From assembly GCA_964036275.1 (NCBI GenBank), contig CAXIWQ010000162.1, positions 22,620 through 86,619 on the forward strand: 64,000 bases of DNA, in the 5' to 3' direction. The first letter of the stretch is position 1. Every line of letters starts with the position of its first letter. The notes below the pieces were generated by a model. That model saw only the letters and a program-made list of their open reading frames with translations. It was not told the DNA's origin and searched no databases. Shown piece after piece: positions 1-64,000 of the stretch. The stretch is from Litoditis marina. Taxonomy: Eukaryota > Nematoda > Chromadorea > Rhabditida > Rhabditidae. The translations under genes were made by a program, and so were the position numbers.

Positions 1-3000
1 ACCTTCTGAAACAGTTGGGAGGGAAAAGAGGTTTGTATAATGATTATACAACACCTTCTGAAACAAACAGTTCGGAACGAGAAGAGGTTTGTATAATGAT
101 TACACAACACCTTCTGAAACAGTTCGGAACGAGAAGAGGTTTGTATAATGATTATACAACATCTTCTGTACCTATTCGGAACGAGAAGAGGTTTGTATAA
201 TGATTATACAACACCTTCTGTACCTATTCGGAACGAGAAGAGGTTTGTATAATGATTATACAACACCTTCTAAAACAGTTCGGAACGAGAAGAGGTTTGT
301 ATAATGATTATACAACACCTTCTGAAACAGTTCGGAACGAGAAGAGGTTTGTATAATGATTATACAACACCTTCTGAAACAGTTGGGAGGGAAAAGAGGT
401 TTGTATAATGATTATACAACACCTTCTGAAACAGTTGGGAGGGAAAAGAGGTTTGTATAATAATTATACAACACCTTCTGAAACAGCTCGGAACGAGAAG
501 AGGTTTGTATAATGATTATACAACACCTTCTGAAACAGTTCGGAACGAGAAGAGGTTTGTATAATGATTATACAACACCTTCTAAAACAGTTCGGAACGA
601 GAAGAGGTTTGTATAATGATTATACAACACCTTCTGAAACAGTTGGGAGGGAAAAGAGGTTTGTATAATGATTATACAACACCTTCTGAAACAAACAGTT
701 CGGAACGAGAAGAGGTTTGTATAATGATTACACAACACCTTCTGAAACAGTTCGGAACGAGAAGAGGTTTGTATAATGATTATACAACATCTTCTGTACC
801 TATTCGGAACGAGAAGAGGTTTGTATAATGATTATACAACACCTTCTGTACCTATTCGGAACGAGAAGAGGTTTGTATAATGATTATACAACACCTTCTA
901 AAACAGTTCGGAACGAGAAGAGGTTTGTATAATGATTATACAACATCTTTGAAACAGTTCGGAACGAGAAGAGGTTTGTATAATGATTATACAACACCTT
1001 CTGAAACAGTTCAGAACGAGAAGAGGTTTGTATAATGATTATACAACACCTTCTGAAACAGTTCGGAACGAGAAGAGGTTTGTATAATGATTATACAACA
1101 CCTTCTGAAACAGTTCGGAACGAGAAGAGGTTTGTATAATGATTATACAACACCTTCTGAAACAGTTGGGAGGGAAAAGAGGTTTGTATAATGATTAGAC
1201 AACACCTTCTGCACCTATTCGGAACGAGAAGAGGTTTGTATAATGATTATACAACACCTTCTGAAACAGTTCGGAACGAGAAGAGGTTTGTATAATGATT
1301 ATACAACACCTTCTGTACCTATTCGGAACGAGAAGAGGTTTGTATAATTATTATACAACACCTTCTGAAACAGTTCGGAACGAGAAGAGGTTTGTATAAT
1401 GATTATACAACACCTTCTGAAACAGTTCGGAACGAGAAGAGGTTTGTATAATGATTATACAACATCTTCTGAAACAGTTCGGAACGAGAAGAGGTTTGTA
1501 TAATGATTACACAACACCTTCTAAAACAGTTCGGAACGAGAAGAGGTTTGTATAATTATTATACAACACCTTCTGAAACAGTTCGGAACGAGAAGAGGTT
1601 TGTATAATGATTATACAACACCTTCTGAAACAGTTCGGAACGAGAAGAGGTTTGTATAATGATTATACAACACCTTCTGAAACAGTTGGGAGGGAAAAGA
1701 GGTTTGTATAATGATTATACAACACCTTCTGTACCTATCCGGAACGAGAAGAGGTTTGTATAATGATTATACAACACCTTCTGAAACAGTTGGGAGGGAA
1801 AAGAGGTTTGTATAATAATTATACAACACCTTCTGAAACAGTTCGGAACGAGAAGAGGTTTGTATAATGATTATACAACACCTTCTGAAACAGTTCGGAA
1901 CGAGAAGAGGTTTGTATAATGATTATACAACACCTTCTGAAACAGTTCGGAACGAGAAGAGGTTTGTATAATGATTATACAACACCTTCTGAAACAGTTG
2001 GGAGGGAAAAGAGGTTTGTATAATGATTATACAACACCTTCTGAAACAAACAGTTCGGAACGAGAAGAGGTTTTTATAATGATTACACAACACCTTCTGA
2101 AACAGTTCGGAACGAGAAGAGGTTTGTATAATGATTATACAACATCTTCTGTACCTATTCGGAACGAGAAGAGGTTTGTATTATGATTATACAACACCTT
2201 CTGTACCTATTCGGAACGAGAAGAGGTTTGCACAATGATTATACAACACCTTCTAAAACAGTTCGGAACGAGAAGAGGTTTGTATAATGATTATACAACA
2301 TCTTTTGAAACAGTTCGGAACGAGAAGAGGTTTGTATAATGATTATACAACACCTTCTGAAACAGTTCAGAACGAGAAGAGGTTTGTATAATGATTATAC
2401 AACACCTTCTGAAACAGTTCGGAACGAGAAGAGGTTTGTATAATGATTATACAACACCTTCTGAAACAGTTCGGAACGAGAAGAGGTTTGTATAATGATT
2501 ATACAACACCTTCTGAAACAGTTGGGAGGGAAAAGAGGTTTGTATAATGATTATACAACACCTTCTGCACCTATTCGGAACGAGAAGAGGTTTGTATAAT
2601 GATTATACAACACCTTCTGAAACAGTTCGGAACGAGAAGAGGTTTGTATAATGATTAAACAACACCTTCTGTACCTATTCGGAACGAGAAGAGGTTTGTA
2701 TAATTATTATACAACACCTTCTGAAACAGTTCGGAACGAGAAGAGGTTTGTATAATGATTATACAACACCTTCTGAAACAGTTCGGAACGAGAAGAGGTT
2801 TGTATAATGATTATACAACACCTTCTGAAACAGTTCGAACGAGAAGAGGTTTGTATAATGATTATACAACATCTTCTGAAACAGTTCGGAACGAGAAGAG
2901 GTTTGTATAATGATTACACAACACCTTCTAAAACAGTTCGGAACGAGAAGAGGTTTGTATAATGATTATACAACACCTTCTGAAACAGTTCGGAACGAGA

Positions 3001-4566
3001 AGAGGTTTGTATAATGATTATACAACACCTTCTGAAACAGTTCGGAACGAGAAGAGGTTTGTATAATGATTATACAACACCTTCTGAAACAGTTGGGAGG
3101 GAAAAGAGGTTTGTATAATGATTATACAACACCTTCTGTACCTATCCGGAACGAGAAGAGGTTTGTATAATGATTATACAACACCTTCTGAAACAGTTGG
3201 GAGGGAAAAGAGGTTTGTATAATAATTATACAACACCTTCTGAAACAGTTCGGAACGAGAAGAGGTTTGTATAATGATTATACAACACCTTCTGAAACAG
3301 TTCGGAACGAGAAGAGGTTTGTATAATGATTATACAACACCTTCTGAAACAGTTCGGAACGAGAAGAGGTTTGTATAATGATTATACAACACCTTCTGAA
3401 ACAGTTGGGAGGGAAAAGAGGTTTGTATAATGATTATACAACACCTTCTGAAACAAACAGTTCGGAGCGAGAAGAGGTTTGTATAATGATTACACAACAC
3501 CTTCTGAAACAGTTCGGAACGAGAAGAGGTTTGTATAATGATTATACAACATCTTCTGTACCTATTCGGAACGAGAAGAGGTTTGTATAATGATTATACA
3601 ACACCTTCTGTACCTATTCGGAACGAGAAGAGGTTTGTATAATGATTATACAACACCTTCTAAAACAGTTCGGAACGAGAAGAGGTTTGTATAATGATTA
3701 TACAACATCTTTTGAAACAGTTCGGAACGAGAAGAGGTGTGTATAATGATTATACAACACCTTCTGAAACAGTTCAGAACGAGAAGAGGTTTGTATAATG
3801 ATTATACAACACCTTCTGAAACAGTTCGGAACGAGAAGAGGTTTGTATAATGATTATACAACACCTTCTGTACCTATTCGGAACGAGAAGAGGTTTGTAT
3901 AATGATTATACAACACCTTCTAAAACAGTTCGGAACGAGAAGAGGTTTGTATAATGATCATACAACATCTTTTGAAACAGTTCGGAACGAGAAGAGGTTT
4001 GTATAATGATTACACAACACCTTCTGAAACAGTTCGGAACGAGAAGAGGTTTGTATAATGATTATACAACATCTTCTGTACCTATTCGGAACGAGAAGAG
4101 GTTTGTATAATGATTATACAACACCTTCTGTACCTATTCGGAACGAGAAGAGGTTTGTATAATGATTATACAACACCTTCTAAAACAGTTCGGAACGAGA
4201 AGAGGTTTGTATAATGATCATACAACATCTTTTGAAACAGTTCGGAACGAGAAGAGGTTTGTATAATGATTATACAACACCTTCTGAAACAGTTCAGAAC
4301 GAGAAGAGGTTTGTATAATGATTATACAACACCTTCTGAAACAGTTCGGAACGAGAAGAGGTTTGTATAATGATTATACAACACCTTCTGAAACAGTTCG
4401 GAACGAGAAGAGGTTTGTATAATGATTATACAACACCTTCTGAAACAGTTGGGAGGGAAAAGAGGTTTGTATAATGATTATACAACACCTTCTGCACCTA
4501 TTCGGAACGAGAAGAGGTTTGTATAATGATTATACAACACCTTCTGAAACAGTTCGGAACGAGAAC
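1..4566. repeat. 52-bp minisatellite array A
   Basis: About 87 head-to-tail copies of a 52-bp unit. Each unit carries the palindrome tgtataatgattataca (8-bp arms around one g). Unit variants differ mainly in one half: an acagttcgg form, an acagttggga form, a tacctattcgg form, and a rare form with a 4-bp insertion (gaaacaaacag). The variants recur in the same order about every 1.36 kb, so the array has a higher-order repeat of roughly 26-27 units. The array is cut by the window start. The short open frames seen in it come from the repeat and are not genes. Confidence 0.97.
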
Positions 4567-7111
4567 AGGGAAAGGGTGTCGCCCAGGGCATGCCGAGAAT
4601 TTGCCCATGGCACATCTGCCCAACTATGACGGGCGATGCCTAGTCAATGCCTGGACAGATTTGCCATGGGCATGCCCAGACGATGAAAATCAGTTCTGGG
4701 GACCCTTAATAGGTTTTCTTTATTAAAATCTCATTCAATCATATTTTAACTCGATAAGGCGCATTATTCAACATAATTTTTTTAGATATTCTCAAAAAAA
4801 ACTTTTTATTACTTAAGTAACAACAACAACAAATAACAGTAACAGCAAAATAAACAAAGAATAACCAGCATAAAAAACAATGCAAATACCTGACAAAGGT
4901 GGCAGAAAAACATAACTTTTCAGAGAAAAATAGCTACAAACACGTTTTACAAGTTAAATCTAAATGCAATATATATAAGGTAAATCGAAGAGGGAAAGTA
5001 CTAATTACATGTTGGATACTTATGAATGTGATAGAGTATTACCAGAATTGAGTCTTTCACTTTTCACAGATTCACTATAGTGGCCAAAACTAAGTAACTG
5101 GTCAGAATAATAATAATAAGAATGAGCTAGTCTTCTTCAAAACAATAAACATATAATATTTTTAGTGAAAAGATCTCCAAAGAAGACGCTTATTGCCCAA
5201 CTATGGGATCAAGGGTTAAAACCGAATTTTCAATGATACAAGAGTTGGCCGAAATATAATGTTTTCTTAATACTTTTCCTTACAAAGGAAAACTTTCCAA
5301 GAACGAATGAGAAACAGACACAATAGATATAGAATATACAGCCTTACCCTAACCTCAGTTATTATTGCGTCTTATTCAGTTTTAGTGAGAAGCTACATGG
5401 GGGTTCCTCAGCAAAATGTCCCAATTATAATCAAACAGCTATAATTAACAATAACCAAGTATCTTTCTTCTTACTATAACCTCCTTCCCCATCTCGCCGC
5501 TTTACGTTAAGAATTTCGAAATGTGTGTTTTACCATTCCATTAGATGTTTTTGATTGTATGATTTCGTAAAAGGACGAGATAGATTTGGCACAATAGAAT
5601 ACAACGATACCGCAAATGCAATCCTCATCGAGTACTCAAGATGAAATTGTCGTCGTATAATCCATTATACATTTATTGTACAAATCGAACGGCCATCGAC
5701 GATACTTTGCCTTGAGACGAGATTGTACATCTGTAAATATCGAAATGAAACAAGAACACAAAAAACTGAACTCAATGAGTATCTTTCACACCCTTATTCT
5801 TCTATACAAGCTCCGTGTTGTAAGTGTTACAGTCCACAAGTTTTAGAACCAAGATAACCGGTCCATTAACAACAAGACGCAAAAAACGGGCTATCTTTCC
5901 TATCTGGTATCTGGTTCTGGAGAACATTCGTCAAATTTGGAAGCAAAATCATGAGAATTCACGCAAGTGAATCGACAGACGGGTAACTATGTGGTAGAAT
6001 AGTCACAGTACAGTGTGTGAAAATGTATCCTGCTACCTGTACTGGTTTACTAGTTTACCATCAGTTATCACTCACATCACACTAATAGCTTCCAAACATA
6101 GAAGTAAAAATACTGTAGATTGTAGTTAGGGGAACAATGTAGAACCGCCCTCACCTAAACCCCCCCCGCGTCACTATCTCCACCTAACTGAAAGATACCA
6201 ATAATCAATAAAAAATCTGACACATAGACTAGTTAGAGAGCGCAAGTAACCATCGGTAGTCAACAGGTAGCAAATAAAAGCCTACCTCCTATAAAATCCG
6301 TCGACCAATGTACACGAGGATGAGGTACATTCTAACAGGAGCACTAGAGCTACAAACGACAATGAAGCAGCTTCATTAGCACACTGGCAATATGACCTAG
6401 AAACATGATGATTCTCATTCTCACAGCCTCATTGATAGTCCATCTCACATTTTGATCACTTATTCACTTGCTAAACAAACCTAATAGAAACCATAACCAA
6501 AAAAACATCCTAGAACCTAGACTGAAACGTGTTTATAAACCATTCAAGTTGTTGAAACTGGGCTCACCGATATCCAAGCTGTCACTACACCCGACAAGGT
6601 ACAAATACCGGAAATGTATACGAAAACCAGCAAGATCGGTCATCTGTTACGCACTCAGCTAACCAGTTCCTGTTCCTTACAACTTACAAGTAAGTTAAAA
6701 GTTACAGTTACTTACAAGTTAGAAAGATCGGTGACCAAAAACAGAATACATATGAGCGAAGTTAGCCGTGACCGTGAATAAGGTTCACTGAGCACATATT
6801 TCTTATAATAACGGACTACCGCTCAATTTCAGTTAGATGAAAAGGCTATTCCTCAAGACACCGGCTTTGTCTTTTTAGTTGGACCAAATAAACACCTAAT
6901 GGTACAGAAGTTCTAACTCAGAGACGCCTCACGTATGTAATTGAAACGGTAAAATTGAAATGTGCTTCAATGTGACCTACAACCTACTTCAATATTCCCA
7001 GAAGGGCAAGTGTGGCGATACTCCTTCCAAGGATGACACCGGATATCACCGGATATAACTTGATGGTTGACTCAGATCTCCTGAAACAGAAAAGCCGTGA
7101 TAATGATAACA
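4567..7111. other. Non-coding stretch between minisatellite A and the BEL/Pao element
   Basis: The first 130 bases are GC-rich, with gcccagggcatgcc and ccatgggcatgccc motifs in opposite orientation; similar motifs flank the second minisatellite at about 30019-30055. The rest is AT-rich and carries no convincing open frame, RNA gene or repeat that I can recognise. Around 6290 the phrase cctacctcctata resembles one near 29349, so both flanks of the BEL/Pao insertion may derive from one older repeat unit. Confidence 0.6.
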
Positions 7112-7369
7112 ATCACAAGTGGGCCAAGTGGGCGGTTTACACATGAAACCAGGTTGCATGCAACCAAAATGCACCTGGGTTGCATGTGTTAAGAAAATTC
7201 GGTTGCTTTCCAAATGCAACCGAGTTGCATTTGGTTGCTTTTCAAATGCAACCAAACACATAATTTTTGGATTTTCCTGATTTACTGCAATTTGGTTGCA
7301 TTTGAAAAGCAACCGAACTGTCTTTACACATGCAACCCGGTTGCTTGTGTAATTGGCCTCACAAGTGAA
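7112..7369. repeat. Hairpin-forming MITE-like repeat
   Basis: Imperfect inverted repeat with arms of about 48 bp (roughly 7173-7221 against 7294-7341), built from repeated ggttgc/gcaacc motifs, with weaker matching outside the arms (cacaagtgggcc against ggcctcacaagtg). It has no coding capacity. It lies about 20 bp from the BEL/Pao target-site duplication. It could be a non-autonomous DNA transposon; no clear target-site duplication was found. Confidence 0.6.
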
Positions 7370-7394
7370 CACCTGAGAACTCATTTGACCAGAC

Positions 7395-8334
7395 TGTATC
7401 GCCTAACATCCCATAAAATAAGGAAAGGTGGTTCAGTGGTGGAAATGGTAGGCAATACAATACATGAGACTGTACGTTTCTTCATTGACAAGGGTCAGAT
7501 CTGTATGTGTGACATCCAAAGTAGCCGACACAAGGGTGTCAACCATAGCCAAGGGAGATATTGTAAAGAGATGTCCAAACAGTAAAGGTCAGACCAAAAA
7601 TCGTGACCAGTTTGTTGTATCACAGCTGTCAAGACCGCAGTTTCGGAGATAATACACGACTACTACACACGACTTACTATGGCGTGTGCAGTTATATGAA
7701 CATGGGAATATAGAACACGAACACTGGTTTAACAACAACAATTTTATATCAACAAAGGTCATAACATGACAAATAGAGAAGATACCCAAGGGGGTCAACA
7801 AGATGTTCAGTGAAGAACAAGAACACAACAACAAAAACATAGGAGAAACATGTGAATGCAAAGTTGTATTCTGTGTGCCGTCTACTGAATGAACGTACTG
7901 CCTGTAGTAGTCTCACGGGTAGAATTTGTACTCTCATTTCGTTTCGCTAAGTATTTCGTTCATTCGGTCAGAAAATACATATTATTTGGTGATATGAACT
8001 TCCTTTTCTCGATATAAACTAACTTCTAGCTGGCTGTTAGGGTTCGTTAAACGAATGTTATTGATCGGTCACTCGGTAATGAAAACGTAACATCAAGGAT
8101 AAGTATCTAAGTAAAAACGAACCGGGTTTTTAGGCCAGTGAAATCATAATACAAAAAACCACCCGTCCAGCTATTTTGGAAGTTACGAAAAGGAAGTTTT
8201 TCATCTCGCCACGAATGCACCGTAGTTCCAAATACATTACGCTACTCGTTATCGTAGTTTCGGTTATCATTGGAGCGCGATAATTGGTAATCCTTTAATT
8301 TTTAATTAGGTGAGCTTGTTTTGTCGCCGCGACA
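7395..8334 (-). repeat. 3' LTR of the BEL/Pao element
   Basis: 940 bp, matching 26870-27809 with no difference that I could find. In element sense it starts tgtcgcgg and ends ggcgataca. The preceding five bases (7390-7394, cagac) are the target-site duplication. Confidence 0.96.
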
Positions 8335-8347
8335 AGCTCCCCACACC
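8335..8347 (-). promoter_or_regulatory. Polypurine tract of the BEL/Pao element
   Basis: In element sense ggtgtggggagct lies directly before the 3' LTR, the expected place for the primer of plus-strand DNA synthesis. It is purine-rich but not pure. Confidence 0.65.
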
Positions 8348-8453
8348 GAAAACAAGGAAATTGCTAATCGTTAACAATGACAATGTAGGATCGTTACTTG
8401 ATAAAGGTAAAAGGATCGATTTAATACACTACTACAGGCTTAGTACATATAAT

Positions 8454-11400
8454 TCAGTTACCTGGGCGTCGCCGGGCTGCCAGAATATCTCTGTGTGCCT
8501 GCGATCGGCAGAGTGATGAGTGATGGTCCCGGTACTGTCGGCAATGCTCACACTGCCTTGGGCGTCCGGAAGGAGGAGCACGGCACGGATGTGGACGATG
8601 GGCGTTGAGGCAGATCTCACAGACTCCCTTCTCCTCGACAATATCGTGACGCTGTCCGAGTCCAAGAACTTCGCCACAAGCATCACTGTAGTGATCGCCC
8701 GCACAATACAGGCACACTACAGGAGGACGCCTCGCACGGTCCTCGTCGACTCTACCAGCACCCGGATGCTGGTTCTGAAATCGGTGACCATCATGTTTCG
8801 ATTGTTTCGCTGGAGTATGACGTTGATCATTGTATCTAATCGATAAATGAGATCCGGATTGATCTTTATGTGCGTGATCGTTACGTCTGACTTTCGTTTG
8901 ATAGGTGTACGTTCAGTAACTTTCGGTTTGACATTCAGACTATTAACGCTACCGTTATTCGATCTTACTGCTTCGGCAAAAGTGCGTTTGAACTTATTAT
9001 TAGCGTTTCGTTTTATGGGAGTTCGATAAGGTCTAGCTTGAATGCCAGCGGCATCCTCCCCACCCACAACTATGTGAGATGGGGACGTTATCGATACGTT
9101 CTCAAGGGTATTCGCTAGAGAAAAACTATCGTTATAACTATCGATTCTAACCTCCTGATTTACTGCGGTCAAAATCAGCTGGAGTTGACGTTTGACAAAT
9201 GCATTGTCCTCCATGAGCAGTTCCATCTTGACATCTGTTGCTGCTGCCCAGGTTCTTAGAGCCGTGGTTGATTCGCGGAGATCGGTCAAAAGACGTATGC
9301 TGGTGTTCGGTTCCGCCGAAGTCCTCACTGCCTCGACTGTCATGTTGAGAAGGTTTTGCATGTCGTCAATACCTTTGGCCGACACTTCGGAGGCATGCTA
9401 AAAAAAATCGATTCATATACATTTTTTATTACGCTTGTTCGAACAGGAAAACTCTGACTAATAATCACAGAACTATGTATTATTCCGGTTCGTTTATATA
9501 AAAACGAGGGATTTCTATTTATCGCTGGTCTAAGAATCATTTTCTATAGCTCGATCCACGTGCCTTATTTCGTTATGAGTAATAATTTCATTATGTGACT
9601 TTCTGCCTATGAGCCATTTTCTCGTTCATGGCTCTACAGTCAACTCGTTATAAGACCATAAACTGACATGAACCACTCGATCAACAAGGTCTAAAGCTCA
9701 GTTACCTCGATGATATCGTCCTTCAGTTTGCCGACCACATCCATAAGATTGACCAGTGTGAATTGAAATGGGTTCGTCGCTTCTTCTGCTCCTAGAAGTT
9801 CTTCTTCATTCATCGGAGAGAGAAGATGCTTGTTGGTTTCGCCGTCGGACATTGCTCTCTGTAAGAATTTCGATTCGATAAGACGTGTTTGGCAATGTAT
9901 ATAAATGCGATATGTGGAAACAATATAGGATCAAACAACAAATACATACATATACATACAATCATGATATACGAATAATCAGTCAAATGAGTTTTCGTTT
10001 TCCTTATAACACATATTTCGTTTAGCTTGTCTTGGTAGCTGTGCTCGGCTACCCGTCTCATTGTTAGATGATTTTTCAACCTGGTCTTCATAAATTTCAA
10101 GTGGTACTAAATGGTTTATGGATCTCTTAGTTATGTGGTTGTTAGAGTTTCTGATGGACACTGATCGTACTACTCCTTCTGCTCCGGGGTGCAATTCTGT
10201 TACTACCGCAAGTTTCCATTTTCCTCGGGGCAGTAAATTATCGCTACATAACACTACTTCACCAACTTTTGGTTCGTTGGCTGTGTATCTATTTCGATGA
10301 TCGCTGGATCGCTGTCGTTCACGTAAATCATTTAGATATTGACTTTGCCAAATTTCCCAGAACTGGCCTAGCCTTTTATTCGCTGAAATGGCCCATTGCA
10401 ATACTTGTTGTTTCTGATTGAATACTTCTATCGTAAAATCGTTATCGGTACTTAACTCCAAGTTGCTCAAAACTGAATCGGATGACGTGCGAAGTAAGTC
10501 CATAGGGGTCAAAACTATTATGTCATTGATTTCTGATGGCGTATTTGTTAATGGCCTCGTATTGACTACATTCTCTACTTCACATAATAAAGTTTCAAAC
10601 TCTCGGTACTCCAACAATTTGCCTCTGATCGTTTTGTGCAGAGATTGTTTAACTACCCCTACCAATCGCTCGTATACCCCTCCTTTCCAAGGTGATAAGG
10701 GGGTGATGAATCTCCAATTTATTCGTTTTTTGATCAATATTTCGGTAACTTTGTCGTTTCGATGAAATTCCGTCAACATCTCATTGATTACGGTTTCGCC
10801 TAATATGAAAGATGCCTGGTTGTCCGAAGTTATAGTTTCTGGAATTCCTCTCCTTGCGAAAAACCTACGGAGAGACGCTATGAATTCTTGTGTTCCGTTA
10901 TCGCTGACTAACTCGATGTGAATCGCTCGGGTTGTGAAACAGGTAATCAGATGAAACCATACTTTTCTATGTATACTCGAAAACTGATCTACTACGGTAA
11001 AGGGGCCCGCATAGTCCAACCCGCAATGTTGAAAAGGTTCGCTTCGTTTTACTCGAATTGTCGGTAATTGTGGTGCTTCTGGATATCGGAATGGCTGTGC
11101 GTTCCGTCTCTTACAAATAATACAATCGTTCAATATGTTCGTTACCGTTGATCTAATGGTCCAGTACTTTTTACGTACTTCAGCTAAAGTGACATCCTTT
11201 CCACCATGATACGTTCTAATGTGAGCATCATTGATAATGAGTGGCGTTAAGGGATGATTTTTAGACAATAATATTGGGCACTGCGCTGCATATGTTAACT
11301 CGGAGTTGCCCAATCTACCCCTGAATCTCACTATTCCAAGCTGATCTATTATTGTGTCGGTCCATTTTGTACGAAAGTTGGAAATTGTCGTATTTGCTTC

Positions 11401-14400
11401 TCTTTGGTGCTCTCTAACCACAACTATCTCAGCTGCTTTTAGTTTGTCCACCATTGTTGAATTTTGTCCAAAAACCTCGATTTCTGGTATCTGTCGAATT
11501 AGTTTATCCTTATTGTCCTCCGTTAATCGATCGAATACTCGGTACTTGATGAATCTAATGACCTAATCCGTTACTCGTAATAACCTTTCCAAAGATGAAA
11601 ACTTTCTGAATGGAATCGCTGATTCTGTCTGTTTCGATTCGGTACACACTAAATTGCTTATTACTTCTTTCAAACTTTCAGGGTCGTTATCGGTAAATGA
11701 GTCGAATTTAGTTTCAGTGTCTGGCCATTCGGTTTGAGGTCCTGCTAACCATGAGGGGCCTTTCCACCAAATGTGATTCTCAAGTTCAACAGCATTTAAC
11801 CCTCTGGTTATACAATCGGCTGGGTTGTTTTTAGATTTGATGTATAACATGGTACTTTCAATCTTTGAATCTAAAAATTGTGTCCGTAGTTGATTTATCT
11901 CGTTTACTCTATTTTTAGCGAAAACTTTCAATTTTTTGTTGGTGTGAATCCAATGCAACGCCGGTAGTGAATCGCAGAACAAGTATAATTGTTGTATCGG
12001 TAAATCGAGGTTCGTTATCAAAAATTTTGCTAGGCGTGTACCGATCAGGGCTGCCGTTAGTTCTAATCTAGGCATCGATGTCGATTTGTTAGGGTTCACC
12101 CGGGATTTTGCCATTACCAAATTGCAGCTGAATTCATTTTTATCGTTTTCTGTCCGTATGTAGGCACATGCTCCTAACGCTATCTCGGACGCATCAGAAA
12201 AAACGCACAGAGAATATTTGAGACTTTCATTTCGAGTCGTAGTGATCCGAGGAATGGTTGTATTTGCGTTCTTGATTTCGTCTACTATCGTTTGCCATCG
12301 GTGTTTGTCGGTATCATCTAAGTTGTCATCCCATGTTTTGCCTTTTGTCCATAAGTCAGACAAGAAAATCTTCGATTTCAATAAGAGTGGAGCTATCCAT
12401 CCCAGTGGGTCATATGTACTCGCTATGACACTCGATATATCTCGTTTCGTATTGCATCTTTTTCCGTCAATGTTTAGTTTGACTGAAATTGTGTCGTTTA
12501 GTGTGTCCCATATTACTCCCAAAAGTTTACTCGCCTTAGATGTTTCCGCTCTATCTTTTTCCGGTATCAATCTCATCGTTTCGGTTGAGTTCGATAAATA
12601 CTCGCGTAAATTCATTTTCATGTTCTCAAAAATAGATTTCGATTCTATATATGACGTATAACATTCAGTCTCGTTATCAAACCCAATGACTATGTTATCC
12701 ACGTATATATTCCGTGAGATATCGTTCGATAATATCTTATTCTGACTTTCTAAATTATATTTGATTGTCATAGCTAAGAGAAAAGGTGAGGCGCACACTC
12801 CGAAAGGAACTCGAGTATATCTGTATATTCTCAGGTTATCGCTACTTGGAGGTTTCTCCCAGTCTTTGAGCCATATTATTCGCGTCGCGTCTCTTTCAGA
12901 AGTAAACAATCTAACTTGGTGAAACGCTTTCTCGATATCGGAAATTATCAAGAATCGGTGTGTTCTCGCTCTCAGAATTATGCCTGCTATGTCGGGCAAA
13001 ATTGACGGTCCCGGGTACATAGCTTCGTTCAAGGATATCTCATTGCGTGCGTGTGCTGATGCGTCTAGTACTATTCGAACTTTTGTGGTGGTACTTCCTG
13101 GTTTCAAAACCACTTGGTGGGGAATATAAAAAACTACTTTTCCGTCAGGTGTATCCGGTGCTACTTCTAAGATGCCGGATCGTAACTGCTCTTCAAAGAT
13201 TTCGTTATATTTTTCGAAAAGGTCTGGCTTTTTGCTCAAAGACCGACATAAAGCTTCTAATCGTCGAAAGGATAGGTCAAAATTATCCGCCACTGGAGGG
13301 TGATTCGGTTTAAATGGAAATTTGACGTATGTAAAATCATCGATTATTTGTACTGTTTGATTGAATCTTTCAATGACCAATTTGTCTATTTTCTCATCGA
13401 TGTTAGTGTTCGGGTCATCTAGTATACCTATCGCTTCGAAACTCCATAAATTATTGTTATACTCGGCTTTGTTATGGCTCTCGTTAACTTGCGACAACTG
13501 AACGATTATAGATTTTTCAGAACTAGGTACTCCCGAAACTATTGCTCCAAACTTTGTATGTGTGAGGACTAGACCAGAAGGTAGGGTGATATTCGGTTTT
13601 TCGTAATCGTTACTCATGATTTTCCAGAATTGATCGATCCCAATCAAAATGTCTGGACAAATGCTCCCTTGCGGGTTATTCAAGATTTCGAACAAGGTAG
13701 TGTGCGTGTAAAGGTACTCTTTATCTATGTGAGGCAATGAGTCTAAATTATACGGTTTAGTTATCTCATTATGAGTATTCGCTTGTAACTCGATAAATTT
13801 CTCGTTGTTGGTACTACTGACTAATTCAAATTCTATTTGATCGCTCTGGATTTTGGATTGATGCCCCCCTATACCAATAATCGTTAAACTTTCTCGGTTA
13901 AATGCGTCAATTTTCAAGGCCTCAGCTACATGTGTACGTATAAAAGTAGATTGTGAACCAGTATCTAACATAACTATGACATTCAGTGTTTCGCCTGAAT
14001 TTTTGTTTCTGACTGTTGCCCGAAATGTCATCAATACTGCTGGTTTGTACTGAGGCCTTGAGCAAAATTAGAAACCGTAGTATTCGCTTTTTCGTTGTCG
14101 CTTCGTTTGTCGTTGTTTCTTGATTTGTCGTTACCTAATTGATCGGATGTGATGGTCGATAGAAGATTGGTTGTGAATGCTTGGTGATCTTTTTTCTGTG
14201 TCTGTTTGGTTGTTTCGGCCATTCGAAAAGGATACTTGACTTGGTTGTTGGAACGATACTGTTGTCTCGCATCGTTGCTGAACTTACCTGCTGAGTTGCC
14301 CTGCTGGGAATTTCTCGTATAGTCATTGTTCTGGTGGTATCTAGGGGAATCACTAGAATTGGTTCGATAGTTGTTCCCATGAGACTGATGATTACGCTGA

Positions 14401-17400
14401 GTATAAGAACTTGTGTTGTCGCGGTTTCCCCCTCTATAACCGTTTTCACTACTTCTCTGCTTGGTATCCGTGTAATCATTACTCCTATAGTTTTGATTTT
14501 GCTTCTGATCAGATGTAGATGGTGCTCGCCCATCGAAAAATGCGTAACAAATAGGTTTTGCATGGCGGCGTTCGCAATGGGTGCATACCTTGTTGCAAGT
14601 AATCGCTCTGTGCTCATTACTCAAACATATGAAACAAAGACCTAAATCTCTTATGCGCTCCTTCCTTGTAGTGATTGTTGGATATGCTCTACATTCCTGT
14701 GCTTCATGACCATGTCGTTCACACAGGATACATGAATGCGCTCGATTGTTGTTGGTTCTCGCTAAATTGGACATTGTTAAGTGTTCGCTTTCGGTCAGTA
14801 AAGTAGTTGTTCTCTTCGTTTCGAATATGGGATCAATGGCTTCCCGTAGTTTGACTACCTCGTCAATAGCTTTGATTAATTGCGTTAGATTGAATGGTGA
14901 TCCTGATTTATACTCTCGACTTGTCACTTTTTTCACTATAGAACTGGGAAACTTCTCTTTTATTGCTTTTATAGTTGCTATGGTGTTGTGTGGTTACACA
15001 CAAGTCTATTTCATTCCTGTCGTAACATGTTAACTGTTTAGCATATTTGCGCACACGTGTGAAGTAACGTGTCGCGTTTCTCGTCTATCAATAGTATTGT
15101 ATCTGCTGCCTACGAATAAACCGGTCTTCCTCACCAGTCTCCTTGCTTGTACAGGTATAAACCTTGGTGTTAATATCTTTGTGTGTTATTAGTGTTGATC
15201 CTTTGTGGTAAGGATACAACATAACTGGCGATCAGGATAGGCAAAAGTTGTTGTTGTTGTTTCCCTGTGTATTGTCGTCTACAAAGTCTCTTGTACGAAG
15301 AGATCGACACTTTATTGGCTGCGTCTTGTGAAGCAAACGAGGCGTAGTAACTCTGAAACCTGTTAAGCGGGAATCAGAACAATCTGTTTGTTGTGGAGTG
15401 CTAGGTCTGTACGAGACTGTAAGTACTGTCACCGACCCCCGCGAAGTGAGCACCCAGTTGAATTGCTGGTAAAGCCTTTTCCTTAGGAGAAGTGCTGCCC
15501 AAATTTTCAATTGATTGTTACTACCGGAGGTCAGGGGAAGTGCTGCCCAATTTTTCATTTGGAGCAAATACGCACTAAACAACATGGAGGGACAGCAACA
15601 ACAGGACACGAACATGCAGAATTTGCTGTTGGAATTGTTGAAAGGTCAACAAGAGCAATTCAAGCAACAAGAGGAGAGGATGAGGATTCAGCAAGAGCAG
15701 TTGGACATGCAACGAGACCAGTTGAAGTTGCTTCAAAGTGGTGTTGCTAATGTTCAAGAAGATCGTAGTGGTACGAGTGTTGGATCTCCGATAACGACTG
15801 CAGCCCGATTGATGAGTGATTTGAATGCAAGGCTGACAACCTTTGTATTTGATCCTGAGAGTGATCTCACATTCTCACGTTGGTATGATCGATACGGTGA
15901 AGTGTTCACTGTTGACGGTGCACTGTTGGATGATAAATCTAAAGTGAGACTGTTGGTTGGCAAACTGTCGAATGAAGTTTTCGATCGTTACAAGAGTCAT
16001 ATTCTGCCAAAGACCACGGCTGAGTTGGAGTTTGCTGAAACTCTGGAAATTTTGAAAGAGTTGTTTGATGTGAAAACATCAGTATTCACGGAGAGATACA
16101 ATTGTCTGAAGCTCGAGAAGATGGAATCGGAAGATTATATGGAGTACACTGGTCGAGTGAATGAACAGTGTGAGAGAGCAAAACTCCAGGAGCTTGACAA
16201 AGATGGTTTGAAGGCATTGTTCTGGATATCTGGTTTGAAGTCAAACAGAGATAATGACCTGAAAACAAGACTGCTCATGTTTTTGGACAGGCGGTATGCA
16301 GACAAGCAAGCGGTAACGTTGAGAGACCTGTATAAGGAGTGTGACAGTTGGTTGAACATCAAGCGAGAGGCGAAGATGGTTCAAAGTGATTCCCATCGAG
16401 TGTATGCGGTAGAGTCACAGCTTCAAGGTCAAGATCAAGTTGAGCACATTGGTAGATTGTGCTGGAACTGTGGAAAGGATGGTCACTTATCGAGACACTG
16501 TAAGGCCAAAAAGTGGACGTGTGGCAAGTGCAAGAGGAGCGGTCACAAGCAGGAGTTTTGTGAGCAAATAGCCAAGTACACTGCTAACTCATCTGGAAGA
16601 GCTCGTGTGAACAACTCGGTTGTTGTCGAGTCTTCAGAGAAGAAGCTGAAGGTGAACGCTGTGAGACGTTACCTACCAGTAGATATCGAAGGAGTGAAAA
16701 TCGATTTTCAACTCGATACTGGTTCGGACGTGACATTGTTGAATGTACACGATTGGAAGAAGCTTGGTGAACCTAATCTTGAAAAGTCCCGAGTTCGAGT
16801 TGCAGATGCCAATGGAAAGACTATAAGAGTGATTGGCAAGCTGAGCTGTGATTTCAAGATGAAAGGGGAATACGGTACTGGTTGTGCTTATGTTTCTCAT
16901 GCAAGTAGTCTGGTTGGCCTTGATTGGTTAACGCAGAACGAGAACATAAAGTATTACCTAGAGATGATGACTGGTCAAAGTGTGAAAGATCGATCGAAGG
17001 AATGTACCAACAGCTCGTTGAAACCTCAAGTGAGTGAGAAGGTGCAGAGTGTTGTGACAAAGGTTGAGGCCAAGAAAGAGCTCAACAAGCACGAAAGTTC
17101 ATCGATCAGTGTCAGCGAAATGTCATCTTCGCAAAGGAAATGGAATGATAGAGTCTATGTGGACATTGTGGGTCCCGTGAAAGGTCTATCATACTTAGTT
17201 CTCGAGGATTCTGAAACTAAGTGGACTGATGTGGCAGAGATGAAAGACTGCACATCGAAAACAACAGCTTCCACTTTGTCAGAAGTGTTCAAGTTGATTG
17301 GAAAAACGCCGAAGACCATTCTTACTAGTCTTAGTACGCAGTTCGTGGCGGAGCAATTCCGTAGAGAATGTGTTCAGAATGGTATAAGGCAGGAACAGTC

Positions 17401-20400
17401 GTTGTTCAACTCTGAGTCTTCTAGATTTGCACATGTATTGTGGCAAAAGTTGAAGGAGGAGAAGAGGGTGCCTAGTGATGATGAATTGGCAGAAATGCGT
17501 GAGAACTATGAAGATCCACATAGTAGTGTTGAGGTTGACAATGGTTTTGTCAACACGAACATGGCTATGTCCCGTTGCTGAAGCTGTCTACAGCTATGTT
17601 TTGTTGCTGATGCTGTCTACAGTGAACAACCCCTCATGTCTCGTTGCTGAAGCTGTCTACAGCGAACAATCCCATATGTAAAGCTGAAGCTGTCTACAGC
17701 GAACACTCTCTTATGTGAAACCGAAGCTGTCTACAGCCGATCATTTTGTATCCAATTGTTTCACATCTCCCCAAATGTTAGTTCTTAAGAAAGGGAGGTG
17801 TTGTGTGGTTACACACAAGTCTATTTCATTCCTGTCGTAACATGTTAACTGTTTAGCATATTTGCGCACACGTGTGAAGTAACGTGTCGCGTTTCTCGTC
17901 TATCAATAGTATTGTATCTGCTGCCTACGAATAAACCGGTCTTCCTCACCAGTCTCCTTGCTTGTACAGGTATAAACCTTGGTGTTAATATCTTTGTGTG
18001 TTATTAGTGTTGATCCTTTGTGGTAAGGATACAACATATGGAATAGTCACATTTTTCATATCTCGAAAGTTGTATCATTATCGTTCTCACTTGTAGGTAT
18101 GTAGTTCGAATTGCTCTTACCTCATCTGCTGCCCGGGGAATGTTTTGTAACTTTTCAAATAGAATCGATCTTAATTCATGTTGTTGATTGTATCTATCCT
18201 GCAGTAGCTCACAAGCCAACTGGTAATTCTCGGCTTCAGGTTCAATCGCTTCTAGAAGTTCTGCGGCTTCTCCCCGAAGGAGACATTTCAATTGGAGGAT
18301 TCTATCTAAGTCGTTTAATCGTTGGTTTCGATGTACTGCGGCTGAGAATAGAGACCAGAATGAACTAAACTTTGCTACCTCCCCACTGAATGGTTGTAAC
18401 TCGATTTTTGGTACCCTGACATTGACTGAACATTCATCTCTATTGTATCCTACTTCTCGTTTATGTTGATCCGTATGTGAGGTTTTGTTTGGTCCCATAT
18501 CATAGGTTCTATTGTCTCTCGCTGCTGAATATCCTAGCTGATGATCCCGCTGAGGTGTGAGGTCTGTATACCCAAATGTTTGACGTCGATGTGGTGTGAA
18601 TCTCGTTCGTTGGTTTGGGGTCTCGCCTAATTCTCTTAGTTGATGTTCGTTGTGTGGTTCCCATTTATGTAGATGATGACCGATACTTGGGGTAGAAGTC
18701 TTAGTTGTGTTACCCGGATCTTTTCTTTCATCGAAATTGAAGAATTCAAAAGGTCGCGTAGGGTTTTCTGGAGAATATTTTGCCGTCACGCGCTCTTGTA
18801 GTTGTCTCTCTAGAGGCGAGACATCCACTTGATACCTATTGAAACTGTTCGGTAATGCCTGATTAGGTCCCTGCTTAAAGGTGGACAGAAAGGAATGTTC
18901 AAATAATAGAGAAAACTGTGACAACTTGATCTATACCTAAATCTTTCTGATATTCTAACTATAAACCTCTATTTTGTAACTTTACTCAATTTTCACCCTG
19001 GTCAGACACGTAGAGGGTTTTGGAGTGGCGCCAAATTGGTGGCATTTGCAGTTTGGTTCTCATATCATATCATACACACATTTTTCAATCAATATTGTTT
19101 TCAACACTGGGTAACTGGCAGGGAAATTTATATCCATACAATTTACGTTTACTGAAAACATAAGTACAATCTATGTAAAACATCATGTTTGGACACTGTC
19201 TAAAACCAACAAAATTGAGTTTTTCGAATAAGTAAAAATGTCATAGAACAATCACACGGGGTTATCAAATCACTAGTTTCAGAAATATATGTACACTTCT
19301 CTACACAAGAGCACAAATGAATAAAACTAAAATACGTTTTCATTACATTCGAATAAAAAGGATATACATCTACAATGACATATTTACGATACAAAGTGAG
19401 AAAGTGATAAGGTGAGGTTTGCTAGATAAAACCATAGATAGAGCCAATCAAATTTATAGACTATTTCACAGACATGCAGAAATATACCAAATTTGAAAGA
19501 GAATCCGAAATTGTCGCCAGCCGTAGAACATGGAAACTCGAGAAGGAAAACCCGAAAATCACACCCTAGAACATATGAGTTTGTTATATACTATCATTAC
19601 TCATTTTACACGAAATGTACTAGTACCATAAAGCCCAGTTTACGATTTTCCTGATGTTCCGGTGTGTTTTTGCCAAATTATGTCCGAAGAGCAGAAGCTG
19701 AGGTCTATTTTTTTATTACAGAACTAATAGAATGAAAGCCTTTGTCTCAGAATAGAGCGGAACATTTTTATAGTTCTCGACAGTTAGTGTACATCTGAAT
19801 AGTGTATTCAGTATCCGTAGGGTAAAGAGCAAAGAGCATTATCCGCCAAAGGTCACAGATTGGTTTTGTAATTTTGTAATCCCGCCCGCGTCCTCTCCGA
19901 AACTTCGATTTTTGGTTGTATTTCCCTTATGCACTTCCAATTATGCATGAATTTGCTTTTTGGTATACCCCCTGATAAAGCTGACAGATCGGAACATTCG
20001 AAATCTACGTTACGCATAATCAATATCCACTACCACATCCACCTCAATATTCTTATTTAGCAAAATAAACCAGAGCTGGTAGTGGAGACAATTGAAAAAC
20101 CCAAACGCAAATAATCAATTCTGGGTTTTCTTTTCGATCGAAAACGCCGCCCTAGTACCAAAAAGGTTACCTTGTTTTTTTTTCCATTTTGCGAGGTGTA
20201 CGTGTAACCGCATATAAAGAGCACGGGACAAGCTCATCATTCACAGAACTGCGTGGCAATTTACCCACTGAAATAGGAAATATGTACAACAGACAACAGC
20301 ACAACAGTCGGAAAAAAATGTGCTGTGTGCATTATTTCCATTCCATTCCAAACTATTGAAATTAAATGCACGCATAAACGCAATAGGAACTCAACATGCA

Positions 20401-23400
20401 ATATATCAGTTATACTTACGGCAATTCGGTCAATAATAAATTAGAAAAACTAAAATGAAGAAAAATCGATTCAAAAGTTGTAATCAATTCGATTGTTTAC
20501 CAGTTTACCTTGGTGCCGTCCGTATCCATGTCGGGAATCAACGACATTGATTACGATCTTCTGAGAGATATCAATAATATCGATTCACCGGGTACTGTAA
20601 ACGAGTAAAAGTTATAATTATACACTCATCTTTTACCCACCACCCGGCAAATCGCTGACCAAAAGTGATTCGTAAGCGCTCTAATCAAGAAAAGCAATAC
20701 AACTTCTATGTGATAAATGGAACATTTTGTGATTCACAAATGATGCAAATTACAGAACTAGATTATACGTAGAGTACTAAGTTTTCATAGGTCATAGCAT
20801 CAATGCTCGTCCGAAGTTTAGAAGAACGATGTGACTAAGCTACGAAAACAAAAACCGTTCGATGTTGTACAAAAGTTCATGATTTCCAGCTTTATTATGT
20901 AGTTTATGAGTATTTTCTAGCATTTGCAACGATGTTATCTGAAGAATAGGAATGATCTTATTTTTCATGAAGCCACATAGAAAATGTTTGCATTCTTTGC
21001 AAACGTAGGGCGACGTTGCTGGTTGTCTATTGATTCACTCGTTTTTTCAGAATCAAGATTTTAAACTACCCCAATTTCAATAATTTTTCCACATTACCGT
21101 TGAAAACCTCATTGTCTTACCAGTTCCGTTTAGTCATCTAGATCAAGCACCCGATTTTCAATGAGTTTCTGTGGACAACAAGGTGGCCATATGTATGATT
21201 CTTTGACACGAAATTATGAAAATTGAAAGAAAACAATTAGGTTGACTTACATTTTACAAGAAGCGACCATATGCTTTTTGTGAAGTGACTACGAGTAGCA
21301 CAAACGACAAACAGCCAACGTCCAAGCACAGAAAAACACTTCATGGGGAGGGAATAGAAGACCTGAAACTAACCTTACATTACAACACTGAACCTACGAA
21401 CTACGAATAGGTGAGTATGGTCAGTAACCAGTAATTTCTTTCAGCAACACAATTCACAACATTGTACGAAATAATCTGAGTCTGACATTCGGAACACCAA
21501 GATCGACATAATAACCTGTTTCCTGTTTGAAACTTATGTTAGACAACGTTGTTCACAATAGATATTATTCTCAGAGAAACAATATCCCTTCCAAAAGATA
21601 TAATATTTAGTAGTCGGAGGAGAAGAGGGAGGGAACTGCTGATGCTGACTGGTTTGCTGAGTTCACGAGCAAAATATAGAAATTACAATTTTTTCCTATT
21701 TTCTGGAACGATCAACATATTTTACTAATCAGAAAGAAGAAGAAATTCGTATACAAACCTGAGAGAGTAGCAGGGAGGAAAGTGAAGAGGTGCTTCGATT
21801 GAATGTAAGGAAGGGGCAATCCACATAATACCAAATTGACGCTTTTCCTGGTCTTGAATCTGAAAACATGGCTAGAATTACTACTTTTCAACAATAACTA
21901 CGAACGGAGTAAATAGGGGAGTTGAAAAGCTGATTGAATTTTGATAATACCAAACCCCACGGTACCAGGAATAAGTCATTCGAAATTAAAAGTCATTAAA
22001 GTAAAAGTCATTTGAAAGTGAAAGTCATTAATCACTTTCTAGTCAGGATTGAAAAAGTACGAAATTTTCAAATTTTTATTTCTGATTCTCAACTGTTTCT
22101 GTAGTTAATGACTTTCACTTTCAAATGACTTTACTTAATGACTTTTAATTTTGAATGACTTATTCTGGTTGCCACCCCCACAGCGACTTCTCATAAAAAG
22201 ATAATGGACTAAAACCTGCTGACAGTTCTTACCACTAACTAACTAATTTCCCAGAAACTATCTTCCAATTCCAAAAAACTAACATCGAAAATTAAAAGAA
22301 AGTCAGCCGGTTAACGTTAGGCACAGGTTTTTCATTGTGTGCAACAAGATTCTAACGTCTTTCAACATATTTGAACTGAAACATACATGAAACATAAAAG
22401 AATCATCAAATAATAATGGAATTAGAAAGAAAACGAAATATTCGAGGAAGAATTTAAGTCTGATTGCCTGCCCGACACTATTGATTGAGCCGGTCCTGGT
22501 CGTCTGCGTCTGCCTCGTTTGCATTAGAGCGCGCGAACTGACCGAACTCAGTTTCCACTTTCCTTTCAGTCCTCCTTTAATTGACCTCAATCAGGTTCTG
22601 ACTTGAAACGATATTGATTATGCATACCAGTAACTCGATCGTTAGACTTGTATTCGGTTGTATGTAGTATCGGTGGTTTCATGATCTCATATGCTAGCTC
22701 ACTACATGTAGTCTTGAAGTCGCTGATCGACGGTTGTTGAGTTGCTTTCTCTTCAAACTCATCTACTATTTGTCTCTATTTGGAGATGAATAAGTGCCTC
22801 CTTTGTGTGTTGTTGTATCTCAATGTAACCAATTTTATCGCAATGTATTTCGAAGTCCCGCACACAACATCTTTTACGTTACCCTGCAAAGACTCAATAT
22901 AATCAACAGCTGTTTCGTGTCGTTTCCTTAGGTTGTATAACTCGCTTCGAATGGTATCGTTGAAGTGTTCGATGTTAATTCGTTGATCCTCAATAAATTC
23001 ATGAAATAACTCGGTTTCGTAATCGATTGAAATTCTATTTCTAAGAATTCCTGAAATTCCTGGAGTCTATTCGTTAATCGATTTCTTGCGGTAGTAACTG
23101 AAGCCTTGAAGGCTCCCAAAGAAGACATTGATAGCTCAATTCAATAATTCAAAACAACAATTAAATTTTTTAAAAATAAATTTAATTTTTGAAAACCTAT
23201 TTGGAAAGACACGCTGGAATAATATCTGAATTTTAGGCCGATATGACAGTGGTCTCCAAAATTTGAAATGAATTGGCTGCTGCGGAGGTGTGATACTCAG
23301 TCGTGCGTCATTCGGTGCGTGTTTGTGTGCGTGGGGCGTCTAATGTGCGTCGATGGGCAGCGCCTCGGCGTTTTTGTTCGAATCGATAAATCTACGCAAT

Positions 23401-26128
23401 GTAAGAACGGAATCGGAATTTGATAGTTGGAACGCATAAAAAGACATATTACCATGATGAAAGACATATTATAATGATAAAAGACAGTTTTAGTTACTTT
23501 ACACACGTTGAACATGAAAATATAGATAACATATAACTTTTGCATCACATATTGGAGATTATATTATCGATGAGGAATTTCCAATAACACGTGATCGTCA
23601 TTTGGGAATAGAATAGCTTATTTACTCTCTTGAAGCAGTTTTATTTTAATTCCAAAAACGATATAATAGAATGAAGCGTTTATAATTGCCCACAACAAGT
23701 GACTTTAATTTTCTTCTCTGAAATGCTTCACTACAGTCGCTGTCTGATCGAATACACTTGCTCACTGATGTCTATTTTGATATAACACAGTCACTTCTTA
23801 GAGAGGGAGAGAAATTCGTTCGGAAAGAGTAAAAAACAGGAAAACTTGCTGACTTTGAATTGAAATCGTTATCGATGAGAAAGTAGATTAGAAGATCTCG
23901 AATTGTCTTACCAGAGTCATTGAAACATGACAGTCGCTAAGAATCATTATGTGTATGACAGTCACTATATACTGTTTCAAAGAGTCATTTTTGAGAATGA
24001 CAGTCACTAAATTTTGTGGAGAGCTCATAATGTCTCTCCGGAGTCATGTAAACATGACAGTCACTAAACTACTGCAGTAGCTGTCCTTCGTCTGGGTAAA
24101 TACTATCGATTAGTGTACAATGTACTACTAGTTACTTGAAACCACACGGCGTATTCAACCGTAAGTATGAAGGGAATTTGTTTGGATAGTCCGGTACTAT
24201 CCGTGTAGCATCCTATAGGCACCCTACAACCTAAGGTAAGATATTACATACTCAAGAGTGATATAATAACGAAATTTACGTCACATAACATAAAACATGT
24301 CTGGTTCGTAAGATGGTACAACTAGTGGGCTACATGCACAGGTTGTTGGGTTTTCAGTACAACAAATTAACTGTGAGGTTATGACATTATGTCACTTCCT
24401 CGTTGGTGATCCGTCAAGATTGGTTTCGACTCTCTAGGATCGGGTGTTCTTATTCGATAAATTGGACTATTCATGGGTTTGGCGGTCCACATGTTCGATA
24501 CCCAGGTTCGGCCAAAAATTAATCACTAAAATCAGAGTCATTGTACAAATGACAGTCACTATCGGTATGAAGTATAATAGACAAGGGAGTCATTGTATAA
24601 ATGACAGTCACTGAATGCTTAGTATAATAGATAAGGGAGTCATTGTATAAATGACAGTCACTGAATGCTTAGTATAATAGATAAGGGAGTCATTGTATAA
24701 ATGACAGTCACGGAAGGCTGAAGGTATGGTAAGGTACAATCATATGTGTTCAATGTAAAATGAATTGATCGTTGGTTAATTTGCTTCCTATACAATAATT
24801 CTATTTCGAAGTTCGTTTACAGGAAAAAAAGAGTATAAGAAATGGCCAATGGTCTAATCGATCAGTGTACCATACATGTGACTGGTCTGCTTATTTACTT
24901 AAACATATGAGATGTTAAAAAACTCGATTATCGATAGATCAACTTTATGATTGATGTGACTAGAATAACTTCGATAGCTGTTTAACTTGTATAACTCAAG
25001 CTACTCCTACACAAGGTGTTTGGTTCACTAGTAATCTGCCACCTTACAGCTCATCTCTGACCTGATGCGTTTCGCTTAAGTGTATGATAGGGTTACTTAT
25101 GGTTAAAGGGATGTTGTAACACTTAATTCTCATCGATTTCGATTCCGAGTAACACACCTGTACTCGCTCATTATTATAAGTTCAATGTTCATAGTCACAA
25201 CCTTCTATTTCATTATCAATGGTATATACTTAAAAGAAAACACATCTAACGTAGTAGTGGATGCACTCCATCACTGGTGCACCTGTGAGGAAGTCACAAT
25301 AACATATTGGAAACCTTGTTTGCCCGTACACACTATGAACGGTGTACGTAACAGATATAGAACAACCAATAAACCATGCGCCACTTTGTTGTACGTACAC
25401 ACTCTCAACGGTGTACATACAAAAGTAGATAATAGGAACAATCAACAAAGCCAACCACAAATTGACTAAACTATCTTACCATGTTGGTTTCCTCCTCCTT
25501 CTTCTCCTCGACGATAGTCTTCCGTCGTTTCTTGTCCTCCTTTCTATCCGACGAAGTTTGGTCTGCTGCTGCCCGTTTGCTCTTCGTGTCTCTTTCCTTC
25601 TTGTTGTTCTCCTTTGACGATCGCTGCATTTTTTATGAATATGGTTCGATATAGGTAATTATATTCTTAAAAAGTTCACTTTACATCGCTCAAAATGTAT
25701 CCCATTAATCTTAGCTTGGGCTATGCGTTCGCTATCGTTTTTTCTTCTTCCTCATCGATCCTTACTACAGTGGACCAGTATTTATCAAATGTTATGCTCG
25801 TGAAGTTAGGTCCAGTCTAGATCGATCATTATAATATCTCGATCAAATAAAATGTTTCGGTTAGTGTATGATACAGAAGACATCATTTGACACTACGGTA
25901 CCTCCCGTACATTTGATCGGAGTATTATAAACAAGAAACTTAATAGAAGATGAACTAATCAACTACCTTATTCGATGATTTGTTGTCACGGTCCATATAG
26001 TTCATGATTTTATCAACGGGAGACGAACTGGATGAAGAGTTTGTCTCGTTCTTCTTCACGTCAGCTGTAGTACCAGACTTCTTGGGTATGGTGAACCCTC
26101 CGAAGAGTTTCGCAACGTTATTGTCCAT
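8454..26128 (-). CDS. Spliced accessory gene of the BEL/Pao element with three CCHC zinc knuckles
   Basis: Five exons on the minus strand: 26128-25967, 25623-25480, 9858-9706, 9397-8885 and 8774-8454. Each has a length divisible by three, and all four introns are phase 0 with GT donors (GTAGTT, GTAAGA, GTAACT, GTAACG) and acceptors TGCAG, TTACAG, TTTTAG and TTTCAG. Joined, they give about 430 aa. Exons 1-2 are Ser/Lys/Glu-rich with a basic KKRRK stretch (about residues 85-89). Exons 3-4 are acidic, then probably helical. Exon 5 has three knuckles: CX2CX3HX4C at 345-357, CX2CX3HX4C at 376-388 and CX2CX5HX4C at 399-413. That triple array parallels the one in this element's own Gag, suggesting a duplicated nucleocapsid-type nucleic-acid-binding protein. 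Intron 2 spans all of gag-pol, as in spliced subgenomic retroviral messages. The weak point is the link between exons 2 and 3; exon 3 also has its own ATG at 9852. Confidence 0.62.
9979..14034 (-). pseudogene. pol: BEL/Pao pol: protease, reverse transcriptase, RNase H, integrase, with one in-frame stop
   Basis: One reading frame of about 1,350 codons broken only by a TAG at 11565-11563, between RNase H and integrase. Visible in order: aspartic protease (LDTGSQ near residue 24); Pao-type RT with DIEKAF (motif A), RVPFGVCASPF, and YVDN at the catalytic position where YVDD is more usual; RNase H with SDASE, RLELTAA, CDS and NPAD; integrase with an HX4H/CX2C zinc site, LDYAGP, TSDNQ and GGVYERL (D,D,E complete); and a C-terminal DUF5641-like domain. 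The stop splits it into 14034-11563 and 11562-9979. The frame is already open about 27 nt upstream of 14034, where it overlaps gag, so translation may enter by -1 frameshifting rather than at a start codon. Apart from the TAG, all catalytic residues except the second RT aspartate are present. Confidence 0.92.
14984..15221 (+). repeat. 5' LTR of the nested Gypsy-like element
   Basis: 238 bp with tg..ca ends, apparently identical to 17799-18036. Preceded by tatgg at 14979-14983. Confidence 0.96.
15225..15242 (+). promoter_or_regulatory. Probable primer-binding site of the nested element
   Basis: tggcgatcaggataggca begins three bases after the LTR with the expected tgg. I could not assign the matching tRNA with confidence. 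Confidence 0.6.
15584..17581 (+). CDS. gag-pro: Gag-protease polyprotein with degenerate integrase, no reverse transcriptase
   Basis: About 665 aa from the ATG at 15584; the frame is open further up, but this start fits the family. N-terminal 50 residues are Gln/Glu-rich coiled coil. Next comes a capsid domain of the kind common in nematode Gypsy elements (FVFDPE, RWYDRY, KVRLLVGKL, ILPK), then two CCHC knuckles (CWNCGKDGHLSRHC and CGKCKRSGHKQEFC), then an aspartic protease (DTGSDVTLL). The sequence then passes straight into part of an integrase core: VDIVGP keeps the first catalytic Asp, the second position reads TSLSTQF instead of SDNGTQF, and the third acidic residue is missing. So RT-RNase H has been deleted and the integrase is dead, yet the frame stays open for 666 codons. 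It could supply particles but not copy or insert itself. Confidence 0.92.
   Translation: MEGQQQQDTNMQNLLLELLKGQQEQFKQQEERMRIQQEQLDMQRDQLKLLQSGVANVQEDRSGTSVGSPITTAARLMSDLNARLTTFVFDPESDLTFSRWYDRYGEVFTVDGALLDDKSKVRLLVGKLSNEVFDRYKSHILPKTTAELEFAETLEILKELFDVKTSVFTERYNCLKLEKMESEDYMEYTGRVNEQCERAKLQELDKDGLKALFWISGLKSNRDNDLKTRLLMFLDRRYADKQAVTLRDLYKECDSWLNIKREAKMVQSDSHRVYAVESQLQGQDQVEHIGRLCWNCGKDGHLSRHCKAKKWTCGKCKRSGHKQEFCEQIAKYTANSSGRARVNNSVVVESSEKKLKVNAVRRYLPVDIEGVKIDFQLDTGSDVTLLNVHDWKKLGEPNLEKSRVRVADANGKTIRVIGKLSCDFKMKGEYGTGCAYVSHASSLVGLDWLTQNENIKYYLEMMTGQSVKDRSKECTNSSLKPQVSEKVQSVVTKVEAKKELNKHESSSISVSEMSSSQRKWNDRVYVDIVGPVKGLSYLVLEDSETKWTDVAEMKDCTSKTTASTLSEVFKLIGKTPKTILTSLSTQFVAEQFRRECVQNGIRQEQSLFNSESSRFAHVLWQKLKEEKRVPSDDELAEMRENYEDPHSSVEVDNGFVNTNMAMSRC
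17575..17745 (+). repeat. Five mini-hairpins gctgtctacagc before the polypurine tract
   Basis: The phrase gaagctgtctacagc (one copy diverged) occurs five times with spacing of about 32-40 bp. The core gctgtctacagc is a 5-bp inverted repeat. It lies between the end of the coding frame and the polypurine tract. Confidence 0.85.
17787..17798 (+). promoter_or_regulatory. Polypurine tract of the nested element
   Basis: aagaaagggagg, twelve purines ending exactly at the 3' LTR. Confidence 0.93.
17799..18036 (+). repeat. 3' LTR of the nested Gypsy-like element
   Basis: Partner of 14984-15221. Preceded by the polypurine tract and followed by tatgg at 18037-18041. Confidence 0.96.
18925..22617. other. 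3.7-kb stretch separating two parts of the BEL/Pao gag
   Basis: No open frame, terminal repeats or LTRs that I can recognise. It contains the hairpin at 21969-22165. It is either an unusually long intron of gag or an old insertion that has lost its ends. The tggcgcc near 19025 looks like a primer-binding site but has no LTR next to it. Confidence 0.5.
21969..22165. repeat. Palindromic MITE-like hairpin
   Basis: Near-perfect inverted repeat of about 62 bp (21969-22031 against 22105-22165) around a 70-bp loop. Both arms are made of repeated agtcatt/aatgact motifs. Non-coding. Probably a small non-autonomous DNA element inside the BEL/Pao interior; the target-site duplication is not clear. Confidence 0.75.
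22618..23128 (-). pseudogene. gag: BEL/Pao gag N-terminus, frameshifted
   Basis: On the minus strand from the ATG at 23128 the sequence reads MSSLGAFKASVTTARNRL, the usual look of a BEL/Pao Gag start, and Gag-like helical, charged sequence continues to about 22618. It does so only by changing frame about three times (near 23037, 22855 and 22770). Either several small indels have broken it or part of it is spliced. It ends at a GTATGC that could be a donor, but its phase does not fit the next Gag block at 18924. Confidence 0.6.
23911..24715. repeat. Repeated hairpin motif gtcat..atgacagtcact in the BEL/Pao leader
   Basis: At least seven copies of a short inverted repeat, gagtcat, 5-9 bases, atgacagtcact. 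Three are diverged and spaced 50-70 bp apart near 23914, 23983 and 24042; the others form a 50-bp tandem repeat at about 24535-24715 (3.5 units). Each can fold as a small stem with gtcat/atgac arms. The position between the 5' LTR and gag is where some LTR elements keep insulator or packaging signals, but no function can be read from the sequence. Confidence 0.8.
25311..25425. repeat. Two copies of a gtacacac..ggtgtac inverted repeat
   Basis: gtacacactatgaacggtgt and gtacacactctcaacggtgt lie about 70 bp apart. Each is a short stem (gtacac/gtgtac). They lie just downstream of leader exon 2 in element sense. Function unknown. Confidence 0.65.
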
Positions 26129-26142
26129 CTTTATTACCTGTA

Positions 26143-26848
26143 AACAGGGAATGTCGGTAAATCGATAACAGTTCGATCGTACGCGTAGATATATGACATA
26201 CGTATATAGAATAATTGAAGAATTCGCACAAGTTCAATGATAACTGGAGAGTATGACGTAATATAGGCAATGATTGGTCGTTGATCAGTTGACTGTTGGT
26301 CGTTCGGAATTATCGATTTGTATTCAACAGTCAGCTGACCTTATAATTTGTGGGAGTAAACAAGAAGGTATAATAGCAGTATGGGTGTCAACAAAAAATC
26401 GTAAACAAGCGGGTATAAGTTAGATAATATATAATATGGGAGTCACTCGACTACTACTTTCCTAAGTATCGAAAATGTTGGGAGTTATGGAAGTTCCATA
26501 TACCTAGTGAAGAACTTATGAACTGAAATCGGGATGAGATAATCGAAGTGGTTATTTGTTTCCAATCGGAGAGTTAGAGAGGGAGGGTTGGCCTCTTGTT
26601 ATTGTGGTCGCATGTGCGCGCCCTTTTCGTTGATCATTGATCCCTTCGAAAAAATGTAAACACCCGTCGACCAGCTGATCGGTCTATAACAAGATATCTC
26701 GAAAAAGAAAACTAAATGACACTATATGGTTATGAACAGAGTATGGGGAGATATAGGTATTCGGTTTGTTGCTTCAATATTCGACTAACATAGGATTGTA
26801 GCAGAAACATACCAGTCGTTAAATTCGTTAATTGAGTAATCGGACCGT
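26143..26848. other. BEL/Pao 5' leader between primer-binding site and first leader exon
   Basis: Non-coding. In element sense, a splice acceptor (TTTACAG) lies about 13 bases before the ATG at 26128, so a 5'-UTR intron probably runs through here from a donor that I could not place. Nothing else recognised. Confidence 0.5.
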
Positions 26849-26866
26849 TTCCCGGCCGATGCACCA
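26849..26866 (-). promoter_or_regulatory. Primer-binding site, tRNA-Gly(GCC)
   Basis: The plus strand reads ttcccggccgatgcacca, which is the 3' end of the conserved animal tRNA-Gly(GCC) including CCA. The element RNA (minus strand) is therefore complementary to 18 nt of that tRNA, three bases inside the 5' LTR. This fixes the element's orientation independently of its genes. Confidence 0.95.
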
Positions 26867-26869
26867 TTT

Positions 26870-27809
26870 TGTATCGCCTAACATCCCATAAAATAAGGAA
26901 AGGTGGTTCAGTGGTGGAAATGGTAGGCAATACAATACATGAGACTGTACGTTTCTTCATTGACAAGGGTCAGATCTGTATGTGTGACATCCAAAGTAGC
27001 CGACACAAGGGTGTCAACCATAGCCAAGGGAGATATTGTAAAGAGATGTCCAAACAGTAAAGGTCAGACCAAAAATCGTGACCAGTTTGTTGTATCACAG
27101 CTGTCAAGACCGCAGTTTCGGAGATAATACACGACTACTACACACGACTTACTATGGCGTGTGCAGTTATATGAACATGGGAATATAGAACACGAACACT
27201 GGTTTAACAACAACAATTTTATATCAACAAAGGTCATAACATGACAAATAGAGAAGATACCCAAGGGGGTCAACAAGATGTTCAGTGAAGAACAAGAACA
27301 CAACAACAAAAACATAGGAGAAACATGTGAATGCAAAGTTGTATTCTGTGTGCCGTCTACTGAATGAACGTACTGCCTGTAGTAGTCTCACGGGTAGAAT
27401 TTGTACTCTCATTTCGTTTCGCTAAGTATTTCGTTCATTCGGTCAGAAAATACATATTATTTGGTGATATGAACTTCCTTTTCTCGATATAAACTAACTT
27501 CTAGCTGGCTGTTAGGGTTCGTTAAACGAATGTTATTGATCGGTCACTCGGTAATGAAAACGTAACATCAAGGATAAGTATCTAAGTAAAAACGAACCGG
27601 GTTTTTAGGCCAGTGAAATCATAATACAAAAAACCACCCGTCCAGCTATTTTGGAAGTTACGAAAAGGAAGTTTTTCATCTCGCCACGAATGCACCGTAG
27701 TTCCAAATACATTACGCTACTCGTTATCGTAGTTTCGGTTATCATTGGAGCGCGATAATTGGTAATCCTTTAATTTTTAATTAGGTGAGCTTGTTTTGTC
27801 GCCGCGACA
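26870..27809 (-). repeat. 5' LTR of the BEL/Pao element
   Basis: Partner of the LTR at 7395-8334. Followed on the plus strand by cagac at 27810-27814, the second copy of the target-site duplication. Its U5 end carries ggtggttcagtggt at 26902-26915, which matches the D-arm region of tRNA-Gly (see findings). Confidence 0.96.
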
Positions 27810-27814
27810 CAGAC

Positions 27815-30018
27815 CATACATAACGCAACCACTATTGTATTTGTGTACACAGACGGGGTACTTAACATGAAGAAATGAGAACCACTCAACATCTAAACTA
27901 TAATGAAAACAATAAATTAACGCAATAGTAATAAGGTTTCAGATAGAAGAGCATAGGTAATAGAAAAATTCTCCCTCTACAGAAAAGTAAATAGTTAAAG
28001 GTCCCCTTAGGCCTGAGGTGATTACCCAATGAACTCACAACATTTAAAAAAGTTATAAGTCACGTGTGCGCTTCTGCCCCAGTTATAGGAAAAAAATGAA
28101 GATCTTCCGATCAAATAACTGGAGTATCGCATCTGTGGCCCAAATTGAAAGTAGCATTGATAATTGATGTTTGGAAAAAAATATTAGTCTGAGATCAAAG
28201 TGAACGCACCATACTTATGCTTTCCTCTAACATATTTGCCGCCAGCACCGAGCATCAGCCACCAGCCATACCGATATCACGAAGAATTGCGGATATCTGG
28301 AACAAAAATGCAGTTAACCTTAACCTTTTCAGTGGGAACAAAATATCTCGTTGGTCTATTGGGTAAGCAGCATGTAAAAGTATCTCAAAACTACAGAAAA
28401 ACATATCCACCAAACGTAGGCTAGTCTTTTAAAATTTAAATCATCCCTTTCTCTTAAGGCTTCGTTCATACTTTTGCAGTTGCAGCTAGATGCAGCGTGA
28501 ATCTTGTCGAAAAAACGCGTATGGCTTCGTTCATACTTTTTGCAGTTGCAGCTAGATGCAGCGTAAATGATTTAAGCTGACTGCAGCGTAAATTACAGTA
28601 TTGACATGATCCTACTGCACTTCATGTACAATATATTTACCTTTTATGGAGAAGTGATACGTGAAACTACTATGGAAACGTGAAACTACCCTAATTCCAA
28701 CAATAGTCGTACTTTGCTAAAAACTTAATGTCGCCTCACATGCTGAAGCTGAAGCCTTAACATTCAATAATTACAAACTGAGAAAACAATCGAATCAAAC
28801 TATCAAACTATTGAATACGAATCTTATATAAGGTACTCAGCAGTCGCATGTCCTAGGTACATGAACGGGACGTCCCATGTCCCGATACCGTCCCGGGGCG
28901 GTACCAAGAATTACGGTTGAATTGGAGCAGATTTGCATAAAGGATGACAAAAAATCGCCTCGATCCTGACTTTTATATGCAAATATGCTCCATTTCTACC
29001 GTAATTATTAATACCTTCCCGGGACAATACCGGGAAATGGGACGTCCCGTTCTTGTACCTGGGACATACAGTCGCCTGAGTACTATTGACTATTAGACAA
29101 AACAAGAGTTTATTTTAAGATGTTTATGGTTTTGTTTTGTATCAAAAAAACCTGATTTTTCTCCTGACAACAAAACCCTTTCTCGAACCACTAGCAAAAC
29201 AGGGGTCTGAGATATTTTGAAGACAGTAGTTTCTAAAAGATACAATAGCCAATAATGAGAAATACATGAACTTCTATAAAATATAGATTATATAGAAACA
29301 AGAACTAGCAAAACAAGAAATACCTTCAAAATCGCGAAAGAAAGTCCTACCTCCTATAGAATCTCTTGACCACCATCTGTGGAATCCATTGAGTGGTTGG
29401 CTGGTAGCTTCCCTTGCAGCCTGGTGACGACCTGACATGTAACATTTAAATCACACTATAGCAAAAAGAAAAAAATACATAAGAGAATGAAATACTAGTT
29501 ATTCTGTCGTTACGTATGTATGTGTCAACTAATGTGAAAATGTGAATACTTAACAGCGATAACCCCATATATTAGATGTACATAGCTATACAACATTAAA
29601 AGGTGAGACAACCACACGTTGTTGTTGGCCTGCCGTCAAGCGGTGCAAGCTCACACAAAAATTATGCTTTTCACAGAGATTGAACCTCATTTGACTGCCT
29701 AAATCTGAACAAACGAATAACTAAAGAAACTATGGCATTCCCTTCTTCTTCTCAAATTGAAAAATTAACCTAGAAATCAAATAATTATACGTATTCCTAT
29801 TAAATCCACTTCCCTTTTTGAGATTGATCACGGTACTGAAGTTTTGAAGAGCGAATCATACGAAAAATAGAGGCAGAAACTAATTAAAATATTAATATAA
29901 ACAAAATTACAGAGAAAAAATATGACGCCGCATTTCCAACGCGGTCGTCTAACAACGCGAATACCCCAGTAAACGCCGTGCACGTTTGACGTTTGGGCGC
30001 GTTTGGAACATTTCGCCC
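27815..30018. other. Non-coding stretch between the BEL/Pao element and minisatellite B
   Basis: AT-rich, without a convincing gene. It includes a 65-bp direct duplication (units starting about 28458 and 28523, phrase gcagttgcagctagatgcag) and the hairpin at 28833-29084. From about 29930 the base composition becomes GC-rich towards the minisatellite. Confidence 0.6.
28833..29084. repeat. Long inverted repeat, MITE-like
   Basis: Arms of about 95-110 bp: gtactcag..atgtcctaggtac on the left mirrors gtacctgggacat..ctgagtac on the right, both with the gacgtccc and cccggga motifs inside. TA on each side could be the target site. No coding capacity. Probably a non-autonomous DNA transposon. Confidence 0.75.
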
Positions 30019-30055
30019 ATGGCATGCCGAACTTTTCAGGCATGCCGTGGGCGGC
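30019..30055. repeat. GC-rich hairpin at the edge of minisatellite B
   Basis: cgcccatggcatgcc and ggcatgccgtgggcg face each other across a 7-base loop with one mismatch. Related catgcc/gggcat motifs occur at about 4581-4675, at the opposite edge of minisatellite A. This suggests that both arrays belong to one kind of repeat unit with similar ends. Confidence 0.75.
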
Positions 30056-30064
30056 GAGGACTCT

Positions 30065-33000
30065 GAGAAGAGGTTTGTATAATGATTATACAACACCTTC
30101 TGTACCTATTCGGAACGAGAAGAGGTTTGTATAATTATTATACAACACCTTCTGAAACAGTTCGGAACGAGAAGAGGTTTGTATAATGATTATACAACAC
30201 CTTCTGAAACAGTTCGGAACGAGAAGAGGTTTGTATAATTATTATACAACACCTTCTGAAACAGTTCGGAACGAGAAGAGGTTTGTATAATGATTATACA
30301 ACACCTTCTGTACCTATTCGGAACGAGAAGAGGTTTGTATAATTATTATACAACACCTTCTGAAACAGTTCGGAACGAGAAGAGGTTTGTATAATGATTA
30401 TACAACACCTTCTGAAACAGTTCGGAACGAGAAGAGGTTTGTATAATTATTATACAACACCTTCTGAAACAGTTCGGAACGAGAAGAGGTTTGTATAATG
30501 ATTATACAACACCTTCTGTACCTATTCGGAACGAGAAGAGGTTTGTATAATTATTATACAACACCTTCTGAAACAGTTGGGAGGGAAAAGAGGTTTGTAT
30601 AATGATTATACAACACCTTCTGTACCTATTCGAAACGAGAAGAGGTTTGTATAATGATTATACAACACCTTCTGAAACAGTTGGGAGGGAAAAGAGGTTT
30701 GTATAATGATTATACAACACCTTCTGAAACAGTTCGGAACGAGGAGGTTTGTATAATGATTATACAACACCTTCTGAAACAGTTGGGAGGGAAAAGAGGT
30801 TTGTATAATGATTATACAACACCTTCTGAAACAAACAGTTCGGAACGAGAAGAGGTTTGTAGAATGATTACACAACACCTTCTGTACCTATTCGGAACGA
30901 GAAGAGGTTTGTATAATGATTATACAACACCTTCTGTACCTATTCGGAACGAGAAGAGGTTTGTATAATGATTATACAACACCTTCTAAAACAGTTCGGA
31001 ACGAGAAGAGGTTTGTATAATGATTATACAACATCTTTTGAAACAGTTCGGAACGAGAAGAGGTTTGTATAATGATTATACAACACCTTCTGAAACAGTT
31101 CAGAACGAGAAGAGGTTTGTATAATGATTATATAACACCTTCTGAAACAGTTCGGAACGAGAAGAGGTTTGTATAATGATTATACAACACCTTCTGAAAC
31201 AGTTCAGAACGAGAAGAGGTTTGTATAATGATTATACAACACCTTCTGAAACAGTTCGGAACGAGAAGAGGTTTGTATAATGATTATACAACACCTTCTG
31301 CACCTATTCGGAACGAGAAGAGGTTTGTATAATGATTCAACAACACCTTCTGAAACAGTTCGGAACGAGAAGAGGTTTGTATAATGATTATACAACACCT
31401 TCTGCACCTATTCGGAACGAGAAGAGGTTTGTATAATGATTATACAACACCTTCTGAAACAGTTCGGAACGAGAAGAGGTTTGTATAATGATTACACAAC
31501 ACCTTCTGAAACAGTTCGGAACGAGAAGAGGTTTGTATAATGATTATACAACATCTTCTGTACCTATTCGGAACGAGAAGAGGTTTGTATAATGATTATA
31601 CAACACCTTCTAAAACAGTTCGGAACGAGAAGAGGTTTGTATAATGATTATACAACATCTTTTGAAACAGTTCGGAACGAGAAGAGGTTTGTATAATGAT
31701 TATACAACACCTTCTGAAACAGTTCAGAACGAGAAGAGGTTTGTATAATGATTATACAACACCTTCTGAAACAGTTCGGAACGAGAAGAGGTTTGTATAA
31801 TGATTATACAACACCTTCTGAAACAGTTCAGAACGAGAAGAGGTTTGTATAATGATTATACAACACTTTCTGAAACAGTTCGGAACGAGAAGAGGTTTGT
31901 ATAATGATTATACAACACCTTCTGCACCTATTCGGAACGAGAAGAGGTTTGTATAATGATTATACAACACCTTCTGCACCTATTCGGAACGAGAAGAGGT
32001 TTGTATAATGATTATACAACACCTTCTGAAACAGTTCGGAACGAGAAGAGGGTTGTATAATGATTATACAACACTTTCTGAAACAGTTCGGAACGAGAAG
32101 AGGTTTGTATAATGATTATACAACACCTTCTGCACCTATTCGGAACGAGAAGAGGTTTGTATAATGATTATACAACACCTTCTGCACCTATTCGGAACGA
32201 GAAGAGGTTTGTATAATGATTATACAACACCTTCTGAAACAGTTCGGAACGAGAAGAGGTTTGTATAATGATTACACAACACCTTCTGAAACAGTTCGGA
32301 ACGAGAAGAGGTTTGTATAATGATTATACAACATCTTCTGTACCTATTCGGAACGAGAAGAGGTTTGTATAATGATTATACAACACCTTCTGTACCTATT
32401 CGGAACGAGAAGAGGTTTGTATAATGATTATACAACACCTTCTAAAACAGTTCGGAACGAGAAGAGGTTTGTATAATGATCATACAACATCTTTTGAAAC
32501 AGTTCGGAACGAGAAGAGATTTGTATAATGATTATACAACACCTTCTGAAACAGTTCGGAACGAGAAGAGGTTTGTATAATGATCATACAACATCTTTTG
32601 AAACAGTTCGGAACGAGAAGAGGTTTGTATAATGATTATACAACACCTTCTGAAACAGTTCGGAACGAGAAGAGGTTTGTATAATGATTATACAACACCT
32701 TCTGCACCTATTCGGAACGAGAAGAGGTTTGTATAATGATTATACAACACCTTCTGAAACAGTTCGGAACGAGAAGAGGTTTGTATAACGATTACACAAC
32801 ACCTTCTGAAACAGTTCGGAACGAGAAGAGGTTTGTATAATGATTATACAACATTTTCTGTACCTATTCGAAACGAGAAGAGGTTTGTATAATGATTATA
32901 CAACACCTTCTGTACCTATTCGGAACGAGAAGAGGTTTGTATAATGATTATACAACACCTTCTAAAACAGTTCGGAACGAGAAGAGGTTTGTATAATGAT

Positions 33001-34656
33001 CATACAACATCTTTTGAAACAGTTCGGAACGAGAAGAGGTTTGTATAATGATTATACAACACCTTCTGAAACAGTTCAGAACGAGAAGAGGTTTGTATAA
33101 TGATTATACAACACCTTCTGAAACAGTTCGGAACGAGAAGAGGTTTGTATAATGATTATACAACACCTTTTGAAACAGTTCGGAACGAGAAGAGGTTTGT
33201 ATAATGATTATACAACACCTTCTGAAACAGTTCAGAACGAGAAGAGGTTTGTATAATGATTATACAACATCTTTTGAAACAGTTCGGAACGAGAAGAGGT
33301 TTGTATAATGATTATACAACACCTTCTGAAACAGTTCGGAACGAGAAGAGGTTTGTATAATGATTATACAACACCTTCTGCACCTATTCGGAACGAGAAG
33401 AGGTTTGTATAATGATTATACAACACCTTCTGAAACAGTTCGGAACGAGAAGAGGTTTGTATAATGATTACACAACACCTTCTGAAACAGTTCGGAACGA
33501 GAAGAGGTTTGTATAATGATTATACAACATCTTCTGTACCTATTCGGAACGAGAAGAGGTTTGTATAATGATTATACAACACCTTCTGTACCTATTCGGA
33601 ACGAGAAGAGGTTTGTATAATGATTATACAACACCTTCTAAAACAGTTCGGAACGAGAAGAGGTTTGTATAATGATCATACAACATCTTTTGAAACAGTT
33701 CGGAACGAGAAGAGGTTTGTATAATGATTATACAACACCTTCTGAAACAGTTCAGAACGAGAAGAGGTTTGTATAATGATTATACAACACCTTCTGAAAC
33801 AGTTCGGAACGAGAAGAGGTTTGTATAATGATTATACAACACCTTCTGAAACAGTTCGGAACGAGAAGAGGTTTGTATAATGATCATACAACACCTTCTG
33901 AAACAGTTGGGAGGGAAAAGAGGTTTGTATAATGATTATACAACACCTTCTGAAACAGTTGGGAGGGAAAAGAGGTTTGTATAATGATTATACAACACCT
34001 TCTGTACCTATTCGAAACGATAAGAGGTTTGTATAATGATTATACAACACCTTCTGAAACAGTTCGGAACGAGCAGAGGTTTGTATAATGATTATACAAC
34101 ACCTTCTGTACCTGTTCGGAACGAGAAGAGGTTTGTATAATTATTATACAACACCTTCTGAAACAGTTGGGAGGGAAAAGAGGTTTGTATAATGATTATA
34201 CAACACCTTCTGTACCTATTCGAAACGAGAAGAGGTTTGTATAATGATTATACAACACCTTCTGAAACAGTTGGGAGGGAAAAGAGGTTTGTATAATGAT
34301 TATACAACACCTTCTGTACCTATTCGGAACGAGAAGAGGTTTGTATAATGATTATACAACACCCTCTAAAACAGTTCGGAACGAGAAGAGGTTTGTATAA
34401 TTATCATACAACATCTTTTGAAACAGTTCGGAACGAGAAGAGGTTTGTATAATGATTATACAACACCTTCTGAAACAGTTCAGAACGAGAAGAGGTTTGT
34501 ATAATGATTATACAACACCTTCTGAAACAGTTCGGAACGAGAAGAGGTTTGTATAATGATTATACAACACCTTCTGAAACAGTTCGGAACGAGAAGAGGT
34601 TTGTATAATGATTATACAACACCTTCTGAAACAGTTGGGAGGGAAAAGAGGTTTGT
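30065..34656. repeat. 52-bp minisatellite array B
   Basis: About 88 copies of the same 52-bp unit as at 1-4566, in the same orientation and with the same variant types, including the rare 4-bp insertion form near 30829. It has more taatta variants near its left end and many cttttgaaac and gatcataca variants in the middle, so the two arrays have diverged in variant content. Confidence 0.97.
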
Positions 34657-35208
34657 CATTGAAAATAATTTATAGCCATTATAATGGTCTAGAAGTGTCA
34701 AAACATACCCTGTCAGCTGCAGCTGACAGTGGACGTGAGGGTTAAATTATGGCTTCGCTGACATTGGTTTGAGTTTTTATTTATTACTTTAACTCATCAA
34801 AACACATTGACAAAGAATCAAACCAAAGTTATGTCAAGTTTTGAATAGTTAAGTTTGACTCAACGTGTGAGGTTATGCATTCATTGACGTCAGTTCAGGT
34901 TTTTAATAGTCAGTTCAATTCAACAAAACAACTTTATGTCAAGTTTTTGGTATGGATCAAATTGGTCAGATATCAGTTTGAGAAGATTCTCGAAAATTCT
35001 CCAATCTTTCTTATTCTCGATATCTTTATTTGCTCACTCCTCATATGAATTACTTCTTCTTTCGTTCTCTTCCAAGTCACTTGACTGTGTTTTGCCGATG
35101 TTCTACTCTTTAAAATTCTGTTTTTGCTGAATTATGCTATTATTCAGTTTTCTTTCACAGTTTTTCTCTGCGGACAATCTTGAAGTACTCTTAACAAGAT
35201 TGTTCCAG
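34657..35208. other. Intergenic copy of a dispersed repeat with an 18-bp palindrome
   Basis: 34669-34990 resembles 45165-45395: both have ataatggt, aagtgtcaaaacatacc, the perfect palindrome tgtcagctgcagctgaca (here 34711-34728), gacgtca, and a final agtttgaga. It lies directly upstream of the glycoprotein gene, so it may supply its 5' region. No other gene is visible. Confidence 0.65.
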
Positions 35209-35209
35209 A

Positions 35210-38200
35210 ATGCTCAACATTTCTGCGTGTGTATTTGTGATGTACCTGGTATCCAGTTCCTATTGTCTGGACGTTCATAGTAAGCTGGAAAGGGAGGTGG
35301 TGTACCGCAATGCTGTGCACTTTGCCAGGTTTGATCTTTCTATATTCAAGGAGAACGTTTTCCCTCTGTTTCGTGAACAATTTCTGTCAAGCGTTTGTGA
35401 AACTTTGATCTCATAGAAATAGTCCTTCCAGAAATAAATTCTGACATGGAGAAGTGATTGCCTTGTTCTGATAAAGTGAGTTCATTCAAAAACAAATTAT
35501 GACATGAAGAAATGATCGCCGATCACAAGTTTTTAGCATGTAACATGTTACTTTGCTATTCCAGCAAAAAAGCTGATGAGAACTTGATTTCAGCGTTGTT
35601 GGGGAAGCCAGTAAGAGGATTCGTGTGCATTTGAAGTTCAACGATTTGATGCCTGGCAACCCACTGGCCCAAGTGACCATAGATCGATTGATACAAAATG
35701 AATGTCGAGCAGCTGGCATAGTTCTTGGTACAGGCTTAGTTTTGAGTTTTCGTTAGATTCTGAAATAAATATTTCAATGAAAAAACTGTGGTACTAACAG
35801 TGTATTATCTCAGTGATTGATACATATTGAGTGTCAAAAAGCCGGCAGAGTAATAGGTACATTCAATGCTTTAATGTTTCGTATGATTTCTGAATTCAAT
35901 ATTCAAATTTAAATGTGGGGTATGGTATCAAATGTACTGAAAGTATATGAATTCAGCTTTGTTATAAACTCACAAGTTCTGCCTTCAAAGAAAACTGACT
36001 CTTTTACTTCAGATGAAGAAGAACCACCTATTCGCGACAAACGTTTTATATTCATTGGCGCTCTTACGTTGGTGGTTATATTAGTGATTATTGGTGGAGT
36101 CGGCTACGTTTGCTACAACGAATTGTTCTGGAAAGTGAGTTGTGTTTTTATAGCTCTTTCATGACGATTGGAAGTTTTTGACTATAAACCACGGAAATGG
36201 TTGTTAAACTTTAGTTTTAGGCCATATTTTGTGTGTTCATTTTGTCCGTGTTAGTGGCAACAACTGTGGTTGTCAAATAATAATATTCCAGCCCGCCATG
36301 GCAGAAGCGCATCGTAACGCCAACGCCAAGCTCATGACAATGCTACTTGAACAACAGCAGGAAATGGCTAAAATGGGTCGATTTCAGGCAAAGTAGGTTA
36401 TCACAATGCTTGAGTGAGATTGAATTAGATACTTTGGTCAATTACTTATCAGAATGATTAGATGTTTACTCCAATGATTTCGATCGAATTGACCACAACA
36501 TTTGCAATTTTTATCGACTATGTAAGTGAAACGTTTGGATTCATTTCTCATCAATGCTTGAAATAGTACATTGCGGGGTTAAATGTGATTAAATGTTTCA
36601 GAATGGCCGGAAACCTGAATGCAATGCAAATCGGGGAAAATATGTCACCTGCCATCCGTGCGCTGTTCTCGGAAAATAGGGTTGACCCAAGCTTGTTCTT
36701 TCAGGAAGATTTTGTAAAGGTAGGTGTTAGCATACGTCCACTAGTGAGAATGATTCAGAACAGTATGAGTATACTTCAAGTCCCGCTTTCTTTAAACCTC
36801 GGTATTGTTGTGTATACGGTCTGATTTTGTAGTTGAACCGTACACGAGGTGGCATGATGGAATGTTTATTGCGGCGACGTTCCGGCAAATTTGCTTTGAA
36901 CTTCATGAACTGATGCCTTTTCAGGCTCTGAAAACGGCAAATTTGCCAAAACGTCGCCACAAAAAATATTCCATCATACTACCTCGTGTACGGTTCAACT
37001 ACAGAATCAAACCAGTATGAGTATAGTTTGATGACTCGAGATGATTTTGTGGAGGTGGGTTCATCTCGTGGAAAACAACCTCCGCGTAAGCCCACTCATG
37101 TAACTAATTTGGAACAATATTAGTATAGTTTTAACTCAAGTGTCTCAAAAACATTCTACTTTGAAGGCCGTGGCTGGAGCTCTAAATGTGGATACAGCCG
37201 ATGTAGCGTCGTATTACCCCCTCCTGAAAGCTCAACCGGTGGGATGCTCGAAAGACAACACCGTTGTTATTGACATCACTCTTCCCGAATTGCACGTGCC
37301 GGCTAAGGTTACCCAGGTACTGTTTTTGCCCATGACTTCTAAATCATATATAGTACTCAACGAACATTATTTTTAACAACCAAAACTCTAAAACTTGCTC
37401 AAGACTCTGCTGAGTCTGTTCATTGGTCATTTTAATTATGCCAATCCTGGCCGATAAAACTTGCTGATGATTCATGTTTCGGTTGCTTTTCTGCTGATGA
37501 GTAAATGTTTTTTCTTCTAATCAAGCCTAACTATAGAAAATTATTCAGATAGTGGACGCCGGACACGTTGTGGATGGGAAATTTTGGTTCTACAGGAGTC
37601 TTCCCGATGGAATTCTTACTTTCTCAAATGGAACTTATGCGGAGTACGACCACAATGAATGCAATCTCAAGGTACTTGAACTATCGTGAAAACGGTGATG
37701 GTATTTTTGCTCTCAAATGATAAGCATGACCTCTTTTCACCCCCCGTTTTTTGATCAAACTAACCACACGCCACACCTCTGTTGTATATAATTCCTATCA
37801 ATTAACACGCCATATTGTATAAACGATGAATTCGAGATAAACGTATTTATGTTGGCGTGAACAAACAAACTAACACGAATAGAATCCATTTCAGGGAAAC
37901 CTGACCATCTGCCCAGCTGATTCAATCTCTCGCCCCAGTTGTAACCTGGACTCACTGACGGATTGTCCTTCGTCCTTAGTTAAAATACCGGAAGAGGGAT
38001 CGCTTCTCAGAGAAGCTCTAGACTTCTATCTAGTTGTTCCCAATTCAGAGGTAAACTCAACTTCCTTTTTGACTAGATGAGCGCAAAACTGTATGATTCG
38101 TTTATTTTCCCTACTTGAATATATCACGGAGTTTCAGTTCAGAAAACGAATGTTTCATGGATGAAATGTCATTTTTCATTGGTATAGTTAGTAATTTTTT

Positions 38201-38977
38201 ACAGTAGTAATTTTGTGATTCTAGCGAATGATCGTTACCGGGAACGATGGCACCATCAGCAGAAGGTTGACCAGAAGAGTTATCAACGTGGTAACGGTGG
38301 GCCTCCACGAAGAAGTTCGTATTGGAAACTTGACCCTCCATCCTACACCTCATTTGAGAACAGAGATCACACCTGTTGTAACGCTTGTGAGTACTATTTT
38401 CGATCAATTCAATCTCCTACTTCCTCAATCAGTGTTTCCGTTCTACAGAAACACAATATATACGTATTTAAATTGTTTGGGCACTAAAAATTACTACAAC
38501 AAACTTATCCCCAGCTGACTAACTTTTTGCTCAAAATTTCTTACAGACCCAATTAGCAATACATACTTTGAATTACATTTGCTTTCAATTTTCAGGACTT
38601 GAACTTGTTATTCGGTGTGTTGAGCCCAAAACACGCGAACGGTTTTGATTTTAAAAATGTGCATGTTTAAGACTGAAATGAGTGATGAGATGTTGGACGA
38701 AATGGCAAGACTGCGAAAACAGCTGGACGAAGAAGAGCTGATAGCAAAAAGGGAGAGTGATGATCTTCGGAAGGCACAGGAAACGTCTGTTAGCGTGGAG
38801 GGTGGCGGAGTGCTGGCTCTCATAAAATATGTTTGGAACTATATAATGTCTATTTTAGAGTATGTTCTCGCGGTTATTGTCTTCGCTACGTTATTGACTT
38901 TTGTTGTTATTTGTTTTTGTTTCCATAAGAAATGTTGTTCAACTCCCACTGTACCCTCAATGAAGGATATTGTTTGA
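35210..38977 (+). CDS. Membrane glycoprotein with furin-type site, Env/fusion-protein-like architecture
   Basis: Proposed exons: 35210-35328, 35594-35727, 36013-36134, 36292-36392, 36602-36762 (or to 36719), 37141-37316, 37549-37671, 37895-38050, 38225-38386, 38596-38616 and 38672-38977. They join in frame to about 526 aa. Features in order: signal peptide (first 19 residues, hydrophobic, ending SSSYC); the site RDKR directly followed by some 24 hydrophobic residues; an extracellular-looking region with Cys residues and NGT/NLT glycosylation sequons; a charged heptad-like stretch; a C-terminal membrane span; and a short Cys/Lys tail. A short N-terminal subunit, a furin site and a hydrophobic segment is the plan of class I fusion proteins (baculovirus F, errantivirus Env), but I see no diagnostic motif. 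Two joins are unsure: exon 5 to 6, and the last intron, which is only 55 nt. Without that last intron the frame is broken at an A5 run near 38653. Confidence 0.6.
35810..35860 (+). repeat. Decayed duplicate of the end of glycoprotein exon 2
   Basis: ttgatacatattgagtgtca and the bases after it repeat ttgataca..gaatgtcga at 35688-35731, including the donor region. It could act as an alternative exon, since it also ends in a GTACAT donor in the right phase. Confidence 0.6.
36818..37013. repeat. MITE-like inverted repeat in a glycoprotein intron
   Basis: Arms of about 75 bp: ggtctgattttgtagttgaa on the left mirrors ttcaactacagaatcaaacc on the right, continuing through a shared gaggt..atgatggaat and cgacg segment. 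Total 196 bp. The phrase cagtatgagtata occurs on both sides, as part of a local duplication of the exon-5 donor region. Confidence 0.8.
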
Positions 38978-39458
38978 AGAGTGTATTTATTAATAATGTT
39001 ATACTTTGCTTCATTTATTGTATTATTTTTCATAGCCCATAGTTAGGCATTTGTATGTGTGTGTATTTCACATGAGTACGCAAACGTTGTGGGTTATTAT
39101 TGTTACAAGTATTTCACCATTATTGTTGTATTTATTTAAAACAAAAATTATTGTTGTCATTAAGACTATTTGGATGTTATTATGGAAATATGTGCTCAGT
39201 GAAAATTATTATTATGTTATTGCCCATAACTATTTTGATTGATGAAATGGCTAGTATGAAGTATGTTTGTTGAATATGTGAGTAAATTTGTCGTTCACAC
39301 AAGTTTCAAACCTTCGCTTGTTTGGTTAGTTCAACCAGATAATTATCTTACTAAGATTCGTACTGTTTCATGCCAGCGGTGTAAAAACACGGAAAGTCAA
39401 ACAGTCGCATTTTCTTAGCTTCTTGCAGGCATTGAAACAATCTTCAGCTACTGAAATC
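38978..39458 (+). other. Intergenic stretch between the glycoprotein and recombinase-SET genes
   Basis: 480 bp, AT-rich, no clear AATAAA. A strong acceptor-like site, tcttagcttcttgcag (ends 39428), lies 30 bases before the next start codon. It could be the end of a 5'-UTR intron or a spliced-leader trans-splice site. Confidence 0.5.
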
Positions 39459-42400
39459 ATGACGGGACGAGGCAAAGCAGTGAACAAACCGGCTTCCTCA
39501 TCTTCAGCAAGTACATCGAGGGTATGTTTGTTGGAATCCTCTGTAAAAAAATGAAACTATTTGAAATATTTAGAACATTTATGAAACGCATTTTTCGGTT
39601 AGATAGTATCACATGGTGTTCTTTCAATTTCAAGCTAAGCAATTCAACGTAAAGTATCATCAACTATTCACCGTCGAACATTATTATGAGTGTATCAGAG
39701 GAAAACAACAAAAAGTTGTATTCATGAAACGTTTGCAATTTCTCTACGGTCAAAAGTGTTGAAATAATAGAATGATACGCAAATGAGAGAAATTATATAG
39801 AGTGCTACGCGAATGAGATGTTTCTTGATGTTTGAAAATTTCACTTTCAGGGACGTGGTAGACCTCGATCTCGATCATCGGGAAGAAATATGCTCCTCAA
39901 ACGAGAACACACACCAACTTCACCTCGTGAAGAACCTGGTAAGTTAGACTCCATGGAAGTCGGGTCGTTTGTTTCGGAGAACTGACCAATAATTGCAAAG
40001 AACTGAAACTTGATCCAAAAATTAAAGTAATGCCACTGGTCTTCAGGTACGCCTTCCAAGAAGAGGAACGAGAGAGGTGGTCCTGACGATGAGAGAGAGG
40101 ATCCGGTCGGTGACAGAGATGAAGATGGAGACGAAGCTCATTCTGCCAACAATGCCGATGAAGGAGCTGTTATTTCAGAAGACGACGATTCTTTTGACCC
40201 TGTCAAAGGTTTGTTTGAGTATTTTTTATCTCAAGATCTTGACAAAATTGAAATTTATGCAGCAAACACGTTCAGTTTTTTTGTGAAATTGTGATTTGAA
40301 TGATGTACTAGTTGAACACTTACCTAAATTTTTAAATTCCTTGTTTCAGTGTACGACAAGTTCTTGGCTGGACCTGCGCATGGTTTGACGTTCCCGAAGG
40401 AAAATTCATACGAGACGTTCTGCGAAATGTGCTACACAACAACAACAAACATTACTCGACACAAAGTAAGCAAACCTAACATTTGAGTTTATTGTCATTA
40501 TAATATTTTGTCAGTGCAGTTTAAACAGAAAATTATTGGATGACTATGGTATTGCTTCTCCAAAAATTGTCGAACCGTTTTCCGTTAAAGATTTTTTTCA
40601 CATTTTAAAGCAGTGGCATCTGTAGAAGCTCATTTCTGTTTCAGAGTTCGCACATGAAGCCCCAATTCAAAAGAACGAGCGCGATGGAAAAAGAAATGAA
40701 TAAGAACATGTCGAATCTGATAGCTCAGAGGAAGGCGGTTCAACATGAAATGTGAGTCTGTAGATTATGAACTTGAAAAAATTTCTGAACACAAAAGGAT
40801 GTTTTTTAAGGGTAGGACACTTTCAAAAAAACTTCGGTTAGCTGCCATTCATTCAGTGTGTAGTAATTGTTACTGTGAGGAAATTAGAAAAATGTAGATT
40901 TCACAAGAAGAATGTTGCAGGTTCACATGCCATCGCTTTCAACAGAAGTCAACTTGGTTAGACATTCTGCAGAATTCGCCAGCCGAAACTAAACGGGACG
41001 TGATAGAGGAGATCGAAAAGTGAGATATTTTCAATATATCGTTGTTCTCAAGTTGATAATGGAGAAGGGTAGTTTCAGATTCAGTAAATTTATGTGTGCT
41101 TTCTGTGTTTTTGTTATGATAAGTATCTTGCATGTACTTTTTAGAATGGGCGTCGCGTTCTTGCCATTTTCGAAGCCGTACACGGATTGGAGCCAACCAT
41201 ACGAAAAATGGCAGATTGTCACCGAGAAGGAAATCGAGGAGGAATTAGTCGCATCCGAGGACGAAGACGATTCTGTTGCGGAGGACAACACCGTCTTCCA
41301 TGACGAGGTAGGTAACATGTTTCAACTGAACTGCTTCCAGTTCACAATGAATTAGACTTTTTCAGTTTTCAGCGAATATGTCTTCCCTAATCTGGCATGT
41401 GTTGTTTCTAATAGAGAAATCAAAAACTAATAGCAAGTTCAATGCGAACAAGAGCTCCTCATTTAGTTCAAGCTGTTTGCCTGATCCAAAAACAATTTAT
41501 ATTCAACTTCAGAAGTATATCGGTAATATACATTGCGATCCTATCGAGTGTTATGACCTGGCCCAGTGTGGAAGTACTCCCAAGAATCAACTCGCCAAGA
41601 TTGATGCTGAGGGCTTGAGGCGGAAACTGAAGACTGAGGAGCACCCCTTCCTGCAACATCTTTGGGACTTTGAGTTTCGCATGGCCACAAATGCCGCGTT
41701 GAACAGGGTAATTTTCAATCATAGTTTTTTTTCATTGTTTTTGTTTGGGATTCGAACAGTTATAAAATGTATTTTTTCTCGTATCAGTGAAAAAAGTATC
41801 AGTGTGTAATTCTCTGATACTTGTCATATGCAAATTTCACATAGCTAGTCAATGTGCTTCAGTGTGTGTCAGTCAAGTTTGTATCATTTGTTTCAGAAAA
41901 AATATGTTCAACCTCGCCAAACCGCAAATGAGACTACGCACAGCGTTGCGAAAGTCTTGCTCATTGCCTTGCGGTTGGCGAGACGGTTGGGCAAGACAAT
42001 TTCGAACTTGGACGACGTCCCCAAGCGGTACTTCGTGAGAGCTGTGCAGGGATTCGTTAACCTTCACATGCATGTGAGTATTCATAGCATGCAATTATAC
42101 TTGAATATTGAGTTGGAGGGAAATAACTGTGAAAATGACTGTGCACACGTTGCATCGTGTCACAAAAGGACAGACATTTATTTTCTCTCCACGTCCGGCT
42201 AGGACTGTCAATCACAACCCAGAAGTAGTATTAGTCGATTAATCTGTTACCATTATTCGGTATGTCGATATTGTCTAGTACTTTCAAGAATGTTGGGGAA
42301 AAAACTGTTTCATTCTTGAAATCATCTCACTGAAGGTTAAGAGTGAACTGTGATAATCTGAAAAGTCTATTTAAATTGATTGTTTTGTTCATTTGAAATT

Positions 42401-45400
42401 ATACTTCATTTTGCTCAGTATCACCACAAACTAACAGATAACATTATACCGTGTTTTTATTTTATTCTGATCAATTGTTGAGGTTCATTTCAGATGTATC
42501 CAAAAGGAACAGCCCTGAACGCAATGCGAGGTTTGCGACGGTTTACAACGAGGATTGGAATGATGGATGACAGGTGAGAGTAGTCATTTTCAACAGAACT
42601 ATCGATTTATTTTGTGTAGTCTATGCTTTTGGAGTTTTTCATTTTGTTCCCTTTGAATTTATCTCTGTTTGTTTTCCAGAGCGAATTCTCCTTCATGGGA
42701 TTTCACCTTACATATGGCACACACGAGGATAACAGAGCTGTCGAGCATCAGTAGCAGTGTGAGTTTTCAATTGAACCGTGTATTGACCATTTGTTTCAAG
42801 GAACCATAAATGTCTATGTCTGTTCAAAGGCGAATGTAATTTTGCTGATGCTATTATTTGACTAATTTATTCAATCAATGAACGTTACAGCGATCAGTCG
42901 CCGCGAATAGTGAAGCTCGGACGAAACGACCCGTTGCGCTCTACCAGGATTTGGTCAAAGCCATCAAACCTGTCATGGCATATATCAAGTCCATACTTGA
43001 AGAGACCAGGTTGGTTTTTTTCTACCAAGTACACACATAACTCGTTTTTAAATTTCTGACCTTTCTGTTCAGGAGTATGATGCACCCGGCAGAACAGATG
43101 GATGACCAGGTGTTCAATCGTCTAGGCTACCTCATCAATTTTGTATTGATGGTTGAGAATGGACAGCGGACAGAGGTATTTCAATATCTCGTAATTGAAT
43201 TACCCAAGTGGAGTGATGTTGACTGCTGAAAATGCAAAATAGTTCAGTTTGTGTTTGTTTGTTTGGTGTATCAGATAGACAAACCGAATTTAGTCCAGTA
43301 GAGAATATTTTTTCTGTGAGTTTTCAGCCGAAATCACAGAGCGAACCACGCTAAATGAGAGATTCAATCACAGAGTAGTGACTTTCAGATTGCGTACAAA
43401 CTCCGACTCGCTGATTTCGAGAACAAGAAACAGGGGATACAAATGGAGCCAGGAACACGGCCATACCTGATACCTTTTCCAAACAACAAGACCACCAAAT
43501 CGAATGGTTGCGTGAGTTTCACTTACTTCAAAACAGTGGGCTTGCCAACATAACTTGAACTCAAAATATGTGCGAAACCGTTTAGTTGAAATTGCTCTAA
43601 CCAGCGTAAATAGTGTTCATCCAATAATTGTGTCGTACTTATCTGAACAAAATTGTTGTCTTAACTTATTTTTGTATGCTATTGAAAAATTATGTGAAAA
43701 TTCGTTTACAGCTTTGTACGAGTCCCGAGACAAAGTTGTTGTCTTAACTTATTTTTTATGCTATTGAAAAATTATGTGAAAATTCGTTTACAGCTTTGTA
43801 CGAGTCCCGAGATGATTGAGTATCTGTACCAGTATGCGAGATTGAAACAAGACTGGTTCAACCTCTACAAGGAGCGACTTGGTACGTTCTCAAACATTAA
43901 AGTAATTAATGACTACTGAAAACTGAAAACTGTTTCTCAATTGTCTTTTACCGCATTTGTGGCTTTGCATAACTTTAAACTGATACTATTTGGACACATC
44001 GAAAAATTTTGCTTATTTGAGATGCATTTTTTAAGAGCCTGCACAAGAAAGAGTGGGACATCTACTATTCATGACAGCCAATCTGAAACCTCTCTCAAAC
44101 ATCAGTTCAAATGTGAGTTTTGTTTCGTTTGTGTACATAATTTTTTTCAGAAAATCTCAACATAAAAGGTCGGATAATATTCACGGTTAATCTATAACAC
44201 GCATAGGGATCTAGGAACTCTTCGTACGTTTCAGACTCGAACAAACCTATGCTAATCCTTTGTGTTAACGATACCAGGAATATGTTCTGCTCCAATTCCA
44301 AACTTAACAGTACATCAACGTGTTTTTAGGTCAAAGCTCACTTGAAGAGTTTGGGAACAGTCGACATGTCACACTTCAAAGGTACACTTGTTTCTGTGCG
44401 TAACTCTGCTGCCAACACCAACGCGGGAATCATTTTGAACTTGGACTCCGACAACTTGGATGAATCATGGTTTCCGGCTCACGGTTCCATGGGTCACAGT
44501 ATCGACACACACAAACGGGTAAGTATTTCAAACGGATCGAACAAACGACAGAATCACTATGTGTCAGCTATCTAAGAAAACGTTTGGGTGAACAAACATG
44601 TTGTTTACTCTATAAAAACTGGATTCATCCCATGTGCTCAATTTCAGCGTTTTTTTGTTTCAGTACATCACCGACACGTCTCAGCTGGTTCAGAAAGCTT
44701 GGCATTGGCTTCGAAGAGAGGCTCACGGAACACTCACTCAAGAAGATGCGCAAGAAGAATACGGAGATCTGCAACAAATGATGGAGCGTTTGGTTGGAGA
44801 GGTAGGTATTGAGTAATTGTGTAAAACGCTCCGAGAGACAGAAATCGAGAAGCTAAAAAGAAGCTTGTACACGACATCTTCTGTTGTTACTAGCTTGCGA
44901 GATAGTTGTGTTTTTTTTATTTTCACCACAGTATATGAGACATTTTTAGGAGGAACTACGAGTCTGCCACACTGGTTTGGACACGAAGCTGTATGAACTC
45001 GGAGGTTAGATTTATAAAAAAAACTGAGAAACCTACCGAAATGTTTGGTATTTTATGTGCCAGAAAATAAGAACGAACGAGATTTTAAAAAAAAACTTAA
45101 AAATTATTACTTCTGGCGGGAATTTTCACAGTATTATTCTCAAACTGGACTCAACTCCAGTGACAATTTTTAGCCCATATAATGGTTCCAAAGTGTCAAA
45201 ACATACCTTGTCAGCTACAGATGACACAATGTCAGCTGCAGCTGACAATGGCCCTAAGTGTGAAAGTATGCGTTTGCTAACATCAGTTCCTGCTACAATT
45301 GATGTATTCATCCATAAAAACTTATTAACAGAGATTAAGCTTCGACTGACGTCAAGTTTTTAATGTTTAATGGAATAGGTCACATACTAGTTTGAGATAA

Positions 45401-48400
45401 TTTTAAACAGCCCATGTTTGGGAAACATGTATATTGGCGATGAGAATAATTTACTATTTTAAGTTCGGGCAACGAGCGTGAAAGTCAACGGAAGCACGAA
45501 GAATCTACTTCATGTGACCCCTATGAAACTGGTTGCATATTGCGCGACGCGCACCAGTCTGGGAGGAGCGATATCCGCAAGCATCAATCAACAGACGGGT
45601 GCCGATGACCTGGCTAATGGACCTGAGGTACTGATTCCCTTATCGCATATCGTGAAAAAATTCTGCTTAGAGTACCAATCAGTTTCGAAAAAACAACTTT
45701 TCCCACTATTAGTCAGAACATGTGGTGTTTTGCATTTTTATCCAGCCTCAGTGTACTGTTCTACTGCAATTTTCAGTTGGACCGAGTGATCAACCTGTGC
45801 ATTTCCAAAATAATGCCGGATGAGATCGACCTTGACGCGAACGAGCATCACACTAACATCCGAAGGGCAGTCATTGTTTTGGAGGCACTCGGCTACCCGT
45901 TCGCCATCTTCCATACTCACGATGGAACGAGTGAGTTTGCATTCATTTCTTTATCCAACAATATCTTCAAAAGTTAATGTGGAGTGGTCTCAGTTTCACA
46001 ACTCACAAAATATTTTACGTGTTCAGGTTCCGCTCGCAAAAGTTCCCATGTTCGTATGGCACTACTCAGTGGATCGGTCGACATATCTGATATAGTTGTA
46101 CGGCTGATGTACTGTGAAATCAACGAGACATTCTATACACTCGTGAGTTGTGGTGCAGAAAAGCATATCAAAACGTTTTTGCAGAGACCGTCTGACCCAC
46201 GATCAAAAACAAGTCAATCAGTAAATGTTCTAGATAACAAGCACTAGTCGCATTATTACTAACTGTAAATTGTTATTTTTGAATGTTTGAGTTTACACAA
46301 TGCGTAGCTTATTCATTCTTTATTACTACTTAAGTCGGCATTCGACAAATAAACTAGTTTGAAACATCACGTGTTGAATTATGTCGACGGCGGTGATAAT
46401 TGTGAAGGAATCGAAACGTGGAAGTTTTAGTGTATACGTACTTCATATTTTAGGTGAGAAGAGATGGTGTACAGGGACTGGACTGCACGGTGGCTTACTC
46501 TGGGTTGAACATCACGAACGCTACTATTTCGAGACGGCGAAGTAAAGAGATGCACGAGCTGGCCTGTCAAAAAATGTCATCGTTCTTGAAAAGAAGTGTG
46601 GAACGGTGTGATGGCTTCAGTTTCTACACTCCAACCACCATGAAGATGATCTGCTCTAACGCAGAAGAAGAAAGAGGTGATTACTATTCATTTTCTATAA
46701 ATTCCAGTAGTACGGACAGAATGAACATGTGTGAGAGTAAGCTTGCTGATTTGTGTTTACTATTTAAGTTCACGTTCACATGGTAGGATCACATTGCCTG
46801 TTTGACAATGACTAGTTTTTTCAGTAGCACACTTGGAAGAGGGATCGTTTGCGCTAGACGAGGAAAGCGGGCCTGATCTCGGATTGGAGCAGGAAGAAAC
46901 AGACCTAGACGATTTGATTGATCAAAACATGGACGATTTCAATGACACTGCTGGAAACAACACTACACTGCAACCAAGTACGTTTGTTTAAATTATTGGT
47001 TCACAAACATTTCCATACATTCTTGCAGCAATTACTAAATTACAAATTATATCAATTGTTTGGGTTAGACCTTTCACGCATGAAAACAGAAAACTCGTGA
47101 AAACAGTGCACTTTTCGACATCTTTCATTCGTTTTTGTTCAAGGGAACAGGAAGGAGAGTGAATCAGGTGAAGGAGATTCCGCCGACCAACCGGGACAGA
47201 TGAGAAACAGACAATTGTTGGCAAACAGAGAAGGCTATTCTGCTCGAGGTAAATATTAAATACTTGAATAACTATTTAAAAAATTTGGGTTATTGCTTAT
47301 TTGCAGTTATACACACTATAGTCGAGATATACTAACTTTCTTTGCTCTTCATCAATTTAAAATTTTGTGTCCGATGAATGAACTCAGTAGTCATTATTGA
47401 ATAAAGTCAGTAGTCAGTAGCCGACACAAGTTCACTTTGTTTACCTTTTCACGAATTGAAGGTTTTTCGAATGTAAACTATTTTTTAAGAGGACGGAATT
47501 GATGCGTCCATGGTTCAAGAATCTGATCCCAATGATGTTCCCGGCACCAGCGGCTGCAATATGTATTCCCATCATTCACAAGGTGACGAAATGGATTCAG
47601 AATATCGACAAGGTAAATAATTGGTTTTGTACTGTTTTAAAACAAATTGTCTGTTACTGATAGTTAAATTTGAATAATATAAAGCTATTCCAAAAACACA
47701 TAATTGTATTTTAGATGCCTGGTACACGGCCTCCCAGATTGCTAGGTGTGATCCAGCAAATGTTCCTGGTCCGAACAGCACCGAAGTGAATCCACCACAA
47801 AGACAAGGTATAGATTCGGTTTTGTATTGTTTCAGAACATTTTTTTTGTTACTGATAATTGAAGCTAAATATCATAAAGCAAAGCAAAAAAAGAAGAAGT
47901 TAGTTTCAGTTGCCAATTCAAATGAGTAATCAATGTTTGAACAAAACTTGAAAGGGAAAAACGTTTTGAGAATCGAAGCCATCCCACGTGTTCTAAATTT
48001 TTTATTTGATCTGTTCCTCAGTTTTATTCTCAAAATTTCAGATTTGCTCCATGAGGCGAAAATGGTTGATCTCACAGAAGAATCAAGATTGAGGAGAAAA
48101 GAAATGAAAGACCTCAAATGTGGCTATCATCAATTTGAAAATGGAGTGAAGGTGTGTGACATTTTTGGTTGTATAGTATAATTTTGCCCGCTTCTTTTCC
48201 TGCAACAATATTAGCCTCATAATACATTTTGGTTTTGATATCGAAAATGTACAAAATATTGGAAATTCAACATCGGTTTTACAGTTACTGGAGTTGGCTC
48301 TTGCTGATTCTGAAGACAACGACCCGTACGAACTCGCTCCAATCAGTAAGAAGCACAAAGATCTTGCCGCACTACCTCATAAGAACATTCAACTGGCCTT

Positions 48401-50901
48401 GATACAACACATTTCGGCATACTGGCCATGCATAAGGCCGATGAACATCAAGGAGCGAACACTTACTACGAAACAAGCTGGATCTGGTTAGTGAAAAGAA
48501 AACTTGTTTGTTGAATATTTCAATATTAAGAGAGCTGTCAGTATAACTAGTAAATACAAAAAAATAACTATTAATTACGAAAAACAGTCTTCTTTCTTTT
48601 TTCAAATGTAATTTTTGATCAATAATAATAGTGAGTCCTTACAATGAATTATTTAAGGTGTGGCGGCGACTTGTGACATTCCAAAAGGAAGCATCATCTG
48701 CTCCTACTATGGCCGTCAGATGTCATACGATGACAGAGACACGTGAGTTGATTCTTTCACACTTCATTTTCTAATTTTGACTGAATGAAATGGATTGGAA
48801 ACAGATTTTTAAATTTTCTGATCACAATGTTAGCTCAATTTAGATACGAGTTTGGCGTCCTGCAGTCAAAGAAACTTCACATGGATGATTACAAGATTGA
48901 AGATGATCTCAACAAAGTGGCCATCTTTGGACACACAGCGCTGGGAAAAAATCTTTCTCGAGGTGAGCACATGAACAAACTGCAAAATAGTAGTTTTCTG
49001 AAATCACCATGCCAAATTTATGAATAGTCGTGCATCCCTCATTTATCCACCCAATTCATTTCATGCGTTACTCATCATTTTTAGAAGACGGAGACAGCTG
49101 TGTATTTCTTGGCCACCTCATGAATCACAGCAAGATTCATTTCAACGCAAGAGTGATGAAAGAAAACGGTCCCAAGTCTGATCGTCATCGTTCAAGTAAG
49201 TTTCAGTACAAAACTTCTCACTCTTTGCTGACCAGTACCATAAAATAATTTGAAGGTTTCTGTAAATTTGGAACCCTTCAAAAGGTTACATTTATGATTT
49301 GCAGAAAATCGATCTTTAATGTGCATAACATTACTACCAACTGGCAATTATAGATCCCTACTGGCAAGTGGTATTCCTGAAAGCCACTCGGGACATCAGA
49401 ATGGGAGAAGAGGTGTTCTGGGATTATGGGAAGGCTTCGGATTTCCCCATACATCATGTATGCATTTGCATGAAATGCCAAGGTAAGAATGAGAATAACA
49501 GAAGGACTTCATGGCATTAATCAATTTTGTCCCAGATATGTTTAATCAACAATTTTAATTCGTCTCAGATATGTTTAATCAACAGTTTAACACAAGTTGA
49601 AATTGTATCGTGTTTTTAAGGACGTTGTCACTGCGGGAATTGCAGAGGAAACACCTTCCACAACAAAAACCCGAGGGAGACTATGGAGGCCTTGCTGGAA
49701 AACTACAGCAAAGACAATGTAAGTTTGTAAACACGTCGACTTTGTGTCGAGTTAATAATATGTTCCCGTCACCAAGAGATGTAGTAAATAATAGTTCCAA
49801 GTGCACAATCACATATTTATTTTTACATTGATTTAAGCAGTAGTTTGTCTGACTTAACAATAATATAACACTGAATAGAACATCACGTCAAACGTGTATC
49901 AATCAAATTGACCAAAACTGTAGCTGAAGCTGACACCACTTGTGTATGCAAAACTTGAATTTATTAGTTCCGACTGAAATTCACACAGTATCATGGATCA
50001 ATCTGTTATCCAATTTTCATTTTGCAGGGAACGGTTTACGCAAGGAAACCTCACCAAACCATGGCTAAAACTCTGCGAGGATTGTGTGCCGCAACTTTTC
50101 AAGGAACGGATCTGTCTCCAGTAAGTTTATTGGAACTATTCACATACAAGAGCGAACGTAAGAAAGTCAATTGTTGTTGATTTATTTCCATTAAATCTAC
50201 TCAGATTCCAATGAGCTAACTATTATCGTTAAATACACTCGGCCTTTCAAAACACTCAAATTATTGTACGGGCAATTGCAGGAGAAGGAAGACAAACTAC
50301 TGACATATCTCCAAGAAGACATTGACAACGACTGCGAACAGTTGACGCGCTTCCGTAAGAAAGCAGCCAAAACAGGAGGCGTGCCATCGGATGGGTTTTT
50401 CAACTTGTTCATCCAGAAGACAGGAGCAAATCCGAAGGTTTGTTGTGTCATAACTAGATTTGACAATAAGGAACGAGATTTGGTAGAGGTGTTTCGCGTA
50501 TTCGATATTTTCAGTAACTACTTAATAGCTCTCACAACTAATAATTAACCAACTTTTGAAGAGAAAAGTGGTTTAGAATTAGTGTCAAACCAATTTGGAA
50601 GGGTACCGTTCACTGGGCAGAAATTCTACCGAAGTGCAATTTTTTTAGGTTCTTCTGTGCAGGTCAGGCTTTGTTGTTTCATAAACTAAATTTCCAGCTC
50701 ATTGTGACTGGTCTTGCCGTATGGTTGAAGAACACTGTTATTGTTCTTTCGTCGAATGAAGGCCTGAGTTTCCATCAGTCGACAGCTCAGGATGCAGCCC
50801 CTGACGAGTTCGTTTTGATTCAGGCAGGTGTAGCCTATCGTTTAGTGCTAGCTGTAGATGCGTGTACATCTACTCTGTGCGTACCGTTAAATACAGCCTG
50901 A
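39459..50901 (+). CDS. Tyrosine recombinase-SET methyltransferase fusion gene, 37 exons
   Basis: Exons: 39459-39521, 39851-39938, 40047-40208, 40350-40465, 40645-40751, 40921-41019, 41145-41307, 41513-41707, 41897-42073, 42494-42573, 42680-42758, 42891-43009, 43073-43175, 43389-43511, 43794-43881, 44036-44112, 44330-44518, 44664-44801, 44950-45004, 45464-45627, 45777-45930, 46027-46142, 46454-46676, 46825-46977, 47144-47248, 47490-47612, 47715-47807, 48042-48151, 48285-48486, 48658-48742, 48844-48962, 49085-49195, 49354-49482, 49621-49718, 50028-50120, 50282-50437, 50698-50901. They sum to 4,659 nt with every junction in phase, giving 1,552 aa. Order: AT-hook (RGRGRP, 23-27), acidic stretch, zinc-finger-like CX2CX9HX3H (129-146), recombinase-like domain (about 260-700), a 250-residue region I do not recognise, acidic linkers, SET (about 1205-1385), C-terminal tail. 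Likely a nuclear protein. An earlier end at 46247 is possible (see findings). Domain calls rest on motifs only. Confidence 0.8.
40350..40654 (+). other. Zinc-finger-like segment of the recombinase-SET protein
   Basis: Exon 4 and the start of exon 5 encode FCEMCY..ITRHKSSH: Cys129, Cys132, His142 and His146. The 9-residue spacing between the second Cys and the first His is short for a classical C2H2 finger (usually 12). Crypton-type recombinase proteins of animals often carry one such finger before the catalytic domain. Confidence 0.6.
42494..44801 (+). other. Tyrosine recombinase domain (Crypton-like) of the recombinase-SET protein
   Basis: Exons 10-18. The pattern follows the animal C2H2-plus-tyrosine-recombinase proteins. 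A helical N-terminal part contains PSWDFTLHMAHTRITEL. The first catalytic Arg is in NGQRTEI (Arg515). A LIPFPNN strand region precedes SPEMIEYLYQY. Box II reads SVRNSAAN (Arg637), then MGHSIDTHKRY with His669 and candidate nucleophile Tyr677, the first residue of exon 18. The usual H of the HxxR motif is replaced, so activity is uncertain. If active, such enzymes cut and rejoin DNA through a phosphotyrosine; Cryptons move this way without terminal inverted repeats. The call is by eye and needs a profile search. Confidence 0.68.
43664..43827 (+). repeat. 82-bp tandem duplication across an intron end and exon start
   Basis: The segment with ttcgtttacag and ctttgtacgagtcccgaga occurs twice, so there are two identical splice acceptors (before 43712 and 43794). 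Using the first puts a stop in frame 12 codons later; the second gives the long reading frame. Confidence 0.85.
45005..45463 (+). repeat. Copy of the palindrome-bearing dispersed repeat in intron 19
   Basis: Contains aatggttccaaagtgtcaaa and the perfect palindrome tgtcagctgcagctgaca (45230-45247), with an imperfect second copy just before it. Similar to 34669-34990 and, in its first half, to 51515-51630. The intron is longer than its neighbours, consistent with an insertion. Confidence 0.7.
48285..49718 (+). other. SET domain with cysteine-rich post-SET segment
   Basis: Exons 29-34. The three SET signatures are present: GSGVAATCDIPKGSIICSYYGR, split here as GSGVAATCDIPKG (start) and ICSYYGR; LMNHSKIHFNARV (the NHS cofactor-binding motif); and GEEVFWDYGK with the conserved final Tyr. 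A cluster of six Cys follows (CICMKCQGRCHCGNC), fitting a zinc-binding post-SET region. These are the features of protein lysine methyltransferases using S-adenosylmethionine. The substrate cannot be told from the sequence. Confidence 0.9.
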
Positions 50902-52976
50902 TTGACTTGTTATTTCATGAAACTATATTTATATTATTTGATCTTTCTGAATGAGTAATTGATATGCTACTTTATCTCGATTAGTTATTGTTCTTGTATG
51001 AATCATTAAATGTTATTGTGTGATTACTGTCCACGTAAGGTGAATGTTGTTGTCTTATTAAAATAAGTGAAGGAGTTTTTCGAGTATAGAACGACGTGTC
51101 TTATGCTCTTGTGCAAATTTATCTGAATTCATTATTGTTTGAGTGTTCACAAATGTTTGTTGTGATTTCTGTTGAGTGGTTACTAATCACTTTGTTCAGA
51201 TTGATTATTTGTTCATACATGTACAGATTTTTCAAGTGTTGAATAATGTTTGAAATGAAAAATACTTAACCTCGGCGTTTTTTTTCAAGTTTGAGACATT
51301 AAGATGCTTAGATCTACAATATTCGATATCTGTTTCATTCCGAATCTGAACGCAAGTGTTGAAAAAGCATACGAGAAATTGTTTTCAAGCATACAAATGT
51401 GTTGTAGCCAATTTAATGGTTTCAAGCTGTCCAAACTGCCTTTTGGTCGAATATGAGTATATTTCATGTTCAACTAAGATATTCCAGCTATAAGAAACCT
51501 TGGAATCATTAGTTTTGGCTAAAATCTTCACAGTATTATTTGTTTTACCCCAATAAAACCTTTAACCAAGTTCTGGCCAATATAATGACTTCAAAGTGTC
51601 AAAACACCCCTTGTCAGCTCCCAGGGTTCACACAACATACACTGCTCTACAAAATATCCAAGAATCAGCCAAAATGACTATGTAGCACAATAGCTTAACA
51701 CTCAAACATATATTTTCCAGACCAAAACCCAGTTGTGGCTCTGGCCTAGCCAACACAATAATGTCGTTTTCAATACCGATACCTCCCCATAAGGTGTCAA
51801 TACTGTATTATGTCACTCTACCAGGAACACTACGTTTAGGCTACTCTCTCAGCATCAAGCATCGATTCAGCATGTAAACCCAGAATGGGAAGTCCACATA
51901 ACTTACCTGAATAACTCCCAACTATATTTTTTTCTGTTATCATCACTGTTGGTACGGTTCAACACGCTCTACAACATATGAAATAACTAGCAAATATAAT
52001 GTGTCAAATTTTCAGATATTGATCAATAATTACAAATAGCCCACTACTCCATTCACTATACATACGAGCAATCAGACCAATTTTGCGTCCATATAAACAA
52101 CGAATATCATTATATCATCAAATTAAGCGCCTAAAACTACCCTAACCCAACCGGAACCGCCCATAGTTGAAAATAGATCACAATTACACAACAATCACAG
52201 CTACAAATATACCTATGTCAGCCAACATACCGACCACCCTAACTTTGCTTTCTTCTGACATTAATTTTTTTATACTCGATAGTAACTTACAACATACACA
52301 AAAACCAGGCAATATAATTCATTAGAATCCAAAATATACATCATTAACCGTTCATATTAAACCTATTACTCCTCCCAAATATAACCGGGCTGGTGATCCG
52401 CTATACGGACTCGCACGATCTGTAATCATTTTCAATCAGTTTTGTACAACAAGATATTCAACTCCAATAATTCCCGCTACACCTAACATTTTCTACAACT
52501 TCTACACCATAGGGGACCGTTAGCGGCATTATAGCTCCAAATCCAATAATTAGAAGGTATGGTTATTTGACCTAACTTTGGATTGTGACATTAAATTTGC
52601 CTATAAATTACATTGCTAATACAAATTTGAACCCTCTACAACATATCGAAAAATCAAAAAAAATTATCATGCCAAATTTGAGATATGGTCCAATAACCCT
52701 CGTAAGGGAACCATCTAGTACTACATATTCTACATTTCCACCACATAACTAGCATAACTCAGCTTTCTGACTTTAGTTTTGCCTGAAAATTGGCCCACAT
52801 ATAAAATGAACCAAGCGCTACAACATATCAAAAAATCAGCCAATATAATAATGCCAAAATTGAGATACTAATTTTTAACCGACACAACTTGGCCTAAAAC
52901 GACCCACCAGGGTACCACGACCAAAGACCACTAAACACGACCCGTCACCTACACGACTATTTTTCAACGTATAAAT
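50902..52976. repeat. Degenerate repeat DNA downstream of the recombinase-SET gene (copy 1)
   Basis: 50902-51480 looks like ordinary 3' flank. From 51500 on, diverged copies of a unit with ctctacaacatat, aaaaatcagccaatataat and tgccaaatttgagata recur at about 51645, 51965, 52630 and 52818 with irregular spacing. 51515-51630 also matches the dispersed repeat at 45120. No gene is visible. Confidence 0.7.
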
Positions 52977-52978
52977 AG

Positions 52979-55188
52979 CATCATCTGCTCCTACTATGGC
53001 CGTCAGATGTCATACGATGACAGAGACACGTGAGTTGATTCTTTCACACTTCATTTTCTAATTTTGACTGAATGAAATGGATTGGAAACAGATTTTTAAA
53101 TTTTCTGATCACAATGTTAGCTCAATTTAGATACGAGTTTGGCGTCCTGCAGTCAAAGAAACTTCACATGGATGATTACAAGATTGAAGATGATCTCAAC
53201 AAAGTGGCCATCTTTGGACACACAGCGCTGGGAAAAAATCTTTCTCGAGGTGAGCACATGAACAAACTGCAAAATAGTAGTTTTCTGAAATCACCATGCC
53301 AAATTTATGAATAGTCGTGCATCCCTCATTTATCCACCCAGTTCATTTCATGCGTTACTCATCATTTTTAGAAGACGGAGACAGCTGTGTATTTCTTGGC
53401 CACCTCATGAATCACAGCAAGATTCATTTCAACGCAAGAGTGATGAAAGAAAACGGTCCCAAGTCTGATCGTCATCGTTCAAGTAAGTTTCAGTACAAAA
53501 CTTCTCACTCTTTGCTGACCAGTACCATAAAATAATTTGAAGGTTTCTGTAAATTTGGAACCCTTCAAAAGGTTACATTTATGATTTGCAGAAAATCGAT
53601 CTTTAATGTGCATAACATTACTACCAACTGGCAATTATAGATCCCTACTGGCAAGTGGTATTCCTGAAAGCCACTCGGGACATCAGAATGGGAGAAGAGA
53701 TGTTCTGGGATTATGGGAAGGCTTCGGATTTCCCCATACATCATGTATGCATTTGCATGAAATGCCAAGGTAAGAATGAGAATAACAGAAGGACTTCATG
53801 GCATTAATCAATTTTGTCCCAGATATGTTTAATCAACAATTTTAATTCGTCTCAGATATGTTTAATCAACAGTTTAACACAAGTTGAAATTGTATCGTGT
53901 TTTTAAGGACGTTGTCACTGCGGGAATTGCAGAGGAAACACCTTCCACAACAAAAACCCGAGGGAGACTATGGAGGCCTTGCTGGAAAACTACAGCAAAG
54001 ACAATGTAAGTTTGTAAATACGTCGACTTTGTGTCGAGTTAATAATATGTTCCCGTCACCAAGAGATGTAGTAAATAATAGTTCCAAGTGCACAATCACA
54101 TATTTATTTTGACATTGATTTAAGCAGTAGTTTGTCTGACTTAACAATAATATAACACTGAATAGAACATCACGTCAAACGTGTATCAATCAAATTGACC
54201 AAAACTGTAGCTGAAGCTGACACCACTTGTGTATGCAAAACTTGAATTTATTAGTTCCGACTGAAATTCACACAGTATCATGGATCAATCTGTTATCCAA
54301 TTTTCATTTTGCAGGGAACGGTTTACGCAAGGAAACCTCACCAAACCATGGCTAAAACTCTGCGAGGATTGTGTGCCGCAACTTTTCAAGGAACGGATCT
54401 GTCTCCAGTAAGTTTATTGGAACTATTCACATACAAGAGCGAACGTAAGAAAGTCAATTGTTGTTGATTTATTTCCATTAAATCTACTCAGATTCCAATG
54501 AGCTAACTATTATCGTTAAATACACTCGGCCTTTCAAAACACTCAAATTATTCTACGGGCAATTGCAGGAGAAGGAAGACAAACTACTGACATATCTCCA
54601 AGAAGACATTGACAACGACTGCGAACAGTTGACGCGCTTCCGTAAGAAAGCAGCCAAAACAGGAGGCGTGCCATCGGATGGGTTTTTCAACTTGTTCATC
54701 CAGAAGACAGGAGCAAATCCGAAGGTTTGTTGTGTCATAACTAGATTTGACAATAAGGAACGAGATTTGGTAGAGGTGTTTCGCGTATTCGATATTTTCA
54801 GTAACTACTTAATAGCTCTCACAACTAATAATTAACCAACTTTTGAAGAGAAAAGTGGTTTAGAATTAGTGTCAAACCAATTTGGAAGGGTACCGTTCAC
54901 TGGGCAGAAATTCTACCGAAGTGCAATTTTTTTAGGTTCTTCTGTGCAGGTCAGGCTTTGTTGTTTCATAAACTAAATTTCCAGCTCATTGTGACTGGTC
55001 TTGCCGTATGGTTGAAGAACACTGTTATTGTTCTTTCGTCGAATGAAGGCCTGAGTTTCCATCAGTCGACAGCTCAGGATGCAGCCCCTGACGAGTTCGT
55101 TTTGATTCAGGCAGGTGTAGCCTATCGTTTAGTGCTAGCTGTAGATGCGTGTACATCTACTCTGTGCGTACCGTTAAATACAGCCTGA
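52979..55188 (+). pseudogene. Truncated second copy of the SET half of the recombinase-SET gene
   Basis: Contains part of exon 30 (to 53029) and copies of exons 31-37 (53131-53249, 53372-53482, 53641-53769, 53908-54005, 54315-54407, 54569-54724, 54985-55188). All remain open. The only coding change I saw is Val to Met in GEEVFWDYG (g to a near 53700). There is no promoter, no start and no first SET motif, so it is a 5'-truncated copy. Because it lies in the same orientation downstream, exon 29 of the intact gene could splice into it or skip past it. Confidence 0.88.
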
Positions 55189-58100
55189 TTGACTTGTTAT
55201 TTCATGAAACTATATTTATATTATTTGATCTTTCTGAATGAGTAATTGATATGCTACTTTATCTCGATTAGTTATTGTTCTTGTATGAATCATTAAATGT
55301 TATTGTGTGATTACTGTCCACGTAAGGTGAATGTTGTTGTCTTATTAAAATAAGTGAAGGAGTTTTTCGAGTATAGAACGACGTGTCTTATGCTCTTGTG
55401 CAAATTTATCTGAATTCATTATTGTTTGAGTGTTCACAAATGTTTGTTGTGATTTCTGTTGAGTGGTTACTAATCACTTTGTTCAGATTGATTATTTGTT
55501 CATACATGTACAGATTTTTCAAGTGTTGAATAATGTTTGAAATGAAAAATACTTAACCTCGGCGTTTTTTTTCAAGTTTGAGACATTAAGATGCTTAGAT
55601 CTACAATATTCGATATCTGTTTCATTCCGAATCTGAACGCAAGTGTTGAAAAAGCATACGAGAAATTGTTTTCAAGCATACAAATGTGTTGTAGCCAATT
55701 TAATGGTTTCAAGCTGTCCAAACTGCCTTTTGGTCGAATATGAGTATATTTCATGTTCAACTAAGATATTCCAGCTATAAGAAACCTTGGAATCATTAGT
55801 TTTGGCTAAAATCTTCACAGTATTATTTGTTTTACCCCAATAAAACCTTTAACCAAGTTCTGGCCAATATAATGACTTCAAAGTGTCAAAACACCCCTTG
55901 TCAGCTCCCAGGGTTCACACAACATACACTGCTCTACAAAATATCCAAGAATCAGCCAAAATGACTATGTAGCACAATAGCTTAACACTCAAACATATAT
56001 TTTCCAGACCAAAACCCAGTTGTGGCTCTGGCCTAGCCAACACAATAATGTCGTTTTCAATACCGATACCTCCCCATAAGGTGTCAATACTGTATTATGT
56101 CACTCTACCAGGAACACTACGTTTAGGCTACTCTCTCAGCATCAAGCATCGATTCAGCATGTAAACCCAGAATGGGAAGTCCACATAACTTACCTGAATA
56201 ACTCCCAACTATATTTTTTTCTGTTATCATCACTGTTGGTACGGTTCAACACGCTCTACAACATATGAAATAACTAGCAAATATAATGTGTCAAATTTTC
56301 AGATATTGATCAATAATTACAAATAGCCCACTACTCCATTCACTATACATACGAGCAATCAGACCAATTTTGCGTCCATATAAACAACGAATATCATTAT
56401 ATCATCAAATTAAGCGCCTAAAACTACCCTAACCCAACCGGAACCGCCCATAGTTGAAAATAGATCACAATTACACAACAATCACAGCTACAAATATACC
56501 TATGTCAGCCAACATACCGACCACCCTAACTTTGCTTTCTTCTGACATTAATTTTTTTATACTCGATAGTAACTTACAACATACACAAAAACCAGGCAAT
56601 ATAATTCATTAGAATCCAAAATATACATCATTAACCGTTCATATTAAACCTATTACTCCTCCCAAATATAACCGGGCTGGTGATCCGCTATACGGACTCG
56701 CACGATCTGTAATCATTTTCAATCAGTTTTGTACAACAAGATATTCAACTCCAATAATTCCCGCTACACCTAACATTTTCTACAACTTCTACACCATAGG
56801 GGACCGTTAGCGGCATTATAGCTCCAAATCCAATAATTAGAAGGTATGGTTATTTGACCTAACTTTGGATTGTGACATTAAATTTGCCTATAAATTACAT
56901 TGCTAATACAAATTTGAACCCTCTACAACATATCGAAAAATCAAAAAAAATTATCATGCCAAATTTGAGATATGGTCCAATAACCCTCGTAAGGGAACCA
57001 TCTAGTACTACATATTCTACATTTCCACCACATAACTAGCATAACTCAGCTTTCTGACTTTAGTTTTGCCTGAAAATTGGCCCACATATAAAATGAACCA
57101 AGCGCTACAACATATCAAAAAATCAGCCAATATAATAATGCCAAAATTGAGATACTAATTTTTAACCGACACAACTTGGCCTAAAACGACCCACCAGGGT
57201 ACCACGACCAAAGACCACTAAACACGACCCGTCACCTACACGACTATTTTTCAACGTATAAATAGATCACATAAATGAACCACAAAAAATTTCACTCCGA
57301 ACAACTTTCTCCGCACCTACTATTACACAGCCACCACCAGGGTCATTAATCCATACATGACCACTTCTCCCGATTGACCTAACTTCATTATTTGATGATG
57401 AAATTTTCTATACTTCACATATATTGGACAACTTTTCACGCTCTACAACATATACAAAAATCAGCCAATATAATGTGTTAGATTTTTAGATAGCCTCCCA
57501 TAACTGCTATTTCACCAACCTCAATTATACCCATATTACCGATTTGACCTACTTAACCTCAAAACTAGCCGCTAATAACATTCTCATCGTTTTCAGCACC
57601 TAAAATAACCCTACTACAGTCATTTACAGCCAATTCTAATTTTTTCATTTTTTCACATAAGGGTCCCCCCCATGCTACTTTTCAGAGACCTCCATATCCC
57701 AAAACTATGACCTACCGTAACTTTTTTCCCCTTCATTAAAATTTTCTATAAATACAAACTTAAACTCACAAAAATACGCCCAATCGAACGCGCCCCTCCG
57801 CGACCAGATCCAAAGACTTTTTATTTTCGTTAAATCTAGGATATTTTAAGATCAATACAAAATGTCAGCTCGAGCTGACACAATTTTCTAAAATTTGCCA
57901 TTTTCTCCGCGCTCGACCGATTTTTGAGCTCGAGCGCTTCAGAGCGAGCAGAGATCACGGAGAAAAAGATATTCTGGACGCCGCGAGCCGAAAAACCGAC
58001 CCTAAGCATCATTTTCGACCCAAGAAAGAAAAAAACCCAAAAAAAGAGGTACCTTGCGGCAATTGCTGTAGCGAAGTCAGTTTTCGAGATATCAACTTTA

Positions 58101-58278
58101 TTTCTTCAGGAGTATCCTTTTATTACCCCTCCTAGGTCTCTGCGAAAAATCTCGGAAATCCGTTCACGGAAAGCTGAGACACATTTTCTCACCCCCACTC
58201 TATAAAACACATCCCATTTTATGATTCGACTAAATGTCAGCTCGAGCTGACACCTTTTTATTTTAGCCCATATAAGGC
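55189..58278. repeat. Degenerate repeat DNA, copy 2 and beyond
   Basis: Up to 57265 this is the duplicate of 50902-52978. Beyond it, another ctctacaacatat unit occurs at about 57438, followed by two perfect 18-bp palindromes tgtcagctcgagctgaca (57863-57880 and 58235-58252), 372 bp apart. The open stretch at 57924-58205 lacks an ATG and shows no recognisable protein. Confidence 0.65.
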
Positions 58279-61200
58279 TTAAACGGCGGCAATAATAGTT
58301 TACTAACTGCTACTCAAATGGGTATCAAACTGACCGGCAGATTGTACTGAGTCTGATGGGAGTGAATTCCTAACTATTAAATTGAGGATTTCAACGAAAT
58401 TTCGAAATCCATTCTTCAGAGTTTATTAATAGTTTAATAACTGCTACTTAAATGGGTATCAAACTGACCGGCAGATTGTACTGAGTTTGATGGGAGTGAA
58501 ATCCTAACTATTGAAATAAGGATTTCAACGAAATTTCGAAATCCAATCTTCAGAGTTTATTAATAGTTTAATAACTGCTACTTGAAGGGGTATCAAACTG
58601 ACCAGTAGATTGTACTGAGTTTGATGGGAGTGAAATCCTAACTATTGAGTTGAGGGTTTCAACGAGATTTCGAAATCCAATCTTCAGAGTTTATTAATAG
58701 TTTAACAACTGCTACTTAAATGGGTATTAAACTGACCGGCAGATTGTACTGAGTTTGATGGGAGTGAAATCCTAACTATTGAAATGAGGATTTCAACGAA
58801 ATTTCGAAATCCAATCTTCAGAGTTTATTAATAGTTTAACAACTGCTACTTAAATGGGTATCAAACTGACCGGCAGATTGTACTGAGTCTCATGGGAGTG
58901 AAATCCTAACTATTGAATTGGGGATTTCAACGAAATTTCGAAATCAAATTTTCAGAGTTTAATAATAGTTTAATAACTGCTACTTAAATGGGTATCAAAC
59001 TGACCGGCAGATTGTACTGAGTCTCATGGGAGTAAAATCCTAACTATTGAATTGAGGATTTCAACGAAATTTCGAAATCCAATCTTCAGAGTTTAATAAT
59101 AGTTTACTAACTGCTACTCAAATGGGTATCAAACTGACCGGCAGATTGTACTGAGTCTGATGGGAGTGAATTCCTAACTATTAAATTGAGGATTTCAACG
59201 AAATTTCGAAATCCATTCTTCAGAGTTTATTAATAGTTTAATAACTGCTACTTAAATGGGTATCAAACTGACCGGCAGATTGTACTGAGTCTCATGGGAG
59301 TGAAATCCTAACTATTGAACTGGGGATTTCAACGAAATTTCGAAATCCAATTTTCATAGTTTAATAATAGTTCAATAACTGCTAATTAAATGGGTATCAA
59401 ACTGGCCAGCAAATTGTACTGAGTTTGATGGGAGTGAAATCCTAACTATTGAAATGAGGATTTCGACGAAATTTCGAAATCCAATCTTCAGAGTTTAATA
59501 ATAGTTTAATAACTGCTACTTAAATGGGTATCAAACTGACCGGCAGATTGTACTGAGTCTCATGGGAGTGAAATCCTAACTATTGAATTGAGGATTTCAA
59601 CGAAATTTCGAAATCCAATCTTCAGAGTTTATTAATAGTTTAATAACTGCTACTTAAAGGGGTATCAAACTGACCGGTTCAATAACTGCTAATTAAATGG
59701 GTATCAAACTGGCCAGCAGATTGTACTGAGTTTGATGGGAGTGAAATCCTAACTATTGAAATGAGGATTTCGACGAAATTTCGAAATCCAATCTTCAGAG
59801 TTTATTAATAGTTTAATAACTGCTACTTAAAGGGGTATCAAACTGACCGGCAGATTGTACTGAGTTTGATGGGAGTGAAATCCTAACTATTGAAATGAGG
59901 ATTTCAACGAAATTTCGAAATCCAATCTTCAGAGTTTATTAATAGTTTAATAACTGCTACTTAAAGGGGTATCAAACTGACCAGTAGATTGTACTGAGTT
60001 TGATGGGAGTGAAATCCTAACTATTGAGTTGAGGGTTTCAACGAGATTTCGAAATCCAATCTTCAGAGTTTATTAATAGTTTAACAACTGCTACTTAAAT
60101 GGGTATCAAACTGACCGGCAGATTGTACTGAGTTTGATGGGAGTGAAATCCTAACTATTGAAATGAGGATTTCAACGAAATTTCGAAATCCAATCTTCAG
60201 AGTTTATTAATAGTTTAACAACTGCTACTTAAATGGGTATCAAACTGACCGGCAGATTGTACTGAGTCTCATGGGAGTGAAATCCTAACTATTGAATTGA
60301 GGATTTCAACGAAATTTCGAAATCCAATCTTCAGAGTTTATTAATAGTTTAATAACTGCTACTTAAAGGGGTATCAAACTGACCGGTTCAATAACTGCTA
60401 ATTAAATGGGTATCAAACTGGCCAGCAGATTGTACTGAGTTTGATGGGAGTGAAATCCTAACTATTGAAATGAGGATTTCGACGAAATTTCGAAATCCAA
60501 TCTTCAGAGTTTATTAATAGTTTAATAACTGCTACTTAAAGGGGTATCAAACTGACCGGCAGATTGTACTGAGTTTGATGGGAGTGAAATCCTAACTATT
60601 GAAATGAGGATTTCAACGAAATTGCGAAATCCAATCTTCAGAGTTTATTAATAGTTTAATAACTGCTACTTAAAGGGGTATCAAACTGACCAGTAGATTG
60701 TACTGAGTTTGATGGGAGTGAAATCCTAACTATTGAGTTGAGGGTTTCAACGAGATTTCGAAATCCAATCTTCAGAGTTTATTAATAGTTTAACAACTGC
60801 TACTTAAATGGGTATCAAACTGACCGGCAGATTGTACTGAGTTTGATGGGAGTGAAATCCTAACTATTGAAATGAGGATTTCAACGAAATTTCGAAATCC
60901 AATCTTCAGAGTTTATTAATAGTTTAACAACTGCTACTTAAATGGGTATCAAACTGACCGGCAGATTGTACTGAGTCTCATGGGAGTGAAATCCTAACTA
61001 TTGAATTGGGGATTTCAACGAAATTTCGAAATCAAATTTTGAGAGTTTAATAATAGTTCAATAACTGCTACTTAAATGGGTATCAAACTGACCGGCAGAT
61101 TGTACTGAGTCTCATGGGAGTGAAATCCTAACTATTGAAATAAGGATTTCAACGAAATTTCGAAATCCAATCTTCAGAGTTTATTAATAGTTTAATAACT

Positions 61201-63437
61201 GCTACTTGAAGGGGTATCAAACTGACCAGTAGATTGTACTGAGTTTGATGGGAGTGAAATCCTAACTATTGAGTTGAGGGTTTCAACGAGATTTCGAAAT
61301 CCAATCTTCAGAGTTTATTAATAGTTTAACAACTGCTACTTAAATGGGTATTAAACTGACCGGCAGATTGTACTGAGTTTGATGAGAGTGAAATCCTAAC
61401 TATTGAAATGAGGATTTCAACGAAATTTCGAAATTCAATCTTCAGAGTTTATTAATAGTTTAACAACTGCTACTTAAATGGGTATCAAACTGACCGGCAG
61501 ATTGTACTGAGTCTCATGGGAGTGAAATCCTAACTATTGAATTGGGGATTTCAACGAAATTTCGAAATCAGATTTTCAGAGTTTAATAATAGTTTAATAA
61601 CTGCTACTTAAATGGGTATCAAACTGACCGGCAGATTGTACTGAGTCTCATGGGAGTAAAATCCTAACTATTGAATTGAGGATTTCAACGAAATTTCGAA
61701 ATCCAATCTTCAGAGTTTAATAATAGTTTACTAACTGCTACTCAAATGGGTATCAAACTGACCGGCAGATTGTACTGAGTCTGATGGGAGTGAATTCCTA
61801 ACTATTAAATTGAGGATTTCAACGAAATTTCGAAATCCATTCTTCAGAGTTTATTAATAGTTTAATAACTGCTACTTAAATGGGTATCAAACTGACCGGC
61901 AGATTGTACTGAGTCTCATGGGAGTGAAATCCTAACTATTGAACTGGGGATTTCAACGAAATTTCGAAATCCAATTTTCATAGTTTAATAATAGTTCAAT
62001 AACTGCTAATTAAATGGGTATCAAACTGGCCAGCAGATTGTACTGAGTTTGATGGGAGTGAAATCCTAACTATTGAAATGAGGATTTCGACGAAATTTCG
62101 AAATCCAATCTTCAGAGTTTAATAATAGTTTAATAACTGCTACTTAAATGGGTATCAAACTGACCGGCAGATTGTACTGAGTCTCATGGGAGTGAAATCC
62201 TAACTATTGAACTGGGGATTTCAACGAAATTTCGAAATCCAATTTTCATAGTTTAATAATAGTTCAATAACTGCTAATTAAATGGGTATCAAACTGGCCA
62301 GCAGATTGTACTGAGTTTGATGGGAGTGAAATCCTAACTATTGAAATGAGGATTTCGACGAAATTTCGAAATCCAATCTTCAGAGTTTAATAATAGTTTA
62401 ATAACTGCTACTTAAATGGGTATCAAACTGACCGGCAGATTGTACTGAGTCTCATGGGAGTGAAATCCTAACTATTGAATTGAGGATTTCAACGAAATTT
62501 CGAAATCCAATCTTCAGAGTTTATTAATAGTTTAATAACTGCTACTTAAAGGGGTATCAAACTGACCGGTTCAATAACTGCTAATTAAATGGGTATCAAA
62601 CTGGCCAGCAGATTGTACTGAGTTTGATGGGAGTGAAATCCTAACTATTGAATTGGGGATTTCAACGAAATTTCGAAATCCAATCTTCAGAGTTTATTAA
62701 TAGTTTAACAACTGCTACTTAAATGGGTATCAAACTGACCGGCAGATTGTACTGAGTCTCATGGGAGTGAAATCCTAACTATTGAATTGGGGATTTCAAC
62801 GAAATTTCGAAATCAAATTTTCAGAGTTTAATAATAGTTCAATAACTGCTACTTAAATGGGTATCAAACTGACCGGCAGATTGTACTGAGTCTCATGGGA
62901 GTGAAATCCTAACTATTGAATTGAGGATTTCAACGAAATTTCGAAATCCAATCTTCAGAGTTTATTAATAGTTTAATAACTGCTACTTAAAGGGGTATCA
63001 AACTGACCGGCAGATTGTACTGAATTTGATGGGAGTGAAATCCTAACTATTGAAATGAGGATTTCTACGAAATTTCGAAATCCAATCTTCAGAGTTTATT
63101 AATAGTTTAACAACTGCCACTTAAATGGGTATCAAACTGACCGGCAGATTGTACTGAGTCTCATGGGAGTGAAATCCTAACTATTGAATTGGGGATTTCA
63201 ACGAAATTTCGAAATCAAATTTTCAGAGTTTAATAATAGTTCAATAACTGCTACTTAAATGGGTATCAAACTGACCGGCAGATTGTACTGAGTCTCATGG
63301 GAGTGAAATCCTAACTATTGAATTGAGGATTTCAACGAAATTTCGAAATCCAATCTTCAGAGTTTATTAATAGTTTAACAACTGCTACTTAAAGAGGTAT
63401 CAAACTGACCAGTAGATTGTACTCAGTCTCATAGAAT
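58279..63437. repeat. 134-bp satellite array
   Basis: About 38 head-to-tail copies of a 134-bp unit (for example starts at 58421, 58555 and 58689). Each has a dyad near its end, ggatttc..gaaatcc with gaaatttc in the middle. Unit variants differ in gtctcatgg against gtttgatgg, aaatggg against aaggggt, and others. Variant order repeats with a period of about 2,624 bp (58421 onward against 61045 onward) and, inside it, about 709 bp, so there are nested higher-order repeats. Three hybrid units carry an extra 39-bp partial copy (junction accggttc at 59673, 60382 and 62565). Confidence 0.96.
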
Positions 63438-63872
63438 TGAAACTGACTTACTACAATAAAATTTTACCTGGGTAATAATTTGATTTGGTTATCTATACTT
63501 CTCCCTCTCGAGTTTGTCTATCTCTCGCTCTTATCTCAAATCCAATTAAACATTACCCGCTACTAATTGGATAACTCATAAAGATGAGCCCTATTACTTG
63601 AGAGGGCTCCAAGTGCCAATTAGGGTGTGCGACAATAGGACACGTCTAATTGGGTTCCGCCTCCACTGGTAAACGCCCACCAGGTTAACTCGAATCATCC
63701 AGCGTCCTTCATTCGACAGCGTGGCTTCCCTACTGAGCTGACTGTGCTCCTCTTCGACACATATTCATCCGTCTACCTCTACTTATACTCCGAGCAAACG
63801 TCGAAAAAAGGCGACATCACAGTTAGTTGAAATAACGTAAGAACAGATTAGTCAAAATTCGATCTCCAGAAT
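63438..63872. other. 430-bp interruption of the 134-bp satellite
   Basis: Unique-looking sequence between two satellite blocks, richer in GC than the satellite, with no open frame or terminal repeats that I can see. It could be an old insertion or the spacer between two arrays. Confidence 0.6.
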
Positions 63873-64000
63873 TCAATCTTCAGAGTTTATTAATAGTTTA
63901 ATAACTGCTACTTAAAGGGGTATCAAACTGACCGGCAGATTGTACTGCATTTGATGGGAGTGAAATCCTAACTATTGAAATGAGGATTTCAACGAAATTT
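63873..64000. repeat. 134-bp satellite, resumed at the window end
   Basis: One unit of the same satellite, cut by the end of the window. Confidence 0.95.

What the first reader, a model, noticed from the sequence alone, without database searches (positions are those of the whole stretch)
39459..50901. A Crypton-like tyrosine recombinase appears fused to a SET methyltransferase
Thirty-seven exons join with every splice phase matching and a total length divisible by three, giving one 1,552-codon frame. It carries a zinc-finger-like motif and a tyrosine-recombinase pattern (NGQRTEI, SVRNSAAN, MGHSIDTHKRY), then a canonical SET domain (NHS motif, EVFWDYG). SET fused to a DDE transposase is known (SETMAR); I know of no recombinase-SET fusion of this kind. 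A DNA-cutting enzyme joined to a chromatin-modifying enzyme could choose or mark its own integration sites, or be a domesticated regulator.
Basis: partly seen in the sequence, partly recalled or inferred. Interest (0 to 1): 0.88.

Follow-up and report, generated by a model that had tools for sequence, protein, structure and literature searches.

The report
Recombinase-like protein fused to SET methyltransferase
A roundworm genome carries a small family of large, intact-looking genes whose single predicted protein joins a domain that looks like a DNA-cutting tyrosine recombinase to a histone-methylating SET domain, a pairing I did not find described.

Summary
Observation confirmed. The host is a nematode: 765 exact copies of the 22-mer I recall as nematode SL1, none of the reversed control. 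Its 262-Mb genome holds two divergent full-length paralogs in the same order: C4b (80% identical in the recombinase-like part) and C4a2 (50%). Window and C4b share all 36 intron phases. Parsing without homology, trained on another copy, prefers one gene in each of the three. dN/dS window/C4b: 0.21 overall, 0.16 recombinase-like, 0.29 SET. SET is certain: 39.9, 44.9, 35.9 bits against a cut-off of 22.4. "Crypton" is not shown. Most likely a host gene family, probably recombinase-derived, that binds DNA and methylates chromatin.

The parts
39459..50901 (+). whole gene, 37 exons, 1,552 aa: 39459-39521, 39851-39938, 40047-40208, 40350-40465, 40645-40751, 40921-41019, 41145-41307, 41513-41707, 41897-42073, 42494-42573, 42680-42758, 42891-43009, 43073-43175, 43389-43511, 43794-43881, 44036-44112, 44330-44518, 44664-44801, 44950-45004, 45464-45627, 45777-45930, 46027-46142, 46454-46676, 46825-46977, 47144-47248, 47490-47612, 47715-47807, 48042-48151, 48285-48486, 48658-48742, 48844-48962, 49085-49195, 49354-49482, 49621-49718, 50028-50120, 50282-50437, 50698-50901
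   Evidence: paralog exon structure; cross-trained parse
40421..40653 (+). zinc-finger-like CxxC...HxxxH motif (aa 129-146, exons 4-5)
   Evidence: read from sequence; similar motif in C4b and in the N-terminal piece of C4a2; no library hit
41305..42986 (+). aa 266-475, region before the catalytic-like block (possible core-binding part, inferred); 79% identical to C4b, 48% to C4a2
42987..44750 (+). recombinase-like block (aa 476-705) with R515, K551, R637, H669, Y677
   Evidence: dN/dS 0.16 (aa 476-690)
43158..43418 (+). box I NGQRTEIAYKLRLADF (R515 at 43167-43169), split by intron 13
   Evidence: (best block placement)
44390..44419 (+). box II VSVRNSAANT (R637 at 44399-44401)
44486..44672 (+). 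box III SMGHSIDTHKRYIT (H669 at 44495-44497, Y677 at 44664-44666), split by intron 17
45004..46672 (+). conserved linker domain of unknown fold (aa 741-958; 73% to C4b, 40% to C4a2)
   Evidence: no Pfam or PHROGs hit
46673..47806 (+). acidic, poorly conserved, probably disordered linker (aa 959-1117; 27% to C4b)
   Evidence: disorder inferred from composition
48062..48085 (+). MVDLTEES motif just before SET, resembling a SUMO-interaction motif (aa 1125-1132)
   Evidence: kept as VIDLT and AVDLT in the paralogs; the SIM reading is recalled knowledge, untested
47807..49718 (+). SET domain with flanks and cysteine-rich post-SET (aa 1118-1402)
   Evidence: Pfam SET 39.9 bits; PDB EHMT2, KMT5A; motifs
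50028..50901 (+). C-terminal region, exons 35-37 (aa 1403-1552 and stop)
   Evidence: 67% identical to C4b
52977..57263 (+). 4,287-bp tandem copy of 48690-52976 (SET exons from mid exon 30 on), 5 mismatches

Best explanation
This is a host gene family of a nematode encoding one large protein: a zinc-finger-like motif, a tyrosine-recombinase-like module, a conserved linker domain, a disordered acidic stretch with a SUMO-interaction-like motif, and a C-terminal SET methyltransferase. Most likely an old recombinase gene, gained from a mobile element, became joined to a SET gene, acquired many introns, and was kept by selection and duplicated. Mechanism: the recombinase-like module binds specific DNA (possibly nicks it) and brings the SET domain to that chromatin, where it methylates a histone lysine. 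Shown: gene structure, three copies with the same architecture, purifying selection on both halves, a SET domain with its signature motifs. Supported but not proven: the recombinase identity, and one transcript. Inferred: nuclear place, DNA targeting, histone substrate, origin from a mobile element.
For: 37 exons in one frame. Two divergent full-length paralogs with the same order; all 36 intron phases equal in C4b. Cross-trained parsing gives one gene in 3 of 3 copies. dN/dS 0.21 overall, 0.16 recombinase-like, 0.23 linker domain, 0.29 SET. Pfam SET in 3 of 3 copies; profile hits EHMT2 2.8e-5 and SET8 1.1e-4. With 12 nematode stretches added to the YR profile, hhalign puts box I in the canonical register, 1 of 60 column shuffles as good. 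Few copies found and 36 introns argue against an active element.
Against: No HMM-library or PDB search detected a recombinase. A profile of 84 YRs without the nematode ones scores within the shuffle range, and the single-sequence block test is not significant (352/5000, 251/1500). The family HMM scores the 12 nematode stretches within the shuffle range, 2 of 12 not at all; the nematode profile alone gives 13 of 60 shuffles as good. The HxxR histidine is V or L. C4a2 has a second copy of exon 13 that reads NGRSTEV, with S where R515 stands; I used the copy with NGQRTEV. dS is near saturation, so dN/dS is rough. Without my boundary penalty the one-gene margin is small. No transcript, structure or other species. 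C4a2 has NYG in place of DYG.
Confidence: 0.6

Rival explanations
1. The gene is one unit, but the N-terminal module is not a tyrosine recombinase; the R...R...GHS...Y pattern is a coincidence in an unrelated helical domain.
For: No recombinase found in Pfam, PHROGs, NCBIfam or PDB searches; YR profiles of 84 sequences align nothing sensible; the HxxR histidine is absent.
Against: The family-level block test finds exactly these motifs, 3/1000 and 5/1000 shuffles as good; hhalign puts box I in the canonical register once nematode stretches are in the profile; the motif residues agree in copies only about 50% identical.
Confidence: 0.23
2. Two separate genes, perhaps an operon with SL trans-splicing (the host is a nematode), wrongly joined: a recombinase-like gene upstream and a SET gene downstream.
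For: The genome carries SL1, so operons are possible. A forced break with a gap of 100 bp or more costs 21.7, 14.4 and 11.6 bits in the three copies, of which 16 each are my own boundary penalty. In C4b and C4a2 the cheapest break falls at the same place, a Met in exon 21. A boundary shared by all three copies costs 54.6 bits in the disordered linker (exons 23-28) and 59.0 at exons 20-21, that is only 6.6 and 11.0 above the penalties; with no minimum gap the cheapest intervals fall 2.8 and 5.4 bits below them.
Against: The best parse is one gene in 3 of 3 copies. In the window the exon 20-21 break costs 33.0 bits with a 100-bp gap. Intron phases continue through the linker, 36 of 36 equal between window and C4b, and the linker domain is conserved at 73% and 40%. 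The gaps between coding exons there are at most 459 bp. Forced cuts inside the recombinase-like half of the window cost a similar 15-30 bits.
Confidence: 0.1
3. It is a mobile element: an unusual tyrosine-recombinase transposon that carries a SET gene and still moves.
For: Catalytic-type residues are kept; several copies and fragments exist, some near-identical; a SET partner could mark target sites.
Against: 36 introns; three distinct full-length loci found (two about 0.3 Mb apart on C4, one in a duplicated segment) plus fragments, counts being lower bounds; near-identical copies are tandem or assembly duplicates of pieces; no inverted or direct repeat of 60 bp or more brackets the gene within 36000-60000 (8).
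Confidence: 0.07

Closest known systems
SETMAR (Metnase)
   Same: One protein joining a SET methyltransferase to a mobile-element recombination enzyme; the proposed mode (DNA targeting of a methylase) is alike. SETMAR facts from abstract starts in a search listing, passages of PMC12062965 and recall.
   Different: SETMAR: a mariner transposase integrated downstream of a SET gene, primates (abstract starts). Here: recombinase-like module first, SET last, nematode, 37 exons, paralog family.
Crypton-derived domesticated genes (KCTD1, KIAA1958, ZMYM2/3/4, QRICH1, WOC)
   Same: Animal genes with a recombinase-derived domain beside other domains (PMC3212892, passages).
   Different: Those have DUF3504 and lost Tyr and the second Arg (same passages); here both are kept, no DUF3504 hit, and the partner is SET.
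DIRS/PAT tyrosine-recombinase retrotransposons of nematodes
   Same: Recombinase plus, in some, a methyltransferase domain (PMC4157794, passages; its kind not stated there, recalled as a DNA methylase); PF00589 matches occur in this genome.
   Different: Whole retroelements with RT; a Pfam scan of this protein shows no RT; the family HMM finds the 12 fetched PF00589 stretches no better than shuffles do.
KMT5A/SET8 and EHMT2/G9a SET domains
   Same: Nearest solved SET domains to the family profile.
   Different: Weak (E 1e-4 and 3e-5); a CxCxxC...CxCxxC post-SET cluster and no recognised pre-SET.

Membership tests
SET-domain protein lysine methyltransferase | Pfam SET above the curated cut-off | tested here: met
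   39.9, 35.9 and 44.9 bits against 22.4, full model length
SET-domain protein lysine methyltransferase | signature motifs GxG, YxG, NHS, DYG (recalled as signatures) | tested here: met
   all four in window and C4b; C4a2 has NYG for DYG
SET-domain protein lysine methyltransferase | methyltransferase activity | not testable with these tools
   needs an enzyme assay
tyrosine recombinase superfamily | ordered catalytic residues Arg, Lys, (His/Lys)xxArg, His/Trp, Tyr | tested here: inconclusive
   R515, K551, R637, H669, Y677 agree in three models; H of HxxR is V or L; block test 3/1000 and 5/1000. K551 is assigned by position, inferred
tyrosine recombinase superfamily | profile match | tested here: not met
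   no recombinase hit in Pfam, PHROGs, NCBIfam or PDB; YR-set profiles weak
tyrosine recombinase superfamily | fold | not testable with these tools
Crypton | DNA transposon that encodes a YR, mobile | tested here: inconclusive
   three full-length loci and fragments found; no bracketing repeats of 60 bp or more; smaller ends not examined
Crypton | groups with Crypton YRs in a tree | not tested
   no Crypton sequence available; no tree built
Crypton | catalytic tetrad R-H-R-Y | tested here: not met
   the residue three before the second Arg is V/V/L; that the tetrad's H is this one is my reading
SETMAR | SET followed by a mariner DDE transposase | tested here: not met
   order reversed; no transposase domain in the Pfam scan of the protein

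The most novel reading that the evidence does not exclude
A nematode enzyme family in which a working DNA strand-cutting and rejoining centre (Arg-Lys-Arg-His-Tyr, the set that I recall for topoisomerase IB as well as recombinases) is covalently tied to a histone methyltransferase, so that DNA breakage or relaxation and chromatin marking happen at one site, for instance in chromosome segregation or the programmed DNA elimination known (recalled) from some nematodes.
Probability: 0.13. Interest if true: 0.95.

Novelty: new variant of a known kind. Interest (0 to 1): 0.74.

Why it matters
Fusions of mobile-element enzymes to chromatin enzymes are a known route to new regulators, but SETMAR and the other host fusions named in the papers I saw use DDE-type transposases. 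A tyrosine-recombinase-like module joined to SET, kept by selection in several divergent paralogs of an animal, would be a second, independent route, with the apparent active-site residues retained, unlike the DUF3504 genes. It gives direct tests: which DNA it binds, which lysine it methylates, and whether it still cuts DNA.

Tried and rejected
Protein database: 3 searches gave no hit at all, even for SET, so I take that database as nearly void of such animals and draw nothing from it. Viral and prokaryote contig scans gave no usable relative; one search reports one SET relative but lists no locus (the tool says near records may be left out); the one locus of 67 (L165) is phage-like by its ORFs and was dropped as a chance match. 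tblastn against phages: 5 weak places, best E 0.7. Rfam and tRNA scans of the window: nothing. Sub-threshold Pfam names (PWP3A-B_C, WT1, RIN1, BLOC1_2, BAR_3) and one PDB match at E 0.76 (18) were dropped as noise; so was one NCBIfam match of the SET part far below its cut-off. AlphaFold of exon 17 alone: useless. First gene model had exon 8 too long and an open 3' end; corrected with C4b. Early parsers over-split; 78, 80 and 117 replace them. One search had a mis-set block and was redone. Single-sequence recombinase tests were negative (96 of 865 scored shuffles as good; 44 of 300). In one search all 12 fetched stretches were used, though the longest frame of L243 does not look like a recombinase and L245 is partial. 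tblastn listings were cut at E 0.5, 1 and 0.1. C1:10.098 Mb and C4:1.54/1.56 Mb are partial copies. I considered a haplotype copy for C4b and rejected it: most intron sequence does not align and synonymous sites differ at 59%.

Full report
What was checked. The finding describes a 37-exon gene at 39459-50901.

Host. The genome (G000) has 261.8 Mb in 522 contigs; the window is contig C170:22620-86619. It carries 765 exact copies of the 22-mer that I recall as the nematode spliced leader SL1; the reversed pattern has none. The host is therefore taken as a nematode; no species was identified.

Paralogs. Genome searches with the SET part (36 of 36 candidates scored) and the recombinase-like part (36 of 36) found, besides the window, C4 around 45.05 Mb (C4b), C4 around 44.73 and 44.76 Mb (two copies, 9,099 bp identical from the edge of a gap on, so counted once as C4a2), and partial copies: SET exons on C170 before the window, a SET fragment on C1, and 5' exons at C4:1.54 and 1.56 Mb, where for the one tested no later exon was found in the next 9.7 kb. 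The tool calls such counts lower bounds. C4b and C4a2 match in the order N-terminal module, linker, SET. C4b yields 37 exons and 1,618 aa, all 36 intron phases equal to the window's, 24 of 37 exon lengths identical. I chose single copies where C4b (exon 16) or C4a2 (exon 13) showed duplicated exons, so these are best models, not transcripts; the C4a2 exon-13 copy that I left out reads NGRSTEV, without R515.

One gene or two. Nematodes can have operons, so this mattered. A parser trained only on C4b returned one gene in the window (40 exons, 34 of 37 model exons exact); trained only on the window it returned one gene in C4b (39 exons, 37 of 37 exact) and in C4a2 (37 exons, 1,568 aa), with no homology used. 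Forcing a break between the halves with a gap of at least 100 bp costs 21.7, 14.4 and 11.6 bits, 16 of each a penalty that I set. In C4b and C4a2 the cheapest break is at the same place (a Met in exon 21); in the window that place costs 33.0 bits. Asking for one boundary shared by the three copies costs at least 54.6 bits (disordered linker, exons 23-28) or 59.0 (exons 20-21), only 6.6 and 11.0 above the three penalties, and less than the penalties if no gap is required. Breaks elsewhere in the recombinase-like part or just before SET (exons 28-29) cost more. So the parse favours one gene, but the margin depends on how rare boundaries are; phase agreement and the conserved linker domain add to it. 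I hold one gene at about 0.9 (0.93 before this check).

Selection. NG86 dN/dS between window and C4b: 0.21 over all; 0.19 N-terminus; 0.16 recombinase-like (aa 476-690); 0.23 linker domain; 0.29 SET; 0.22 C-terminus; saturated in aa 266-475 and in the disordered part. Overall dS is 1.15, so values are rough. Identity window/C4b and window/C4a2: recombinase-like 80% and 50%, linker domain 73% and 40%, disordered 27% and 18%, SET 72% and 45%. Both halves are constrained.

SET. Pfam SET is met in all three copies. The profile of three finds EHMT2 (2.8e-5, mainly the start of the domain) and SET8/KMT5A (1.1e-4, along most of it) in the PDB. Motifs: KxAGxGV, CSYYG, NHS, EEVxWDYG (EEVLWNYG in C4a2), CICxxCxGRCHCxxC. 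A VDLT-type motif before SET, like a SUMO-interaction motif (recalled), is kept in all three.

Recombinase-like part. Negative results: no recombinase in 5 Pfam scans that included it, none in PHROGs or NCBIfam, none in the PDB as one sequence or as a profile. An HMM of 84 YR proteins scores -0.3 bits, 96 of 865 scored shuffles as good; hhalign probability 0.62% for the single sequence, 44 of 300 shuffles as good, and 4% for the family, aligned to the wrong place, with the best of 200 column shuffles above it. Positive results: blocks around Arg-I, HxxR and GH...Y, taken from that YR set and scanned in order over the whole protein, have their best placement exactly at NGQRTEIAYKLRLADF, VSVRNSAANT and SMGHSIDTHKRYIT. 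For the single sequence this is not significant (352 of 5,000 and 251 of 1,500 shuffles as good); for the three-paralog alignment 3 of 1,000 (aa 266-741) and 5 of 1,000 (whole) column shuffles are as good. Adding 12 stretches of the genome's own PF00589 matches (65 matches; 12 fetched) makes hhalign align box I in the canonical register, probability only 2.6%, 1 of 60 column shuffles as good; with the nematode stretches alone it does not (13 of 60). R515, K551, R637, H669, Y677 agree in the three models; the residue three before R637 is V, V, L. Weighing both, I put a recombinase/topoisomerase-IB origin at about 0.75.

Literature. Nine searches of the open library listed no paper that, by title and abstract start, treats a tyrosine recombinase-SET fusion; two searches showed only 20 of 66 and 15 of 75 papers. 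Read as passages: PMC3212892 (Cryptons; DUF3504 genes lost Tyr and second Arg), PMC4157794 (nematode YR elements; one Crypton only, in Nematostella), PMC9406493, PMC5240408, PMC12062965 (SETMAR found in a screen of 10 million eukaryotic proteins; no recombinase-SET pair in the 12 passages seen; its supplement was not open to me) and PMC10680173. The SETMAR papers themselves were seen only as listing and abstract starts.

Mechanism. Most likely a DNA-targeted histone methyltransferase: the N-terminal modules bind DNA, SET writes a mark. Retained apparent active-site residues leave strand cutting possible; the lost HxxR histidine makes full recombination less likely. The low copy number, introns and selection speak for a host gene. 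Interest is high because the architecture is unusual and looks intact; it is held down by the unproven recombinase fold and missing transcripts.

Noticed in passing
48690-52976 and 52977-57263; also C170:14904-20000: A 4,287-bp tandem copy of the SET exons (5 mismatches), and more near-identical (99.4-99.7%) SET pieces before the window: recent tandem amplification or assembly error.
   Followed up: partly
34828-38052 against C4:45040769-45043993: A 3.2-kb block upstream of the gene is 87% identical to that upstream of C4b, although synonymous sites of the genes differ at 59% and most intron sequence does not align; near full length at these two places only. Unexplained (gene conversion?).
   Followed up: partly
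36818-37013: Inverted-repeat element, 77-nt arms, with dozens of matches across the genome; MITE-like.
   Followed up: no
8454-18930: BEL/Pao-like and Gypsy-like retroelement ORFs on both strands, by appearance.
   Followed up: no
1-4569, 30065-34656, 58291-63429: Two arrays of a 52-bp satellite and one 134-bp satellite array.
   Followed up: no
43647-43812: 82-bp tandem duplication over the acceptor of exon 15; C4b and C4a2 also show duplicated exons (16 and 13).
   Followed up: partly
own genome: 65 matches to Phage_integrase (PF00589), many in single open frames of 240-433 aa: a rich set of tyrosine-recombinase elements.
   Followed up: partly
own genome: 765 SL1 copies, some about 1,367 bp apart in a row on C1, others dispersed.
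   Followed up: no
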